Positions 1 through 64,000 of a stretch of 64,000 nt of DNA are shown here, in pieces. Below the pieces are notes generated by a model. It made no database searches, was not told where the DNA came from, and saw nothing but the letters and a program-made list of their open reading frames with translations. Position 1 is the first letter of the stretch. Each line of letters starts with the position of its first letter. Made by a program: the position numbers and the translations under genes. Source of the stretch: Candidatus Kuenenia hertensis (GTDB lineage: Bacteria; Planctomycetota; Brocadiia; Brocadiales; Brocadiaceae); assembly GCA_021646465.1 (NCBI GenBank), contig SOET01000019.1:1-64000 (forward strand), given 5' to 3'.

Positions 1-27
1 CAATTCAATTTAATTTCGAGGTGGTTT

Positions 28-819
28 ATGGTGGTTAATAATGTTGATCTTCGGGGAACAATACTTGGGAAGGAAAGTGGGCATTTGCGGGTGCGCAAGT
101 CTCTGTACCAGATCCTTTCCGCGTGTTTCCTCTATCCCACAGCAGAGAGGTTTTCTTTTTTCAAACATTTTGAATTTATAGAATTAGTGAACAACATTGA
201 TGATTGTTATAAAAAAGAATGCATCGGGGAAACGGGAAGCCGTATGATGCGCCTGCTTGTGTCATTTCAGAATACCACAATAAGTGAATTGCAGCGCACT
301 TATCTTCAGGGCACAGGTCATGTCATATCAACTGGCAATCCTCTCTCTGAGATTGAACATGGCCAGTCACACGTGTTTCAACACGTTCAGGTATTGGTTA
401 ATGTAGAGGGATTTTATAAGGCATTCGTGCTTGACATGCCGGAAGAAAAAAAGGGAAGAAAGAGTCACATTAGTGTAGCGCTTGAGTTTATGCAGTTTCT
501 CCTGCAGAAACACGTAGATGCATTGAATAACCACGAAACACAGGAAACGGTTCTCTATATGGGAGCGCAAAAAAAATTCCTGAAAGTGCAGGCAGGAGAA
601 TGGATACGGCTTTTTGCGATGCTTTCGGAGAAAAAAAAACAGGAAGGATTTTACTATGATCTGGCGGAACTTGCAAAGGAGTTTGTGAGGCTGGAAATGA
701 AACTGCTTGAGTTAAAAACAGCGGTATATAAAGGAACCGGTGCAACACAGAAGATCGCAGATTTGTCTGACGAATCGTTGCCCTGTCCCTTTTTTACCGG
801 TGATATATTTATGGGATGA
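28..819 (+). CDS. TorD/NarJ-family molybdoenzyme chaperone
   Basis: This 263-residue, mostly helical, cytoplasmic protein matches the TorD/DmsD/NarJ family. Members bind the Tat signal of a molybdopterin enzyme and hold it until cofactor is inserted. A GAGGTGG ribosome site sits just before the ATG. The N-terminal half carries the helical 'YQILSACFLYPTAERF' segment, and there is a central 'GNPLSEIEHG' region followed by 'KGRKSHISVALEFMQFLL', where family members have their E(P)xDH-like segment. No signal peptide or membrane helix is visible. It lies 115 bases upstream of nxrA on the same strand, so NxrA is its probable client. The family call is moderately strong; the client is inferred from position. 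Confidence 0.8.
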   Translation: MVVNNVDLRGTILGKESGHLRVRKSLYQILSACFLYPTAERFSFFKHFEFIELVNNIDDCYKKECIGETGSRMMRLLVSFQNTTISELQRTYLQGTGHVISTGNPLSEIEHGQSHVFQHVQVLVNVEGFYKAFVLDMPEEKKGRKSHISVALEFMQFLLQKHVDALNNHETQETVLYMGAQKKFLKVQAGEWIRLFAMLSEKKKQEGFYYDLAELAKEFVRLEMKLLELKTAVYKGTGATQKIADLSDESLPCPFFTGDIFMG

Positions 820-934
820 TACCATGGTGAATGTGTTGTGAATGAATTCTGTGTGTACAACAATGTTCAGAGTTGAGAATTTTAAATACGTTGCGTTGTT
901 AATTTGTTTTTTTATTTAGAAAGGAGTAGTACTT

Positions 935-3900
935 ATGAAGCTTACGAGGAGAACGTTCCTGCAGGTTGCCGGTGCAACGGGTGCGACCTTGACGTTTGCT
1001 AAGAAAGCAATGGCGTTCAGGTTGCTCAAGCCTGCTGTAGAGGTGGGGAACCCCTTGGATGCCTATCCTGACAGAAAGTGGGAATATGTCTACAGGGATC
1101 AGTACATGTATGACAGAAGTTTTACCTATTGCTGTTCCCCGAATGATACACACGCCTGCAGGATAAGGGCATTTGTGCGTAATGATGTAATAATGAGGGT
1201 GGAACAAAACTATGACCACCAGAAATACAGTGATTTGTACGGGAACAAGGCGACAAGGAACTGGAACCCCAGGATGTGTTTAAAAGGGTATACTTTTCAC
1301 AGGAGGGTATATGGCCCATACCGTCTTCGTTATCCGTTGATCCGCAAGGGTTGGAAGCGTTGGGCGGATGATGGTTTCCCGGAATTAACGCCTGAAAATA
1401 AAACGAAATACATGTTTGATAACAGAGGGAATGACGAACTGTTAAGGGCTTCCTGGGACGAGGCATTTACCTATGCCGCCAAGGGTATTATTCATATTAC
1501 CAAAAAATATAGCGGACCCGAAGGCGCTCAGAAGCTTCTTGACCAGGGATATCCGAAAGAGATGGTAGATGCAATGAATGAAGCCGGGACACGAACCTTT
1601 AAAGGACGAGGCGGTATGGGACTCCTTGGCGTTACGGGGAAATACGGTATGTACCGGTTTAATAATTGCCTCGCCCTTGTGGACACCCATAACAGGGGTG
1701 TCGGCCCTGATAAGGCATTAGGAGGCAGGAACTGGTCTAACTATACCTGGCACGGTGACCAGGCGCCCGGCCATCCATTTACGCATGGTTTGCAGACTTC
1801 AGATATTGATTTTAATGATTTGAGATTCTCAAAACTGGTAATACAAACAGGGAAAAATCTGATTGAGAATAAAATGCCTGAGGCGCATTGGCTCACGCAG
1901 GTAATGGAAAGAGGCGGAAAATTAGTTGTTATCACACCGGAATACAGCCCTTCGTCACAAAAGTCTGATTACTGGATTCCGATCAGAAACAACACTGATA
2001 CCGCATTGTTTTTAGGTCTGACAAAGATCCTCATCGACAATAAATGGTACGATGCTGACTATGTAAAGAAGTTTACGGATTTCCCTCTTCTGGTTCGGAC
2101 CGATACGCTCAAGAGGTTGTCTCCCAAAGACATTATCCCCGGTTACAAACTGCAGGATATTTCAAAAGGCATTAGTTATGAATTGCACGGACTGAAGGAT
2201 GAACAAAGGGAGATTATCGGAGATTTTGTTGTCTGGGACGCAAAGACCAAAGGCCCAAAAGCGATCACCAGAGATGATGTGGGTAATACGTTAGTTAAAA
2301 AAGGTATAGACCCTGCTTTGGAAGGTTCGTTTAAGCTGAAAACGGTTGACGGAAAAGAGATAGAGGTTATGACGCTTCTTGAGATGTATAAAATACATCT
2401 GAGGGATTATGATATTGATTCAGTCGTTGAAATGACTTCTTGTCCCAAAGAGCTGATCGAAAGACTGGCAAAAGACATCGCTACCATTAAGCCGGTTGCA
2501 CTTCATCATGGTGAGGGGGTAAATCATTATTTCCACGCAACCCTGATGAATCGTTCCTATTATCTGCCGCTGATGTTAACGGGAAATGTAGGATATCATG
2601 GCTCCGGATCGCATACATGGTCTGGTAATTATAAGGCAGGAAACTTTCAAGCGGCAAAGTGGTGCGGGCCGGGTTTCTATGGTTGGGTTGCAGAGGACGT
2701 GTTCAATCCGAATCTGGACCCGTATGCGCCGGCAAAGGATTTAAAAATTAAAGGACGCGCCCGGGATGAAGAGGTTGCATACTGGAACCACAATGACCGT
2801 CCGTTGATTGTAAATACGCCGAAATACGGACGTAAGTGTTTTACCGGCCAGACCCATATGCCTACGCCGACAAAGATCATGTGGTTCACCAACGTTAATC
2901 TGGTTAATAATGCAAAACACGTGTATCAGATGCTGAAGAATGTAAATCCCAATATTGAACAGATTATGTCCACTGATATTGAGATGACCGGCTCCATAGA
3001 GTATGCGGATTTTGCATTTCCTGCCAACTCATGGGTGGAGTTTCAGCAGTACGAGATTACCAATTCCTGTTCTAACCCGTTTATCCAGATTTGGGGCAAG
3101 AGCGGAATCAGGCCTGTCTATGATTCCAGGGATGATATCAATATCCTCGCTGGCATGGCGGCGAAGTTAGGCGAATTGCTTAAGGATACTCGTTTTGCCG
3201 ATAACTGGAAATTTGCACTGGATGGCAGATCAGAGGTGTATATAAACAGGCTTCTCAATGGCAGTACTACCAGTCATGGATATACGTGCGAAGATATCCT
3301 GGCAGGAAAGTACGGTGAACCCGGAGTCGCCTTGCTACTATTCCGTACTTACCCGAGAACGCCTTTCTGGGAACAGGTAAAAGAGGATTGGCCCTTCTAT
3401 ACACCTACAGGAAGGCTGCAGGCATATAATGATGAAAATGAGATTATTGAATACGGTGAGAATTTCATAGTACATCGTGAAGGACCTGAGGCCACGCCGT
3501 TTCTGCCGAATGCCATTGTCAGCACCAATCCGTATATCCGTCCCGATGACTACGGTATTCCGGAAAGTGCAGAGCACTGGGATGAAAGGACAATCAGGAA
3601 TATCAAGAAGTCATGGGAAGAAACAAAGAAGACGAAGAACTTCTTGTGGGAAAAGGGATATCAGTTCTACTGTGTAACACCAAAGTCAAGACATACGACA
3701 CACTCACAGTGGGCGGTCACCGACTGGAACTTTATCTGGAATAACAACTTTGGCGACCCATACAGGATGGATAAGAGGATGCCGGGAGTTGGAGAACATC
3801 AGATACATATTAATCCACAGGCAGCGAAAGACTTGGGCATTGAGGACGGCGACTATGTATATGTTGATGCAAACCCGGCAGACAGGCCGTATGAGGGATG

Positions 3901-4384
3901 GAAACCGAATGATCCGTTCTATAAAGTTACAAGACTTATGCTAAGAGCGAAATACAATCCCGCATATCCGTATAACTGTACGATGATGAAGCATTCTGCC
4001 TGGATTTCAACTGAGAGGAGTGTACAGGCGCATGAGACGAGGCCTGACGGGAGGGCGTTGTCTGCAGGAACTGGTTATCAATCCAGTTTCCGTTATGGTT
4101 CACAACAGAGTATTACCAGGGACTGGTCGATGCCTATGCATCAGCTGGACAGCCTCTTTCATAAGGCGAAAATCGGAATGAAATTTGTGTTTGGTTATGA
4201 GGCAGATAATCACGGAATTAATACCGTACCAAAAGAAACGTTGATAAAGATTACAAAGGCTGAGAATGGTGGTATAGGAGGAAAAGGAGTTTGGGATCCT
4301 GTGAAAACCGGATATACCGCCGGCAACGAAAATGATTTCATGAAGAAATTCCTGAATGGTGAGCTGATAAAAGTGGAAGCTTAA
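935..4384 (+). CDS. nxrA: Nitrite oxidoreductase alpha subunit (NarG-like, Mo-bisMGD)
   Basis: This 1149-residue catalytic subunit of the DMSO-reductase superfamily would interconvert nitrite and nitrate; in anammox bacteria that step supplies electrons for carbon fixation. The start has AAAGGAG upstream. Residues 5-14 form a twin-arginine signal (TRRTFLQVAG), so the folded enzyme is exported, presumably into the anammoxosome. Cys66, Cys67, Cys75 and Cys115 are candidates for the N-terminal Fe-S cluster. Asp275 in 'NYTWHGDQAPGHP' lines up with the molybdenum-ligand Asp of the NarG 'WYDWY' region. The C-terminal molybdopterin-binding domain is present ('WNNNFGDPYRMDKRMPG' and onward). The length fits the anammox and Nitrospira type. 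No beta or gamma subunit gene follows; they would have to lie upstream of the window or elsewhere. Confidence 0.93.
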   Translation: MKLTRRTFLQVAGATGATLTFAKKAMAFRLLKPAVEVGNPLDAYPDRKWEYVYRDQYMYDRSFTYCCSPNDTHACRIRAFVRNDVIMRVEQNYDHQKYSDLYGNKATRNWNPRMCLKGYTFHRRVYGPYRLRYPLIRKGWKRWADDGFPELTPENKTKYMFDNRGNDELLRASWDEAFTYAAKGIIHITKKYSGPEGAQKLLDQGYPKEMVDAMNEAGTRTFKGRGGMGLLGVTGKYGMYRFNNCLALVDTHNRGVGPDKALGGRNWSNYTWHGDQAPGHPFTHGLQTSDIDFNDLRFSKLVIQTGKNLIENKMPEAHWLTQVMERGGKLVVITPEYSPSSQKSDYWIPIRNNTDTALFLGLTKILIDNKWYDADYVKKFTDFPLLVRTDTLKRLSPKDIIPGYKLQDISKGISYELHGLKDEQREIIGDFVVWDAKTKGPKAITRDDVGNTLVKKGIDPALEGSFKLKTVDGKEIEVMTLLEMYKIHLRDYDIDSVVEMTSCPKELIERLAKDIATIKPVALHHGEGVNHYFHATLMNRSYYLPLMLTGNVGYHGSGSHTWSGNYKAGNFQAAKWCGPGFYGWVAEDVFNPNLDPYAPAKDLKIKGRARDEEVAYWNHNDRPLIVNTPKYGRKCFTGQTHMPTPTKIMWFTNVNLVNNAKHVYQMLKNVNPNIEQIMSTDIEMTGSIEYADFAFPANSWVEFQQYEITNSCSNPFIQIWGKSGIRPVYDSRDDINILAGMAAKLGELLKDTRFADNWKFALDGRSEVYINRLLNGSTTSHGYTCEDILAGKYGEPGVALLLFRTYPRTPFWEQVKEDWPFYTPTGRLQAYNDENEIIEYGENFIVHREGPEATPFLPNAIVSTNPYIRPDDYGIPESAEHWDERTIRNIKKSWEETKKTKNFLWEKGYQFYCVTPKSRHTTHSQWAVTDWNFIWNNNFGDPYRMDKRMPGVGEHQIHINPQAAKDLGIEDGDYVYVDANPADRPYEGWKPNDPFYKVTRLMLRAKYNPAYPYNCTMMKHSAWISTERSVQAHETRPDGRALSAGTGYQSSFRYGSQQSITRDWSMPMHQLDSLFHKAKIGMKFVFGYEADNHGINTVPKETLIKITKAENGGIGGKGVWDPVKTGYTAGNENDFMKKFLNGELIKVEA

Positions 4385-4405
4385 TAGTTACATTACAGTA
4401 AAAGT

Positions 4406-4448
4406 AGGCGGGCGAACAAATGTTCTTTTGGACATTTGTTCGCCTGCT
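4406..4448 (+). terminator. Stem-loop terminator after nxrA
   Basis: An 17-18 bp near-perfect hairpin (arms 4406-4423 and 4432-4448, 8-base loop) begins 22 bases after the nxrA stop. Its T-rich tail is short (TTCAATTT), so it may act on either strand or simply protect the 3' end. Confidence 0.65.
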
Positions 4449-4777
4449 TCAATTTAACGTTTAGGGAATTTCAATCTTTGTAGAGGCTGAAGATTTTCAG
4501 CCCCTACGTTGAAATGTTTTATCCCATAAAGCCGCCGAAGGCCTAATTAAATATTCAAGGAATTTCAGAGTATTGTTGGTTGTTCCAAAACCTCGCAGAG
4601 TGCTTACCGTCATATGAAAAAATTTTAAGCCAGGGGGTAACCCCTTCTATAGTCAAACAAATCTGGTTTTCGAAATAGTAAATAGGTTTTCATTCCGAAA
4701 TATAACCCTTCGACTCCGCTCAGCATGACTCCGCTATCACCCTGAGCGGAGTCGAAGGGTTAATATATGAACACATT
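4449..4777. repeat. Palindromic repeats between nxrA and kinase
   Basis: No gene is visible here. The segment holds a hairpin at 4482-4508 (GTAGAGGCTGAA / TTCAGCCCCTAC), a solo copy of the AGTCAAACAAAT..TTTTCGAAA repeat at 4651-4675, and a perfect 21-bp inverted repeat (arms 4703-4723 and 4742-4762, core CTTCGACTCCGCTCAG) just before the kinase start. The last one is long enough to stop or slow transcription entering the kinase gene. Confidence 0.7.
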
Positions 4778-5533
4778 ATGTCGATAAAGAACAAATTAAT
4801 CATTGTGCTTCTTTGCATCTCACTTATACCCATTTCTGTTATTACTACCACAAATTATTTTCAGAGTAAAAAAACATTAACACAATATACCCTGGATAAT
4901 TTAACGGCTATTGCCGAATCGAAGAAGACGCATATTGTGTCTCTTTTAGAGGTAAAAAAAGGCAGAACGATAGACTTTACTTCGGATGGTTTTATAAGAG
5001 ACCGCTTGGAAAAAATAAAGTTAGGGAAATTTTCCAATAAGAAAATAATTGGCTCTCTTAACAGGCATTTATCGGTAAATAAATTACCGTTGGATTCTCA
5101 CATTGATGGGATTGCAATAGTGGATTCAAAGGGGAAGGTTGTTGCGTCAACCGACAAAACCTGGATCAATATAGATATGTCGGGGGAGGACATTTTTGGG
5201 GAGGGAATGAAAACACTACCAGGGCATACTTATGTTAATCAGTCTACTTCCAGCCCGTATATAAAATCTGAAAGTTTTTATATTGTCGCGCCGGTCACCT
5301 CAAAGCGTTATCCGGGCATGGGAATAATAGGACTTGTTGTTAATTGTTATAATATGAGTTTGTTGAATGAAATAACGACGATTCATGCAGGCATGGGCAA
5401 TATGGAAGAGGTTTACCTGGTCAATAAAGATAAAGTAATGCTTACCGATTCAAGGTTTATCCCCAACGCGCCATTTCGGTTACGCATTGACACCGCTCCT
5501 GTTAATACATTTTTGCAGACAAAAAAACAATAA
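4778..5533 (+). CDS. PAS sensor histidine kinase, N-terminal half (frameshifted)
   Basis: This is the sensor half of a kinase whose frame is broken. It has an N-terminal membrane helix (about residues 6-26) and an extracytoplasmic sensor region that closely matches the kinase at 19646-22348: both have 'KKGRTIDF' followed by 'SDGFIRDRLEKI', then 'PLDSHIDGI'. The frame ends in a TAA at 5531, just after a run of seven A (5521-5527). The codons after the run in the -1 frame read 'ITGIYHDYRG', matching 'ITGVYLDYRG' in the paralogue, so 4778-7356 was, or is, a single gene. See the C-terminal half and the slippery-site entry. Confidence 0.85.
   Translation: MSIKNKLIIVLLCISLIPISVITTTNYFQSKKTLTQYTLDNLTAIAESKKTHIVSLLEVKKGRTIDFTSDGFIRDRLEKIKLGKFSNKKIIGSLNRHLSVNKLPLDSHIDGIAIVDSKGKVVASTDKTWINIDMSGEDIFGEGMKTLPGHTYVNQSTSSPYIKSESFYIVAPVTSKRYPGMGIIGLVVNCYNMSLLNEITTIHAGMGNMEEVYLVNKDKVMLTDSRFIPNAPFRLRIDTAPVNTFLQTKKQ
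5521..5531 (+). other. A_AAA_AAA heptamer at the kinase frame break
   Basis: Seven A residues are placed so that the zero frame reads A AAA AAA, followed by CAA TAA. Re-pairing one base back gives exactly the frame used by the rest of the kinase. This matches the X XXX XXX form of -1 slippery heptamers. It could be programmed frameshifting, a phase-variable tract or a homopolymer sequencing error. Confidence 0.6.
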
Positions 5534-5652
5534 CAGGTATTTATCACGATTACAGAGGAGTATCTGTTGTTGGCGCATCTTCCTATATCCCTGAATTTGA
5601 TTGGATACTTATAGCGGAAATAGATAAAGCGGAAGCTTTTGCATCTCTTAGG

Positions 5653-7356
5653 ATGATGGGTATGATTGCCCTTGTTACCGGATGTGCAAGTGGTATTCTG
5701 GTTACGGTGTTTAGTATTGGTTTTTCTCTTTCTATGGCACGGCCAATTAAAAAGCTAACGATTGCGACAAATATGTTTGCGAACGGTAATTTTTCTCACA
5801 GAGTGAAACTAAACAGACGGGATGAACTGGGAGAACTTTCCAGGTCTTTTAACTCAATGGCGGATGAACTTGCCCAGGAAACATACAAATTATCACGTTC
5901 CATTGAACAAAGCCCGAATGCAGTTATAATTACTGATGTTAATGGCAACATTGAATATGTAAATCCTAAATTTGTACAGATGACAGGATATAGTGCTAAA
6001 GAGGTTATAGATAAAAATCCGCGTATATTAAAATCGGGAACATGTCCCAGGCAGAAAGACAAAGAATTATGGAATACGATTAAAGCAGGAGGAGAATGGC
6101 ATGGGGAATTTCAAAATAGAAAGAAAGACGGAAATTTTTATTGGGCATCTGTTTCCATCTCCGCAGTAAAAGACCGGAATGGAGTCGTTAAAAACTTTAT
6201 TGGTATCCAGGAAGACATTACGGAAAAAAAACATCTGCAGAACGAGTTGCGCGAAAACAAAGAAAGCCTGGCACATGCTCAACATATTGCACATTTGGGG
6301 AGTTGGGAATGGGATATCCATAATGATACTGTTAACTGTTCCGATGAATCGTATCGTATATTTGGGTTGAAACCGCAGGAAATCGTTTTAACAGATGAAG
6401 TATTTATGTCTTTTGTGCATCCTGAATATAAGAAATCCGTCAGAGATGCACTTGCTGAGTCCATCAAAGGAAAAATACCAGACAAAATAGAATACGTAAT
6501 TGTCCTTCCACATGGCAATGAACGCATCATTGCCCATGAATGGGAGGTTGTATGCGATGAGAATGGTAATCCTTTCAAAATAGTCGGGATACTCCAGGAT
6601 ATTACGGTAAAAAGAAAGATGGAACAGGAACTTTTGCAGTCAAAAAAAATACAGGCTATGGGGGTAATGAGCTCAGGAATTGCGCACGAGTTTAATAATA
6701 TACTGGCAATCATTTCCGGAAATGTGCAGATGTTGATGAGGAGAAATAAAGACCAGGGAAAATTGTATGAAGAACTCAGGTTGATTTTGAAGTCTTGCAA
6801 GGATGGCGCGGAAATTGTTCGCAGAATGAATGAATTTACCAGAACAGCGGAAGACCCTAAAAAATATGCCATAGTAAATATAAATGATTTAGTAAAAAAT
6901 GCCGTTGCATTTACAAAGCCAAGGTGGAAGGATATGGCGGAAGGTCTAAATATACAATACATTTTAAATATGGAAGGGCTTAATGAGACAGTTTCGCGTA
7001 TAAAAGGGAAATCTTCGGAATTACGTGAGGTTATTGTAAATATTATTCATAATGCGTTAGATGCAATGCCTGAAGGAGGATATCTTACCTTCTCAACATG
7101 GGAGAAAGATGATTTCGTTTTTTTAAGTATTTCTGATACGGGTATTGGTATGAATGAAGAGGTACAGTCACAAATATTCGATCCTTTTTTTACCAGTAAG
7201 GGAATAAAAGGTATGGGGTTGGGTATGAGCTTGTCATATGGGATCGTAAAAAGACATCGGGGTGAGATAGAGATAAAAAGTAAAGTTGGGGCAGGAAGTA
7301 CCTTCATTCTTAAATTTCCGGTAAATAAGGAATTCTTAAATAGCAAAGCTTGTTGA
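5653..7356 (+). CDS. PAS sensor histidine kinase, C-terminal half (frameshifted)
   Basis: This is the continuation of the split kinase. The homologous reading frame really resumes at about 5527, and the ATG at 5653 is only the first Met. In order it contains a membrane helix (about 1-30), a HAMP domain (about 30-80), two PAS domains (about 85-195 and 205-320, the first with 'NAVIITDVNGNIEYVNP'), HisKA with the phospho-acceptor His in 'SSGIAHEFNNILAI', and HATPase_c with N ('IIHNALDAMPEGG'), G1 ('ISDTGIGM') and G2 ('KGMGLGMSL') boxes. It has no receiver domain, unlike its paralogue, and no regulator gene is adjacent. If translated alone it would keep the membrane anchor and lose the sensor domain. 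Confidence 0.85.
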   Translation: MMGMIALVTGCASGILVTVFSIGFSLSMARPIKKLTIATNMFANGNFSHRVKLNRRDELGELSRSFNSMADELAQETYKLSRSIEQSPNAVIITDVNGNIEYVNPKFVQMTGYSAKEVIDKNPRILKSGTCPRQKDKELWNTIKAGGEWHGEFQNRKKDGNFYWASVSISAVKDRNGVVKNFIGIQEDITEKKHLQNELRENKESLAHAQHIAHLGSWEWDIHNDTVNCSDESYRIFGLKPQEIVLTDEVFMSFVHPEYKKSVRDALAESIKGKIPDKIEYVIVLPHGNERIIAHEWEVVCDENGNPFKIVGILQDITVKRKMEQELLQSKKIQAMGVMSSGIAHEFNNILAIISGNVQMLMRRNKDQGKLYEELRLILKSCKDGAEIVRRMNEFTRTAEDPKKYAIVNINDLVKNAVAFTKPRWKDMAEGLNIQYILNMEGLNETVSRIKGKSSELREVIVNIIHNALDAMPEGGYLTFSTWEKDDFVFLSISDTGIGMNEEVQSQIFDPFFTSKGIKGMGLGMSLSYGIVKRHRGEIEIKSKVGAGSTFILKFPVNKEFLNSKAC

Positions 7357-7927
7357 AACATTAAAGGTACGGTCAAAAATTGCAATAATCTCAGATGTTC
7401 TCAAATGCAGCGCCTTTGCTTAATGACAAGCACGGGCAGGGCCCCTTTTTTTGCCCTTTTGTTCGTTATAGAACAATTCAGTCAATTTGAGGATAAATTC
7501 CATTGCTTTACTTGGTGCAAGGTATTTCAGGGGAGCATTCCCGATTTTTTGTAAAAAACAATTACCGTTTTCATAATGGTATTGCCGGGTAAGTTCTGTT
7601 TTCATATTGTATTGTCGGGTAAGAAACCTTACAGACTGAGCCTTCGAATGTACTCAGGGATGACTGTGAATGCCATGCTGAGCACTTCGCTCCATTTGCT
7701 TCACCCAGGACAAGCTTTGTCATTCTGAGCGGAGTCGAAGAATCTCTTTACCGCTCAGGATAAACTCCGTCGAAGCATAATATAATAATTTCAGGTTACA
7801 AAAAATCGGGAATGCTCCCGTATTTCAGTAAGGCTTTATTTTAAAAAAATTTTTGCGGGAATATTTTTAACAAGGCTAAAGTTGATACTGGTTAGTCTGG
7901 CATCCATGATATCATAATGAAAGGAGA
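7357..7927. repeat. Repeat-rich gap between kinase and cooS
   Basis: No convincing gene lies in this 570-base gap. It contains a perfect 24-bp inverted repeat (7531-7554 and 7796-7819, core GGGAGCATTCCCGATTTTTT), of which a third near-copy lies at 14961-14983. It also has two roughly 30-bp direct repeats at about 7575-7635 (each with a CCGGGTAAG or TCGGGTAAG block) and degenerate copies of the CTGAGCGGAGTCGAAG palindrome (about 7660-7780). A 61-codon minus-strand frame over 7420-7605 is built largely of these repeats and is not counted as a gene. Confidence 0.6.
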
Positions 7928-7936
7928 GTGTCTCTT

Positions 7937-9904
7937 ATGGAAGAAAAACAAAAAACAGTTGATCAGGTAATGATTGACAGAATGAATGAACTCAAAGTAG
8001 AAACCCTTTATGACAGATACCAGGCACAGCTTCCGCAGTGTGGCTATGGCAGTCTTGCATTATGCTGCCGCCATTGCAACTATGGACCATGCAACATAGA
8101 TCCCTTCGGAAATGGACCAAAGAAAGGGGTTTGCGGTGCTGATGCAAATACCTTTGCTGCCAGGCATTTCCTTCGTATGAGCGGTGCAGGTACCGGCTGC
8201 CATTCTGATCATGGGCGTGCTGTAGCTCATCTGTTAGTAGCAACGGCAAGGGGTGAAGCGCGGGGTTATAGGATCAAAGATGTAGAAAAGCTTATGGCAG
8301 TCGCTGAGTTTTTTGGAATAAAGACGAAGGACCGTAATATCAGCGAAATTGCCGAGGAAGTCGGTGAGATGGCACTCATGGAATTTGGAAAGCCTTACGG
8401 AACTTTATTGTTTCTTAAGCGGGCGCCGGAAGCGCGCCAAAAGGTATGGGAAAAGGCAGGTATTGCTCCAAGGGCAATTGATCGCGAAGTTTGTGAAAGT
8501 CTGCATCGAACAGGTATGGGCGGTGATCAAGACTATCGTAACCTTACAAAACAGGCTATGCGTGTAGCATTGGCGGATGGCTGGGGTGGAAGTATGATAG
8601 CGACGGAGTTACAGGATATTTTATTCGGTACCCCAAAACCCGTTCAGGGGAGATCAAATCTGGGTGTCCTGAAAAAAGATCACGTAAATATTGTTGTCCA
8701 TGGACATGAGCCTCAACTCGCAGAAGCAATTGTTCTTGCCTCCAGCGATCCTGACATAGAAAAAGCGGTAGCCGCATCGGGAGCAAAAGGCCTTGTGATT
8801 GCAGGCCTCTGTTGCACGGCGAACGAACTCCTTGTAAGGCACGGAATTCCGATGGCCGGACATACCACCATGCAGGAAGCAGCTATAGCAACGGGCGCCG
8901 TTGAGTTAATGGTTGTTGATATTCAGTGCGTCATGCAGGCCTTGATTGAAACGGCAAAGCATTTTCACACCAGATTTGTCACGACCTTATCAAAGGCAAA
9001 TATCTATGGCGCTGAACATGTAGAGTTTACCGATGAACATGCGTTGGAATCAGCAAAAAAGATTATCATGATGTCCATAGAAAACTTTAAAAGCCGTGAT
9101 AACAAAAAAGTGTTTATACCAGCAGGTGCAGAACCAAATGTTATTGCCGGTTTCAGCCATGAAACCATTAAATATATGCTTGGCGGCCGGTATCGGGCGA
9201 GCTACAGACCATTAAACGACAACATAATAAACGGAAGGATTCGTGGAGTTGTTGGTATTGCAGGATGTACCAGTCCAAGAACAGGGGCAGGGGAAGAATC
9301 TTATGTAAATCTGGCAAAAGAACTCATCGCGAACAACATATTAGTTGTGGGAACGGGTTGTGCTGCCGGGCAGTGCGCATCCGGGGGACTGATGATTCCT
9401 GAATTAAAGGATTTGTGCGGTGAAGGCCTCCGGGAAGTCTGTGAAGCAGTAGGTATACCGCCGGTTTTACATTCCGGGGCCTGCATTGATAACAGTCGTA
9501 TCCTTATAGCTCTTTCTGAGATGGTAAAAGAAGGTGGGCTGGGAAACGATATTAGTGAAATGCCTGTTGCCGGTGTGTGCCTGGAATGGATGCATGAAAA
9601 GGCTATTGCTATTGGACAATATTTTGTTGCATCCGGTGTGTATACCATTTTTGGCATGAATTCACCTGTTGCAGGTGCGCCTGATATGCAAAGATTATTA
9701 ACAAAGGATATGGAAGAACTGGTTGGCGCCAGGTGGGATTTTGAGCAGGATTTAAAGAAAACGGGCAAAATGATAATAGATCACATAGAGAAAAAAAGAG
9801 ATGCGCTCGGTATAAATGTAAAAAAAGAAAGAAAACTTTACGATATGGCGGAAAGAAGGGCGCTGGAAAGGGAGTGCAAACCCGTTTCCGGACATCATTC
9901 ATAA
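7937..9904 (+). CDS. cooS: Monofunctional Ni-Fe carbon monoxide dehydrogenase
   Basis: This enzyme oxidises CO or reduces CO2 at a Ni-4Fe-5S C-cluster. The ATG at 7937 is chosen over the GTG at 7928 because the GTG overlaps the AAGGAGAG ribosome site. The Cys-rich N-terminus ('CCRHCNYGPCNIDP', then 'GVCGADANTFAARHF') supplies the B- and D-cluster ligands. 'GLCCTANEL', 'GIAGCTSPRTG', 'GTGCAAGQCA', 'SGACIDNSR' and the 'CLEWMHEKAIAIGQYFVASG' segment match the C-cluster scaffold. At 655 residues it has normal CooS length. No acetyl-CoA synthase, ferredoxin or maturation gene is adjacent, but a stump of a POR gamma gene follows 28 bases later, suggesting a former carbon-metabolism operon. A cytoplasmic role in CO2 fixation is inferred. 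Confidence 0.93.
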   Translation: MEEKQKTVDQVMIDRMNELKVETLYDRYQAQLPQCGYGSLALCCRHCNYGPCNIDPFGNGPKKGVCGADANTFAARHFLRMSGAGTGCHSDHGRAVAHLLVATARGEARGYRIKDVEKLMAVAEFFGIKTKDRNISEIAEEVGEMALMEFGKPYGTLLFLKRAPEARQKVWEKAGIAPRAIDREVCESLHRTGMGGDQDYRNLTKQAMRVALADGWGGSMIATELQDILFGTPKPVQGRSNLGVLKKDHVNIVVHGHEPQLAEAIVLASSDPDIEKAVAASGAKGLVIAGLCCTANELLVRHGIPMAGHTTMQEAAIATGAVELMVVDIQCVMQALIETAKHFHTRFVTTLSKANIYGAEHVEFTDEHALESAKKIIMMSIENFKSRDNKKVFIPAGAEPNVIAGFSHETIKYMLGGRYRASYRPLNDNIINGRIRGVVGIAGCTSPRTGAGEESYVNLAKELIANNILVVGTGCAAGQCASGGLMIPELKDLCGEGLREVCEAVGIPPVLHSGACIDNSRILIALSEMVKEGGLGNDISEMPVAGVCLEWMHEKAIAIGQYFVASGVYTIFGMNSPVAGAPDMQRLLTKDMEELVGARWDFEQDLKKTGKMIIDHIEKKRDALGINVKKERKLYDMAERRALERECKPVSGHHS

Positions 9905-9932
9905 AGATTTATACAGACAGGAGGCGGAGCAA

Positions 9933-9977
9933 TTGATTGAAATAAGGGTTCATGGGCGCGGAGGGTTGCAAAAATAG
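9933..9977 (+). pseudogene. Truncated 2-oxoacid:ferredoxin oxidoreductase gamma gene
   Basis: An AGGAGG site (9919-9924) precedes a TTG-started frame reading 'MIEIRVHGRGG', then 'LQK' and stop. The first 11 residues match the invariant start of pyruvate/2-oxoacid:ferredoxin oxidoreductase gamma subunits (MIEIRxHGRGGQG). Everything after the first glycine loop is missing. It is best read as the 5' end of a porG-like gene cut off by a deletion or rearrangement between cooS and the convergent NDH-2 gene. Confidence 0.65.
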
Positions 9978-9980
9978 TTA

Positions 9981-11189
9981 TTAATATGTTATCCATTTTC
10001 CACTCTCTCTTCTTAAAAGAAAGATATGCTTTTCCTGAATAGCTGTTTTAAGAAGACTTCCTAAAAAACCAACAAAGGTAATTTTCTTCAGGAAGGGAAG
10101 CGCTAACCACCCAACGGCAAGATGCCTTCCCAGACCAACGACTTCACCTAAAAGTTTTGGGTGATACGGTTTTCTTTCTCCTCCAAAAATATCAGCGTAA
10201 ACATTGTTTGCTACTAACCGCCCTTGTTGTAATGCAAATTGGGCAGCAGCGGGGACAGGTTCATTTGTGTGGGGATTCATTGCAAGGGCATTGTCTCCAA
10301 TGGCATATATAAATGGATATCCTTCTACCCGAAGAAACTCATCAACCATAATACGTCCTAACTGCCCGATTTTCATTCCGCTTTGTCTTGCGAGTTCCTG
10401 TATGCGAATCCCTCCCGTCCAAATCACCGTATTCGTTCTCAATACCTTACCCGATGAAAGGGTAACAGTATCAGGCGTCCGGCCGACAATTTTTGTCCCT
10501 GGTACAATTTTTATATTCTTTTCGAGGATTTTTTTTTGAATACGCGCCGCAAATGATTCATCCATTTTTGACAGTATATGACTGCCCGCCTCAATGATGA
10601 TAATTTCAACCTCCTGAGGATTGACATGGTAGTTGCAAATACACTGAGCAGCATGGTCGGCAAGTTCGGAAGCAAATTCTATCCCTGATAAACCACCACC
10701 GCCGATGATAAACCGGAGCATTTCCCTCCGTTGTTTCTCAATCGGCGCTGAAGCCGCGCGTGCGCAGAGCCGGGTAATATGGTCATAAATGAGCAGAGCA
10801 TCTTCTGCTGTCTGAAGCGGGAATGAATTTTCACGCAATCCGGGAATATTATAGAAATTTACCTGGCTTCCAAGTGCTATCACCAAATAATAAAATGGCA
10901 GAGACTCGCTTCCCATAAAGATGCTCTGTTTTGCGGCATCAATCCTGGTTACTTCTCCAAGGTGAAAAATAATGTTTCTTCTCTGTATAATGCGATCGAT
11001 AGGAATGGTAACCACCGTCTTACGGATGGCAGCCTCATGCAGTTGCGTTTTGAGCGTATGGTAAGGGTTTCTATCAACAAGATGTATTTGATATTCATGA
11101 TGCTTACGAAACAGTCTTGCCAATCGCAATGCAGCCGTAAGCCCCCCATAACCTGCTCCAATCACAACAATATTCTTTTTTGTTTCCAT
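9981..11189 (-). CDS. Type II NADH:quinone oxidoreductase (NDH-2)
   Basis: This 402-residue FAD enzyme passes electrons from NADH to quinone without pumping protons, at the inner face of a membrane. The N-terminal dinucleotide site is 'VVIGAGYGGLTAALRLAR' (residues 5-22). The second Rossmann motif is 'FIIGGGGLSGIEFASELAD' (about 161-179). The C-terminal FAD contact 'IYAIGDNALAMNP' is followed by the quinone-site-like 'AAAQFALQQGRLVANNV'. The C-terminus ends in hydrophobic/basic segments ('ITFVGFLGSLLKTAIQ') fitting peripheral membrane attachment. It lies 88 bases downstream of the octaheme HAO gene on the same strand, so the two may be co-transcribed. Confidence 0.88.
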   Translation of the reverse strand: METKKNIVVIGAGYGGLTAALRLARLFRKHHEYQIHLVDRNPYHTLKTQLHEAAIRKTVVTIPIDRIIQRRNIIFHLGEVTRIDAAKQSIFMGSESLPFYYLVIALGSQVNFYNIPGLRENSFPLQTAEDALLIYDHITRLCARAASAPIEKQRREMLRFIIGGGGLSGIEFASELADHAAQCICNYHVNPQEVEIIIIEAGSHILSKMDESFAARIQKKILEKNIKIVPGTKIVGRTPDTVTLSSGKVLRTNTVIWTGGIRIQELARQSGMKIGQLGRIMVDEFLRVEGYPFIYAIGDNALAMNPHTNEPVPAAAQFALQQGRLVANNVYADIFGGERKPYHPKLLGEVVGLGRHLAVGWLALPFLKKITFVGFLGSLLKTAIQEKHIFLLRRESGKWITY

Positions 11190-11277
11190 GGTTGATACTT
11201 TCGGATAAACCTATAATTTTTAAAAAATTTCTTCGTATTCTCTGTAGCCTCCCATTTTATTCCTGCCAGCAACCGGT

Positions 11278-12888
11278 TCATTCATTATAACGATTTTTAT
11301 ATGCAGCCTTTATTACTTCCAGTTCTTCTTCTGAAAGACCCTTCATCCACAAGTGCTCTTCCTGTTCCAGCAATTTCTCAATTTTTTGTTCGTATTTTGC
11401 CTTCATCTCATCACTCTTTTGGGCAGCGGCCTTAATTACCGCAGGTAAAAAGTTCATATAATAGTGTTTTGCCACCTCATACATTCCATGCCAGTGAGCA
11501 TAATCAGGTCCCATCATACTTGCACCATGCCGCGCCCTTCTGCCTTCATGATGCCACAATTCCCAGAAAATCCATTGTACTTCATGTGCAAACGGGGCAT
11601 TTGGATTTAAGACTCCATCCTCAGCCAGGGCATTCATCATTGCCTGTGCAGGTCTCCCAAATTTTTCGTTGTAGAGATTTACGAAATTGTCAAATTGCCG
11701 GTAAAAATTGTCGACATGGGTTTTATTATGGCAATTTCTGCATACGCCCTTCATTTTCTCACGCCGCTCCTGCCACGTCACAATTTTAACAACACGTTTT
11801 GGAATGATTTTCCTGACCAGCTTTTCCTCCTGCACGATTTTTTCAACTACCTGAACCATTTCGCCAATTTCAGGCAGTTTCCGGGTATCAGGATAATCTT
11901 CCTTAAAACCATCTTCATAGACCACGATATTTATTTTTGTGCTGACTGCCGGCCGAAGCGTCCAGCTAATTCGTTCACCAACATCATGGTTACTGGCATT
12001 GCACTGTCCTTCCGATGTCATATAGCTGCTGATATGGCAGGTAGTACACGTTGGAGCGGCTGAGTAATCCCTTCCCAGCACCCAGCTACCTTCTTTATTC
12101 ATTGCCATATGACCAATATTGGCGGAATACGCAATTCCATGCTTGGATTCCCGGTAGATTTCTATTTGCGGATGATCAGGGCCCATGTGGCATTTACCAC
12201 AATTTTCAGGAGCTCTGGACAATTTTGCATCAAATGAATGCCGCGAATGGCATGCGTGACATGAACCTTTTGAACCATCCGGGTTTAAACGACCTATTCC
12301 GCTGTTTGGCCATGTTTCAGGATCAATTACCGGTCGCCCTTTTTCCTGCACGATTTCTCCCGCATCATCACGCTTAAACTTAATGATGCTTCCATGGCAT
12401 TGCCAGCAACCGTTAACGGCATCGGCGTTATTGTCCGGAAGGCCGATAACCTTCTCTGCAAGCACATTATCAAGACTGTCAAAGATTTCACCGGCTTTTG
12501 CATGATGACTTCTTGAAAACTCCTTATACTCCTTTGCATGACAATTTGAGCAGTCTTTTGGTGTAACTAAGGTAGAGATCAAAGCCCCCATATGCTGCCA
12601 GGCGTCTATCTCTCCTTTATTCGCCTTGTGACAATCAACACACCCTACCCCTTTCTGAGCGTGACGTGACCGTTCCCATTCCATTACCAGAGCTGGTGCT
12701 AGATTTTTATGACATTCGGCGCACATTTGATTCACCGCCGTTATTGTTGGACCCGGCTTTGCATCTGTCTGGTATTGTTTTTCCCCTTCTTGCAACTCAT
12801 GAGCTTGTGTATCCATGGAGCACAAAAATAACACTCCAACAGAAACAAACAGATAAAAAAAATTGAGTACATGTGTTTTATTGCACAT
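11278..12888 (-). CDS. Octaheme hydroxylamine-oxidoreductase-like cytochrome c
   Basis: The ATG at 12888 is preferred: it follows AAGGAG by about 10 bases and opens directly onto a signal peptide (residues about 5-29, '..CSMDTQA'). The mature protein has eight CxxCH heme motifs, at Cys56, 83, 113, 161, 210, 230, 281 and 383, spaced as in HAO. 'MMGPDYAHWHG' (Tyr463) is the likely counterpart of the Tyr that cross-links the P460 heme in oxidative HAOs. If so, it would oxidise hydroxylamine, NO or hydrazine rather than reduce nitrite. Between hemes 7 and 8 there is a charged stretch (about 320-372) that looks like an insertion. There is no C-terminal membrane helix. It should act as a soluble, exported multimer; anammox genomes carry about ten paralogues and the substrate cannot be fixed from sequence alone. 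Confidence 0.9.
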   Translation of the reverse strand: MCNKTHVLNFFYLFVSVGVLFLCSMDTQAHELQEGEKQYQTDAKPGPTITAVNQMCAECHKNLAPALVMEWERSRHAQKGVGCVDCHKANKGEIDAWQHMGALISTLVTPKDCSNCHAKEYKEFSRSHHAKAGEIFDSLDNVLAEKVIGLPDNNADAVNGCWQCHGSIIKFKRDDAGEIVQEKGRPVIDPETWPNSGIGRLNPDGSKGSCHACHSRHSFDAKLSRAPENCGKCHMGPDHPQIEIYRESKHGIAYSANIGHMAMNKEGSWVLGRDYSAAPTCTTCHISSYMTSEGQCNASNHDVGERISWTLRPAVSTKINIVVYEDGFKEDYPDTRKLPEIGEMVQVVEKIVQEEKLVRKIIPKRVVKIVTWQERREKMKGVCRNCHNKTHVDNFYRQFDNFVNLYNEKFGRPAQAMMNALAEDGVLNPNAPFAHEVQWIFWELWHHEGRRARHGASMMGPDYAHWHGMYEVAKHYYMNFLPAVIKAAAQKSDEMKAKYEQKIEKLLEQEEHLWMKGLSEEELEVIKAAYKNRYNE

Positions 12889-12995
12889 ATTTTTAATTCT
12901 CCTTTTTGAAAAAAATCTCATTTCTTTTTATTCATGGAAGAACAATTTTTAAGCGCCATAAATTCTGGTCCGGTATTTTTCGGAGTATTTTCTCC

Positions 12996-14825
12996 TTACG
13001 GGGAGGGCGAATGCCGGATTTCCTTATGGTGGGTCAAAGCAAGATCATAAGCGCGTCCAATGTCAGTGGTGCGCAATAAACCAACTAAACGAAGCGGGTT
13101 ATTGCGGGATACAACGGGTAATTGGCCGATGTCTCGCATGCCGATACGCTGCAATGCTGTCCCTAACGTCTCATCAGGATATGCCAGAAGCAACTCCCGC
13201 GTGCAGGTTTTTCCGGCTGTATGGACATCGTTATTCTCATCATTGTTGACACGATCAATGTCCTGTGCGGTAAGAATACCGATTAACTCACCTGATTCAT
13301 TTACTACGGGTAAACCGCGATATCGATATCGTTCCTGTATGAATAAATCTGCTGCTGTCATTAAAGAATCGGATTCCTGCAAGGTAATAACATCGGTAAC
13401 CATAGCTTCGCCTACCGTAATTGTCTCCAGGACGTCAACATCCCGTCCCTGCTTCAGACGGATACCTCTCCGTGTTAATCCCAGGGTATAAACCGAGTCA
13501 TGTTGTAAATGCCATGACAGGAATAAACTGGCATTTACCGCAAACATCAGTGGAAGGATAATTCGGTAGTCATGTGTCATTTCAAAGAGCAGGATAAAAG
13601 AAGTTATTGGCGCATGGATTGTTCCTGCCAGAACGGCAGCCATCCCCACCATTGCAAAGGCAGATGGGGAAATATTGAGAAACGGAAAAAATTGATGAAT
13701 AACAAGGCCGTATGCACTGCCAAGCGCGGCACCGGAAAAAAGAGCGGGCGCAAACACTCCGCCGTATAAGCCGCTGCCGATGCATACAGGAGTGAGTGCG
13801 AGTTTTGCAAAGGTCAGAAAAAGCAGCAGCGAAATTGAAAATGATTTTCCGTTCAAAATATCTTCAATAGTTGTGTAGCCTGTGCCAAGGATTTGCGGTA
13901 AAAAAAAACCGATTATTCCAACTGCAAGACCGGCGACTGCAGGTTTGAGCCAGCGTGAGATACGCCACGCATTAAAAATGTTCCGCGTAAAATGATGTAA
14001 ATGAATATAGAATGCCGCACAAGGTCCGGCCAGTATGCCTAACCCCAAATAAAATGGTAGCTCATATATTGAATTTAATGTATACGCAGGAACTTGGAAT
14101 GCAGGCTGATTACCTGCCAGAGCCTGTGTAATCGCAGAGGATACCACTGATGCCAGGGCGACAATACCAAATGCCTTGACATGTAGTTCGAAGATGATGA
14201 TTTCCAGTGCAAAAAATACACCGGTAATAGGTGCATTGAAACAGGCAGCAACACCCGCTGCTATACCTGCCGCAACAAGTGACCGAATCCGTCTATCAGA
14301 AAAATGTAACAATTGCCCGTACATTGAACCTAAAGATGCCCCGATTTGCACAGAGGGATCCGCAGGGCCGACTGATGCGCCGGAGCCGATTGACAGAGCA
14401 GCGGCAACTGTTTTAACCGGCATTTTCCTGTACTCCAGGCGACCTCCATGTAATGCGACTGCTTCCATAATACCTGCTATTCCCGGAAATCGTTCTTTGC
14501 CGATAATGAACTGAGAGATTAATCCCACAATGATACCGCCAATAACAGGCACAAGAATGACCGTCCAGTTCCCTAATTGCCCCAGGAATATTCCTATCTT
14601 GTCGAATCCGAACCAATGTGACATATTGTCGAACATTTTCAGGATAACCGTTTTGTGTTGCAAGAGACCAAAATGGCCCCCCAATCCATCAAACACCGTA
14701 CTAAATGTCACATAAAACATCTGTTTGAAAAGCCATACACCTGTTGCGCTGGTAACACCAATAAGTACTGCTATTCCGGCAAGGGTAACAGATTCTGAAA
14801 ATGGTTGACGATTGATTCTGAACAT
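12996..14825 (-). CDS. CLC-family chloride channel/transporter with CBS pair
   Basis: This 609-residue integral membrane protein has about residues 1-440 as the CLC core and 470-600 as two CBS domains ('VGEAMVTDVITLQESDSLMT', 'LLLAYPDETLGTALQRIG') that usually bind adenine nucleotides. 'GSGASVGPADPSVQIG' is the pore signature, and 'GSGLYGGVFAPALFSG' is the second one. The gating glutamate of CLC exchangers (G-x-E-G-P) is replaced by Ala155 (codon GCG), suggesting a channel-like or uncoupled pore. It is followed 107 bases later by the octaheme HAO gene on the same strand. Chloride or another small anion is the likely substrate. Confidence 0.9.
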   Translation of the reverse strand: MFRINRQPFSESVTLAGIAVLIGVTSATGVWLFKQMFYVTFSTVFDGLGGHFGLLQHKTVILKMFDNMSHWFGFDKIGIFLGQLGNWTVILVPVIGGIIVGLISQFIIGKERFPGIAGIMEAVALHGGRLEYRKMPVKTVAAALSIGSGASVGPADPSVQIGASLGSMYGQLLHFSDRRIRSLVAAGIAAGVAACFNAPITGVFFALEIIIFELHVKAFGIVALASVVSSAITQALAGNQPAFQVPAYTLNSIYELPFYLGLGILAGPCAAFYIHLHHFTRNIFNAWRISRWLKPAVAGLAVGIIGFFLPQILGTGYTTIEDILNGKSFSISLLLFLTFAKLALTPVCIGSGLYGGVFAPALFSGAALGSAYGLVIHQFFPFLNISPSAFAMVGMAAVLAGTIHAPITSFILLFEMTHDYRIILPLMFAVNASLFLSWHLQHDSVYTLGLTRRGIRLKQGRDVDVLETITVGEAMVTDVITLQESDSLMTAADLFIQERYRYRGLPVVNESGELIGILTAQDIDRVNNDENNDVHTAGKTCTRELLLAYPDETLGTALQRIGMRDIGQLPVVSRNNPLRLVGLLRTTDIGRAYDLALTHHKEIRHSPSP

Positions 14826-15087
14826 AATTTTCCGTGAAAAAAAATAGACCTGAAGATACGGTTGTTTTCAAAAATTAGCTCAATATCCAGGTAAGAAAGT
14901 CATTTACCTCTCTGCCTCATGTTAGGACTGCTAAAAACAAGAGAAAATCCATGATAAACAGGGAGCATTCCTTTTTTTGTAACCGTTCAGGTCTGAGGTA
15001 TAGTGGTGAACGAAACAACCCTGACAGAGTTCCAAACCCTGTCAGGGTTAACACTTCCTTCCCTTTCTTTCGGTCCCGGGATTTATT
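14826..15087. repeat. Short repeats between hemerythrin and CLC genes
   Basis: The gap holds a third copy of the GGGAGCATTCC..TTTTTTGTAA element (14961-14983) and a hairpin at 15018-15049 with arms AACCCTGACAG and CTGTCAGGGTT. The hairpin could end transcripts of the hemerythrin operon, although no strong T run follows on either strand. Confidence 0.5.
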
Positions 15088-15570
15088 TCATTTCTTTCTG
15101 ATAATTTCGGCCCAGTCTAACAAAGGCACATCGAACATTCTTGCAACAGAAAGGTTTTTGCTTAAATTGTCAATTATTTTTTTGTCCAATTTTTCAGAAA
15201 GTATGGATAAACCTTCACAGTTTGAGACGTGGATTAAAAGTATCCTTGCCAACGTAGCTAATTGATTTATTTCTTCGCTTGTAAGGCAATCTTTCTTTAA
15301 TAACCCGGAACAGGAACGTGCTGTAGTGATGACACCTTCATTTTCCTTGAGTAGCTGGTCAACATATTCTCCCAAAAACACTCGGAGAGCAGGATAAAGT
15401 GTCTCTTCTTCATAACGGAAATGCGGGCCAACAAGCGCATTTATTCGATCATGTATCTTTCTTGCTGATACTACATCCTTTGATTGTAATGCGTCAATCA
15501 ACTTAAACAGTTTGTCTCTTAACTTTCTGTGATCTTCCCTGGATTCTACGATGGGATCTAACTTTACCAT
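15088..15570 (-). CDS. Hemerythrin-like HHE cation-binding protein
   Basis: The ATG at 15570 gives a 160-residue cytoplasmic four-helix protein, 'MVKLDPIVESREDHRKLRDK'; it lies one base after the stop of the small upstream gene and has GGTGAA nearby. Candidate di-iron ligands are His14 in 'REDHRKL', His in 'KIHDRI', His and Glu in 'GPHFRYEEETLYP', and His in 'LLIHVSN'. This is the DUF438/HHE type that handles O2, NO or iron. It is the last gene of a three-gene unit with DUF488 and a Cys-rich protein. Both of those families often occur in stress or nitrosative-stress contexts, so a protective role is inferred. Confidence 0.78.
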   Translation of the reverse strand: MVKLDPIVESREDHRKLRDKLFKLIDALQSKDVVSARKIHDRINALVGPHFRYEEETLYPALRVFLGEYVDQLLKENEGVITTARSCSGLLKKDCLTSEEINQLATLARILLIHVSNCEGLSILSEKLDKKIIDNLSKNLSVARMFDVPLLDWAEIIRKK

Positions 15571-15571
15571 T

Positions 15572-15733
15572 TTATTCACCTTTCTTTTCGCAATTCTTTT
15601 TCTGTTCACTATCAAACTGGTAATCGATAAATGTAACTTTTCCTTCCAGTACACATCCTCTCTGTGAAGGCTGGCATAATTTCTTTAATCTGACACATTC
15701 ATCATTTTTTTGATGCGGGCAAATCCAGCTCAT
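15572..15733 (-). CDS. Small Cys-rich protein (53 aa), unknown
   Basis: This small gene shares an ATGA with the upstream DUF488 stop (ATG at 15733) and ends one base before the hemerythrin start, so the three look translationally coupled. It begins 'MSWICPHQKNDECVRLKKLC' and continues 'QPSQRGCVLEGKV'. Four Cys at 5, 13, 20 and 27 (spacing C-x7-C-x6-C-x6-C) could bind a metal or Fe-S cluster; a fifth Cys lies near the C-terminus. The tail is strongly charged. I cannot assign a function. The tight packing, full use of the gap and regular Cys spacing argue that it is real. Confidence 0.7.
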   Translation of the reverse strand: MSWICPHQKNDECVRLKKLCQPSQRGCVLEGKVTFIDYQFDSEQKKNCEKKGE

Positions 15734-16074
15734 TTCGTTTCCAATACCTCCAAAAGCGCCTGTGCGTTGTTTCTTTCTTCATCTTTGGCCGCATACAATA
15801 ACGTAACTTTTTTCCCTTTTTCTAAATCCGTCAATTGTTTTAATAATTCTTTTTTCCCTTTCAATTCTTCGTAATAACGGTTTTTAAACTCCTGCCATCG
15901 TTCTTCTTTATGAGCGAACCACTTCCTGAGGGCATCGCTGGGGGCGACCTCTTTCATCCAATAATCGATCCTGGCTTCTTCTTTTTTAAGGCCGCGCGGC
16001 CACAGACGATCAACTAAAACCCTTATGCCATCGTTTTTATCCGGTGCTTCATATACCCGTTTTGTTACGAACAT
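15730..16074 (-). CDS. DUF488-family protein
   Basis: The ATG at 16074 ('MFVTKRVYEAPDKNDGIRVL') has AAGGA 11 bases upstream and matches the usual family start. At 114 residues it has normal length. The conserved 'VDRLWPRGLKKEEARIDYWM' block and 'EVAPSDALRKWFAHKEERW' are the family signature. The biochemical role of DUF488 is not established; a resemblance to nucleic-acid or phosphatase-like folds has been suggested. It opens the operon that continues with the Cys-rich protein and the hemerythrin. No signal peptide is present. Confidence 0.85.
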   Translation of the reverse strand: MFVTKRVYEAPDKNDGIRVLVDRLWPRGLKKEEARIDYWMKEVAPSDALRKWFAHKEERWQEFKNRYYEELKGKKELLKQLTDLEKGKKVTLLYAAKDEERNNAQALLEVLETK

Positions 16075-16175
16075 GTGAGAATTATCCTTCTTTTGTCCAA
16101 ATTTATTTTCGTAATAGTTTTTATAACACAAATATAACCTTTATTTGTTCCCGTTTCTACCACAACAACGGAATG

Positions 16176-16328
16176 CCCTAAAAAAATATGCCGTTGCATT
16201 AACAAAGCCAGGGTTGGGAGGATATGGAGAAAGGTTTAAATATACAACACATTTTAAATATGGAAGGGATTAATGAGATGGTTTTGTGTAGAAAAGGGAA
16301 ACGGTCTGAATCACATGAGGTTATTTGC
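16176..16328 (+). pseudogene. Decayed histidine-kinase fragment
   Basis: About 150 bases match, with scattered substitutions, the stretch between the HisKA and HATPase domains of the kinase gene at about 6854-7036. Shared blocks include GCCGTTGCATT, AAATATACAA, CATTTTAAATATGGAAGG and AAAAGGGAAA. Relative to the kinase there is a deletion between two AAAAAATATGCC/AAAAAATGCC repeats. No open frame survives. It is a relic of another copy of this kinase family. Confidence 0.8.
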
Positions 16329-16440
16329 AGTGGTGGCAGGAGTTTCCTCCTGCCACCATATCCACCTGATATGCGTTAGGGTTGCCGTGTAGAGACGCAT
16401 TGCAGTGCGTCTCTACACCTGACAGCACGGGGAGTTTAGA
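16329..16440. repeat. Two palindromic repeats
   Basis: A perfect 26-bp palindromic unit (16332-16357, core GGCAGGAGTTTCCTCCTGCC) is followed by a 30-bp hairpin (16388-16417, arms TGTAGAGACGCA / TGCGTCTCTACA). Both belong to families found again at 22375-22465, 22830-22855 and 23081-23145. They sit just downstream of the minus-strand HbpS gene and may end its transcript. Confidence 0.75.
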
Positions 16441-16466
16441 TTTTTCAAACGGCTAAATTGATACCA

Positions 16467-17234
16467 TTATTTTGATTTTTTTACACGGACAGGATGTGTT
16501 TTTGCCAATTCTGCCGCAATTTTAACCGCTTCAGGAGAACATGCCGGATGTCCCCAGCCGCTTTGGCTTACCCCATTAATTATATCATAAATAATATTAT
16601 CGTCCTGAGCAGGGCTAACGCCTCCGGGGATATAGTCCAGCATAAGCTTATGCCTGACTTTCCATGCGATATTATGATCCGCACAGGAGCTATCACCGCT
16701 TACGCCTAAGGCGCCAATAAGTTCACCTTCATTGTTATAAAGCGCAAGGCCTCCCCCAAAGACGTTTATACCGCCAATTTTACGGCCAACCATAGGATCG
16801 TTTTCCGTTCCGTATTTTTGCGGTGAGCCGCGGTATGCGGTTTCAGTATCAACCGGATTGCTGAACTGAAGACCAAACAAACTCCCTCCAGGTTGAACCG
16901 CAGAAAAAAGATTTGCGGTCGATAGTGCTAATTCAGGTAAGCTGAACGCATTTGCGGTATTTGCTTTTTGCGCTGAAATTACCCTGCTTCCCGGCCATTG
17001 ATCACCTCTCTGATTTCCGGAAAACGCTACCGCTTTCACAATACCATCCCGATCGACAACAGTTGCCCACATATTAAAACCAAAACCGCCGTTATCTTCT
17101 TGTACCACTGCCGATAAAGCAGCTTTTAACTCCGAATGAGCAGGCAGCCCATTGGCGACAGATAAAGAAGAAATCAAACCGTTGAAAGACAAGGTAACAA
17201 AAAAAGCGAAAAAAAGTATCTTACGAATGCTCAC
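16467..17234 (-). CDS. Exported HbpS/GlcG-family heme-binding protein
   Basis: This 255-residue protein has an N-terminal signal peptide (about 1-28, 'ILFFAFFVTLSFNGLISSL..'), so it is exported. The rest is a GlcG/HbpS (DUF336) domain: 'GIVKAVAFSGNQRGDQWPGS', 'ISAQKANTANAFSL' and 'GGLALYNNEGELIGALGVSG' are the family landmarks. HbpS-type members bind heme or degrade it; GlcG members are linked to organic-acid use. It lies 26 bases after a small membrane protein and an OFA-type transporter on the same strand, which suggests a shared role around a small organic acid or heme-linked signal. The exact ligand is unknown. Confidence 0.8.
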   Translation of the reverse strand: MSIRKILFFAFFVTLSFNGLISSLSVANGLPAHSELKAALSAVVQEDNGGFGFNMWATVVDRDGIVKAVAFSGNQRGDQWPGSRVISAQKANTANAFSLPELALSTANLFSAVQPGGSLFGLQFSNPVDTETAYRGSPQKYGTENDPMVGRKIGGINVFGGGLALYNNEGELIGALGVSGDSSCADHNIAWKVRHKLMLDYIPGGVSPAQDDNIIYDIINGVSQSGWGHPACSPEAVKIAAELAKTHPVRVKKSK

Positions 17235-17260
17235 GATAATAACCTCCGATAAAAAAGTTT

Positions 17261-17476
17261 TTACATTTCGTGTTCAAACAACCCAAGCACCTTTTGAAAT
17301 GTTTGCAAAAAACCCCATACGATAGGAATACCTACGAACCCCCAGAGCAAAATCAATTTAACATTGTCCTTAATAAAGAAAATTTGTCTGACATGCTTCT
17401 CCTGCCGATGCAAAGCAAAAAAAGAAGCCAACAAAGACAAAATATTCTTAATATCAATCCAACATTTATAAAACAT
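17261..17476 (-). CDS. Small membrane partner of the MFS transporter
   Basis: This 71-residue protein has one clear membrane helix, 'LILLWGFVGIPIVWGFLQTF' (about 42-61). The short conserved pattern W-x-x-V-G-I-P-x-x-W-G resembles the 'MFS transporter small subunit' proteins that accompany oxalate/formate-type transporters. The ATG at 17476 has AGGAAAG just upstream. It lies 24 bases after the transporter stop and 26 bases before the HbpS-like gene. The N-terminal 40 residues are basic and not recognised; a later start is possible. A subunit role is inferred from context. Confidence 0.65.
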   Translation of the reverse strand: MFYKCWIDIKNILSLLASFFALHRQEKHVRQIFFIKDNVKLILLWGFVGIPIVWGFLQTFQKVLGLFEHEM

Positions 17477-17500
17477 TTTCTTTCCTGTTGTATAATTACA

Positions 17501-18889
17501 TTATTTCTTTCCACCCGGCATATAATGATGCTTTTTGTGAACAGGTTTGATACACAAATTACATACCAAGCCGCACAGCAGCAAACCGGCCATAATGAAC
17601 ATTGTAATAGTATACGCACTTGCCTTTGGCACACCATGGTCGATTTGATATTGACGAATATAGTTTACCAGAACCGGTCCGAGAATCCCGGCAACCGACC
17701 ATGCTGTTAATAAACGCCCATGAATTGCCCCTACGTGCATGACGCCAAAAATATCTTTCAAATACGCCGGAATAGTTGCAAACCCTCCGCCATACATACT
17801 CATAATAATTGTATACGAGACGACAAATAATACAACACTGTATATCCAGCCGGTAAAAGATATAAAACTGTAAAGCAAAATTCCCAAAATAAAATAAATC
17901 GAATAGATAGCCTTTCTGCCTAAGTAATCAGAGGCGCTTGACCAGAAAAAACGCCCGAGCATATTCGCGGCACTCAACAATCCGACAAATCCGGAGGCTG
18001 CAAGAGGTGTGATGTTGCCATGGAACATTTCCTGGCACATTACCGAAGCCTGCCCCAATACACCAATCCCTGCAGTCACATTAAAACATAGACCCCCCCA
18101 CAGCAAGTAAAACTGAGGTGTCTTAATTGCCTGGTCAGCGTGAACATCTTTGTCAGTAACCAGTTTCTTCTGTTTTGAGGGTGGCGTATAACCGGCAGGC
18201 ATCCATCCTTCCGGAGGAATGCGTACATTAAAGGCGCCTGCCAGCATAAAACAGAAATACATTGCCCCCATCGCCAGGAATGTCATTTCTACTCCCGTAC
18301 TTGTTTCAGAGGAAAAATATTTCATAAGCAACACCGCAAGGGGAGAACCTACCATAGCACCGCCGCCAAATCCCATGATCGCCATCCCGGTAGCCATTCC
18401 CGGACGATCGGGAAACCATTTTATGAGTGTCGATACAGGAGAAATATACCCCAACCCCAGCCCGATACCTCCGATTACTCCGTAACCAAGATAGAGCAGG
18501 ATTATGGAATGAACCCACACACCAATGGCCGAAATGAAAAACCCTCCGCTGAAACATACCGCCGAAAAAAACATTGCCTTGCGCGGCCCTGCATCCTCAA
18601 GCCAGCGCCCACCAAATGCCGCGGAAATGCCTAAAAAAACGATTGCAATACTGAAAATCCATCCCACAGAGGTCAGTTTCCAGTCTTCATGGGCAGATGC
18701 GTGAATGCCAATGATTCTTGTCAATGGCAGGTTAAAAACGCTGAAGGCATATACCTGCCCTATCGCCAAATGAATGCATAGTGCCGCAGGAGGTATCAGC
18801 CACCGATTAAATCCGGGCTTTGCAATAATACGTTCTTTGTCCAGAATGTGGAAAAAGCTGTTCCTTTTCATATTTTTAATGGGTGCCAT
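17501..18889 (-). CDS. OFA-family MFS transporter (oxalate/formate antiporter-like)
   Basis: This 462-residue, twelve-helix transporter of the oxalate:formate antiporter family moves small carboxylates across the inner membrane. Landmarks are 'IHLAIGQVYAFSVFNLPLTR' in helix 1, and the helix 4-5 signature 'GLGLGYISPVSTLIKWFPDR' followed by 'PGMATGMAIMGFGGGAMVG'. The central cytoplasmic loop is 'PEGWMPAGYTPPSKQKK', and helix 11 contains 'YGGGFATIPAYLKDIFG'. Formate or oxalate exchange would fit anammox, but substrate cannot be read from the motifs. It heads a three-gene unit and is divergent from the coiled-coil gene. Confidence 0.85.
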   Translation of the reverse strand: MAPIKNMKRNSFFHILDKERIIAKPGFNRWLIPPAALCIHLAIGQVYAFSVFNLPLTRIIGIHASAHEDWKLTSVGWIFSIAIVFLGISAAFGGRWLEDAGPRKAMFFSAVCFSGGFFISAIGVWVHSIILLYLGYGVIGGIGLGLGYISPVSTLIKWFPDRPGMATGMAIMGFGGGAMVGSPLAVLLMKYFSSETSTGVEMTFLAMGAMYFCFMLAGAFNVRIPPEGWMPAGYTPPSKQKKLVTDKDVHADQAIKTPQFYLLWGGLCFNVTAGIGVLGQASVMCQEMFHGNITPLAASGFVGLLSAANMLGRFFWSSASDYLGRKAIYSIYFILGILLYSFISFTGWIYSVVLFVVSYTIIMSMYGGGFATIPAYLKDIFGVMHVGAIHGRLLTAWSVAGILGPVLVNYIRQYQIDHGVPKASAYTITMFIMAGLLLCGLVCNLCIKPVHKKHHYMPGGKK

Positions 18890-18974
18890 TTTTATGTTTC
18901 ATAAAAATAGAGATACAATTTTGGAAATAACAATTCTGTTGACGATTTTCCGCAAATATGATATTTTTTTGAGC

Positions 18975-19589
18975 ATGGCCATCATTACTATCCCTAAAAT
19001 TCTCACAGAAAAACTATCAGAAGAAGGCGCCAATGCGCTTGTCGAAATCCTTGACAAGGTCGAAGACCGAAGCGAGGCACATACACTCCAGGTGGCTGAG
19101 GAACGTTTTGAGAAAAAACTCGAACAAACCAAATCAGAGATCAAAGAAGAAATTAGCAAAGTTGATTTGCGTATTGAACAAACGAAGACCGAACTCAGGG
19201 AAGAAATTAACAAGGTCGATTTGCGCATTGAACAAACGAAGACTGAACTCGGGGAAGAAATTAACAAGGTCGATTTGCGTATTGAACAAACGAAGACCGA
19301 ACTCAAGGAAGAAATTAACAAGGTCGATTTGCGTATTGAACAAACGAAGACCGAACTCAAGGAAGAAATTAACAAGGTCGATTTGCGTATTGAACAAACG
19401 AAGACCGAACTCAGAGAAGAAATTAACAGGGTCGATAAGCGCATTGAACAAGTCAAATCCGAATTAAAGGAAGAGATTACTAACACCAGAGCAGACCTTA
19501 TCAAATGGATGTTCATCTTTTGGATCGGACAATTCGCCTCAATTGTTGGCGTCATAACGGCAATCCTGTTCGCCTTTTTCAAACCATAA
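18975..19589 (+). CDS. Repeat coiled-coil protein with C-terminal membrane helix
   Basis: The ATG at 18975 ('MAIITIPKILTEKLSEEGAN') is preferred; an upstream in-frame ATG at 18894 would add an unlike stretch. Residues about 50-165 consist of 18-residue repeats (consensus INKVDLRIEQTKTELKEE), five nearly identical and flanked by degenerate ones, then 'WMFIFWIGQFASIVGVITAI' as a membrane helix at the C-terminus. The layout resembles DUF1640/CCDC90-like proteins: N-terminal head, long coiled coil, tail anchor. The function is unknown; such proteins may tether or organise membranes. It is divergent from the MFS gene. Confidence 0.8.
   Translation: MAIITIPKILTEKLSEEGANALVEILDKVEDRSEAHTLQVAEERFEKKLEQTKSEIKEEISKVDLRIEQTKTELREEINKVDLRIEQTKTELGEEINKVDLRIEQTKTELKEEINKVDLRIEQTKTELKEEINKVDLRIEQTKTELREEINRVDKRIEQVKSELKEEITNTRADLIKWMFIFWIGQFASIVGVITAILFAFFKP
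19139..19462 (+). repeat. 54-bp tandem repeats in the coiled-coil gene
   Basis: About six units of 54 bp lie in phase with the reading frame. The middle ones are almost identical at the DNA level (each contains GTCGATTTGCG and GAACAAACGAAGAC), which points to recent slippage or recombination and probable length variation between strains. Confidence 0.9.
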
Positions 19590-19645
19590 ATCAATGGATA
19601 CCTCCATACACCCTTGCCCAATAGCCCTACTGCCTTTATTCGGGT

Positions 19646-22348
19646 TTAAGTAATATTTACTGACTCATCCAGAATATGTCTCATTTTATATAATAAATCG
19701 ATAGGAGAAACAGGTTTGGGTATAAAATGCAATCCTTTCTCTATTATAATACCATCATTATGCAAAATATCTTCACTGTAGCCACTCATAAAAATAGTAT
19801 TTATCTTTTTTTCTTTTTTCATGGTTTCATATACTTCTTTGCCATTTTTTTTCGGCATTACTACGTCTATAACAGCAAGATTGATACGCTCTTTATGTTT
19901 TCGGTATTGTTTAATGGCATCTTCACCATCCGTTGCAGCAATAACCCCATATCCATACATTTCCAGGTATTTTCCTATTACATTTCGCAGATCATCCTCA
20001 TCCTCAGCCAGCAATATAATTTCTTTACCGGAAACACTGCCGGCATGTTCTGCCGCTCCCTCCCTTTCTTCCTTCTTTACCACAACTTTTCTTTTGTTTT
20101 TAAAGAGGGGAAGATATATGGAGAAGGTTGCGCCTTTTCCCGGTTCGCTTGAACATGTCACAAAACCACCGTGCTGTTCGACCATGCCATGTACCATGGA
20201 AAGGCCAAGCCCCGTACCTTTTCCTACCACTTTCGTAGTGAAAAAAGGTTCAAAAATCCGATCTTTGATTTTTTCTTCAATTCCTGTTCCTGTATCGGAA
20301 ACAGAAACCACAATATATTCACCTGATTGTTTATTGAGACCCTGTTTTTTCATAAAAGCGCAATCCAATTCAGTCCTCTCACTTTTAATGTGTAATGCTC
20401 CGCCTTCGGGCATTGCATCTAAAGCATTCGAATAAAGGTTCATTAAAACCTGCTCAATTTGCGCGCGATCTGCCAATGCATAACAATTTTTCCCGTCTGT
20501 TGATATTTCAACGTGTATGTTTTCACGAACCATTCCGGTTAAAATATTTTCCGTATCATTAACTATATTGCTCAAATCTGTTTCCTGCAGGTTAATTGTC
20601 TGCTTTCTGCTAAAGGCAAGCAGACTTTGTGTTAAATCAGCGGCCTTGTCCAATGATAAAAGTATGTTTTGTATGTATACATGGCATTGGGTATTTTCCT
20701 CTATATCCATTTTTAATAAATTTGCGTACCCCATAATTGCCATGAGGAGGTTATTAAAATTATGAGCAACTCCGCTGGTAAGTTTTCCAACAGTTTCCAG
20801 CCTCTGCGAATGGATAAGCTGTTCTTTCAGCTTTTCCTTCTCTTCTTCAGTCCGTTTGCTTTTTGTAATATCATCTGCAATGGCAACGTGAAAATTCGGC
20901 AGTTCTCCCTTTTTCCACATGGGAGACACCGTAAGATTCACCCAAACAATCTTGCCATCTTTATGCAAATATCGCTTATCTATTGAAAATTCACTTATTT
21001 CGCCTTTTTTTAATTTTTCCATATTTTCCAGATCTTCCTGCAGATCGTCCGGATGGGTAATGTCCTGAAACGTTGAGGAAAGCATTTCTTTTTCCGAAAA
21101 ACCCGTGATATTACAATATTTCTTATTTACTTTCAGGAATTTAGTGGTATTTGTGTCCATAAGGGCAACACCAACAGCTGCCTGATCAAATATTGCACGG
21201 AAACGTTCTTCGCTTTCGGATAAGGCGCGGTTCTTTTCCTGGATATCCTGAGCCATATTATTAAAACTTCGGGCAAGACTGCCGATTTCATCATTACGTT
21301 TTATTGAAACCCTTTGTGAAAGTTTGCCTGAAGCAAACGCCTCCGTTGTCATCTTTAATGTATTAATAGGGTGGGAAACCGATACCGCAAAAAATACCCC
21401 GAAGATAATAGCTGATACCCCGCTGGCAGCACCCGTTACGAGCGCAATTACTTTTAAAGAGCCCAAAGGAGCAAGCAGTTCTGCCTTATCGATTTCAGAC
21501 AATAATATCCAGTCGTATTCTTTTATATATCTGCTTGCTCCGACTACCGGCACACCCCGGTAATCAAGGTACACACCCGTAATTTCCCTGCCTTTTTCAA
21601 GTATTTCGCGTACCGGTTCGGTATCTACTACCTGTTTCATCGAAGTGTTGTCAAGAAACCGGGATTCAGTAACCATAACCTTGTCATTATTTACCAGATA
21701 GACTTCCCCTGTTTTTCCAAGCCATTCGTAATCGGTTGTGACGGTATTTAATATTGCTGTATCATAGTAATTAATTATCAAGCCGATTATTTCCTGGTTT
21801 TTCGAACGCCGGGATGTTAAAGGTGCAGATATAGAAAGGGTTTTTTTATTGCTGTATGGAGATGAACGTAACAGGCTGGCATACGCATTTCCGGGAAAAA
21901 GTTTTATCCCTTCTGAAAAAATTTCCTGCCCGGAGATATCCTTGCCAATCCATTCTTTGTATGTAGAAGCAATAACCTTACCTTTTGCAGTTACAACAGA
22001 TATTCCATCGATATGCGAATCCAATGGTTTTTTATTGTTTATAAGGTGCCTTGTTAACGTTTTTACGAGTAAATCATGGGAGGATATTCCACGGTTTATT
22101 TTTTCGAGACGGTCTCTTATAAACCCGTCGGAGCTGAAATCAATTGTCCGCCCTTTTTTTGCTTCCATAAGAGAGAGGAGATGAATCTTTTTTGATTGGG
22201 CAATAGCGGACAGTTCATTTATTTGATGGACATGAAGTTTTTCTTTTGCGGTTAAATAATATATTATTGAAATTATGCAAATGGGAACGAGTGATATACA
22301 AAGTCCAAATGCTAATAATTTCCCTTTAATTTTATTAAAAATTATCAT
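19646..22348 (-). CDS. Hybrid sensor histidine kinase with receiver domain
   Basis: This intact 900-residue paralogue of the broken kinase contains, in order: membrane helix (about 10-30), extracytoplasmic sensor (about 31-295, same family as in the 4778 gene), second helix (about 298-322), HAMP (to about 377), PAS (about 380-505), HisKA with His in 'SGVAHNFNNLLMAI', HATPase_c ('LYSNALDAMPEGG', 'VSDTGTGIEEK', 'GKGTGLGLSMVHGMVEQHGG'), and a C-terminal receiver domain with acceptor Asp in 'LAVIDVVMPKKNG' and 'FIPKPVSP'. The output partner is unknown; no response-regulator or DNA-binding gene is nearby. The shared sensor region implies both kinases read a similar extracytoplasmic signal. Confidence 0.92.
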   Translation of the reverse strand: MIIFNKIKGKLLAFGLCISLVPICIISIIYYLTAKEKLHVHQINELSAIAQSKKIHLLSLMEAKKGRTIDFSSDGFIRDRLEKINRGISSHDLLVKTLTRHLINNKKPLDSHIDGISVVTAKGKVIASTYKEWIGKDISGQEIFSEGIKLFPGNAYASLLRSSPYSNKKTLSISAPLTSRRSKNQEIIGLIINYYDTAILNTVTTDYEWLGKTGEVYLVNNDKVMVTESRFLDNTSMKQVVDTEPVREILEKGREITGVYLDYRGVPVVGASRYIKEYDWILLSEIDKAELLAPLGSLKVIALVTGAASGVSAIIFGVFFAVSVSHPINTLKMTTEAFASGKLSQRVSIKRNDEIGSLARSFNNMAQDIQEKNRALSESEERFRAIFDQAAVGVALMDTNTTKFLKVNKKYCNITGFSEKEMLSSTFQDITHPDDLQEDLENMEKLKKGEISEFSIDKRYLHKDGKIVWVNLTVSPMWKKGELPNFHVAIADDITKSKRTEEEKEKLKEQLIHSQRLETVGKLTSGVAHNFNNLLMAIMGYANLLKMDIEENTQCHVYIQNILLSLDKAADLTQSLLAFSRKQTINLQETDLSNIVNDTENILTGMVRENIHVEISTDGKNCYALADRAQIEQVLMNLYSNALDAMPEGGALHIKSERTELDCAFMKKQGLNKQSGEYIVVSVSDTGTGIEEKIKDRIFEPFFTTKVVGKGTGLGLSMVHGMVEQHGGFVTCSSEPGKGATFSIYLPLFKNKRKVVVKKEEREGAAEHAGSVSGKEIILLAEDEDDLRNVIGKYLEMYGYGVIAATDGEDAIKQYRKHKERINLAVIDVVMPKKNGKEVYETMKKEKKINTIFMSGYSEDILHNDGIIIEKGLHFIPKPVSPIDLLYKMRHILDESVNIT

Positions 22349-22567
22349 TCTTTTATCGGAAAAGACATTTTCGTGCTGTCAGGAGTTTCCTCCTGACAGC
22401 AACCCCCGGAGACGTGTCGCTATACTTCACTACACAAGAAAGTGGCAGGAGGTAACTCCTGCCACCACTTCCACAATCACATTAATCATACAGGGATAAC
22501 AAAAATACTGTAATTTGGGTAATCATCATACATAAATTTCTTTTCAAAAACACGTATTTTTTTGTAT
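22349..22567. repeat. Palindromic repeat pair upstream of hybrid kinase
   Basis: Two palindromes, 22375-22400 (GCTGTCAGGAGTTTCCTCCT..) and 22442-22465 (GTGGCAGGAGGTAACTCCTG..), belong to the same CAGGAG(T/G)..CTCCTG family as those at 16332 and 23081. No gene is seen; the kinase promoter should lie here but no clear -35/-10 pair was found. Confidence 0.7.
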
Positions 22568-22569
22568 CT

Positions 22570-22907
22570 ATTCAGCGTGTTAATACACACCCCGTCAGCT
22601 ACGCTGCCACCCCTCTTTCTAGCTTATCATGTCCCACAAGTCCCCACAGGACACCGAGGGTAAAAATCATAAGTGTTAATATTACCAGTACTTATAAAAT
22701 TAACCAAATTTGCTAAATTTGCAAATACACATTTTCTTAAGTATCGACAAAATAAACTGTTAGAACATCACCCTCGGTGTCCGGTAAGCCAGTTGTGGGA
22801 CACGATAAGTCTTTTTAGAGGGGAAGATGGGAAGTAGAGACGCGATGCATTGTATCTCTACAAGAGGGGATTTAGGGGTGTGTTATAAATTACGCTGAAC
22901 AGTTACG
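22570..22907. repeat. Long imperfect inverted repeat (MITE-like)
   Basis: Two arms face each other around an AT-rich centre of about 110 bases: 22623-22661 (TTATCATGTCCCACAA.. to ..CACCGAGGGT) and 22772-22810 (ACCCTCGGTGTCC.. to ..TTGTGGGACACGATAA). Pairing extends outwards (CCCCTC / GAGGGG, then CTATTCAGCG / CGCTGAACAG), giving a roughly 340-base palindrome. The right arm carries an extra small hairpin (GTAGAGACGCGATGCATTGT..) absent from the left arm, suggesting a nested insertion. No transposase gene is present. Confidence 0.65.
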
Positions 22908-23045
22908 GTTTTTCTGTAAAAAGTTTTTAATAAATCTTAATATTTATGGTATAAATGCCATAGTGCATAGGATCAGTATCAATTGCATTCTTACCATAAA
23001 CCCGGGAAATTATTAAAGGCAAAAAAGCCTTATAATTGATAATAC

Positions 23046-23187
23046 AGTCAAACAAAATCAGATTTTCGAAATATTATTGTGCTGTCAGGAGTTTCCTCCT
23101 GACAGCAATCCACGCCGTATCAAGGCGGCAGGAGGTAACTCCTGCCCCCACTGTTCATAAATTTTCGAAAACATGATTTGTTTGACT
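23046..23187. mobile_element. 142-bp MITE-like element with ~25-bp inverted ends
   Basis: The terminal arms AGTCAAACAAAATCAGATTT.. (23046-23071) and its inverted partner (23163-23187, ending ATTTGTTTGACT) flank two internal palindromes (23081-23106 and 23126-23145). Solo arms with the same sequence occur at 4651-4675 and 56568-56592. This fits a non-autonomous, transposase-less element. Its mobility is inferred. Confidence 0.6.
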
Positions 23188-23279
23188 ATACAAGCATATG
23201 CTGCAAGATTAATGTAATATTTTTTCAACCGTAACGAAAGATTTTTTTGTTATGTGAAATATTTTTAAGGAAATGATAG

Positions 23280-24647
23280 ATGAAAATTGCCGCAATTAAT
23301 CCATACACGGAAGAAACTATTGAAGAGTATGAATTGCTTACGGAGGAGCAGATTAACGAAGAAATAATGAAATCCCGCGAAGCCTTCCTGAAATGGCGTC
23401 ATGTTGAAATATCAGAGAGAGTAAAACTTGTTCGCAATCTAGCGGTAGAATTACGGAAGGGACAAAAAGAATACGCTGTTATCATCACAAAAGAGATGGG
23501 AAAATCCATCAATGAATCTCTGGCAGAGGTGGAAAAGTGTGCGCGGCTGTGTGAGTATTACGCAGAAAATGCTGAAACGTTTTTACAGACAGAATACATT
23601 CAAACCGGAGAGAAACAGTGTTATGTATCTTTTGAACCATTAGGAATTGTGTTTGCGATAATGCCGTGGAATTTTCCTTTCTGGCAGGTATTTCGCTGTG
23701 CTGTCCCTGCAATCGTTGCCGGAAATTCCTGTGTATTGAAACATGCTTCCAACGTCCCGGGGTCTGCCCTTGCAATAGAGCGCATTTTCATAAATGCAAG
23801 GTTTCCTCAAAATGTGTTTAAAACATTATTGATCGACTCAAGATCGGCAATGCATCTTGTCGATAAAGATAAAGTAGACGCAATCTCCCTTACCGGCAGC
23901 AATAAAGCCGGGGAACAAATCGGAGAAATTGCAGGAAAAAGGATTAAACCCATCGTCCTTGAACTCGGCGGATCCGATCCGTTTATCGTACTGGATGATG
24001 CGGATATTGATAAAGCAGCAAAGACCGCGGTAAAGGCGCGAATGCTGAATGCAGGCCAAAGTTGTGTCGCTGCAAAACGATTTATCGTCATAGATACCAT
24101 TGCCGGGCAGTTTATCAGCAGATTTGCGGAACATTTTCAGTCTTTAAAAATGGGGGACCCATTGGATGAGAATACAACGGTATGTCCTCTCGCACGAAGG
24201 GATTTCGTGGAAGAATTGGAAAGCCAGTTAAAAGACGCGAAGCAAAAAGGCGGAAATATTATTTTTCTGGATACACCAAAACCAAAAAAAGGGTTCTTTT
24301 TTATGCCATGCATAGTGACCAATGCAACACGTGGAATGAGAATTGTCAGAGAAGAGGTATTCGGGCCAATTGCACCTGTTATAAAAGTAGCGAATGAAGA
24401 AGAAGCTATTCAGGTTGCAAATGATACGGAATATGGATTGGGTTCATGCATCTGGAGCAAAGACATTGATAAAGCCCAAAGACTTGCCACACGCATACAA
24501 TCGGGCATTGTAGCAATAAACGACATGGTAAAATCAGACCCGCGGATGCCCTTTGGCGGCATAAAAAAATCCGGCGTCGGAAGGGAACTATCCCATTATG
24601 GCATTAAAGAATTTGTCAATGTAAAAACAGTGGTGGTAAAAAATTAA
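23280..24647 (+). CDS. NAD(P)+-dependent aldehyde dehydrogenase (SSADH-like)
   Basis: This 455-residue cytoplasmic enzyme oxidises an aldehyde to the acid. The catalytic Cys is in 'NAGQSCVAAKRFIV', the general-base Glu in 'VLELGGSDPFIVLDDAD', and the cofactor segment is 'FAIMPWNFPFWQVFR' plus 'SLTGSNKAGEQIGE'. The C-terminal 'FGPIAPVIKV' and 'MPFGGIKKSGVGRELSHYGI' complete the family. The short form without an N-terminal extension resembles succinate-semialdehyde dehydrogenases. It ends one base before the acetolactate-synthase-like gene, so the two are co-translated. The true substrate is not determined. AAGGAA precedes the ATG. Confidence 0.88.
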   Translation: MKIAAINPYTEETIEEYELLTEEQINEEIMKSREAFLKWRHVEISERVKLVRNLAVELRKGQKEYAVIITKEMGKSINESLAEVEKCARLCEYYAENAETFLQTEYIQTGEKQCYVSFEPLGIVFAIMPWNFPFWQVFRCAVPAIVAGNSCVLKHASNVPGSALAIERIFINARFPQNVFKTLLIDSRSAMHLVDKDKVDAISLTGSNKAGEQIGEIAGKRIKPIVLELGGSDPFIVLDDADIDKAAKTAVKARMLNAGQSCVAAKRFIVIDTIAGQFISRFAEHFQSLKMGDPLDENTTVCPLARRDFVEELESQLKDAKQKGGNIIFLDTPKPKKGFFFMPCIVTNATRGMRIVREEVFGPIAPVIKVANEEEAIQVANDTEYGLGSCIWSKDIDKAQRLATRIQSGIVAINDMVKSDPRMPFGGIKKSGVGRELSHYGIKEFVNVKTVVVKN

Positions 24648-24648
24648 A

Positions 24649-26283
24649 ATGAAGGCATCTGATTTATTCGTACGCCAGTTACTGGAAGAAGGGGTTGAAT
24701 ATATCTTTGGTTTGCCGGGGGAAGAAAATCTCGATTTCCTTGATTCCATCCGTAAGGCAAAGATAAAACTTTTAATCACACGGCACGAGCAGGCGGCGGC
24801 TTTTATGGCGGCAACATATGGAAGACTTACCGGAAAGGCAGGAGTCTGCTTTTCTACCCTTGGCCCTGGCGCAACAAATCTGGTTACCGGAATCGCCCAT
24901 GCCCAGTTAATCGGCGCTCCATTAATCGCTATTACGGGGCAGAAGGCGCTGATTGGCAACTGGCAGGCGAAATTTCAATCGGTTGATACCGTTAACCTGA
25001 TGAAACCGATTACAAAATATAGTGTATCACTCATCGACCCAAACACCATTCCAACAATCGTAAGAGATTCGTTTAAGATTGCCGAAGAAGAACGGCCTGG
25101 CGCTGTTCATTTAGAATTTCCAGAAGACGTGGCGTCTTCCAGGGCGAACGCCTCACTTCAGAAAAGAGGATTTATCCGAAGACCGTCCCCCGACCACCGC
25201 GCAATTGACGAAGCCGCCGAACTTATTAACAAGGCAAAATATCCTCTAATCATCATTTCTTCCGGCGCAAACAGAAAACGAATTACGAAACACCTTCTTG
25301 ACTTTATAAACAAAACGAATATTTATGTAGTGCATACGCAAATGGGGAAAGGGGTTATCGGGGACGACTGTCCATACAGTTTATTTGCCACAGGAATACA
25401 TAAAAGGGACTATGTCAATTGCGGCATCGACCTTGCAGATCTGATTATTACCATTGGATATAATACGGTTGAATATCCCCCTTTTGTGTGGAATAAAGAC
25501 CTCAATAAAAAAATAGTAAACATCGACTTCGTTGATTCCCAAACGGATATATATTTTAATCCGGATATCGAAGTGATCGGAGACATTTCCCATTCATTAA
25601 GGAGATTGGCGGTAAAGGTAGAGAAAAAAAACACTCCTGAATTCGAAAAACTTCGCAATTTTCTGGAAAGAAAACTGGAGGCAAAAGAAGAGGGAAAATA
25701 CCCCCTTACTCCAATAGAAATCGTATACCATGTACGAAAAACCCTCGGCAAAGAAGATATTGTTACGCTGGACAATGGCATTTATAAACTCTGGTTTTCG
25801 AGACTATACCGAACATACGCACCAAACACTCTTCTCCTTGACAATGCGCTTGCTACTATGGGTGCAGGACTTTCTTCTGCGCTCACTGTGAAATTGCTCA
25901 ACCCGGAGAGAAAAGTTCTGGCGGTTGTCGGCGACGGAGGGTTTATGATGAATTCTCAGGAACTTGAAACGGCCATGAGGTACAAAATACCTGTTGTTGT
26001 GCTTATCGTAAACGATAATGCCTTTGGCTTTATAAAGTGGAAACAGAGGAATATGAAATTCAGGGAATTTGCCCTGGATTACGGCAACCCCGACTTTGTG
26101 AAATATGCAGAAAGTTACGGTGCAACGGGTATTAAAGTAAATAAGGGTGATAATCTTTCTGATATTTTGAACCATGCATTTTCCCTTAACAAAGTTGCGG
26201 TTATTGAATGCCCCGTTGACTATTCCGTAAATTACGATGTATTTTCTCAGGAACTTCAAAATTATGTATGTGAATTGTTGTGA
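24649..26283 (+). CDS. Thiamine-diphosphate enzyme, acetolactate-synthase-like
   Basis: This 544-residue cytoplasmic ThDP enzyme of the acetolactate synthase/pyruvate-decarboxylating family has a catalytic Glu in 'TRHEQAAAFMAATYGRLTGK', a FAD/structural middle domain (about 190-320), and the ThDP-Mg motif 'GDGGFMMNSQELETAMRYKI' with 'VNDNAFGFIKWKQ'. It is closer in feel to catabolic AlsS than to biosynthetic IlvB, because no small regulatory subunit gene follows. With the upstream aldehyde dehydrogenase one base away it probably forms a two-step unit on a 2-oxoacid and an aldehyde. Donor and acceptor cannot be told from sequence. Confidence 0.85.
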   Translation: MKASDLFVRQLLEEGVEYIFGLPGEENLDFLDSIRKAKIKLLITRHEQAAAFMAATYGRLTGKAGVCFSTLGPGATNLVTGIAHAQLIGAPLIAITGQKALIGNWQAKFQSVDTVNLMKPITKYSVSLIDPNTIPTIVRDSFKIAEEERPGAVHLEFPEDVASSRANASLQKRGFIRRPSPDHRAIDEAAELINKAKYPLIIISSGANRKRITKHLLDFINKTNIYVVHTQMGKGVIGDDCPYSLFATGIHKRDYVNCGIDLADLIITIGYNTVEYPPFVWNKDLNKKIVNIDFVDSQTDIYFNPDIEVIGDISHSLRRLAVKVEKKNTPEFEKLRNFLERKLEAKEEGKYPLTPIEIVYHVRKTLGKEDIVTLDNGIYKLWFSRLYRTYAPNTLLLDNALATMGAGLSSALTVKLLNPERKVLAVVGDGGFMMNSQELETAMRYKIPVVVLIVNDNAFGFIKWKQRNMKFREFALDYGNPDFVKYAESYGATGIKVNKGDNLSDILNHAFSLNKVAVIECPVDYSVNYDVFSQELQNYVCELL

Positions 26284-26389
26284 TGCAAAGCCAGCTCCCA
26301 TAGGCTAAAGCCGATAGTTTGATAGTGGTGCATTCCCTACAAGATTTTTCAGAAGACTAAATTATTAGTGCGCCAGGGCATTAAAGTGA

Positions 26390-26704
26390 TTATTTTCCTA
26401 AAAGTTCAATAGAACAATGCATTTGTTCCTGCTCTCCTGCTACAATAAAATCTGGTGTGATGCCTGACTCTTTAACCATAGTCCCGTCAGCCATGCAGCA
26501 GGTTCCTATGGTGAGAAATAGGGTGTGCTCGTGGTCTAAGGGAAAGGGTTTTTGTATCGTACCTTTCCCATAACTGTTGGCGCCTGCGAGTATGGCCTTT
26601 TTGTAATAACGTAGTCCTGCTGCGAATATCTCAGCACTGCTTGCCGTGTTGTTGATATTCAAAAACAGGGTATTTACTTTATCAAACTTCTGGACATAGA
26701 ATGT
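26390..26704 (-). pseudogene. Remnant of a CtpA/S41 protease gene
   Basis: About 100 codons match only the C-terminal part of the S41 tail-specific protease catalytic domain: 'NINNTASSAEIFAAGLRYYK' (catalytic Ser expected in the TAS block), 'AILAGANSYGKGTIQKPFPL' (Lys in the YGKG block) and 'GITPDFIV'. The open frame begins right after an in-frame TAG at 26705-26707 and lacks the N-terminal, PDZ and early catalytic parts. No full gene is nearby, so it is a decayed fragment. Confidence 0.75.
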
Positions 26705-26810
26705 CTACGTAATACCCAAAAGGTCGTTGGGTTTTTGCCTTTTAAAACCCAACCTAATTTATACTGCTATGATTGTTTGTATATGTATTCCCTTGTCAAC
26801 TTTAAATCAC

Positions 26811-26856
26811 AAAAAAGAAGAGACTTCTATGGAAAGATAGAAGTCTCTTCTTTCAA
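26811..26856 (-). terminator. Rho-independent terminator of the giant surface gene
   Basis: On the minus strand a 15-bp stem (GAAGAGACTTCTATC / GATAGAAGTCTCTTC-type, with a small loop) is followed by TTTTTTG, 25 bases after the stop of the surface-protein gene. Confidence 0.85.
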
Positions 26857-26881
26857 ATTACCAGATTAAGATATTGGATTC

Positions 26882-29800
26882 TTATTCTGCAAGAGATACA
26901 CTTACCTTTGGGCTGTTTACCCCTTTTATCTTAAACTTGATGGCTGCGGTTCCATTCTTTTTCTTTGCGGTGATAGTAAATGTTGCCTGACCGTTTGAAT
27001 CGGTCTTTTCACTGGAAGGCGTTACCTTAATCTTCTTCTTGCTCTTGCTGGAAAGCTTCCTCTTGACCTTTACGCCTTCGGCAGGACAACCATCATTATC
27101 GGTTACTGTAATGGTAACGTATTCACTATCACCCTTGGCCAACGTTAACTCAACCTGATCTGCCGAAGCAGTTGCAGCATCCGCTGGGTCCGGACATGCC
27201 TCTTCAATCAAAGTCACAGCCTTCATTGTTATGGGCGCCGTTACTGTTACATCAACTGTCTCAGATTCATAACCATCAGCGCTTACGGTAACCGTGTAAC
27301 TGCCCACGGCCAGGATAAACGCTGCTGCTCCTCCCGAATCAATTGTTCCTGATTCACCATCCACTGTTACATCAGCGTTTTCAATTGCAACGCCATTGCC
27401 ATCCAAAACCGAAACGACAAGCGTTGCAGTTAAAGCAGCAGGTGATGCTGTTGGCGAAGGCGCAGGAATTGTTGACGTTGGTGTTGATGTTGTCTCTTCC
27501 GCCAACTCAAAGTTTAGAATTTCCGTTTCACCACCCGCCACAGTCACATCTGTTACTGTTTCTGAAGTATAACCTGTAGCAGAAGCAGTAATAGTATAAC
27601 TTCCTTCAGGCATATCATTAATTTTATAGAATCTAGATGCGTCTGTCATGGTGGTATAAGCGTCCATATCAATTGATATCAATGCCCCATCAATTCCTGT
27701 TCCTGTATTCTCGTGCATAACAAATCCTGTTATCGAACAAGTTGAAACAGGAGATATTGTTGCTGCCGGTGTTATACCTGGCGTTGCCGTGGCTGTTGGG
27801 GTAGCAGCCGAAGTTGCGCTTACTGTCACTGTCGGTGTAGACGTTGGTGTTGGTAATGCCTCTTCATCAACCGCGGCAGTATCAGATACTACGGAAATAC
27901 CACCGTCCACGTCCGGATTGTCCGTGTGTGTTGCTGCCACCGTATCGCCAACTGTTGCTTTAATGCGGGTGTTTGACAGTGTATCACCGGCGCTCACTTC
28001 AATTGTACCAATGAAAGAACCGGTATCATTGCCTGTTTCTTTTAAAGACAAGGTCGTACCAGACGAATCAGTTGTTGATGTAATATTCACAGCTACATAA
28101 TTCTCGGAATGTATAGAAGTGTTCTTCTCCGGGTCATACAATGACACGGTCGTATTTCCTTCAATGGCAATGGAATCATCAACAATATCAATAATCGCAC
28201 CGAAATTTTTCGTACTTACCTGTGCCGTAATGTCTTCAGCAGGCGATACATCTTGATACGTTACTGTTATTAAACCATTTGCCACTGCCCGTATGGTAGG
28301 CGCATTCCCTGCGCTTGAATTAGCTCCCGTAGTGAATGTGCCTTGAAATGTGCCGGAATTTGTTGCCGTCTCTGTCATGAGGGCATTATGGCCGGAACCT
28401 CCTGTATTATCAGACGAGGATATTATTCTGACGCTGGAGGTATCCAAACTGCTGCTTGTTACATTCAAATCACTATCAATAACTGTTACGACAATAGTAT
28501 CGCCGCTTAGAAATGCTGTCTCTTTACTCAGAACAAGACTGGTGAGCGGTACTTCTATGGTAATCGGGTCGCTAGCCAGATAATTACCTGAGTTGTCTGC
28601 GGCATTTTCGTTTGGTGAATCATTATAAAATACATAAACAGAATCACCATTTGTTACCTTTAAAATATCGCTGCTATTTGTGGTGCTTGTTCCGCTTGAC
28701 AGTTTAAATGAGCCTTTAAATGTACCCGTGCTTTTATCTGTTTCTGTTAGCGTAAAATCGATGGTATTACCTTCGGATCCCAGACTGGCTGATGAATTTG
28801 GCATAGAGTTCAGTGTGCTTGCATATACAATTTTTGCCGTACCTCCGCTAAGACTGGTTGACAGACCTGAGGGTGTTCCCAAACCGTTTTCATTTGAAAG
28901 TGTTATTGCGGCAATGCCGCTTGAAGTAGAATCGGCCTCATACGTGTTTTGTTGGCTATAACCCGACGTGTTGAGGTCCTGATCTACCAGGGTAACGGTA
29001 ACCCATGTGTTTGGTCCGGTGGTTCCCGTTATGTCTGTTGAAAGCACCCCGGTGTTTGTAGTAAATGCAACATCAGATGTTGTAACGGCAAGCGTGTCAC
29101 CCCCAAGGTAAGCATTATCATCCCCTGTTGCATCGTTATAACGAATGCGATACGTTGCGCCGTAGTATCCTCCGATTGTGGCAGATCGGTCGTTTCCTAT
29201 GAGCTGAACCCACGTTTTATCCGGGTCGTACGCAGAAGAACATGAGAGTTTTGAGACCGATAAGGTTGTCGCACCGGGGCTTGCTACTTCAACAAACTCC
29301 TGGGTAGTTCCATCAAACACCCTGACTACTGAACCCGTCCCTATTAATATAGATACATCCCCTGACAGATTTCCATCGGGGAAAAATAACGTAGAAGTGC
29401 CGGTAAAATCACTGATAACATTTGTTACCGAAAGAGACGTATTGGTCGTTAACCGTATCGTTTTATAGTTAAAGCCAACGTATGTAGTAAATGTGCTTGA
29501 ATTGACAGACGTTTCGGTGATAGGAACAGAGATCCAATGCGTGCCGTCAGGTGATATTTCTACCGAATTATCCAGCCCATCCAGGGTTGCGATAAAAGAT
29601 GCCGTTGTTGCTGTAGTAAGAAAATCGTCTGCATCAGACGAGGAACCATTTACAAGCGGGACAGTACTTATCGTTTGCGTATCCAGGCTAAAGGTGATGC
29701 TGCCAGAAGAAAGAGGGTTACCGAATGTATCTGCTAGCGAAGTCGGTACCATCCATACATAGGTGTTATCAGTGTTTGAAATTCTGATAGATTGTGTGCC

Positions 29801-31102
29801 CACAGAAAAACCATCCTGATGAGATACGCTGACTTTCTTGTATGAAGAAGAATAATTTGTTATCGTTAAATGATCTCCCCTCCTGTTGGTGGTTGTACCG
29901 CTCCATAAAACGGTTTCCTTGCTGGAAGTGCTCGTATTCAAATTATTGTCTACAACAGTGATTTTGAGGGAATCATTAATATCCGCAGAGGTACTGCCTG
30001 CCTCTAATGTTCCTGTTACACCGGAGAGGCCATATGCGGCAGTTGCTGTAACTGTACCGGATGTCCCGCTGGTGGTAAATTCATCCAGATAAGATACCTT
30101 CAATGTATCCCCTTCCCGCGCACCTACCAGTTGAAAGGAATCAAGACTTACCGTAATAGACCCGCCGTTCCCATTGGTAAATATTTCCCCTTCAGTAAGG
30201 CCATTCGCAACAGTATCTGTCCCTTTAAATGCACTGATTGCGACTAAACAATAGTTATTTCCATCGATTAATTTTATCAGGCTATTGTTTATGGTAACAC
30301 TCGAATCGTCAAATGCGCAGGTATTCGTTCCCACTGCTACCGCCCTGCTTATACTCAGGCTTGATGTGCCGTAATTCGTGCCAAAAGTAGTTGTTACGCC
30401 GGTATCCTGCTTATATGCAAACGAGGCAGTTCCCACGCCTGACGCAACAGTTGCCGTACCGCTGTATACAAGCCCCAGGCTGCCGGATGCGTTCACCTCT
30501 ATTATCTGAAACGTGACGCCGGGGCCATTAACCAGATCACCCAGGGTTACCTCGTCACCAGTGTAACTGGATGTTGAGCTTGACCCTGCAAGCACATTAG
30601 TTTTCAAATCGGATGAATTCACGGTAGTGCTTGTACCGAAGACCTTCCCGCTTGCGGCGAAAATGCCGGTATTATTTCCTGTTTCTATCAGCATAATATT
30701 TCTGGATACGAGCGAGACGCCATTTGTAAGCGTTGTGCCTGTCGTTTGATCAATAACTTCGATTTGTACCCTTGAAGATGCTGTTCCGGGAAAACCTGAT
30801 AATGATGCAGAGTTATCCGCAAATCCGATTACATCTTTTGTAGCAGGATTCAGATTTTCATCCTGATCCGTAAGACTTATGATAACATTGGAAGCTGACA
30901 GAGAATTTGTTGTAACCGGGCTTACGGAACCTGGTTGAAAGCTGAAGGAACCGCTGTTAAAGCTGACAGGTGCTGTATCCAGTGTAGAGCCACCATAGAG
31001 AAGCTCTAACGTAGTCCCGGATGTTATAGTAATATCTCCATCGGCGCCCAAAGTAGCATCACCGCCTATATTGGCAGATAGTTCCTTTAAATTTAACCCC
31101 AC
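26882..31102 (-). CDS. Giant beta-repeat surface protein, main part (frameshifted)
   Basis: This 1406-codon frame is the body of an exported protein whose first 138 codons are in another frame. The homologous frame really extends up to about 31190 ('LFPIGASSGYGEDYHTGSHN'). It is Ser/Thr/Gly-rich and beta-predicted. Two motifs recur: an acidic 'D-x-D/N-L-N' type (VVDNNLNTS, LVDQDLNTS, VIDSDLNVT) and an 'ET(G)xxTGxFxG' type (ETGNNTGIF, ETDKSTGTFKG, ETGNDTGSFIG). After Pro/Thr/Ala linkers come two carboxypeptidase-regulatory-like domains ('SYTITASATGYTSETVTDVT', 'SYTVTVSADGYESETVDVTV') and a final Ig-like (Big_1-type) domain. Such repeats are seen in S-layer and adhesion proteins; an S-layer or cell-surface role is inferred. 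No sortase or PEP-CTERM tail is present. Confidence 0.75.
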   Translation of the reverse strand: MGLNLKELSANIGGDATLGADGDITITSGTTLELLYGGSTLDTAPVSFNSGSFSFQPGSVSPVTTNSLSASNVIISLTDQDENLNPATKDVIGFADNSASLSGFPGTASSRVQIEVIDQTTGTTLTNGVSLVSRNIMLIETGNNTGIFAASGKVFGTSTTVNSSDLKTNVLAGSSSTSSYTGDEVTLGDLVNGPGVTFQIIEVNASGSLGLVYSGTATVASGVGTASFAYKQDTGVTTTFGTNYGTSSLSISRAVAVGTNTCAFDDSSVTINNSLIKLIDGNNYCLVAISAFKGTDTVANGLTEGEIFTNGNGGSITVSLDSFQLVGAREGDTLKVSYLDEFTTSGTSGTVTATAAYGLSGVTGTLEAGSTSADINDSLKITVVDNNLNTSTSSKETVLWSGTTTNRRGDHLTITNYSSSYKKVSVSHQDGFSVGTQSIRISNTDNTYVWMVPTSLADTFGNPLSSGSITFSLDTQTISTVPLVNGSSSDADDFLTTATTASFIATLDGLDNSVEISPDGTHWISVPITETSVNSSTFTTYVGFNYKTIRLTTNTSLSVTNVISDFTGTSTLFFPDGNLSGDVSILIGTGSVVRVFDGTTQEFVEVASPGATTLSVSKLSCSSAYDPDKTWVQLIGNDRSATIGGYYGATYRIRYNDATGDDNAYLGGDTLAVTTSDVAFTTNTGVLSTDITGTTGPNTWVTVTLVDQDLNTSGYSQQNTYEADSTSSGIAAITLSNENGLGTPSGLSTSLSGGTAKIVYASTLNSMPNSSASLGSEGNTIDFTLTETDKSTGTFKGSFKLSSGTSTTNSSDILKVTNGDSVYVFYNDSPNENAADNSGNYLASDPITIEVPLTSLVLSKETAFLSGDTIVVTVIDSDLNVTSSSLDTSSVRIISSSDNTGGSGHNALMTETATNSGTFQGTFTTGANSSAGNAPTIRAVANGLITVTYQDVSPAEDITAQVSTKNFGAIIDIVDDSIAIEGNTTVSLYDPEKNTSIHSENYVAVNITSTTDSSGTTLSLKETGNDTGSFIGTIEVSAGDTLSNTRIKATVGDTVAATHTDNPDVDGGISVVSDTAAVDEEALPTPTSTPTVTVSATSAATPTATATPGITPAATISPVSTCSITGFVMHENTGTGIDGALISIDMDAYTTMTDASRFYKINDMPEGSYTITASATGYTSETVTDVTVAGGETEILNFELAEETTSTPTSTIPAPSPTASPAALTATLVVSVLDGNGVAIENADVTVDGESGTIDSGGAAAFILAVGSYTVTVSADGYESETVDVTVTAPITMKAVTLIEEACPDPADAATASADQVELTLAKGDSEYVTITVTDNDGCPAEGVKVKRKLSSKSKKKIKVTPSSEKTDSNGQATFTITAKKKNGTAAIKFKIKGVNSPKVSVSLAE

Positions 31103-31509
31103 AACACCGGCGCCAAGCGTCGGGTAATTGTGACTGCCGGTATGATAATCCTCACCATACCCTGAGCTTGCGCCAATCGGAAATAGCGTGGGTGTGTGGA
31201 GCCGGTACTCGTAAAGACACTGGTGGTGCCGCCTGTTTCCTTTAATATAAAGGTTGACTCATAGGAACCTGCCTTAATCGTTACCGTTACAGTGTCCTGG
31301 TTTGAGGTTGTGTTTCCAGCAGAATCGGTTACAGAAATCCAGGCCCGGTCATAATCCTGGGAATCATTCATGGATGGTAAATATTGTTGTCTGTCAAAGC
31401 TTCCTGTCGCTCCAAAAGCACCAGGAATAATGCCTATAGACACTAAAAATAAACCGGCGACGAAAACGGCAATTTTTTTTGCGCCTTTTATTCGATTTTC
31501 CATATACAC
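31093..31509 (-). CDS. Giant surface protein, N-terminal part (frameshifted)
   Basis: This holds the signal peptide ('IAVFVAGLFLVSIGIIPGAFGA', cleavage about residue 34) and the first beta repeat. The start is GTG at 31509 or ATG at 31503, with AAGGAG upstream. Up to 'TSVFTSTGSTHP' the frame is normal; then it reads nonsense and stops, while the other frame continues sensibly into the main part. The break lies in a CACACACCCACG tract at about 31181-31196. A cobalamin aptamer, a terminator and a short leader frame precede it, so expression should fall when B12 is plentiful. Confidence 0.75.
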   Translation of the reverse strand: MYMENRIKGAKKIAVFVAGLFLVSIGIIPGAFGATGSFDRQQYLPSMNDSQDYDRAWISVTDSAGNTTSNQDTVTVTIKAGSYESTFILKETGGTTSVFTSTGSTHPRYFRLAQAQGMVRIIIPAVTITRRLAPVLWG

Positions 31510-31572
31510 TAATACTCCTTTTTAAACTGTCAACATTTAACGTAATTTCTGAAAATTTATATTCACGTAAAA

Positions 31573-31611
31573 TAAAAAAAGCCCGTTTCTTCTCAAAAGA
31601 AGAAGCGGGCT
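31573..31611 (-). terminator. Attenuator terminator of cobalamin riboswitch 1
   Basis: On the minus strand the stem GCCCGCTTCTTC / GAAGAAACGGGC is followed by TTTTTTTAT. It lies between aptamer 1 and the surface gene and is nearly the same as the terminator before btuB. Confidence 0.9.
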
Positions 31612-31631
31612 TCCAGGGTATAATACACCAT
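31593..31631 (-). CDS. Possible 12-aa leader peptide in riboswitch 1
   Basis: AAAGGAGGTGA (31637-31647) is followed 8 bases after its GGAGG core by ATG and the frame MVYYTLEARFFF-stop. The stop sits in the loop of the terminator, so a translating ribosome would cover its 5' arm. The peptide itself is not conserved in the second riboswitch, so the ribosome site may instead be a structural element. Confidence 0.35.
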   Translation of the reverse strand: MVYYTLEARFFF

Positions 31632-31677
31632 CGCTTTCACCTCCTTTAACTCGAAGAAGTTTGAAGAAAAAACACTA

Positions 31678-31876
31678 CAGGCAGGTCTTCTGACTCACGG
31701 GTCATCCTACTGGCTGCACCTTCCCGGAAATTCATTTAAACCGTTTAAATGAATCTCCAGTGGTATTTGCAACGTTCGTCACCGAATACAGCGGCGGTAC
31801 CGTTCCCTTTTTCCCGTTAAAATAAGGAAATGGGATTCCCTTTTTTCCCCGAAATGGTATCGGGGGTACCTGTATG
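31678..31876 (-). promoter_or_regulatory. Cobalamin riboswitch aptamer 1
   Basis: Read on the minus strand it shows the family's conserved blocks in order: ACAGGT (P1), AAAAGGGAA, GGTACCGCCGCTGTA, ACCACTGG, TTCCGGGAAGGTG, GGATGA and GAGTCAGAAGACCTGCC. The ends pair as TACAGG / CCTGTA. It controls the giant surface protein through the downstream terminator. Confidence 0.95.
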
Positions 31877-32007
31877 TATTAAATTTTGATCATGCTATTT
31901 TTACATTTTTATCTCCGTAAAATTTGACGTAATTTCAATGCTTAGACGGAGTTCATACTGTGCCTGCGAATGTGCTCAGTATGACATTTCAAATTATTAT
32001 AAAGTTA
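31877..32007. other. Gap between DUF2149-like gene and aptamer 1
   Basis: This AT-rich stretch shows no convincing promoter or gene. Transcripts from the exb/tonB unit could run into aptamer 1, since no terminator follows the DUF2149-like gene. Confidence 0.4.
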
Positions 32008-32355
32008 CTAATTTCCCGGCACATAGATTACCCTTCCGTCTCTTAGTTTGTAAGCTGTTCCCAAGCGGGTGCCTTCTCCCTGCAACTTCCTGTCGGTAAC
32101 CTTTTCCACCTTTATTTGCTTCCCTTTTTTTGTAACGACCTCCATGGGAGCATTTTCTTTTTTCCTGACCATTGTAATTTCCGTCTCAGGGGAAAGAAAA
32201 TCGAGCAGGCTGAATGCGCTTATAAGCGCACCGATGAGACCTACAATAAAGACTAATCCAACATCAAATAAATTGGCGACGCCGGACATGGGATCTTCCT
32301 TGTGCAGGTCAATGTCTTTACCGAGTACTCGTCGTCTTTTTTTCAAATATCTCAT
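32008..32355 (-). CDS. DUF2149-like membrane protein
   Basis: The start is taken at ATG 32355 ('MRYLKKRRRVLGKDIDLHKE') with AAGGA about 10 bases before it; this overlaps the preceding TolQ-like gene by 38 bases. The 115-residue protein has 'DPMSGVANLFDVGLVFIVGL' leading into one membrane helix (about 28-50), then a basic/charged periplasmic-type tail ending in 'GTAYKLRDGRVIYVPG'. The pattern 'D-P-x-S-G-x-A-N-L-F-D' is that of DUF2149, an ExbD-like family that pairs with a MotA/TolQ-type protein beside CobN-like genes. It is probably the partner of the 32318 gene in a second proton-driven motor. Family call from memory of the motif. Confidence 0.7.
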   Translation of the reverse strand: MRYLKKRRRVLGKDIDLHKEDPMSGVANLFDVGLVFIVGLIGALISAFSLLDFLSPETEITMVRKKENAPMEVVTKKGKQIKVEKVTDRKLQGEGTRLGTAYKLRDGRVIYVPGN

Positions 32356-32983
32356 ATTGCATGATTCCTTCCGTAAAATATTCCAGGTTTCTGATATCTT
32401 CATTCACCCATCTGTTCTTTAAGAGAGAAAGCACATAGGCAACAATCCCTATTGCCAGTCCGACAACGGTAGTGGTAAAAGCGATAATGAGATTGCTTGA
32501 TAACTTTTCCAGATCACCCTGTGCCAGCGCTGACAATGCAGGGCCCATGGGGATGATTGTCCCCATCAAACCAAGGGTGGGGCCCACTCTGATTAAGAGC
32601 CGAAGTTTATCCACTTCCTTTGTCATTTTTTGTTCCGTATCCTGTAATACGTATTCAATATCCATTTCACTGCCGCCATTCTCTTTTTTCAATTCAGCAG
32701 AGAGCTTGTTCATATATTCCCTGAAATACATGGGCATTTTCAGCATTTCCGGCATGTGTGGATCATTTTGCTGCTGCATATTTTCCAAGGGCTTCAGCAC
32801 AAATGCATCAATACGCTCTTTTACACCTTGTTTGCCGGGCTGCTTTTTCCGTTCGTATATTTCGAAAATAAAGCCGCCAAGGGTTATGATTAACCAGACA
32901 AAAAGTCCAAGCAGGCAGATCATGACCGGGTAGAGCATGACCGACGAAAAGATTAAAAAAATATCTTGTAAAAAGTTTATCAT
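32318..32983 (-). CDS. Second MotA/TolQ/ExbB-like proton channel protein
   Basis: This 221-residue protein has membrane helices at about 8-35, 125-150 and 165-185. The conserved channel part reads 'LLIRVGPTLGLMGTIIPMGP' and 'IIAFTTTVVGLAIGIVAYVL', as in TolQ/ExbB/MotA. It differs from the ExbB at 34223 in the large cytoplasmic loop (about 40-110, Met-, Glu- and Gln-rich). It overlaps the DUF2149-like gene, suggesting obligate pairing. Two TolQ-type channels in one cluster imply two force-transducing units: one for TonB, the other for an unknown partner, perhaps the membrane-anchored CobN-like protein. Confidence 0.8.
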   Translation of the reverse strand: MINFLQDIFLIFSSVMLYPVMICLLGLFVWLIITLGGFIFEIYERKKQPGKQGVKERIDAFVLKPLENMQQQNDPHMPEMLKMPMYFREYMNKLSAELKKENGGSEMDIEYVLQDTEQKMTKEVDKLRLLIRVGPTLGLMGTIIPMGPALSALAQGDLEKLSSNLIIAFTTTVVGLAIGIVAYVLSLLKNRWVNEDIRNLEYFTEGIMQYEIFEKKTTSTR

Positions 32984-32991
32984 GTCTTATC

Positions 32992-33822
32992 TCATTCCTC
33001 CTGATTTTCTATTTTAAACCTGAATACGATTTCTTTTGTCCCGTTTACTTTTACTCCGAATCTTTCAGCAGGAGTAAATTTTGCTTTTTTTAAAGATTCT
33101 ATAGCTGACTCGTCCAGCTTTGAACATCCGGCTGTTTTTACAATTTGTATATCAGTGCATTTTCCTTCTTTGCTGATAACTGCCCTGAGGACACACACAC
33201 CCTCACAGCCTTTTTTTCTGCAACTGTTCGGATATCTTGGCTTTTTAACATCCATAATGCCTGGGTTCTGTATTCCTTTTGTCAGCATGTCAGCAATTAT
33301 TTCTTTTGATGGAACTGCATCTTCTTTTGCCTGTGCTGCGGGATCAGGTATTGTTTTCTTTCTGGCAACAGCATCGTTAGTGATTTTATTTTCATCCGGC
33401 TGCTTAGGCACCTCCCTGCTCTTCTTCTGGTCTGTCTTTGTTGTATTTTGCGGTACATCCTGAGCAGGTTCATTCCGTTCGGCAATAGCATGGTCTTTTG
33501 TCAGCATATCTTCTTTCACTACCGGATGCTCCGATATACCGGTTTCTTCTGTTTTTACTGCCGGCTCCGGCAACTCCTGTACTTCCGTCTCAACAAACGC
33601 TTCCGGTTCGTTCTCCGAATTATCTGCAAGGTCATTTACCACCTCACCTTCATCATCGGGTTTTTTCTGCTCATGACTCTGGACGGAGGCAACAAGTTTC
33701 ATCTGGATAGCAGATTCACCGTGTTTAAAATGAACCTCCGGAGGTTTATACAGGGTATTTCCGAGTGTAAAAGCAGCTATATGAATAGCAATTGCCAGAA
33801 AAAATGGTATTAACATCCTCAT
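32992..33822 (-). CDS. tonB: TonB-like energy transducer, Cys-rich C-terminus
   Basis: This 276-residue protein has an N-terminal membrane anchor ('MLIPFFLAIAIHIAAFTL'), a long Glu/Pro/Lys-rich periplasm-spanning linker (about 45-190) and a C-terminal TonB domain starting 'NPGIMDVKKPRYPNSCRKKG'. The C-terminal domain has five Cys ('NSCRKKGCEGVC', 'GKC', 'AGC') where ordinary TonB domains have none, so disulfides or metal binding are possible. It lies 4 bases into the end of exbD (ATGA-type overlap), with the second TolQ-like gene 8 bases downstream. It should power the BtuB-like receptor at 39724. Confidence 0.88.
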   Translation of the reverse strand: MRMLIPFFLAIAIHIAAFTLGNTLYKPPEVHFKHGESAIQMKLVASVQSHEQKKPDDEGEVVNDLADNSENEPEAFVETEVQELPEPAVKTEETGISEHPVVKEDMLTKDHAIAERNEPAQDVPQNTTKTDQKKSREVPKQPDENKITNDAVARKKTIPDPAAQAKEDAVPSKEIIADMLTKGIQNPGIMDVKKPRYPNSCRKKGCEGVCVLRAVISKEGKCTDIQIVKTAGCSKLDESAIESLKKAKFTPAERFGVKVNGTKEIVFRFKIENQEE

Positions 33823-34226
33823 GGTTTTTTCTTTGTCACGAAATGAATTTCCTCAATGCCATGAGCCTGCAATACGTCCAGCACTTCTATGGCAGTGCCC
33901 AGGTTCGCCTTTTCGTCTCCATTTACGAAGATTTTTTGATCGGGTATTTGCTCCCTCCTCTCTTTCACCTTTCGGGGCAGTTCACTGATCTCCACCTTTT
34001 CTTTGTTCAGGAAGATTTCATTCTCCGAATTTATCGAAATGGAAAGATAGTCCTCATGATGTACTGTTCCCGTATGCGCCTGTGGCACATTAACATTGAT
34101 TCCCCTTTGAATGGTCATCGATAACATGGCATAAATAAAAAAGACCAGAAGGAGGAACACGATATCAATTAAAGGAATCATTTCGATTCGCGCCTTCTTC
34201 TTTTCAAACCCCGTGCTTAATTTCAT
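33819..34226 (-). CDS. exbD: ExbD/TolR-family proton-channel subunit
   Basis: This 135-residue protein has a single membrane helix with the essential Asp in 'RIEMIPLIDIVFLLLVFFIY' (Asp23), then a periplasmic domain ('KIFVNGDEKANLGTAIEVLD', 'LQAHGIEEIHFVTKK'). This is the normal layout of ExbD. It overlaps the exbB stop by 4 bases (ATGA) and the tonB start by 4 bases, so exbB-exbD-tonB is a coupled unit. Confidence 0.92.
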   Translation of the reverse strand: MKLSTGFEKKKARIEMIPLIDIVFLLLVFFIYAMLSMTIQRGINVNVPQAHTGTVHHEDYLSISINSENEIFLNKEKVEISELPRKVKERREQIPDQKIFVNGDEKANLGTAIEVLDVLQAHGIEEIHFVTKKKP

Positions 34227-34831
34227 TTTGCATTTGTCCTTTTCTGATAGAGAATTTCAAGGCTCGTAATATATTTTTCCATATTACGCGTGGCTTTTTC
34301 CACACAGGATACAAAATAGTTGTAAGGGATTATGGTAAACAGCGCAATGGTCAGCCCCGCAGCAGTGGTAATCAGCGCCTGCGCTATCCCGCCGGTAACT
34401 GATTTTGGATCCTCGATTCCCATTTCTCCCAGCATATCAAAGGATTGGATAATACCGATAACGGTCCCTAAAATCCCCAGGAGGGGCGCCATGGTAATAA
34501 TCGTGTCAAGAACGCCAAGCCCTCTTCTCATTCTGTTTATCTCATCTCCTGCTGCCAGTTCCAGTGCGTTGATCATGGAAAATTCGATATGGGCCAATCC
34601 GTTACAAATAACACGGACGATATGGTCTTTTGAACCCTTGCCAAGTTCTAATGCCTCATGATAATTCCCATTTTCAGCTTCCTTCATAATACTATTCAGC
34701 AACTTACTATTCAGCGCCCTCTTTTCTCTCATCCAGAAAAATAACCGTTCCAGGGAAAAGGCCACTGAAATAACCGAACAAATGAGCAGCGGGTACATAA
34801 TGAATCCGCCTTTTTGAAAGAGTTCAAACAT
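34223..34831 (-). CDS. exbB: ExbB/TolQ-family proton-channel subunit
   Basis: This 202-residue protein has three membrane helices (about 10-30, 105-130 and 148-175). The conserved parts are 'LDTIITMAPLLGILGTVIGI' and 'GIAQALITTAAGLTIALFTI', the channel-lining TolQ/ExbB segments. With ExbD it forms the proton-driven motor for TonB. An AAGGAAA site precedes the ATG. It starts the exbB-exbD-tonB unit, 800 bases downstream of the cobN-like gene; no aptamer was seen directly in front, so it may have its own promoter or depend on read-through. Confidence 0.92.
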   Translation of the reverse strand: MFELFQKGGFIMYPLLICSVISVAFSLERLFFWMREKRALNSKLLNSIMKEAENGNYHEALELGKGSKDHIVRVICNGLAHIEFSMINALELAAGDEINRMRRGLGVLDTIITMAPLLGILGTVIGIIQSFDMLGEMGIEDPKSVTGGIAQALITTAAGLTIALFTIIPYNYFVSCVEKATRNMEKYITSLEILYQKRTNAK

Positions 34832-35630
34832 ATATAGGTTTCCTTATAAAGATTTTTTATCTCATATTCATAGAGAAGAATAAAATATCGATGTTATTGA
34901 CATGGACTGTAAACCACCCTTTGTTCCATACGTGTTACGTTAAGGAATCAATAATTACATACCCCCCCTATACGTGTTGAATCCGTCATGTCCCCCGCTG
35001 GCGGGGGCGCAGGGGGTGGACTAGACTTCTTCACCGCTTCAACTACCCCTTTAGTATGACTGCGAGTTTTCATCTTGACCTCTACGGCTAGTTCACTATT
35101 CATTGCCTAACGCAGCAAAGCTGCAACTAAAAATAATTTCTGTTTTACCCTTCCGACTCGTTCGGGTTTTGGATATTCAGGTTATAAGCCTGTCGCACTT
35201 CCCACCCATGCTATTCCACCCCCTTAATCCCCCGCCAGCGGGGGACAATGGTTTGCCACGTCTTCAGTGACTTTCAGACCCTTGGGAATCAAAAGCAGGC
35301 ACGGGCAAACTCGCTGCGGGTTCAAGTTTGTAACTTGAACCACACATTTTCAACTACCCCTGTCAGTTCCTCCGGCAGCGGGTGGGCAAACAGGGATTTT
35401 GCCATCAATACAGGTAACCCGGTTCTCCACATAACCCCATGGGTTCAGGTTACAAACCTGAACCCGCTTAAGGGGGGAGGAGAAAAGTTTGAGTTAAATA
35501 AACGTAAATATATTGCCCCATCTATACCCGTTATTAAGTGGAGGTGGCATATGGGAGAATTTTTCTTAATAACGGTACATAGATGGGCGATTTTATTTTG
35601 TATAGATCAGATTTTCCTGCAATTCTTTCT
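34832..35630. repeat. Palindrome-rich gap between exbB and cobN-like gene
   Basis: No gene is supported in these 800 bases. They contain an exact 18-bp inverted pair (34990-35007 and 35229-35246, GTCCCCCGCTGGCGGGGG and complement), the palindromes 35329-35349 (GTTCAAGTTTGTAACTTGAAC) and 35441-35465 (GGGTTCAGGTTACAAACCTG..), and an imperfect hairpin of about 80 bases (35513-35592, arms around CATCTATACCCGTTATTAAG) that follows the cobN-like stop on the minus strand and could end or process that transcript. The mix suggests several small repeat insertions inside a once continuous operon. Confidence 0.65.
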
Positions 35631-38600
35631 TTAATGATGATGTAACACTTTCTTTCTTCTCCATCCGTAATAGAATAAACCTATGCATACCAAAATCACG
35701 GCAATTGTCATCCATGATGTAGTAGAGGTCTGCACCGATGCAGCGCTTTTCTGTTTTTCCTCTTCCATTTCGTATCCTTCCAGCATTTCCTTCATTTCTT
35801 TGTTTTCTTCAGGCTTCGCTTGCTCTTCTTTCCTTATATTTTTACTGATATCTTCCTCTTTCTGCATTTTTGCAATATCTTTTGTTCCGGAAGCTTTCTG
35901 TGCCCTGACCAGTTTGTCCATCTCAGCTTTTCTTTCCGTCAATGTCCTGCCTGTTGCTGTTTGCATAGCCTCCGCATATTGCTGCATCGTATTTTGGTTT
36001 ACCAGCTTGTTAACGGACACGATGTCCGTCGCATACTCTTCAATGGCCGGGTTGTCGCAGATATGGGCGCTGCATGCTACTCCGTGTTCCGCAACCGATT
36101 CAACGTATTCCTTTGCCAGCGTCTGTTTTACCTGTTCAGAGGGCTGCCAGTATCCCTTTCGGATCGTTTCCAGCATTCGGGCAGTCAATGCCTGATAGGC
36201 ATAGGGGTTCTTTTCCCTGAAAAATTCCTCCAGATCCATTCCGTATTTATCTTCCACATATACCTCGAAGGTCTGTTCCCATCGCGCGGCGTCAATCGTC
36301 TCCGGCATGGTAACCTGCCAGCCCCACATGTATTCAACAAACTCCGCCATCTTATTTGCGCCCTCAAATCCCTCCTTTTTCATTCCCGCGATCCACTCAG
36401 GATTCAGATAGCGAGACCGCAGTTCCATGCCCATCATTCTGTCAATTGAGGTCATCTCCGGTTTTGCAGGATTCATTATATTGGTAACCATAAGCTCGGG
36501 AGATTCGCCATCCAGTTCCCGTACCGCGGCGGCAAGACCACCGGCGTACATAAAGAAATCGTCATTGTCAAGGGTCCCGTAAAGATTTGTGGAGCGGCTG
36601 TGCAGTACCATTTCGGTGCCGCTTAATGTCATCTTATATACATCTTCCATGGGTTCACCCCATAAACCGTTTCCATAACCGTAGCTCATGTGCCTGAAGT
36701 AATCTTCTGATACCACAGAATCATCTTCCCATGAGCCGCTTGCGCTGGTAATTCGAGCGACGTTCAAATCGTAACGTCCGGGAGGTTCGTCAAATATTCT
36801 GACCGAGGCATATTGTTCAGCCTTCTTTTCCGGCCAACCAAGCAGCATCAACCTGTCGGCGACTTTCTGTATATGCATGCGCACAAAATTATCTTTTTCT
36901 TCCAGTGCCTTTACCATCTGAACAGCCTGATCGATGTATTGTGTTAATTGTCCGAACATCTCTTCCGCCGCGGAAGAGACAACAATATCGATTCGGGGAC
37001 GTCCCAGTTCCTCTTTTGGTATTATTTCAATGTCTGTCACCTTTCCCCATTCGTTCCAGACAGGCCTGACGCCTAACAGATACAGTATCTGTGATTCAAG
37101 AATACCTTCGTGGCGGATAGTTTCTAAACCCCAGATTACAAATGCCAGCTTCCTGGGATAGTTCCCGTTATGTTTTGATTGATAGTTTTTAAGAAGCTCA
37201 TCGGTTAGTTTAACCCCCACCTCCCACGCCTCTTTTTTAGGGATTTTATCCGGGTTAAAGGCGTAGAAATTCTTTCCTGTGGGCAGTGACTGCGGGTTTC
37301 TGACGGGGTCGTTTCCTGTTCCTGTCGGAATGTAACGGCCGTTCATGGCATGTATTGTATTCGCTAACTCCCGTTTTGCCCCTTTTATGATGTTGTCATC
37401 CAGTTCTTTATCGGGAATATCCTTCGCAACCTCTTTTATTGCATTTATGGTAGAGGTTCGCAGTGATTCATCAGGCGCATTGCCAAATGTGTGCAGCCCG
37501 TACGGCATATTTATCTGCTTCAATTCTTCCAGATAATCTTCTATTTTGTGAATGACTTCGTGATCGAATTTGTGCGGGTCGTCATCTTCTGCGTCGATAT
37601 TCAGGGATTCGCTGATATCTATATCCTTTTCAAGCCCCAGATCCTTGATCTTTTTGATGATATTTTCCATATACTGCCTTGCAAGAGCTTCATTCTGATC
37701 GAGAGCATGGTGATGGTTGCCGATCAACTCTTCCAGTTCGGCATATTCATGATAAAGCCCCCCTTTCTTCAGAGGCGGGATCATATGGTCTATAACCACC
37801 GCAGATCCCCTGCGTTTTGCAACCAGGCCTTCTCCAACATCGTCTACGATGTAAGGATACACCACCGGTAAATCCTGAATCAACGCCTCAGGAGGATCAT
37901 CGCCGGCAAGACCGTTGCTCTTGCCGGGCAGCCATTCCTGCGTTCCATGCGTGCCGAAATGGATGACAACGTCGGCGCCAAAACCGTATTTCACCCATGC
38001 ATACACCCCTGCATACTGATGGTGCGGCGCGAGATCTTCGTTGTGATACATAGCCTCTTTATCCTGCAGCCAGCCCCTCACCGGTTGTGGAAGGATAATG
38101 ACGTTTCCCCGCTGCAGAGCCGGAATAACCATATATTTTTTATTGTCCTTTGGATTTTTCCACATCATTACATTGGATTCTTCCACTTCTCCCCAATCAT
38201 CATTTACCTCGTTCATAAAAGCGGAAGGCAAATTATCAGTCCACTTTCGATAATCATTTAGTGGCAGCAGTACGCACTTTCCCCCATTTACCATCTCATC
38301 CAGTTCTCCGGGCGTCCAATTTCCAACGTTTCGCCCGTATCTGAGGGAATTTTCAAGAAGCAGGTCCTTGTCAATCTTTTCCTCTCCCACGTCATATCCG
38401 GCTTCTTTCATCTTTTTTAAAACATTTTCAATGCTGGCGAAAACATTCAGATAGCTTGCTCCGATATGTTCTTTTCCCGGAGGGTAGTTCCAGTAGACGA
38501 TTGCGACTTTTTTATCCTTGTTATCCTTTTTCTGCAACGTAACCCACGATTTTATATGATTGACCGCGCGCTCGACCCGTTCCGGTATAGGCGTTCGCTG

Positions 38601-39716
38601 ATCAAAAAAGAAGCCTGTCTCATCATCTCTTTTGCGGATACGATATGCCGCCACAGTGGGCTGGATAAGTCCGGCAACCTCAGGAATTGCCAGTTGCATG
38701 CTTATTTCAAGGGAACTAAGCCCTTCCTTGTCTTTCTCCCATTGTTCGCCGTCTTTTCCATAGACGGTAATAAGATTGATCACCGGAACGTCCAGCTTTT
38801 CCAGAGACCTTGCCGCGTTAAAATCTGAAAAGCGAAAGAGGAAAGAAAGCACTCCTGAAACCCTTGGCATTCCCTTTGAATCCAGTAATAATTCTTCAAC
38901 CACTTTGACCGCTGGAAACCCGAATGCAACAAAGGCATTAAATCCTTTTTCTTCCAGAGACCTGACAAGCGCATCTTCCACCCCGGCTTGCCCCTGCTCA
39001 TGGTATGACGAATACGCCAGAACAGCGATCCACTCCGCGCCTTTTTTAAAATATCCGGTTGTTTTATACCAATCTTCATATTCTTCAAACATCTTAAATT
39101 GTGCTCCGTTTTGGTCATCGTAATGATAATAACCCATTTTAAGTAGTTCTTGCGGCGGCGCATATTTTATTTCGGACATATTCAAATATTCAGAAAGTGA
39201 ATAGAGGATCATATTTTTAAAGTTCCCGATACCACCAAACTGAAAATATGAACGAAGAATTTTGTCATAATAAAGCCCAATGCTCATATACTGCGCGTCC
39301 ATACCCCCTGATTGATTGATGGGCAGTATATGAGCGCCATTGGCAATGGCATTTTTTATAGCATTTTGATCAAATCCTGCCTGAGTCGGTGTTGATATCT
39401 TTATACCCATTATGTCGATAATAATGATATCGGAATCCTCAATTTCTGCGGGATTAAAGCCTGAGTCAAGGTCTGTTTTGGTTACAAGTTCAAAGGTAAT
39501 CCGGTCTTTTATAAAAGGATACTCCTGCCAGATTGCCTTGATTGACCTGACAATACATGATGTCATGTAGTTACCCACGATAAAGGTGTATGTATGATGT
39601 TGATGCTTTTCATGGGAATGTCCTTCATGGGCAAGGCATGTATGGACAGACGATTGAAAACTAACAATTATGGTAAATAGGATAAAAAGTATTGATTTTT
39701 TCATGGTATATTTCAT
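35631..39716 (-). CDS. cobN: Exported, membrane-anchored CobN/BchH-like chelatase
   Basis: This homologue of the large subunit of cobalt/magnesium chelatases is about 1361 residues long. ATG 39716 ('MKYTMKKSILFILFTIIVSF') is chosen: it lies 7 bases after the btuB stop and opens on a signal peptide. The mature start is His-rich ('HEGHSHEKHQHH'). The CobN core is clear: 'VVIHFGTHGTQEWLPGKSNG', 'YPYIVDDVGEGLVAKRRGSA', 'AFVIWGLETIRHEGILESQI' and 'ELDGESPELMVTNIMNPAKP'. The end has a charged linker, a membrane helix ('WMTIAVILVCIGLFYYGW') and a short 'RRKKVLHHH' tail. So the catalytic domain should face the periplasm, where ATP-driven CobS/CobT cannot reach. No cobS or cobT is nearby. Metal insertion or removal on corrinoids or another tetrapyrrole is inferred. 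Confidence 0.88.
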   Translation of the reverse strand: MKYTMKKSILFILFTIIVSFQSSVHTCLAHEGHSHEKHQHHTYTFIVGNYMTSCIVRSIKAIWQEYPFIKDRITFELVTKTDLDSGFNPAEIEDSDIIIIDIMGIKISTPTQAGFDQNAIKNAIANGAHILPINQSGGMDAQYMSIGLYYDKILRSYFQFGGIGNFKNMILYSLSEYLNMSEIKYAPPQELLKMGYYHYDDQNGAQFKMFEEYEDWYKTTGYFKKGAEWIAVLAYSSYHEQGQAGVEDALVRSLEEKGFNAFVAFGFPAVKVVEELLLDSKGMPRVSGVLSFLFRFSDFNAARSLEKLDVPVINLITVYGKDGEQWEKDKEGLSSLEISMQLAIPEVAGLIQPTVAAYRIRKRDDETGFFFDQRTPIPERVERAVNHIKSWVTLQKKDNKDKKVAIVYWNYPPGKEHIGASYLNVFASIENVLKKMKEAGYDVGEEKIDKDLLLENSLRYGRNVGNWTPGELDEMVNGGKCVLLPLNDYRKWTDNLPSAFMNEVNDDWGEVEESNVMMWKNPKDNKKYMVIPALQRGNVIILPQPVRGWLQDKEAMYHNEDLAPHHQYAGVYAWVKYGFGADVVIHFGTHGTQEWLPGKSNGLAGDDPPEALIQDLPVVYPYIVDDVGEGLVAKRRGSAVVIDHMIPPLKKGGLYHEYAELEELIGNHHHALDQNEALARQYMENIIKKIKDLGLEKDIDISESLNIDAEDDDPHKFDHEVIHKIEDYLEELKQINMPYGLHTFGNAPDESLRTSTINAIKEVAKDIPDKELDDNIIKGAKRELANTIHAMNGRYIPTGTGNDPVRNPQSLPTGKNFYAFNPDKIPKKEAWEVGVKLTDELLKNYQSKHNGNYPRKLAFVIWGLETIRHEGILESQILYLLGVRPVWNEWGKVTDIEIIPKEELGRPRIDIVVSSAAEEMFGQLTQYIDQAVQMVKALEEKDNFVRMHIQKVADRLMLLGWPEKKAEQYASVRIFDEPPGRYDLNVARITSASGSWEDDSVVSEDYFRHMSYGYGNGLWGEPMEDVYKMTLSGTEMVLHSRSTNLYGTLDNDDFFMYAGGLAAAVRELDGESPELMVTNIMNPAKPEMTSIDRMMGMELRSRYLNPEWIAGMKKEGFEGANKMAEFVEYMWGWQVTMPETIDAARWEQTFEVYVEDKYGMDLEEFFREKNPYAYQALTARMLETIRKGYWQPSEQVKQTLAKEYVESVAEHGVACSAHICDNPAIEEYATDIVSVNKLVNQNTMQQYAEAMQTATGRTLTERKAEMDKLVRAQKASGTKDIAKMQKEEDISKNIRKEEQAKPEENKEMKEMLEGYEMEEEKQKSAASVQTSTTSWMTIAVILVCIGLFYYGWRRKKVLHHH

Positions 39717-39723
39717 AATAATT

Positions 39724-41766
39724 TCAAAACGTAAAATCAATTCCCGCATATGCGGTAAAAGGGAGAGAGCTATAGCCGGTCACTTCTTCATAATCGTAAT
39801 CAAACATATTTTCGAACCGTATGTATGCAGTCATCAAGGCAGAGATATTGTAGCGTGTTACCAGATCGGCTATCCAATAGTCGTCCATGTCAGACCCGTC
39901 ACTATCTATTCTGTCCCGTACCATGGTTCCCGCAAAATGGACATTCAGTTTATCGAGCGGCTGGGCGTCAACACTAAGTGTTGCCCTGTTTCTGGGTCTG
40001 CGGGGCAGTTGCTTTCCCTTATCTTCATCCCGTGTATCTGTATAAGTATAGGTACTCTGTATGGCAAGGAAGGGAAAAGGTATATAGGACAAACCAACTT
40101 CAATTCCCTCTGATTCAGCCTCGCCAACGTTTGTTGCCAGATAGCTTCCGTCTGGTTGAACCGCAGAGGTAATTAGATCTTCAAAATCATTTTCAAAATA
40201 CGTAATATCTATTTTCAGGCTGTCTTTGATAATTTCTTTCTCTACGCCAAAATCCCAGCCTTCGCTTTCTTCTTCCTCTATATCATGGTTTCCATAATTC
40301 GGATAGAACAGCTCATTAAAGCTTGGCGCTTTAAAACCGGTTCCCCACGACCCGTGGAATCGTGTGCCGATTTCTTCAATGTAATACGAGCCCGTTGTTC
40401 TGTACGTATAATGAGTTCCGAAAGAGCTGTGTTTGTCGTACCGTAAGCCAGCCGTCAGGTTAAGCGATTCAAATAGTTCTATCTGCTCCTGGAAAAAGAT
40501 GGAATTGTTTCGTGTCGTTGTATCAAATTTCCCCTCGCTTTCGCCTTCCTCCACCTCGTATTCATACCCTATCGTCACCGTGTTAATGTCAAATAATGTG
40601 AAATCGGACTGATGCTCCGCCTTCCATGTCCTCGTATAAATCCCGAATTCATCGTATTCGTTGGCGGAATCAAACCCCCGCAAGTCAGTATCATTTACTG
40701 AAACCAGAAATGAGGGAGTCCACATATCAAAAAACGTTTTGCTGATTTTGGTGGAGAAGAGAATCTCGTCTGTTGTTTGATATTCATTATCATCGTCTAC
40801 AGCGCCCACTCCCCAGGCAAAGTCGTCAAGTTCAAAATCTGCATGAGAACCGCGCAGCATGGTATCTATTCTTCCGTCATCCAGAAAATCAAAACCAAAA
40901 CGGGCGGAACCGGTAAAATTTTCATATCCATCGTCCTCCGTTCCACTGCTGGCATTGGATATTCCGTGGATCTTCAGATAAGAACCGCCGACTGCATAAT
41001 CAAAGTGCTCCTTCCCGCCGGAAACACTGAAAGTTTCCCGATACGTTTCCTGCATTCCGTATTCAGTACCAAGGTTTACTTTCGTATCGCCCTTTCCCTT
41101 TTTGGTTATAATATTAATCACCCCGCCAATAGCCTCAGAACCGTACAGGGTGCTTTGCGGACCGCGCAGGATTTCGATTCTCTCAATATTGTCTGTAGTG
41201 AAATTTGCAAAGTTAAAGTAATCTGTTGTAGGGCTGTTCATCTCTACCCCATCAACAAATACCAGGGTATGCGAAGAATTCCCTCCCCGCATAAAGATAC
41301 TCGTTGTTCCGCCGATACCCTGAGTCCTTGACACTTCAATACCGGGAACCTGGCGAAGTACATCAAGTATGAGTGGTTTTTTGCTCTTCTTAATGTCCTC
41401 CTCCGTGATGACAGAGACAGAGCTGCCCACTTCTTTTACGGACTTTTCTGTTCTGGTTGCTGTGACGACAATTTCCTCTGCAAGTTCATACGTTTCTTTG
41501 CCTGCATCGGATTGTTGTTCATCTTCGACAGTGATTTCTTTGGAAGAGGTTGTCTCTGTGGATTGATAGAGGACTTTATCTTCTTCCCCGTGTGCTTCTT
41601 CTGCGGCTGCGGCATCCTGATCAACTGCAGGCTGTTGCTTTAGCAGCTCTAATTGTCTTTTTAAGGCTTCGTTTTCCCGCATCAGTTGTTCTCTTGTTAT
41701 TTCTTCTGCAGAAGAGAGAACACAGGGAGCGAGAACGATCAATAAGATACTCAGCAAATATTTCAT
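39724..41766 (-). CDS. btuB: BtuB-like TonB-dependent outer-membrane receptor
   Basis: This 680-residue receptor has a signal peptide (about 1-20) and then an unusual coiled-coil/acidic extension (about 22-95: 'ITREQLMRENEALKRQLELL'). The TonB box 'EEIVVTATRT' follows at about 94-103, then the plug ('VGSSVSVITEEDIKKSKKPL', 'GGTTSIFMRGGNSSHTLVFV', 'RIEILRGPQSTLYGSEAIGG') and a 22-strand-type barrel ending in aromatic 'AYAGIDFTF'. Two cobalamin aptamers in series precede it, so its substrate is very probably a corrinoid. It is followed at once by the cobN-like gene. Confidence 0.92.
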   Translation of the reverse strand: MKYLLSILLIVLAPCVLSSAEEITREQLMRENEALKRQLELLKQQPAVDQDAAAAEEAHGEEDKVLYQSTETTSSKEITVEDEQQSDAGKETYELAEEIVVTATRTEKSVKEVGSSVSVITEEDIKKSKKPLILDVLRQVPGIEVSRTQGIGGTTSIFMRGGNSSHTLVFVDGVEMNSPTTDYFNFANFTTDNIERIEILRGPQSTLYGSEAIGGVINIITKKGKGDTKVNLGTEYGMQETYRETFSVSGGKEHFDYAVGGSYLKIHGISNASSGTEDDGYENFTGSARFGFDFLDDGRIDTMLRGSHADFELDDFAWGVGAVDDDNEYQTTDEILFSTKISKTFFDMWTPSFLVSVNDTDLRGFDSANEYDEFGIYTRTWKAEHQSDFTLFDINTVTIGYEYEVEEGESEGKFDTTTRNNSIFFQEQIELFESLNLTAGLRYDKHSSFGTHYTYRTTGSYYIEEIGTRFHGSWGTGFKAPSFNELFYPNYGNHDIEEEESEGWDFGVEKEIIKDSLKIDITYFENDFEDLITSAVQPDGSYLATNVGEAESEGIEVGLSYIPFPFLAIQSTYTYTDTRDEDKGKQLPRRPRNRATLSVDAQPLDKLNVHFAGTMVRDRIDSDGSDMDDYWIADLVTRYNISALMTAYIRFENMFDYDYEEVTGYSSLPFTAYAGIDFTF

Positions 41767-41867
41767 ATTCTTTCCTCAAAAAAAATGTTTCTCATTACAA
41801 AAAAACACAACGAAAAAGCCCGTTTCTTCGTTGAAGAGAGAAACGGGCTTTCACGGTATAAATTCAA
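41763..41867 (-). CDS. Possible leader ORF overlapping btuB start
   Basis: A GTGAGG site lies 8 bases before TTG 41867. The frame runs 34 codons through the terminator and ends in TGA overlapping the btuB ATG (ATGA), which would couple its translation to btuB. It is not conserved as a peptide with the leader frame in riboswitch 1, so confidence is low. Confidence 0.25.
   Translation of the reverse strand: MNLYRESPFLSSTKKRAFSLCFFVMRNIFFEERI
41810..41851 (-). terminator. Attenuator terminator before btuB
   Basis: On the minus strand the stem GCCCGTTTCTCTC..GAAGAAACGGGC is followed by TTTTTCG. It is the near-twin of the terminator at 31573-31611, and sits between aptamer 2 and btuB. Confidence 0.88.
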
Positions 41868-41916
41868 TATGATTACCTCACCTCCTTTACTACGAAGAAG
41901 TATTTCAGCAGACACA

Positions 41917-42123
41917 CAGGCAGGTCTTCTGACTCACGGATCATCCTACTGGTTGCCCTTCCCGGAAATTCGTTTAAGATGCTTAAACTGTTTAAGATAC
42001 TTTCCAGTGGTAATTGCAACGTTCGTCACCGAATACAGCGGCGGTACCGTTCCCTTTTTTTCAGGACTAAATTTGAAACCGGGATTCCCTTTTCATCCTG
42101 GTAAAAATACCAGGACACCTGCA
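41917..42123 (-). promoter_or_regulatory. Cobalamin riboswitch aptamer 2
   Basis: On the minus strand it contains GCAGGT, AAAAGGGAATCCCGG, ACGGTACCGCCGCTGTA, ACCACTGG, TTCCGGGAAGGG, GGATGATCCGTGAGTC and CAGAAGACCTGCC in order. The core is very similar to aptamer 1 (CGCCGCTGTATTCGGTGACG is shared exactly), so one arose by duplication. It acts on btuB-cobN. Confidence 0.95.
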
Positions 42124-42244
42124 TTCATTAATTAATTATTTATCATTTCATAATATATTTAAATTACATTATCATGCTCCTTAATGGCTGAATAATGAGA
42201 TGGGATTTCCTGGTTTCTTACACACAAATACAGAAACAGGTAAA

Positions 42245-42287
42245 AACAAAAAAACCCATATCTCCGATGTTGAAGATATGGGTTTTA
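42245..42287 (-). terminator. Terminator after cobalamin riboswitch 3
   Basis: On the minus strand AAAACCCATATCTTC pairs with GAGATATGGGTTTT and is followed by TTTGTTTTTA. It separates aptamer 3 from aptamer 2 on the same strand. Confidence 0.9.
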
Positions 42288-42411
42288 ATAGTCAAATACG
42301 TTTATTTTAACTACATGAGCAAACCAAATAAATGTTTCGTAAGCAGCATCTGCGTTATGTGGTTTGTACTCTCAGCCCTTCACCATCTTTACCATCGAAG
42401 ACAACGTGAAG

Positions 42412-42602
42412 CAATTGCAGGCAGGTCTTCTGGCTTCCGGATCATTCGACTCATCACACCTTCCCGGAAAGCTGCGGCTTTCCAGTGGTAATTCGTGACG
42501 TTCGTCCCCGGTTACAGCGGCGGGTCCGCTCCAATCCTCTGAGTGAGGCGTGGATTCCCTTTTATTCTTTAACTTGTAGTAAGTAAAGAATACCTGCAAT
42601 TG
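42412..42602 (-). promoter_or_regulatory. Cobalamin riboswitch aptamer 3 (upstream of aptamer 2)
   Basis: The minus strand shows GCAGGT, AAAAGGGAATCCACG, GCGGACCCGCCGCTGTAACC, ACCACTGG, TTCCGGGAAGGTG, GAATGATCCGGAAGCC and AGAAGACCTGCC. A perfect 10-bp closing stem (CAATTGCAGG / CCTGCAATTG) bounds it. It is more diverged than aptamers 1 and 2. No real gene lies between it and aptamer 2. Confidence 0.95.
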
Positions 42603-42649
42603 ATACAATTAATATTAAAAAGAACAGATTTTCAGTTTTGCGAGGCTGA

Positions 42650-42678
42650 AGTATACTTTTGCGTTGTATCTTTGTCAA
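42650..42678 (-). promoter_or_regulatory. Sigma-70-type promoter of the btuB leader
   Basis: The minus strand reads TTGACA (42678-42673), a 17-base spacer and TATACT (42655-42650), about 48 bases before aptamer 3. It is nearly consensus and should drive the whole tandem-riboswitch leader. Confidence 0.75.
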
Positions 42679-42719
42679 TCGAATTATTACTGGTATGATT
42701 ATTTTGCGGATGCATCTCT

Positions 42720-43262
42720 TTATAGTATTTTCGCGTTGAAAACACGTTTCATTTGCTGCAGGGCATATTTATGATCTTTTTGTGTAAGTGCTGCCACGCA
42801 ATCCCCGGGAATAGTGGTCGTGTATCCCCTCATATATGCCTCCGCAACGGTATACAAAATGCATATATTAGTGACCACGCCGGTAAGTATCAGATGAGTT
42901 GTCCCAAGCTGTTTTAATAATGTTTGCAATGATGTTTTGTAAAAACATGAATAGTTTGTCTTGTGCACGATATAATCATCTTTTTCAGGTTCCAGTTGTT
43001 TCACGATACACGCCCCTTCTGTTCCCTTAACGGCATGCCTTGGCCATAAGGAAAACTCAGGATCATTGCTTTTGTGTGCGTCGCAGCAATAGATAACCGG
43101 AATGCAGGATTTTCTTGCCAACTGTATTTGTTTTTTTATTCCGGGAACAATGTCTCTCGCAGCAGGCACTTCAAGCGGGGCTTCTTTTTTAACAAAATCG
43201 TTGAGCATATCGCAAATAAGCAAAGCGGTATTCACATCGTTACGTTTTGCTTTTTTAATCAT
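42720..43262 (-). CDS. Isochorismatase/nicotinamidase-family cysteine hydrolase
   Basis: The ATG at 43262 is used because the family fold starts at 'DVNTALLICDMLNDFVKKEA'; the open frame extends 74 codons further upstream without similarity. The 180-residue enzyme has the Asp-Lys-Cys triad: Asp in 'ICDMLNDF', Lys in 'WPRHAVKGTEG' and Cys in 'GVVTNICILYTVAEAYMRGY'. It would hydrolyse an amide or enol-ether bond in the cytoplasm; nicotinamide is a common substrate, but the metal-binding residues are not clear enough to decide. It is transcribed away from the P460-like gene and ends just upstream of the btuB promoter region. Confidence 0.85.
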   Translation of the reverse strand: MIKKAKRNDVNTALLICDMLNDFVKKEAPLEVPAARDIVPGIKKQIQLARKSCIPVIYCCDAHKSNDPEFSLWPRHAVKGTEGACIVKQLEPEKDDYIVHKTNYSCFYKTSLQTLLKQLGTTHLILTGVVTNICILYTVAEAYMRGYTTTIPGDCVAALTQKDHKYALQQMKRVFNAKIL

Positions 43263-43666
43263 TAGTATCGTCCGTTTGTAATAAATAAGGTAGCTGTTAA
43301 AGTACTTTTGTTTAATTACCTGTTTAATTATTTCGGTCTGATTATCATCAATGAACGAATAAAAGTCAAACAGAATGAATTTTACTCTCATATTTTTATT
43401 CTGGTTGAATCTTACAGAAAATACCGGAATATACATAATAATATGGGATCTGTATGCATATGTAAGCTTGTAGATATGTTCCAACTGTATCCCTTTGTAT
43501 AAAACCAGAAATCGTAAATACGGAATCGGCTGAAAAATTTCTTGCGTTATTCGTATATTAGGTGGTATTTTTGCCAGTAAGACTATCAGAATTATTTTTT
43601 TTCAATAACTTTACCCATTCTTCAATCAAAAGACAAACTGTGATAATAAATAAAAGAGAGAACAAA
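43263..43666. other. Divergent intergenic region, AT-rich
   Basis: It lies between the minus-strand hydrolase and the plus-strand P460-like gene and must hold both promoters. I see no clear -35/-10 pair, hairpin or RNA gene. Confidence 0.4.
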
Positions 43667-44293
43667 ATGAAAAAAATTCATTTTATAGTATTATTAGCAA
43701 TAATTCTCTTACAAATAAGATGTGGAACCTTCAAACAAAAAATTGATGTGAAAGAAGCGGCGCCGGAAAGTAAAAAAGAAAAAATCGACATAATAGAAGT
43801 AATACCTGTAAACGGAAAAGAAAAAATCTCCCCGAATGAAAAGATAGCAAATGAATTGTGGTACTATATAGGAAATAAAATTTGTCAAAACAACTGGAAG
43901 ATGTGGCCGGGAAAAACGGCTTTTTATGAAGGAGAAGAAAAGGAACACCATGGTAGTTTGTCAACAACGTATGTAAATGATATTGCGTATGAAGTAATTG
44001 AAAACAAGAAAGGATTAATGCCCCCCGGGGCAACGATTGTTAAAGAAAACTATACGGCGGATAAAGCCCTTGAATCAATAACTGTAATGCATAAGGCAGA
44101 AGGTTTTCACCCTGATACAAACGATTGGTTTTGGATTAAATTTGAACCGAATGGTAAAGTTATTGCTATGGTTACTAACAATGGTGATACAACCTTATCT
44201 GATAAGGTTGCAGAATGTATCGGATGTCACAAGAAACAGATTGACAATGACTACATTTTTACCAGTCCATTGAAAAAAAAGTACGTATATTAA
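43667..44293 (+). CDS. Cytochrome P460-like heme protein
   Basis: The ATG at 43667 has AGAGAG upstream and starts a signal sequence ('IHFIVLLAIILLQIRC'); the Cys may act as a lipid anchor, although the lipobox is imperfect. After a charged spacer comes a P460-type domain (about 70-205) with a single C-terminal heme site, 'KVAECIGCHKKQ'. Cytochromes P460 oxidise hydroxylamine using a heme cross-linked to Lys; others are simple c-type carriers. The 'WFWIKFEPNGKVIA' block before the heme is typical. It ends inside the 3' end of the convergent ATP-grasp gene (35-base tail-to-tail overlap). A role in nitrogen-oxide chemistry is likely but unproven. Confidence 0.75.
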   Translation: MKKIHFIVLLAIILLQIRCGTFKQKIDVKEAAPESKKEKIDIIEVIPVNGKEKISPNEKIANELWYYIGNKICQNNWKMWPGKTAFYEGEEKEHHGSLSTTYVNDIAYEVIENKKGLMPPGATIVKENYTADKALESITVMHKAEGFHPDTNDWFWIKFEPNGKVIAMVTNNGDTTLSDKVAECIGCHKKQIDNDYIFTSPLKKKYVY

Positions 44294-45257
44294 TTTTATG
44301 GGGCGAAATGTTTTGTGCGCCAAAATTTTTTTGTGCAAAGGATATGCGTTCGTCTATATTCTTCAGACCCCTATAGTGTTGTTCAACTAATTTGAGACGT
44401 TGTAACAATCCCGTGCGATTCGCTATTTGAATATTGAGCCCAGGCCGTGCATTTACCTCTAAAAGCAAAGGCCCTTTTTCCTTATCGAAAACGATGTCAA
44501 CTCCCAGGTAGCCCAATCCCGTGAGTTCATAACAAGTTGACGCCAATTTTAATAAAATTTCCCATTTTGGGATTTTTATATCTGTCACTGATATCCCTGT
44601 ATCCGGATGTTCTATAATAATATCATTCTTCCACACACCTGTGAGTGTTACACCTTTGGCTATATCAATGCCGACGCCAATTGCACCTCTATGCAAGTTA
44701 GCCTTTCCATCTGACATACGTGTTGGAAGGCGTACCATGGACATTACCGGTACCCCCAAAAGTACGACAATGCGTATATCGGGCATACCCTGGTAGCTGA
44801 TATTTTCAAATAAAGGATGAAGTTGTACGCGATATTCAATCATCGCTTTATCCGGTTGTCCGCCTAAACTGTATATACCACTGAGAATATCGGAAACATG
44901 ATTATTTAATTCTTCTTTGCTCATTAACAGACCATTCAACTTTCTGTACATATCTTTGTAATGGCCGGACATAATTAAAACACCATTACCCCCGCTCCCA
45001 TGAGAAGGTTTAATCACAAAATCAGGATATTGTTTAAAAAGTGTATGCATATCACGAATTTGATGGTGTGTTGCAACGATCCCATACAATTCGGGTACTG
45101 CAATACCAGCCTTTATAGCAAGTTGTTTGGTAAGCAGTTTATCATCAACCAAAGAATACAATCGCCGGGGATTATACATTAACGTATACCAGGTGTTGCG
45201 GCGATTTACTCCCATCACACCCATTTTGCGGAGGCGTTTTATAAGCCTGAAATTCAT
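44259..45257 (-). CDS. RimK-like ATP-grasp ligase (alpha-L-glutamate ligase-like)
   Basis: This 332-residue protein has an ATP-grasp fold: 'DFVIKPSHGSGGNGVLIMSG' as the ATP-binding glycine loop, and 'YLGVDIVFDKEKGPLLLEVN' with 'ARPGLNIQIAN' carrying the Mg-binding Glu and Asn. It belongs to the RimK-like group that is paired with an inactive-transglutaminase/7TM protein. That gene is 2 bases upstream here. The pair is thought to modify a peptide or protein with amino acids, but the substrate is unknown. No signal peptide is visible. Confidence 0.85.
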   Translation of the reverse strand: MNFRLIKRLRKMGVMGVNRRNTWYTLMYNPRRLYSLVDDKLLTKQLAIKAGIAVPELYGIVATHHQIRDMHTLFKQYPDFVIKPSHGSGGNGVLIMSGHYKDMYRKLNGLLMSKEELNNHVSDILSGIYSLGGQPDKAMIEYRVQLHPLFENISYQGMPDIRIVVLLGVPVMSMVRLPTRMSDGKANLHRGAIGVGIDIAKGVTLTGVWKNDIIIEHPDTGISVTDIKIPKWEILLKLASTCYELTGLGYLGVDIVFDKEKGPLLLEVNARPGLNIQIANRTGLLQRLKLVEQHYRGLKNIDERISFAQKNFGAQNISPHKINIRTFFSMDW

Positions 45258-45259
45258 GA

Positions 45260-46783
45260 TCAGTCGTTAACCAGTTCTTTGAAACGAAAAAGCTCAAATA
45301 ATCTATATCCTGAATAACGGCCCAAAATTAAGGTACTGGCCAGTATTATGAAGAGTATTTCAGGAAATATGAACGTTACGTGTTTCACATATGTATTGAA
45401 CATAAAAAAATAAGCTAATGCCGCGGCTGCCAAACTCCAAATTCCCCTCCGGATAGCCACACTAGCTCCTCGTTCTTCCCATATAATGGACATTCGTTCA
45501 ATGGTCATTGTCAAAATGACCATAGGAAATATAGCAACATATAATCCATGCTCGATACCAAGTTTTTGAAATAAAATACTAAGTACTGCCATAGACAAGA
45601 TAACGACAGTGAGTACGAAAGTCAGACGTGGAACCACCAGTATTTTAAAATATTCAAGATACAAGCGTATGGCTAATCCAATAGCGGCTAGTAAACTGAA
45701 TAATATGATACCCCAAAGCAAATGAGTTTCACGGAAGGAAAGCGCAATAAGTATTGGCATAAATGTGCCAAATGTCTCAATACCTATAATATTGCGTAAA
45801 AAGACAATTAAAAAAGCACCCACCGGAATAAGAAACAACATATGATAAACTATCTGGGTATGGATAGGCAGACTAAATAGGGAAAAATCCAGCAACCATG
45901 GGTTAATAATTTCTCCCCGTTTAATGGCTGCATTGATAGCTTCCCGCTGCTTAAGACCCACAGAGATATTTACGTGAAGATTATTTCCACCGGCTAATTG
46001 GACTAAAGGATCATTTCCCCTCCACCATGCAAAATAATCGTCAGGTATTCCTGGTTTTGCCAAAAAGGGGCCATATGATTTCCAGGTGTAATTAGTATAT
46101 ACTTCCAGCCATTGTATCAGTTTAGCTTCCTTGACCAATTCTTTTAATTCGATACCATTCACGATCCGTGCATGAATGTCAGAGAGGGCGAGTATTTGTG
46201 TGATTAATTCTAATTTTCGTTCGATAGAATACTGTTCACCTAAAAGCACCTCAACATTTTTATCGTGCTGAAGGTTATTGAAACGCTTGAGTAACTCTAC
46301 CACCAGGGAATCAATATCTGCAGATCGTGCCTGCACATCAGAAAGCAGGGCTTCGGCTGCTAAAAGGCGGTGTCCTTCAAATCCGTGTTGCTTTAATTGT
46401 GACGGAGGTGAATAATCCAGAAACTTTTTGAATTTTATTTTATTGACTTCAACAATATAGTATAAATCCTGACGTCCTTCGGCTCTATTTATCCCCCATA
46501 TTGCCTGACGATTTGTGTTAACGGTTGAGGTGGAGAGGCCATAGCCTTTAGAAACAAAATTTTCAGACAATATGAGAAAGTTTTGGGTATTTTGAGGAAT
46601 AAAAAATGAAATCTTGGCAGGCTCATTCTGTGCATCAAAGGTAATGTGAGCCTCAACATTCCATATATCAACTTCGCTACCTTCACTTAAAGGGAACCCC
46701 AAAACATAAAATTTGTAAAAAAACAATCCGAAACCAATAGTATACAAGCTAAATAATAAAAGATAGAATTGAAATTTACGCAT
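45260..46783 (-). CDS. Inactive transglutaminase fused to 7TM domain
   Basis: This 507-residue protein has an N-terminal membrane helix (about 5-28), a periplasmic transglutaminase-like domain (about 40-260) and a C-terminal seven-helix region (about 305-490: 'HMLFLIPVGAFLIVFLRNII', 'LLWGIILFSLLAAIGLAIRL', 'VLTVVILSMAVLSILFQKLG'). The transglutaminase part lacks a recognisable Cys-His-Asp triad, in line with the known inactive group. It is directly upstream of its usual ATP-grasp partner. Its role is not established; a membrane sensor or scaffold for the ligase is a guess. Confidence 0.85.
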   Translation of the reverse strand: MRKFQFYLLLFSLYTIGFGLFFYKFYVLGFPLSEGSEVDIWNVEAHITFDAQNEPAKISFFIPQNTQNFLILSENFVSKGYGLSTSTVNTNRQAIWGINRAEGRQDLYYIVEVNKIKFKKFLDYSPPSQLKQHGFEGHRLLAAEALLSDVQARSADIDSLVVELLKRFNNLQHDKNVEVLLGEQYSIERKLELITQILALSDIHARIVNGIELKELVKEAKLIQWLEVYTNYTWKSYGPFLAKPGIPDDYFAWWRGNDPLVQLAGGNNLHVNISVGLKQREAINAAIKRGEIINPWLLDFSLFSLPIHTQIVYHMLFLIPVGAFLIVFLRNIIGIETFGTFMPILIALSFRETHLLWGIILFSLLAAIGLAIRLYLEYFKILVVPRLTFVLTVVILSMAVLSILFQKLGIEHGLYVAIFPMVILTMTIERMSIIWEERGASVAIRRGIWSLAAAALAYFFMFNTYVKHVTFIFPEILFIILASTLILGRYSGYRLFELFRFKELVND

Positions 46784-47189
46784 TTTGTACTATATTTTGC
46801 TTTCGGCGCTTTTTGAAGTGGAGTACAGGAAATTAAGCCGGTAACGATCTCATCTATGATCAAATCCTTCTTATTTTAACAAGTAGTTTCTTCAGGAAAG
46901 AATTACAAAGTAGATGTGCTGTAATAGTATGATATCTTAAGAATGATAAAACACATCCATAGGCAAAGGATGCATTTATCATACTATCTGTTATAAAATC
47001 AGCAATACCTACTTTTAGGTGTTTTTACAAAAGCCAGTTTGTTGCGAAGCATCAATTTCTTAAATCGTATCGTTTAAAAAACTATGGGATCAATGTAATC
47101 CGTTAGCCCGAAATGCGAGATTATTGACTAAACAGTTCATATGAGAGGATACAAAAATTATGGGACGTGAAATAATTAAAGGAAAAAAC
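46784..47189. other. Gap between rho and the 7TM gene
   Basis: This AT-rich gap has one imperfect inverted repeat at about 46942-46981 (ATGATAAAACACATCC / GGATGCATTTATCAT) that could end rho transcripts on the minus strand. No gene or aptamer was found. Confidence 0.45.
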
Positions 47190-48521
47190 TCAGGTAATAT
47201 TCATCGTCATTAAAAATTCTGCATTCGTTTTTGTTTTTGAAAGCCGGTTTTTTAACAATTCCATTGCCTCTATAGGGTTCATTTCGTTAAGCACTTTCCT
47301 GAGAATCCACATACGTTTAATTTCTTCAGCGTTTACTATCAACTCTTCTTTTCGTGTGCCCGAACGGGTAATGTCTATTGCAGGAAACAATCTTCGATCC
47401 GCTAATTTTCTGTCAAGATGGAGTTCCATATTGCCCGTACCCTTGAATTCCTCAAAAATTACTTCATCCATCCTGCTCCCTGTATCCACAAGCGCGGTTG
47501 CAATGATGGTAAGACTGCCTCCTTCTTCGATGTTTCTTGCAGCGCCAAAAAATCTTTTCGGTTTCTGAAGGGCGCTTGCATCAACACCTCCCGACAGTAT
47601 TTTTCCGCTGTGTGGCACCTCTGTATTATACGCCCTGGCCAATCTCGTAATGGAATCAAGCAATACAACGACATCTTTGCCATATTCCACCATGCGTTTT
47701 GCCTTTTCAATGACCATTTCCGCAACCTGAATATGTCTGCTTGCAGGCTCATCGAAGGTAGAGCCAATGACCTCCGCATCAACAGATCTATCCATATCCG
47801 TAACTTCTTCAGGTCTTTCATCTATGAGCAGGATAATTAAAAACGTTTCAGGATGATTTTTTGTAATACTGTTCGCTATTTTCTGAAGCAATACGGTTTT
47901 TCCCGTCCGGGGCGGCGCTACGATTAGTCCCCTCTGGCCTTTACCGATGGGGGTAACAAGATCCATAATTCTTGTTTCAAGTTCACCAGGATCTTTTTCC
48001 AAAAAGATCCTTTCCGCCGGGTGCAGGGGGGTCAGGTCATCAAAAACAACCTTGTCTCCCATAATTTCCGGATTTTCAAAATTTATCGCCTCTACACGCA
48101 ATAATGCAAAATATCGCTCAGAATCTTTTGGAGGCCTTATTTGTCCGGACACAACAGCGCCGGTACGAATACCAAAACGACGTATCTGCGAAGGTGAAAT
48201 ATAAATATCATCCGGGCAAGGGAGGTAATTATAGTCCGGCGAACGCAGAAACCCAAAACCTTCCGGAAGTACCTCTACGACCCCTTCTCCATACATCAAC
48301 CCGTTTTGATTTACTCGTTCCTTCAGAATTTTAAAGATCAATTCTTGTTTCTTCAATCCCGTATATTCTTTGAGTCCTTCTTTCTTTGCAATTTCCTGCA
48401 ATTCCTTGATTGTCTTCTTTTGCAGCTCAGTTATGTGCATTTTTCCACGTTTAATTTCTTCATATTTTTCATTTGTTTCTTTATCTATCACGACTGCTTC
48501 TTTTTTACCGTTTGCGGCCAT
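47190..48521 (-). CDS. rho: Transcription termination factor Rho
   Basis: This 443-residue hexameric RNA helicase ends transcription. It has an N-terminal Rho_N helix bundle (about 30-75, '[20 protein letters not shown]'), an RNA-binding cold-shock-like domain with '[20 protein letters not shown]' (about 78-150), and the ATPase domain with Walker A '[16 protein letters not shown]', Walker B '[17 protein letters not shown]' and the Q/R-loops '[20 protein letters not shown]'. It is 26 bases downstream of coaE and probably in one operon with polA-coaE. Its length is normal, with only a short charged N-terminal extension. Confidence 0.97.
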
Positions 48522-48547
48522 ATGCGCTTTCTCCTTACCTTTTAAAA

Positions 48548-49159
48548 TTATTTATCCTCTATGTAGAGTTGCCAAAATTTTTTGACTTGCAGAAATGCAT
48601 TATCAACTGAAAAATTATTATCAATAATATAATCCGCCTTATTTTTCTTCTCTTCCAAATCCATCTGAAAAGACTCTCTTCTTTCCAGTTCTCCTTCTCT
48701 CCAATGCCTGGCAATTTGACTTCTCTTTACCCGTTGGTCTTTCCCTGCATTTACGAAAACAATATAATCACATATCACAGAAAGCCCTGATTCTTCTAAT
48801 AAGGCAGCATCAATAACGATAGAATGCCGCCGTCCACGATGTTCCACAGCATCAATTTTTGCATATATCTGTTTTATAACGATGGGATGTAATATCGAGC
48901 ATAAATTATCCAGGGAGTCCTTATTCTGAAAAACAATTGCTGCCAGTTGATTACGATCTATTTCTCCGTAATTATCTTTCACCGCCTGTCCGAATATGTC
49001 TATTATTTTTTTTTTAACGTCGTCCCGTAAAAACAATCTGTGGCACATCTCGTCAGCGTCAATGTGTTCGGCTCCCATTGAAGCCAGCATACGGGTAATG
49101 GTGCTTTTTCCGCTGGAAATACCACCTGTTATGCCAATAATTTTCGGTTTATTGCTCAT
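48548..49159 (-). CDS. coaE: Dephospho-CoA kinase
   Basis: This 203-residue enzyme does the last step of coenzyme A synthesis: ATP-dependent phosphorylation of dephospho-CoA. The P-loop is '[20 protein letters not shown]' at the N-terminus, followed by '[12 protein letters not shown]' (the catalytic Asp region) and '[12 protein letters not shown]'. Its ATG overlaps the polA stop by 4 bases, and rho follows by 26 bases. CoaE beside PolA is a frequent arrangement in bacteria. No unusual feature was found. Confidence 0.95.
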
Positions 49160-51822
49160 TGTGTTTCCATCCAGTTTTTCCCTGTCTTGATATTTACTTT
49201 AACCGGAACCTTAAGCGTAACCGCATGCCCCATTTCTTCCTGCACCATTATACGGGTATGCTCCAATGTCTTTTCCTTCACTTCAAAAAGCAGTTCATCA
49301 TGTATCTGCAATAGCATACGCGCTTCATAATCCAGACTTTTTAATTTTGCATACACATTGTTCATGGCAACCTTTATCAAATCAGCGGCTGAGCCTTGAA
49401 TTATAGTGTTTATTGCGATACGTTCTGCAAGGTTTCTTAACCGTGTATTCCTGGAATTAATATCAGGAACGGTGCGTTTTCGATGAAAGAGTGTTGTAAC
49501 AAACCCTGTCTTTTTCGCCTCTTCGACTACCTTATTTCTGAAATCCTGTACCCCTTGATACAAACTGAAATAGGCGTCGATAAAATCTTTTGCGTCTTTT
49601 AATGAAAGCCCGGTATCCCGTGAAAGTCCAAATTCATTAAGGCCATAGATAATGCCAAAATTAATTGCTTTCGCATTACGTCTCATTTCTGCCGTTACGT
49701 TTTGCAGAGGGACATTGTAAATCGCAGCAGCCACTGCTGAGTGGATATCCAAATCCTCTCTAAACGCTTCAATCAGAGCCTTGTCTTCAGAAAAATGAGC
49801 AAGTATCCGTAACTCTATTTGTGAGTAATCTGCCGACAAAAATACCGAATGCTCTTCAGAAGGGATAAATGCCCTGCGAATTTGCCTGCCAATCTCTGTT
49901 CGGATCGGGATATTTTGCAGATTCGGTTCACTGCTGCTGAGACGGCCGGTTGCCGTTACTGTTTGATTAAATGTTGTATGAATTTTTCCTGTATCCTGAT
50001 TTAACAGATTCGGCAAGGCATCTGCATATGTGCTCTTAAGTTTCGTAAGCTGCCTGTATTCCAACACGAACTTTGGCAATGGATGCCGCCACGCAAGGGA
50101 CGCCAGCACGTTTGCGTCAGTTGATAAACCCGTTTTCGTTCGTCTTATTTTCGGTAATTGCAATTTATCAAAAAGGATCGATGCTAATTGTTTGTGAGAA
50201 CTAATATTAAACTCCTGCCCGGCAATATGGTAAATTTCTTTTTCGAGATGCTGTAATTTTACAAATAAATCACCGGACATTTGTTCAAAAAACCCGGCAT
50301 CGATGCAGATACCGTTCCATTCCATTTCCGCCAATACATAAATCAGAGGAATCTCTATTTCCTGTAGTAATTGCCATAATCCTTCTTTTTTTAACAGCGG
50401 TTCCATTAATTCAGCAAGGCGAAATGTTATGTCGGCATCCTGGCAGGCATATTGGCAAATCTCATCGACAGGTACTTTATCCATCGTTATCTGCTGTTTT
50501 CCGGAACCGATTAATTCAGAGATAATAATCGTTTTGTAAGACAGATATTCAAAAGCAATGTCATCAAGATTGTGGTTCCTTTTTATTGGATTAAGCAAAT
50601 AAGAAGCAATCATCGAATCGAAATAAATGCCTTTTAACACAACGTTGTGTTTTTTGAGTACAAGCAAATCATATTTAATGTTTTGGCCGATTTTCTTTTT
50701 GTTTTCGCCCTCCAGAATTTTTTTGATTTCCGGAAGAACACTATCCACGGTTAAATGTTTCGTATTTTCGGGTGCCATTAAAGGAATATAATATGCTTCC
50801 CGCTGGCGCCACGAAAACGAAAGCCCGACAATTTCCGCTTTCAGGGGATCAGTGCCGGTTGTTTCCAAATCAATAGCAAATACATCTTTTTTGCTTATCA
50901 GATCAAGAAACTCGCAAAATTTTTCGATGGTATCTATAAGATGATAGTGTGTCTCCTCTGTTTTTGCCGTAGCCACCATATCAGTAAGAAGAGTGTTAAA
51001 CCCAAAAGACCTGAATAATTTCTTAAGTTTTATGTTTTCCCCGGTATTTAACCTGCAGGATTCCATGTCCACGGTAACGGGAATATCGCTATAAAGTTCC
51101 AGAAGTTGTCTGGAAAACCGAGCCTGGTCACTGAATGACCGTAAATTCTCCTGCCTCTTCTTTCCGGAAATATGATCGATATTGGCAAGTACGGAGTCCA
51201 ACGACCCCCATTTTTTGACAAGTTCCAGGGCGGTTTTATTGCCAATACCCGGCACGCCCGGAATATTATCAGAAGCATCGCCCGCAAGGGCTAATACATC
51301 AACTACCTGATTTGGCATAATACCTTTTTCCTTTAATAGGACATCAGAATCAATCATTATCCCTTTTTTCGCATTCAGGATTTTTACCTTCGGGCTGATT
51401 AATTGTTCCAAATCCTTGTCAGAGGTTACAATCACAATTTCTATTTCTTTTTCCCTCAGGACTGTTACTAATGATCCAATTACATCGTCCGCCTCATACC
51501 CTTTTGCCGCGTAAATCGGAATGCCAAAAGCCCTGACAACTTTATAAATTAACGGAATTTGAACTTGCAAGTCCTCAGGAGTTTCCTTGCGGGTTGCTTT
51601 ATATTCACTATATTTTTGTTGTCTGTTGGTAGTATATTTTGTGTCAAATACTACCACCAAATATTCAGGGCGCTGTTCCCTCAGCAACTTCAGCAGCATC
51701 CTTGTAAAACCGTACACTGCATTTGCCGGTGTACCATCAGGCGTCGTTAGCTTTGCTGTAATAGCATAAAATGCCTGATAGCAATGCGAATGGCCATCTA
51801 TGATAAAAAACCGTTCTGGCAT
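49156..51822 (-). CDS. polA: DNA polymerase I
   Basis: This 888-residue enzyme has the full three-domain form. The 5'-3' nuclease domain spans about 1-290 ('IDGHSHCYQAFYAI', 'YEADDVIGSLV', 'VTSDKDLEQLI', 'GDASDNIPGVPGIGNKTA'). The 3'-5' proofreading domain spans about 300-490 and keeps the Asp-x-Glu site in 'FAIDLETTGTD'. The polymerase domain spans about 510-888, with motif A 'LSADYSQIELRILAHFS', motif B 'RRNAKAINFGIIYGLNEFGL' and motif C 'LLQIHDELLFEV'. It repairs and fills DNA during replication. It opens the polA-coaE-rho unit. Confidence 0.97.
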   Translation of the reverse strand: MPERFFIIDGHSHCYQAFYAITAKLTTPDGTPANAVYGFTRMLLKLLREQRPEYLVVVFDTKYTTNRQQKYSEYKATRKETPEDLQVQIPLIYKVVRAFGIPIYAAKGYEADDVIGSLVTVLREKEIEIVIVTSDKDLEQLISPKVKILNAKKGIMIDSDVLLKEKGIMPNQVVDVLALAGDASDNIPGVPGIGNKTALELVKKWGSLDSVLANIDHISGKKRQENLRSFSDQARFSRQLLELYSDIPVTVDMESCRLNTGENIKLKKLFRSFGFNTLLTDMVATAKTEETHYHLIDTIEKFCEFLDLISKKDVFAIDLETTGTDPLKAEIVGLSFSWRQREAYYIPLMAPENTKHLTVDSVLPEIKKILEGENKKKIGQNIKYDLLVLKKHNVVLKGIYFDSMIASYLLNPIKRNHNLDDIAFEYLSYKTIIISELIGSGKQQITMDKVPVDEICQYACQDADITFRLAELMEPLLKKEGLWQLLQEIEIPLIYVLAEMEWNGICIDAGFFEQMSGDLFVKLQHLEKEIYHIAGQEFNISSHKQLASILFDKLQLPKIRRTKTGLSTDANVLASLAWRHPLPKFVLEYRQLTKLKSTYADALPNLLNQDTGKIHTTFNQTVTATGRLSSSEPNLQNIPIRTEIGRQIRRAFIPSEEHSVFLSADYSQIELRILAHFSEDKALIEAFREDLDIHSAVAAAIYNVPLQNVTAEMRRNAKAINFGIIYGLNEFGLSRDTGLSLKDAKDFIDAYFSLYQGVQDFRNKVVEEAKKTGFVTTLFHRKRTVPDINSRNTRLRNLAERIAINTIIQGSAADLIKVAMNNVYAKLKSLDYEARMLLQIHDELLFEVKEKTLEHTRIMVQEEMGHAVTLKVPVKVNIKTGKNWMETQ

Positions 51823-52518
51823 CTTTGGTTAGTAATGTAATTTGGTTATACTTTGCAAAACCATGCGTGTCATTGTACATCAAAAGAATCATATTGATAT
51901 TTTACAAATATGACAGACAGAGTGATTGCCAGGTAAGATAATTAATGAGGGTATGCTGTATGCTCGTTACAATTATGTCTCTAAAAGTGGAAAAAAGAAT
52001 ATTTAACTTAAAAAACCAAACGTGATATTAAAAAACAACTATCGTATTGAAAAAAACGGAAAAATGCACAGACTGGAAAAGGATTTGATCTACCGCTATG
52101 CAAATTATGGATGGAATACCTTCTTTAATGCAACATAAAGAATGGTAACATTTAAAAATTTATTGTCAAGTCAAATATAAAAAATTAGTGAAACGTTGGG
52201 TAAGAAACGCCATCTACAGGTAATATAATTATCTCTATTTGTGGGGCGGGTTTCCAAACCCCCCGAATATTTATGGCAACATTGAAATTCCTTATATAAA
52301 TTTAATATTTGACAAAGCCGCCACATACCTACTATAATTTCTCAAATGAAGTCTTATATTAAGTCAAGTACTTACTGAAACTTACAAAACTATCACGTTA
52401 CCTCATTTGTCCTCGTTTTTTTATATATATTACATTCCTTAAAATATGTCAGGAAGATTTTCTGTAAAATTGTAGCCATGTCACTGTTTATCTTTATCTT
52501 CTCAGATCTATTAATATT
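51823..52518. other. Divergent region between polA and ispG
   Basis: This very AT-rich gap of about 700 bases holds the ispG promoter (52309-52338) and a small GC-rich hairpin at about 52238-52262 (GGGCGGGTTT / AAACCCCCC). No gene or structured RNA was recognised; the polA promoter should be in the left part but no good match was seen. Confidence 0.5.
52309..52338 (+). promoter_or_regulatory. Consensus sigma-70 promoter for ispG-dxr-rseP
   Basis: TTGACA (52309-52314) and TATAAT (52333-52338) are both perfect, with an 18-base spacer. The start of transcription would be about 52345, leaving a 5' leader of about 175 bases before ispG. Confidence 0.8.
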
Positions 52519-53568
52519 ATGATTAAAAGACGCAACACACGAACGGTTAATGTTGGTGGGGTATTGATAGGGGGAACCAGCCCTGTTTCTGTCCAAACCA
52601 TGACGAAAACCCACACAGAGGATATTGATGCGACCGTTAGGCAGATCAAAGTGCTGGAAGCTGTTGGTTGTAACATTGTACGAGTCGCAGTGCCCACAAT
52701 CGTTACCGCAAAATGTCTTGGTGCGATTAAACGGCAAATAAATATTCCCCTTGTTGCGGATATACACTTTGGACATCACCTTGCCCTTGAAGCCATTTCC
52801 CAGGGAGTTGATAAAATACGAATCAACCCCGGCAATATGAAAGACAAACAAAAGTTGGATGAAATAATAAAAACCGCAAAAGATAGGGGGGTTCCTATCC
52901 GTATAGGTGTTAATTCCGGTTCCATACGAGGGGAAGAAACGCATGAAGAATTGACGACATTAATGGTGAAAACTGTTCTGCGCTATTGCGAACACTTTGA
53001 ATCGCTGGGCTTTAAGGACATTGTATTGTCATTAAAAGCATCTGACGTACCGTCAACCCTGGAAGCATATCGTTCAATTGCAACACAGTGCGATTATCCT
53101 TTGCATTTGGGCGTTACTGCTGCCGGCCCGCCAAGCCTGGCGACGATTAAATCCGCAATAGGTATAGGGGTGCTACTTTCAGAGGGCATTGGCGATACGT
53201 TGCGGGTTTCTTATACCGGTGCTTCAGAACTTGAAATAGAGGCCGGCTATGACATACTTGAGGCGCTTGGGCTTCACAAAAGGCAGCGAACGGAGCTGAT
53301 TTCCTGTCCAACGTGTGGGAGGTGCGAAATCGACCTGGTAAAAATTGTCGAGCAGGTAAGACATCGCCTGCCAAACGACAAAAAGCATCTTCAAATAGCC
53401 ATCATGGGATGTATAGTGAATGGCCCCGGAGAAGCAAGGGAGGTTGATATCGGTATTGCCGGCGGCAAAGGTTTTGGATTTCTTTTCAAAAAGGGAGAAA
53501 AGGTAAGGAAAATCCCAGAAGATCGGATGGTGGATGAACTTTTGGAAGAAATTACCCTGATGAAATAA
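52519..53568 (+). CDS. ispG: 4-hydroxy-3-methylbut-2-enyl diphosphate synthase
   Basis: This 349-residue Fe-S enzyme catalyses the sixth step of the MEP isoprenoid pathway, converting MEcPP to HMBPP with electrons from ferredoxin or flavodoxin. The C-terminal cluster ligands are in 'ISCPTCGRCEIDL' and 'IMGCIVNGPGEARE'. The TIM-barrel start is 'GGTSPVSVQTMTKTHTEDID', followed by 'RVAVPT' and 'LVADIHFGHHLALEA'. It is the short bacterial form without the central insert of plant and chlamydial types. It starts an operon with dxr 2 bases downstream and rseP overlapping dxr. Confidence 0.97.
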   Translation: MIKRRNTRTVNVGGVLIGGTSPVSVQTMTKTHTEDIDATVRQIKVLEAVGCNIVRVAVPTIVTAKCLGAIKRQINIPLVADIHFGHHLALEAISQGVDKIRINPGNMKDKQKLDEIIKTAKDRGVPIRIGVNSGSIRGEETHEELTTLMVKTVLRYCEHFESLGFKDIVLSLKASDVPSTLEAYRSIATQCDYPLHLGVTAAGPPSLATIKSAIGIGVLLSEGIGDTLRVSYTGASELEIEAGYDILEALGLHKRQRTELISCPTCGRCEIDLVKIVEQVRHRLPNDKKHLQIAIMGCIVNGPGEAREVDIGIAGGKGFGFLFKKGEKVRKIPEDRMVDELLEEITLMK

Positions 53569-53570
53569 TA

Positions 53571-54713
53571 ATGAAACATATTGCTATTCTTGGTTCTACA
53601 GGTTCTATCGGGAAAAATACGTTACAAGTTGTCCGTAACTTAAAAGATAAATTCAGAGTAACCGGACTCTCTACCCATTCGCAATGGGAATTTCTCGCCG
53701 AACAGGTTGAAGAGTTTAACCCATCGCATGTCGCGTTAAGCAATCCTCAATTAGCCGAAAAACTGAAACACCGCCTTTCATATAATCAAACAGAAATAAT
53801 CTGCGGAAACAATTGTCTCAAAGATATTGTTTTAAAAAGTAAAGCGGATATTGTAGTCTCCGCAGTTGTTGGCGCTATTGGTTTATCCGCCGCTATAGAA
53901 ACCGTGCAAGCGGGAAAAATTCTTGCGTTGGCCAATAAAGAAGCGCTGGTCATGGCAGGAAATATTGTAATGCCGCTGGCAAAGAAAAATCAAATACTGC
54001 CGGTGGATAGTGAACACAGCGCAATATTTCAGGCGCTTCAGTCAGGCAAACAAAATGAAATCAAGCGTATTATTATTACTGCTTCGGGCGGTCCTTTTTA
54101 TGATTTCCCCGCTGATACACTTGCCGGCGTAACTCCTGCCCAGGCGCTGAAACATCCGACATGGCGTATGGGGCAGAAAATCACCATCGATTCGGCAACA
54201 TTAATGAATAAAGCCCTTGAAATTATTGAAGCAAAGTGGCTCTTCAATCTGGAGGCAGAGCAAATTGATGTGGTAATACACCCACAATCAATCATACATT
54301 CTATGGTAGAATTTTGTGATGGCTCCGTTATTGCCCAAATGGGTATGCCGGATATGAAGGTGCCAATTCAATATGCCTTAACGTATCCGGAAAGGGAGGG
54401 TCTTAATGTTGAACCGTTCGATTTGCCACGTATAGAAAGTCTTACTTTTAAAAAACCGGATCTTGAAAAATTTCCTGCGTTAAAACTCGGTTATCTGGCA
54501 GCCAGGGAAGGCGGCACGATTGGCGCTACATTAAATGCAGCCAATGAAATTGCCGTACAGGCATTTCTTGAAAAGAAAATTCGCTTTACCGAAATATCAT
54601 TCTTTGTGGAAAAGGTTATAAACAATCATCGTTTTATTAAAGATCCTTGCCTGGAAGAGATTCTGGAGGCAGATGCCTGGGCAAGACAGGAGATTAAAAA
54701 ATGCCTTACTTAA
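53571..54713 (+). CDS. dxr: 1-deoxy-D-xylulose 5-phosphate reductoisomerase
   Basis: This 380-residue NADPH enzyme makes MEP, the second step of the pathway. The NADPH site is 'IAILGSTGSIGKNTLQVVRN', then 'ALANKEALVMAGNIVMPLAK'. The metal and substrate residues lie in 'LPVDSEHSAIFQAL' and in 'TASGGPFYDFPADTL', with 'HPTWRMGQKITIDSATLMNK' and 'EIIEAKWLF'. Its length and motifs are normal. The gene sits between ispG and rseP in a tight plus-strand unit; dxs, the first step of the path, is on the other strand about 6 kb away. Confidence 0.97.
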   Translation: MKHIAILGSTGSIGKNTLQVVRNLKDKFRVTGLSTHSQWEFLAEQVEEFNPSHVALSNPQLAEKLKHRLSYNQTEIICGNNCLKDIVLKSKADIVVSAVVGAIGLSAAIETVQAGKILALANKEALVMAGNIVMPLAKKNQILPVDSEHSAIFQALQSGKQNEIKRIIITASGGPFYDFPADTLAGVTPAQALKHPTWRMGQKITIDSATLMNKALEIIEAKWLFNLEAEQIDVVIHPQSIIHSMVEFCDGSVIAQMGMPDMKVPIQYALTYPEREGLNVEPFDLPRIESLTFKKPDLEKFPALKLGYLAAREGGTIGATLNAANEIAVQAFLEKKIRFTEISFFVEKVINNHRFIKDPCLEEILEADAWARQEIKKCLT

Positions 54714-56512
54714 ATGTTTCAACAAACGTAATTCTCGTTATTATAGGAATCGGCTTACTTATTTTTGTCCATGAACTGGGACATTTTCTCATGGCAAAAA
54801 AAATTGGCGCCCGTGTTTTAGCATTTTCCCTGGGATTTGGCCCTGCCATGTTAAAAAAGCAGTGGGGGGAAACAGAGTATAGATTGTCACTTTTCCCTCT
54901 CGGTGGATACGTAAAATTAGCGGGAGAAAATCCTGATGAGGAGAAAACCGGCGCCCCTGATGAATTTTCTTCAAAAACGGTCGGGCAGCGCGCGTTAGTA
55001 TTGGTAGCCGGAGTCGCGTTGAACGCTCTTTTAGCATTTATCGCCTTTATTGTCGCCTTTGAGATCGGGGTGCCTTTTATTACTTCCGAAGTAGGTGATG
55101 TTGTTCCCGGGCAGCCCGCCTGGCAGGCAGGAATACAGAGAGGCGATAAAATTATGGAAATCGGAGGGATTGATGATCCTGACTTTGAGGATATTTTCAC
55201 TGTCGTTGCGTTGAGCAATACTACTACCGGCATACCCCTTAAGGTGAAAAGAGGTAATGATGTTTTTAATACAGAGGTTATACCAGAGTATGACCAGGAG
55301 CATGGTCTTCAACGTATTGGAATCATGCCCGCTACAAGCCTGGAGATTGATAAAATATTTGCCTTTGAAAACAATGAATCACCCGCAAGGGATGCAGGAA
55401 TACAGGTGAAAGATATTATCGTTGCCGTAAACGGTAAACGGATATCCTCCGAGGGTGAATTTCGTGAAGTGGAATCACAAAGTGCGGGCAAAGAAATAAC
55501 CCTTACCGTTTTAAGAAACAATGAAGAAACAGAGGTAAAGGCAACTCCGTCTAAAATATCCCGGTGGATGCTTGGGTTGTCCTGCGCTTCTTCAATTATA
55601 GACGGTGTGAAGAATGACAGTATTGCCCAAAAAACGGGATTGATGAAGGGCGATGAAATAATCGAAGTGAATTCAAATCCAATTGTTGGTTTTACCGGTT
55701 TTAAGAAGGCGTTCATGGAGAGCGAAGAAAAAACATGCATCCTGACCGTAAAAAGAAATAACAAAATTACATTGCTCTCTGTACCATTAGAAGCCCCCGC
55801 TGCGAAGGAAGAATTTTTAAAAAGTATTACCCCTCTTTATGGACTAACAGTCGATTCTGTTATTGAAGGATTTCCCGCGGAAAAAATAGGATTGCAGCCC
55901 GGCGATAAAATTATTTCCCTGAATGAAAAAGAACTGCATCATTGGAACGAACTCCTTCAGGCAGTAGTATCTGGACAGGGAAAACCAATGATTATAGAGT
56001 GGATGCGCGGCAATGAAAAGTTAACCTCTCCCATAGAACCGCAAAAAAATGGTGAAACGGCGGCAGGAAGTATCGGTGTAAAATTCAGAGAAAAAACGGA
56101 ACTTAAAAAGTATGGCCTGTTTGAGTCTTGTATAGTCGGTGTAAAAAAGGCGATTATTAATGTACAAAGGCTATATCTTACAATAAAGGGGTTCTTTTCT
56201 CAAAGGCTTTCAACCAAAAACGTCGGTGGATTTATACTTATCGCCCAGGCATCGTATGAGTCTGCAAAGGTTGGCATGGGAAAGTTGGTATATTTTTTAG
56301 GAATCTTAAGCCTTCAATTGGCACTTTTGAATATTTTACCAGTACCAGTACTGGACGGTGGGCATTTATTATTCCTGGCAATAGAAAAAATTAAAGGTTC
56401 GCCTGTGAGTCAAAAAACACTCTCAATAGCTCATTATATCGGCTTCGCCATGATCATCTCGCTGGTTATTTATGCCACACGCAACGATATTATGCGGCTG
56501 TTTACTCTGTAA
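54701..56512 (+). CDS. rseP: Site-2 protease RseP with extra PDZ-like repeats
   Basis: This intramembrane zinc metalloprotease cuts anti-sigma factors and signal peptides. HExxH is at 24-28 ('FVHELGHFLMAKK') in the first helix; the third ligand is in 'NILPVPVLDGGHLLF' near the C-terminus. At 603 residues it is about 150 longer than E. coli RseP. The middle (about 110-460) appears to hold four PDZ-like units, marked by 'PAWQAGIQRGDKIMEIGG', 'ESPARDAGIQVKDIIVAVNG', 'SIAQKTGLMKGDEIIEVN' and 'PAEKIGLQPGDKIISLN'. The ATG overlaps the dxr stop by 13 bases and has AGGAG 8 bases before it, so the overlap is believable. Confidence 0.93.
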   Translation: MPYLNVSTNVILVIIGIGLLIFVHELGHFLMAKKIGARVLAFSLGFGPAMLKKQWGETEYRLSLFPLGGYVKLAGENPDEEKTGAPDEFSSKTVGQRALVLVAGVALNALLAFIAFIVAFEIGVPFITSEVGDVVPGQPAWQAGIQRGDKIMEIGGIDDPDFEDIFTVVALSNTTTGIPLKVKRGNDVFNTEVIPEYDQEHGLQRIGIMPATSLEIDKIFAFENNESPARDAGIQVKDIIVAVNGKRISSEGEFREVESQSAGKEITLTVLRNNEETEVKATPSKISRWMLGLSCASSIIDGVKNDSIAQKTGLMKGDEIIEVNSNPIVGFTGFKKAFMESEEKTCILTVKRNNKITLLSVPLEAPAAKEEFLKSITPLYGLTVDSVIEGFPAEKIGLQPGDKIISLNEKELHHWNELLQAVVSGQGKPMIIEWMRGNEKLTSPIEPQKNGETAAGSIGVKFREKTELKKYGLFESCIVGVKKAIINVQRLYLTIKGFFSQRLSTKNVGGFILIAQASYESAKVGMGKLVYFLGILSLQLALLNILPVPVLDGGHLLFLAIEKIKGSPVSQKTLSIAHYIGFAMIISLVIYATRNDIMRLFTL

Positions 56513-56643
56513 CAAATACAACAAGCTGCGGTATTTAAGCCAGAGAAAAAGGTTAATGCAATATAAATTCTCGAAAAATAGATTTGTTTGACTATAAGGT
56601 GGTTTTTGAGGGAGAAAAACGTTCCCGATACAGAGTGAATTAT
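56513..56643. repeat. Solo repeat arm between rseP and korC
   Basis: This gap separates two convergent genes. It contains the inverted form of the AGTCAAACAAAT..TTTTCGAAA repeat (56568-56592) and, before it, TTTAAGCCAG as also seen beside the solo copy at 4625. No terminator with a T run is obvious. Confidence 0.5.
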
Positions 56644-57189
56644 CTATACCGTGAGGGAATTTATTGCCTGCATACCCCTTTCCAAAGCTTGTTTGTTGAT
56701 ATCAAGCAAATCCTTCTTTCTCCCGCTTAATGAAATTTTTAGTTGTTCGAGGATGTTTTCGGTACTAAATAAGTTTTTTATGGTCAAATAAGCCCCCAAC
56801 ATAACAATATTGGAAACTAATACATTTCCCAAATTGCTGGCAATTTCCGTTGCCGGTATTGTGTATATTTTTACATCGGGAAGATAATCAAATTTGATCA
56901 TGGAAGTATTTAACAGCAGCAAACCATCAGGTTTTATCATCTCTTTATATTTTTGATAGGAAGGCTGATTCATAACGATCAGGGTGTCTGCTTCTTCGAT
57001 GAGCGGGGAAAAGATTTCTTCACTGGAAATGACGAGATGATACACAGCAGTACCACCTCTTACCTCGGTACCATAAGAAGGAAAATATGTTACGTAAAGA
57101 GAGTCTGCCATTGCTGCCTGTGCAAGCAACTTCCCCAATAACATCATCCCCTGTCCGCCAAAACCTGCTAATATTATCTTTTCTGTCAT
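56644..57189 (-). CDS. korC: 2-oxoacid:ferredoxin oxidoreductase, gamma subunit
   Basis: This 181-residue subunit begins with 'IILAGFGGQGMMLLGKLLAQ', the gamma-subunit glycine loop, followed by 'VTYFPSYGTEVRGGTAVYHL' and 'LIVMNQPSYQKYKEMIKPDG'. It is the last gene of the ferredoxin-alpha-beta-gamma set, one base after the beta subunit gene. The complex converts a 2-oxoacid to the acyl-CoA with ferredoxin. In anammox bacteria it could run in reverse to fix CO2 or feed the TCA steps; 2-oxoglutarate is the best guess for the substrate, but branched-chain oxoacids (Vor) are not excluded. Confidence 0.92.
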   Translation of the reverse strand: MTEKIILAGFGGQGMMLLGKLLAQAAMADSLYVTYFPSYGTEVRGGTAVYHLVISSEEIFSPLIEEADTLIVMNQPSYQKYKEMIKPDGLLLLNTSMIKFDYLPDVKIYTIPATEIASNLGNVLVSNIVMLGAYLTIKNLFSTENILEQLKISLSGRKKDLLDINKQALERGMQAINSLTV

Positions 57190-57190
57190 A

Positions 57191-57937
57191 TTACTCTTCC
57201 TGCTTCCAATTCTTTATAATTCCAAGGGGAAAGGTTTGAGTCATTTTTTCATCAATATACTTCATCGATTCGTTTGGGTCCATTCTCCAGTATATCGGGC
57301 AGGGGGACAATATCTCGATCAAAGAAAAACCCCTTTTTTCTTTTTGTGTTTTAAATCCTTTTTCTATTGCTTTTTTTGTTTTTCGAATGTTTTCCGGAGA
57401 CGAAATACTTACTCTTTCAATGTAGCTGCTCCCCTCCAGAACAGACAATAATTCACAGACACGAATTGGGTATCCATCGTTTAAAGGGTTTCTGCCGGTA
57501 AGCGTCGTAGCACTTTTTTGACCTAATAAAGTTGTCGGCGCCATCTGGCCATTTGTCATGCCGTAAATTGCGTTATTAACAAAAATGAAAGTAATATGTT
57601 CTCCCCTGTTTGCAGCATGAATAATTTCCGCCATTCCGATTGCCGCCAAATCACCGTCTCCCTGATAGGCAAATACAAAATGGTCAGGATGAACTCTCTT
57701 GATGCCGGTAGCAACCGCCGGAGGTCTGCCATGTGCGGCTTCACACATGTCAATATCAAGATAATTATATGCAAGAACAGAGCATCCGACAGGCGCCAGC
57801 CCTATGGTTTTATCACGGATTCCCCACGCATCGATAATTTCGGCAATAAGTCTCAGGACAATACCATGGCCGCAACCAGGACAAAAATGTGTAGGTGTAT
57901 CTATAAACGTTTCAGGTTTTTCATAAATAGCCTGCAT
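57191..57937 (-). CDS. korB: 2-oxoacid:ferredoxin oxidoreductase, beta (ThDP) subunit
   Basis: This 248-residue thiamine-diphosphate subunit is recognised by 'FCPGCGHGIVLRLIAE', 'APVGCSVLAYNYLD', 'AHGRPPAVATGIKRVHPDHF' and the ThDP-Mg motif 'AYQGDGDLAAIGMAEIIHAA' with 'VNNAIYGMTNGQMAPTT'. The form without the extra C-terminal ferredoxin tail matches the Kor/Vor group. It is flanked one base apart by the alpha and gamma genes, so all are translated from a single message. See the gamma entry for the reaction and substrate caveat. Confidence 0.93.
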   Translation of the reverse strand: MQAIYEKPETFIDTPTHFCPGCGHGIVLRLIAEIIDAWGIRDKTIGLAPVGCSVLAYNYLDIDMCEAAHGRPPAVATGIKRVHPDHFVFAYQGDGDLAAIGMAEIIHAANRGEHITFIFVNNAIYGMTNGQMAPTTLLGQKSATTLTGRNPLNDGYPIRVCELLSVLEGSSYIERVSISSPENIRKTKKAIEKGFKTQKEKRGFSLIEILSPCPIYWRMDPNESMKYIDEKMTQTFPLGIIKNWKQEE

Positions 57938-57938
57938 A

Positions 57939-59030
57939 TTATTTTACTCCGGCAAACTGTAAAAGAGTTTTAGCCGCTTTATTTTTCGGCATGATCTCCA
58001 CTATTTTTTTGACTATTTCCAGAGAGGTAGGAACGCCGCCACCTGTTCTGCCATAAAAATGCACAGGGCACCTTCCCTCTACAGCAAGTCTCACATCCTC
58101 TACCATCTGGCCTGCACTCATTTCAACCGTTAACATACATCTTGCCCGTTCAGACATATTCCTGATGAATTCCGTCGGGAACGGCCACAACGTTATGGGG
58201 CGTATAAGTCCGATTCGAAATTTAAGGTGGTTGCTTTTTCTCACGACTTCCTTGCAAATACGCGCAGAGGTACCGTAGGCCACCAATATAACATCAGCTT
58301 TATGAATGTTTACCGCTTCATAACGGATTTCGTTGTTTTCGATTTCTTTATACTTGCTCTGCAATTTAGCATTGAATACTTCTAATTCCCCTTTAACGGG
58401 GTAAAAAGATTTTATTACTCTCTTGTTTCTATTTTTAGCGCCGGTTAATGCCCAATCTTTTGGGGGCAGATTCTCTTTAAATTCTTTTTTAAATTCTACC
58501 GGCTCCATTAGCTGGCCTATCTGGGCATCACCAAGGATTAAAACCGGATTGCGGTATTTATCGGCCAAATCAAATGCGTCGTACACAAGATCTGCCATTT
58601 CCTGCACAGAACTTGGAGCAAGCACTATTACATGGTAATCGCCATGTCCGCCGCCTTTTACAGACTGAAAATAATCTGCCTGCGAAGCGGAAATATCCCC
58701 CAAGCCCGGCCCTCCACGCTGGATATTAACAATGACGCAGGGAAGTTCGCTTCCCGCCAGATAAGATATTCCTTCTTGCTTCAAACTTATTCCCGGGCTG
58801 GACGAAGACGTCATGGAGCGCCCGCCGGCAGCTGCACTGCCATATACCATATTGATAGCAGCAATTTCACTTTCTGCCTGAATAAACGTACCTTTTACCT
58901 GAGGCATTCTGAAGGACATGTAATTGATCAGCTCATTTTGAGGTGTAATGGGATAGCCATAATAGTATCTGCAACCTGCATAAATTGCAGCCTCTGCCGC
59001 AGCTTCATTACCCGTTAGTAATTGTTTCAT
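57939..59030 (-). CDS. korA: 2-oxoacid:ferredoxin oxidoreductase, alpha subunit
   Basis: This 363-residue subunit starts 'MKQLLTGNEAAAEAAIYAGC', followed by 'YYYGYPITPQNELINYMS', 'FIQAESEIAAINMVYGSAAA' and 'RSMTSSSSPGISLKQEGISY'. The middle has 'NIQRGGPGLGDISASQADYF', typical of KorA/VorB. The transketolase C-terminal domain is present ('ILVAYGTSARICKEVV'-like part). The form is the short single-alpha type with separate gamma subunit. It is 39 bases downstream of the small ferredoxin gene that would act as delta subunit. Confidence 0.92.
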   Translation of the reverse strand: MKQLLTGNEAAAEAAIYAGCRYYYGYPITPQNELINYMSFRMPQVKGTFIQAESEIAAINMVYGSAAAGGRSMTSSSSPGISLKQEGISYLAGSELPCVIVNIQRGGPGLGDISASQADYFQSVKGGGHGDYHVIVLAPSSVQEMADLVYDAFDLADKYRNPVLILGDAQIGQLMEPVEFKKEFKENLPPKDWALTGAKNRNKRVIKSFYPVKGELEVFNAKLQSKYKEIENNEIRYEAVNIHKADVILVAYGTSARICKEVVRKSNHLKFRIGLIRPITLWPFPTEFIRNMSERARCMLTVEMSAGQMVEDVRLAVEGRCPVHFYGRTGGGVPTSLEIVKKIVEIMPKNKAAKTLLQFAGVK

Positions 59031-59069
59031 ATAAGTTGTATCCCAAAAAATTGAATGAATAAAATATAA

Positions 59070-59273
59070 TCAATTATAAATTTCTATTGCAATATCAGGA
59101 CACATTATCGCACATTTTTTACAACCGTCACACCTTCCGTTTTCTTTAAACCTTACCGGATGCAACCCTTGGTCATTTAGATTTTCGGAAACCACCAAAG
59201 AACCATGGTGGCATACAGGGACACATAAAAGGCATCCCTTACAATAATTTTCCTTGATCTTAATTACGGCCAT
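59070..59273 (-). CDS. korD: 2[4Fe-4S] ferredoxin-like delta subunit
   Basis: This 67-residue protein has two ligand sets: 'NYCKGCLLCVPVCHHGSL' and 'GRCDGCKKCAIMCPDIAI' (C-x2-C-x2-C-x3-C twice), giving two [4Fe-4S] clusters. It lies 39 bases before the alpha subunit and would carry electrons from the complex to free ferredoxin. Its start overlaps the nadK stop by 14 bases. Confidence 0.93.
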   Translation of the reverse strand: MAVIKIKENYCKGCLLCVPVCHHGSLVVSENLNDQGLHPVRFKENGRCDGCKKCAIMCPDIAIEIYN

Positions 59274-60099
59274 AATTCATCTGTCCTCCCCAACTTAATT
59301 TTTCACGCAAAACGCCATAAAACGTCCTTGCGCCTGTATCAACCATTTGTATTTCAATATCTGACCGCTCGACCATTACCTTATCGCCGCTTTCCAATTC
59401 AGTATATATCTGCCCGTCAACAGTGGTACCGATGCTCACTGCTTGCGATAACGGTTCCATTTCGATTTTCGTATCGCCGGAAATGACTAAAGGTCTGTTT
59501 GTGAGTGTATGAGGGCAAATTGGTACTATAATAAATGCATTCAAATCCGGTGTTAATAAAGGTCCACCCGCGGACAGAGAATGTGCAGTAGACCCCAAAG
59601 GAGTTGATATAATCAGGCCATCGGCCCTGTATGTTGCAACGTCTTCGCCATCAATAAGCAATTTTATGGAAATTAACCTCGATAAAGAAGATCGGGAAAT
59701 AACGACATCGTTTACGCCGAATGATTCATGGACAATTTTATCCGCCCGTTTAATGCGACACCGGAGAAGCATTCTTTTGCGTATCTTATAATTTCCGGAA
59801 AAAACTTTTTCCAAAGACTTGCAAACATCCTGTTCCATGATTTCTGCCAGAAAACCGAATCTTCCCATGTGGACGCCAACAATTGGTATCTGATTCCTTG
59901 CCAATTTTCTGCATGTAGATAAAATAGCCCCGTCACCTCCAAAAACCACGGCCATTTCATATTTTTCTTTTGGAATTTCTTCCTGAGACAAATCGACAAT
60001 ATCTGTTACTGCATATTTATCAAGCCATGGCTTTAATCCAAATATCATATCATGTATTTTGTTCTTGCTTAAATCCCCGGAAACCAGAATCTTTTTCAT
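59260..60099 (-). CDS. nadK: NAD kinase
   Basis: This 279-residue cytoplasmic enzyme phosphorylates NAD to NADP. The conserved GGDG is in 'VFGGDGAILSTCR', followed by 'VGVHMGRFGFLAEI', 'SFGVNDVVISR' and the NAD site 'YRADGLIISTPLGSTAHSLS' plus 'AGGPLL'. The N-terminus is the short bacterial form. It lies 8 bases after dxs and overlaps the ferredoxin gene by 14 bases, so NADP supply is encoded with the NADPH-using MEP pathway and ferredoxin chemistry. Confidence 0.95.
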   Translation of the reverse strand: MKKILVSGDLSKNKIHDMIFGLKPWLDKYAVTDIVDLSQEEIPKEKYEMAVVFGGDGAILSTCRKLARNQIPIVGVHMGRFGFLAEIMEQDVCKSLEKVFSGNYKIRKRMLLRCRIKRADKIVHESFGVNDVVISRSSLSRLISIKLLIDGEDVATYRADGLIISTPLGSTAHSLSAGGPLLTPDLNAFIIVPICPHTLTNRPLVISGDTKIEMEPLSQAVSIGTTVDGQIYTELESGDKVMVERSDIEIQMVDTGARTFYGVLREKLSWGGQMNYGRN

Positions 60100-60107
60100 T
60101 ATTTACC

Positions 60108-62042
60108 CTAAACAGTTAAATGACGTTTGCCTGTATTTGTGAATGAGCAATTTATTTCTGTTAGCTCAAGTGATGCGATAAATTTATCTGCAATACCATC
60201 CGCATTCAAACCGAGATTTTTCAATATAACCTCTCGTGACCCGTGTTCAATGAACATATCAGGAATACCCATCCTTACAATTTTGCCCGCATCCTCTTTT
60301 TCATCAGATACCATCTCCAGTACGGCAGAACCAAATCCTCCGGTGAGGACATGATCTTCAACAGTAAGAATCAGCTTATGTTTTCTTACCAACGTTAAAA
60401 TAAGCTTTTTATCAAGAGGCTTTGCATATCGTGCATTTACTACCGTAGTTTCGATACCCCTTTCCGCCAATTTTTCTGCTGCCCTCAAGCATCTTTGTAC
60501 CATGGAACCATAAGCAAGAAGTACGCCGTCTTTGCCTTCCCTTATTATTTCGGCCTCCCCGATCCCAAACGTCTTAAATTCGAGGTCAAGTTTTTCATCG
60601 GGGATATCTTCTTTAGGATAGCGAATTGCAATTATCTCATCAGAATCGACAGCGATCTTTAACATAGACCTTAGTTCACTTCCATCTTTTGGTGCCATCA
60701 ATATGATACCCGGCAAATTGCGAAGATACGCGATATCAAATACGCCATTGTGGGTTGGACCGTCATTGCCGACCACACCTGATCTGTCCATAACAAAAAC
60801 AACAGGATTTTTCTGTAAACAAATATCATGAAAGACCTGATCATATGCCCTTTGCAAAAATGTGGAGTATATCGCTATAACAGGTTTTAATTTCCCGGCA
60901 GAAATTCCATTTGCCAGACCAACGGCATGCTGTTCACAAATACCGACGTCAAAATATCTATCAGGGAATTTTTCTCCAAAAGAAATTATACCTGTACCGT
61001 CAGGCATAGCCGCAGTAATGCCTACTATAGAATGATTCGTTTTTGCAAGTTCTACCAGTACATCACCAAAAACTTTCGTGTAAGAAATTTTCCCGGGGTC
61101 CTGCACTTCTTTTTCTATTTTACCTTGCGAAAGTTTAAATTTCCCCGAACTGTGGAATTGTGTGGGATTTTGATATGCAGGTTCAAAACCACGTCCTTTT
61201 TCTGTTATTACATGCAACAGTACAGGGCCATTTAAATGTTTAATATCGTTTATTGTTTCTATTAATATCTTATAGTCGTGCCCGTCAATTGGCCCAAAAT
61301 AATTGAACCCGAGGTCTTCAAAAATACGTCCCGGAGTGGCGCCGCTTTTTACAAATTCCATAACGTGTTCCAATGTTTTCTCCACAGGTTTTCCAAACAC
61401 GGGCAAAACGTTAAGCAGGCTGTATATCTCTTTTCTTATATCAGCATAAAGAGGCATCGTCCGTATTTTGTTTAAATATTTTGAAAATGCCCCCACAGTA
61501 TTTGATATGGATATTTCATTATCATTTAACACTACCAGTAAATTTTTCTTAATATCGCCTGCATGGTTTAACGCCTCCAGAGACATTCCTGCCCCTATAC
61601 CACCATCTCCCACAACTGCAACGATTGACCTTTTGTATCCGCTTATCTCATCTGCGCACGACATTCCCAGCGCAGCTGAGATTGCATCGCCACTGTGGCC
61701 GCATGTAAAAGGATCATAAACACTCTCGTTTTTATCAGGAAAACCACTCAGCCCTTTATATTGACGCAATGTAGAAAATTTTGTTTTTCTGCCGGTAAGT
61801 ATCTTATGCACATACGCCTGATGGCCAACATCCCATATAATCCTGTCTTTCTTAAAATCAAAGCAGTAATGAAGTGCAATCGTTAATTCTACAACACCTA
61901 GATTCGAAGAAAGATGGCCGGGGTTTTTTGATACTGCATCCACGATAAAGGAACGGATTTCCTTTGCCAGTTGGGGCAAATCTTCCGGGTTTAACTTTTT
62001 CAAGTCTTCCGGAAATTCAACAGAATCTAATATATTACTCAT
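60108..62042 (-). CDS. dxs: 1-deoxy-D-xylulose-5-phosphate synthase
   Basis: This 644-residue thiamine-diphosphate enzyme makes DXP from pyruvate and glyceraldehyde 3-phosphate, the first MEP step. Markers are 'NPGHLSSNLGVVELTIALHY', 'DVGHQAYVHKILTGRK', the ThDP motif 'VVGDGGIGAGMSLEALNHAG' with 'LVVLNDNEISIS', 'GPIDGHDYKILIETI', and 'DVGICEQHAVGLANGIS' with the catalytic Glu. Length is normal. It lies in a housekeeping run after xseA and xseB, a cluster (xseB-dxs) that is common across bacteria. Confidence 0.97.
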   Translation of the reverse strand: MSNILDSVEFPEDLKKLNPEDLPQLAKEIRSFIVDAVSKNPGHLSSNLGVVELTIALHYCFDFKKDRIIWDVGHQAYVHKILTGRKTKFSTLRQYKGLSGFPDKNESVYDPFTCGHSGDAISAALGMSCADEISGYKRSIVAVVGDGGIGAGMSLEALNHAGDIKKNLLVVLNDNEISISNTVGAFSKYLNKIRTMPLYADIRKEIYSLLNVLPVFGKPVEKTLEHVMEFVKSGATPGRIFEDLGFNYFGPIDGHDYKILIETINDIKHLNGPVLLHVITEKGRGFEPAYQNPTQFHSSGKFKLSQGKIEKEVQDPGKISYTKVFGDVLVELAKTNHSIVGITAAMPDGTGIISFGEKFPDRYFDVGICEQHAVGLANGISAGKLKPVIAIYSTFLQRAYDQVFHDICLQKNPVVFVMDRSGVVGNDGPTHNGVFDIAYLRNLPGIILMAPKDGSELRSMLKIAVDSDEIIAIRYPKEDIPDEKLDLEFKTFGIGEAEIIREGKDGVLLAYGSMVQRCLRAAEKLAERGIETTVVNARYAKPLDKKLILTLVRKHKLILTVEDHVLTGGFGSAVLEMVSDEKEDAGKIVRMGIPDMFIEHGSREVILKNLGLNADGIADKFIASLELTEINCSFTNTGKRHLTV

Positions 62043-62102
62043 TTTTCTCTTACGTTGTTTAAGGTTAAAAAACCATATACACCATATCCATACATCATAT
62101 TT

Positions 62103-62351
62103 TTACAGTACATCATCTTTGTTATTGCTGTTATCGATAAAATCTTTTGTGCCAAAAATTCCTTTTTCATCCTTTACTAATATTTGGATTTTTTTTTCTG
62201 CATCATCTAAAAGAGAAATACATTTTTTATACAACTTAATACCATTTTCATATTCAGATAACGTTTCATCAAGAGACAATTCTCCCTTTTCCAACTTTTC
62301 AACGATTTCTTCAAGTCCTTTTAATGCATCTTCAAATTTTACTTTTGCCAT
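62103..62351 (-). CDS. xseB: Exodeoxyribonuclease VII small subunit
   Basis: This 82-residue helical protein has the family pattern 'VKFEDALKGLEEIVEKLEKG' and 'ELSLDETLSEYENGIKLYKK', with 'CISLLDDAEKKIQILV'. Several copies wrap each large subunit of exonuclease VII, which degrades single-stranded DNA from both ends. It lies 94 bases after xseA and 60 bases before dxs. Confidence 0.93.
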   Translation of the reverse strand: MAKVKFEDALKGLEEIVEKLEKGELSLDETLSEYENGIKLYKKCISLLDDAEKKIQILVKDEKGIFGTKDFIDNSNNKDDVL

Positions 62352-62445
62352 ACAGAATAATTCCCGTCATCAAACAAAATTTTCACTTCCCTATACATTT
62401 TTTTATCATTCTTCCGGTCTTTTTCACCATCACAGGAAACGGTGC

Positions 62446-63690
62446 TTACTCTGCTATCTCAATTACGGAAGAAACAAAGCTGCCATCGCATAACCTGGTT
62501 TTCACCTTTGTACCGAAAGGCAATTCCTTGCTTGATTTTAAAGGAATATCATCGTGCAGGGTTGTTGTGATTGAATATCCTCTTTTTAACACTTTTAACG
62601 GGCTTATGCTCTCCAATCTGTTTGCGAATCCTGTTAACCGTTCCTTTTCCAATTTCATTGTGTGGGTGCATAACATAAATAACCTTTGCATCTTTTCATC
62701 CAGTACCTGTTGCAATCTATGTATCCTGTCAAATGGTTTCTTGAATGGGAAGCTATGTTCCACCCGTAACAAGCGAGCCCTATCGGTTTTTATTTTATTA
62801 TACAGTGATTGTATAAGTCTAGCTTTAATTTTTGACAATGCATCTTTTAGCTGGTCATATCGGGGAACCACAAGTTCAGCAGCCTCTGTTGGCGTCAGAG
62901 CCCTTTTATCGGCAACCAGGTCAGAAATAGTAACATCAATTTCGTGCCCTACTGCGGAAACAATCGGAATTTTTGAAGCATAAATACTTCTGGCAACCAC
63001 TTCTTCATTAAAAGCCCATAAATCTTCCAAACTTCCGCCACCTCTTCCCACAATCATCACATCAATGTCAGCAAGAGTATTCAAGTCTTCAATTGCAAGA
63101 GCAATTTCCTGCGCAGCGCCTTCTCCCTGTACCCTTACCGGATAAATCAGGATTTCCACCCTGGCAAATCTTCTGTTGATAACATTCAGGATATCCTTTA
63201 TTGCCGCGCCGGTAAGGGAAGTGACAATGGCAATTTTTTTAGGAAGCAACGGAATAGGTTTCTTATGGCAGGGGTCAAATAAACCTTCTTTCCCAAGACG
63301 TTCTTTTAATTTCAGAAATGCCTGTTGTAAAGCGCCAAACCCTTTTGGTTCGATAGTATCAATAATTATTTGATATTGTCCGCGGGGTTCATAAACAGTG
63401 ACAGATCCAAAGACCAAAACTTCCATCCCGTCTTTAAGATCAAATTTTATCCAATTTGCCACAGATTTAAAAACGACCGCCTGAATCTGTGAATTTTCAT
63501 CTTTCAATGTCATATATAAATGACCGGACGATGGTTTTTTTAAATTGGATACTTCTCCTATAATCCATACATGGGAAAATCCCTGTTCCAGTGAATTTCG
63601 TATCTTACTGGTAATCCCGGAAACGGTGAGTATTTTTTTTTGATTTTTTACCGCATCTGATAAAAAAGGGAGCACATTATTCATATTCAT
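62446..63690 (-). CDS. xseA: Exodeoxyribonuclease VII large subunit
   Basis: This 414-residue catalytic subunit has an N-terminal OB domain ('VWIIGEVSNLKKPSSGHLYM', 'TLKDENSQIQAVVFKS'), a catalytic domain with 'IAIVTSLTGAAIKDILNVIN' and the 'IVGRGGGSLEDLWAFNEE' signature, then 'IPIVSAVGHEIDVTISDLVA' and a C-terminal coiled coil. It cleaves single-stranded DNA into oligonucleotides. The ATG follows the ymdB stop directly with no gap. Its C-terminal end is the usual short beta extension. Confidence 0.96.
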   Translation of the reverse strand: MNMNNVLPFLSDAVKNQKKILTVSGITSKIRNSLEQGFSHVWIIGEVSNLKKPSSGHLYMTLKDENSQIQAVVFKSVANWIKFDLKDGMEVLVFGSVTVYEPRGQYQIIIDTIEPKGFGALQQAFLKLKERLGKEGLFDPCHKKPIPLLPKKIAIVTSLTGAAIKDILNVINRRFARVEILIYPVRVQGEGAAQEIALAIEDLNTLADIDVMIVGRGGGSLEDLWAFNEEVVARSIYASKIPIVSAVGHEIDVTISDLVADKRALTPTEAAELVVPRYDQLKDALSKIKARLIQSLYNKIKTDRARLLRVEHSFPFKKPFDRIHRLQQVLDEKMQRLFMLCTHTMKLEKERLTGFANRLESISPLKVLKRGYSITTTLHDDIPLKSSKELPFGTKVKTRLCDGSFVSSVIEIAE

Positions 63691-64000
63691 TCAATTTTCT
63701 TCTTTTACTTCGATTCTCTTTATGCTTTCGGCTTTTCCCGTTTGACTGTCCACAACAATCTTTACGCCATTCATACGCACATCATTTTCCGCCACATCAA
63801 ACCGCGTAGGCATTTGCGTCACAATTGCTTTCAGCACACAATCAATCTTTCTGCCAAGTATAGATTCATGAGGACCTGTCATTCCAATATCACTTATATA
63901 AGCGGTTCCCCTGGGCAATATTTTTTCATCTGCGGTTACTACATGTGTATGGGTGCCAACAACCGCGCTGACCCTCCCGTCCAGAAACCAACCCATTGCT
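63691..64000 (-). CDS. ymdB: YmdB-family metallophosphoesterase, C-terminal part
   Basis: Only the last 103 or so codons lie in the window; the frame runs off the right edge. The block 'GWFLDGRVSAVVGTHTHV' with 'TADEKILPRGTAYISDIGMT' and 'GPHESILGRK' is the signature of the YmdB/TIGR00282 phosphodiesterases, which hydrolyse cyclic nucleotides in some bacteria. The His pair in GTHTHV belongs to the two-metal site. It is directly adjacent to xseA. Confidence 0.9.
   Translation of the reverse strand, partial: AMGWFLDGRVSAVVGTHTHVVTADEKILPRGTAYISDIGMTGPHESILGRKIDCVLKAIVTQMPTRFDVAENDVRMNGVKIVVDSQTGKAESIKRIEVKEEN

Follow-up and report, generated by a model that had tools for sequence, protein, structure and literature searches.

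A gene cluster of Candidatus Kuenenia hertensis may represent a B12-repressed module for corrinoid acquisition, in which a membrane-anchored CobN homologue (S) would handle a corrinoid in the periplasm while a TolQ-like protein (U) and a DUF2149 protein (V) supply proton-motive energy; we place the probability of this reading at about 0.5. Gene order, riboswitches, topology signals, fold family, the fixed S-U-V linkage and the corrinoid gene context in relatives are read directly from sequence. That the ligand is a corrinoid, that it is handed over rather than subjected to metal exchange, and that U-V drives S is what we infer. The window, the whole stretch of 64,000 nucleotides analysed (GCA_021646465.1, contig SOET01000019.1, positions 1-64,000, forward strand), carries the cluster on its minus strand, as do all features given below. 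Searches with Pfam, NCBIfam and Rfam models give the order tandem riboswitches, btuB, S, exbB-exbD-tonB, U and V, and every cluster gene named in a preliminary description of this DNA was recovered by profile where it had been placed, on that strand.

Rfam finds three cobalamin riboswitches (RF00174) in the window, with E values of 1e-26 to 5e-23 and 2e-22 and scores of 95-110 bits, above the gathering threshold of 31.5 bits. The riboswitch upstream of btuB is therefore a tandem pair. The first copy (42403-42612, 109.9 bits, E 1e-26) lies 38 nt downstream of a candidate promoter, TTGACA-17-TATACT (42650-42678, 11/12 matches in a consensus scan), and is followed by an intrinsic terminator with a 15-pair stem and a T run (42251-42286). 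Between the second copy (41902-42137, 95.3 bits, E 2e-22) and btuB, a reading of the sequence gives a terminator-like hairpin, AGCCCGTTTC...GAAACGGGCT, with a T run (41817-41851). The third copy (31663-31888, 97.3 bits) stands 5' of an S-layer paralogue. The genome has four such riboswitches, three of them at this locus, the fourth preceding a cluster that reads as cbiMNQO-cobD-cobQ. Control of the cluster by B12, as proposed in the preliminary description, is borne out by these matches and by those at the loci of relatives.

The BtuB-like TonB-dependent receptor (39724-41766, 680 residues) has plug (PF07715) and barrel (PF00593) domains. Its top-scoring NCBIfam model is the B12-receptor model TIGR01779, at 312 bits and so below the equivalog cut-off of 599.7 bits. 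Downstream of S are exbB (34223-34831, PF01618, 106.5 bits), exbD (33819-34226, PF02472, 100 bits) and tonB (32992-33822, PF03544, 62 bits), the ExbB, ExbD and TonB_C domains each scoring above the model cut-off. Next come U, a TolQ/MotA-like, HmuU-like proton-channel protein (32318-32983, PF01618, 52 bits), and the HmuV-like V (32008-32355, PF09919, 103 bits). With a complete ExbB-ExbD-TonB trio beside it, the U-V pair is not needed for the receptor, and the linkage makes it attractive to suppose that this second motor drives S. Alignment shows V to comprise one transmembrane helix, with an invariant aspartate in an NLFD motif, and a small β domain. HmuV has been reported to be similar to ExbD (PMC10100974); an ExbD fold for DUF2149 was confirmed by neither profile nor fold, hhalign giving a probability of 0.6% against ExbD and the low-confidence model of V matching no PDB entry.

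S is a protein of 1360 residues (35631-39716, PF02514, 1060 bits), the start codon being the ATG at 39716 or at 39704. A hydrophobic N-terminal stretch occurs in 72/74 homologues and a C-terminal one in 73/74, those lacking either being truncated or split frames. Hydropathy places the C-terminal membrane helix at 35661-35723, followed by a basic WRRKK tail. The signal peptide and C-terminal helix noted in the preliminary description are thus clear and conserved, and together with the basic tail they predict a periplasmic S; the topology of HmuS has been tested experimentally in P. gingivalis (PMC13227078). The His-rich mature start, described at the same time, is real in this protein but occurs in only 5/74 homologues, and is therefore rejected as a metal-binding feature of the family.

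Nearest to S in the PDB, by sequence and by fold, is HmuS (9d26), the heme dechelatase of the hmuYRSTUV operon of Bacteroidota (PMC12583661, PMC13227078). An AF2 model of S superposes on it with TM scores of 0.84/0.81; weak matches to periplasmic binding proteins also appear in the fold search. An IQ-TREE phylogeny joins S and HmuS in one clade apart from cytosolic CobN (support 99.4/99). The best NCBIfam matches of S are CobN models, although TIGR02257 scores 626.5 bits against an equivalog cut-off of 822, and the ChlH/BchH model TIGR02025 scores 620 against 829. By its sequence and predicted topology S belongs to BtuS, a "third CobN type" already described (Rodionov et al. 2003, cited in PMC6460266; BtuS1 and BtuS2 in B. 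fragilis), whose members are by definition CobN-like, periplasmic and membrane-anchored and branch separately from CobN and ChlH. The novelty earlier implied for an exported, anchored CobN is accordingly lost to BtuS (PMC6460266) and HmuS (PMC12583661), and that of the TolQ-DUF2149 pair to HmuU-HmuV (PMC10434189).

Sequence comparisons with HmuS used the aligned part of the 9d26 sequence. The catalytic His538 corresponds to the histidine of HFGTHG (37947-37949), invariant in 74/74 homologues. Where HmuS has Asp1208-His1209, in LSLDHxxEFMGG, S has an Asp-Asp pair (36558-36563); the first aspartate is present in 74/74, and the His1209 position holds aspartate in 72/74, glycine in two and histidine in none. 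This conservation of the core cavity speaks for function. The cysteine pair of CSAHIC (36057-36074) is found in 74/74 homologues and HmuS, and in 0/9 cytosolic homologues. For Met79-Gly80 of the HmuS heme site, the alignment shows a Met-Gly counterpart in the S of the window. The heme ligand His254 is kept in 0/74 homologues, and the methionine-rich insertion (domain IV) is missing, some 230 HmuS residues corresponding to about 20 between two aligned blocks. On the absence of His254, His1209 and this insertion we reject S as HmuS proper; it appears instead to be a corrinoid-linked sister of the heme-stripping enzyme.

In common with hmu, the window locus encodes a TonB receptor, a TolQ-like protein and a DUF2149 protein beside a chelatase of class I fold with signal peptide, anchor and C-terminal cysteines. 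It differs in being under B12 riboswitches, in having relatives whose neighbouring genes concern corrinoids, and in lacking a gene in the HmuT position; none of the cluster's annotated genes is HmuY-like. According to PMC10100974, HmuT and HmuV are diagnostic for the transport of heme. In some genomes the HmuT position beside S-U-V is occupied by DUF2162, a multi-span partner, of which a family search found no copy anywhere in the window's genome, so no inner-membrane permease is identified for the module. BtuS resembles S in lying in TonB-receptor operons and in having no ATPase partner, but was proposed for metalloporphyrin salvage and assayed with heme only, whereas the branch containing S is linked with both cobalamin riboswitches and genes for corrinoids. 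According to part of the account in PMC3403914, plasmid pSZ77 of Geobacter lovleyi has a cobN-exbB-exbD-tonB cluster, which its authors suggested might transport siderophores, B12 or precursors of corrinoids; there too a CobN homologue without CobST lies beside exbBD-tonB and genes for TonB receptors, and a cobalamin cluster stands on either side. Membrane anchoring, riboswitches and a DUF2149/TolQ linkage go unmentioned in that part. CobN of CobNST (PDB codes 7c6o and 9uk9) and ChlH share the fold of S, and CobN also its DD..Q-type cavity motif, but they are cytosolic, have ATP-driven partners and lack signal peptide, anchor and cysteine pair.

The preliminary description had set fixed linkage of S to TolQ-like and DUF2149 genes as a test, and S, U and V prove to be adjacent in all loci that no contig end interrupts. 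A same-strand cobalamin riboswitch is present upstream in 19 of the 29 non-anammox loci, from several phyla (none was seen in 10/29), as it is in the window, in 11 other Brocadiaceae loci and in one more distant locus (L048); in Duganella and Massilia it is directly 5' of U-V-S. The fixed linkage and this riboswitch association, sometimes with corrinoid genes, are what is new here; with this S-U-V core under cobalamin riboswitches in several phyla, annotation of such genes as heme systems outside Bacteroidota is unsafe. Module neighbours in relatives include CbiZ, a Peripla_BP_2-CbiZ fusion, DUF4430, CbiK, with a signal-like N-terminus at locus L076, and CobD/CobQ/CbiMNQO-like genes, cobalt transport among them. 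As a family search found no CbiZ in the window's genome, the CbiZ context comes from relatives only. A bona fide FecCD (BtuC-type) permease is missing from 20/23 module-bearing Brocadiales genomes; most module-free relatives lack it too, so the absence is clade-wide and a weak signature of the module.

Family searches of the window's genome gave no match to the CobT model TIGR01651, in support of the view that S works without a CobS/CobT partnership. The claimed absence of cobS and cobT thus holds genome-wide for CobT, but needs the correction that contig C49 encodes a second, cytosolic-type CobN, adjoined by a gene reading as an AAA+ ChlI/ChlD-like protein. The single FecCD gene also adjoins this second CobN. 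Since CbiD, of the anaerobic B12 route, is present together with CbiX-, CbiL- and CbiE/T-like genes, the host is probably a B12 producer for which uptake would be supplementary.

How might the module work? When cobamide is scarce, transcripts would read through the two tandem riboswitches and their terminators. BtuB, powered by the local ExbB-ExbD-TonB, would import a corrinoid, either a cobamide or a precursor, to the periplasm, where S, with its BtuS/HmuS-type chelatase fold tethered to the inner membrane, would take it and process it or hand it on. The dedicated U-V pair would couple the proton-motive force to S, so that the ligand is released or moved inward, U and V standing in for the ATPase partners of cytosolic chelatases. 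Telling against this reading are the clade-wide lack of FecCD, the one FecCD gene lying beside the second CobN, the missing DUF2162, the lack of any detectable relationship of V to ExbD, the genes for the host's own B12 route and the ten loci without a riboswitch. We regard as doubtful the bolder version, in which S-U-V is a class I chelatase run by proton-motive force, its TolQ-like/DUF2149 motor replacing the AAA+ ATPase (CobST or ChlID) to drive the insertion or removal of a metal, or a forced transfer of ligand, on a corrinoid in the periplasm. If true, proton-driven S-U-V would give bacteria that lack BtuCDF a new branch of B12 acquisition at the inner membrane. The S-U-V module is a testable candidate for corrinoid handling where a B12-regulated receptor is present but BtuC is not recognisable, and for the way in which a protein of chelatase fold could function in the absence of ATP.

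Could S instead be a periplasmic dechelatase or metal exchanger, powered by U-V, that takes the metal, cobalt or some other, out of an imported corrinoid or metallotetrapyrrole to supply the host's own B12 pathway? Among characterised homologues the nearest is HmuS, which needs no ATPase partner to strip the metal from heme (PMC12583661). The invariant His538 equivalent, the riboswitch 5' of the cbiMNQO-like cobalt-transport cluster and the signal-like CbiK at L076 also favour this, while the aspartate in place of the second catalytic histidine, His1209, does not. Cobalt in corrins is very inert, and we know of no enzyme that takes it out. This reading seems unlikely. Import of heme and removal of its iron, S being simply an HmuS, would agree with the best match in sequence and fold, with the correspondence of U and V to HmuU and HmuV, and with the aligned Met-Gly; the missing His254, His1209 and insertion, the B12 riboswitches, a receptor nearest TIGR01779 and the corrinoid genes that flank the module in relatives make it very unlikely.

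A pure corrinoid binder or periplasmic buffer, its fold kept for binding and U-V merely energising the TonB receptor, a role already proposed for HmuU/HmuV, is distinctly unlikely. The head and neck of HmuS do resemble periplasmic binding proteins (PMC12583661), such proteins match S weakly, and heme dechelation persists in btuS1 btuS2 mutants of B. fragilis (PMC6460266). Against this, the residues of the cavity rank with the best conserved, the cluster carries a separate ExbB-ExbD-TonB trio and U-V is always tied to S. An ordinary cytosolic CobN acting in late cobalt insertion, as PF02514 homology and the CobN models might suggest, is scarcely credible, and is rejected on the signal peptide and anchor, the separate clade, the sub-cut-off score, the missing CobT and the CbiD pathway.

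The third riboswitch does precede a giant surface protein, as the preliminary description had it, but this is an anammox S-layer (Kustd1514-family) paralogue (26882-31509; NF052345, 1648 + 117 bits in two frames). It is frameshifted near 31177-31207, NCBIfam and tblastn with an intact paralogue placing its N-terminus (31509-31093) in another frame from the remainder (31102-26882).

The CobN homologue S (1360 residues, 35631..39716, minus strand) has a signal peptide and a C-terminal membrane helix with a short basic tail, and the positive-inside rule would place its large domain in the periplasm. Among 74 aligned homologues the hydrophobic N-terminus occurs in 72 and the hydrophobic C-terminal stretch in 73, the exceptions being truncated or split frames. 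The top PDB match by sequence is the heme dechelatase HmuS (PDB code 9d26, E 5e-145); CobN (7c6o) gives 7e-134. A fold search with an AlphaFold2 model of S (1200 residues from the mature form; pLDDT 83, pTM 0.81) places 9d26 first (TM 0.84/0.81), the CobN structure 7c6o next (0.75/0.76) and ChlH after. In ChlH-rooted trees HmuS and all anchored homologues form a single clade separate from cytosolic CobN (SH-aLRT/UFBoot 99.4/99), with HmuS on a long branch and its exact position there less secure. A C-terminal Cys pair, present in all 74 homologues and HmuS and in none of nine cytosolic proteins, supports the clade independently of the tree. By these sequence features S is a membrane-anchored kind of CobN. 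Fractionation and digestion with proteinase K have been used to probe the topology of P. gingivalis HmuS, for which a function in the periplasm was proposed (PMC13227078). A further anchored CobN-like branch, without the Cys pair, occurs in genomes of Azospira oryzae (L138) and Azonexus (L139), the latter with a cobalamin riboswitch 2 kb upstream of the gene.

S resembles HmuS, a dechelatase (PMC12583661), in topology, fold, one catalytic histidine and gene partners but differs in having neither the heme site nor the bis-His cavity. When the features that define HmuS (PMC12583661) were scored on the alignment, His538 was retained in 74/74 homologues, whilst the position of His1209 is Asp in 72 and that of Glu1212 is mostly Gln, or Met in the anammox branch. 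The heme ligand His254 is kept in none of the 74; for the ligand Met79 there is a Met-Gly counterpart in S, in a region that aligns less reliably. The methionine-rich insertion was not found in S. Assignment of S as HmuS proper was rejected on the absence of His254 and the insertion, and the change of His1209 to Asp in 72/74.

Linkage was surveyed with DUF2149 (V, 32008..32355, minus strand) as bait, leaving S free to be absent. The fixed association of CobN-like, TolQ-like and DUF2149 genes raised in the preliminary description is borne out: S and the TolQ/MotA-like gene U (32318..32983, minus strand) adjoin V in 72 of 80 loci from GTDB species genomes and in 16 of 20 Brocadiales loci, some loci being common to both sets. 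In the eight exceptions of the larger set the missing gene would fall at or past a contig end, and contig ends likewise explain the rest of the Brocadiales set. Two gene orders are seen, receptor-S-(exbBD-tonB)-U-V in anammox bacteria and receptor-(CbiZ)-(DUF2162)-U-V-S in others. The suggested link to cobalamin aptamers is seen in most loci. An Rfam scan places a same-strand riboswitch upstream in 19 of 29 non-anammox loci (L067, L068, L072, L074-L078, L083, L086, L088-L090, L092, L095, L101, L106, L108 and L127), spanning Desulfobacterota, Geobacter relatives, Nitrospirota, Verrucomicrobiota, beta-proteobacteria and others; in Duganella and Massilia it lies immediately 5' of U-V-S with no receptor between. 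At about three riboswitches per genome, as counted here, we estimate the chance of one on the correct strand within 8 kb as well under 1% per locus. One or two precede the receptor in 11 fetched Brocadiales loci and the window, and L048, a more distant member of the order, likewise carries two in tandem. In the Brocadiaceae genome G012 (locus L029) the genes follow the second arrangement and S clusters with those of Nitrospirota and Geobacter relatives, which suggests horizontal transfer.

The window's genome is that of an anammox planctomycete (4.17 Mb), judging by its large S-layer-type surface protein and by the nearest public loci, which are from Ca. Brocadia, Jettenia and Loosdrechtia. 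Reading down the minus strand from 42.68 kb there are a promoter-like site, two tandem cobalamin riboswitches, each with a terminator-like hairpin 3' of itself, a BtuB-like receptor, S, exbB, exbD, tonB, U and V. A third riboswitch lies 3' of V, so that the locus holds three of only four found genome-wide by Rfam search; the fourth is upstream of a cbiMNQO-cobD-cobQ-like cluster, its genes named by reading translations. Behind riboswitches 2 and 3 (41867-41763 and 31631-31593) a strong AAGGAGGTGA site stands ahead of short ORFs that extend into the terminator hairpin, with MVYYTLEARFFF at the third; these ORFs are possibly leader peptides within the expression platform.

Corrinoid genes neighbour the module elsewhere. 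CbiZ and CobQ-CobD-CbiMNQO-like genes occur beside it in L029, a fused Peripla_BP_2-CbiZ in L067 and, between btuB and S in L047, DUF4430, a family related to the transcobalamin beta domain. CbiK is found among the neighbours in relatives, once with a signal-like N-terminus (L076:5041-6102, immediately 5' of the module receptor), resembling the periplasmic CbiK of Desulfovibrio. The multi-span DUF2162, in the HmuT position, has one copy in 10 of 26 genomes, with coordinates consistent with the module each time; it was not found in the window's genome.

A CobS/CobT partner elsewhere had been considered, and a genome-wide family search found no CobT. CbiD is present, adjoining CbiX-, CbiL- and CbiE/T-like genes; B12 synthesis is thus probably anaerobic, with cobalt inserted early, a route for which CobNST is not needed. 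S is the sole CobN homologue in many of the genomes examined. The second CobN of the window's genome (contig C49, L168) falls in the cytosolic clade. Its neighbours read as AAA+ ChlI/ChlD-like, FecCD, ABC ATPase, BtuF-like, TonB receptor and ExbB-ExbD-TonB genes, and by this content it is a further cluster for the import of a metal or tetrapyrrole. Among 23 Brocadiales genomes with the module, 20 gave no bona fide FecCD permease. Most relatives without the module lack one as well, so all that follows is that the usual BtuC route cannot be seen.

How does the module most likely work? In B12 shortage transcription would proceed past the tandem riboswitches, BtuB, energised through TonB by the local ExbB-ExbD-TonB trio, would take up a corrinoid, and S would receive it in the periplasm, with proton flow coupled to S through U-V. 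The coupling is suggested by the invariant linkage and by the presence of an ExbB-ExbD-TonB set of its own, given which U-V is not needed to energise TonB at this locus. The main alternative to hand-over of the corrinoid is that S alters its metal, and the highly conserved cavity would suit such chemistry. However the second catalytic histidine of HmuS is missing and corrins give up their cobalt only with great difficulty, and for these two reasons we prefer hand-over by S.

The exported, anchored family is already described and novelty does not lie there. PMC6460266, citing Rodionov 2003, presents BtuS, a periplasmic protein anchored in the membrane, as a third type of CobN, and PMC3403914 describes a CobN without CobST next to cobalamin genes on a Geobacter lovleyi plasmid. 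Mesle et al. considered that hmuY-less operons are possibly not for heme, but nonetheless described HmuT and HmuV as diagnostic for the transport of heme (PMC10100974). What is added here is the wide riboswitch linkage of S-U-V, the corrinoid genes around it, the ways in which the active site departs from that of HmuS, and the result that DUF2149 and DUF2162 are probably not specific to heme. A link to B12 may have been recorded as early as Rodionov 2003.

The third riboswitch stands in front of a large surface protein (together 31888-26882), an S-layer paralogue that matches the NCBIfam model of the anammox S-layer protein Kustd1514. An intact full-length copy, without a riboswitch, is on contig C43, and none was found within 1.5 kb of S-layer loci of relatives (0/7 scanned). 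One frame change near the N-terminus of the window's copy (31093-31207; tblastn pieces 31473-31207 and 31177-26885) is either an assembly error or a real frameshift. The 800 bp gap between S and exbB carries inverted copies of about GTCCCCCGCTGGCGGGGG, approximately 240 bp apart (34990-35247), that resemble the termini of a small mobile element.
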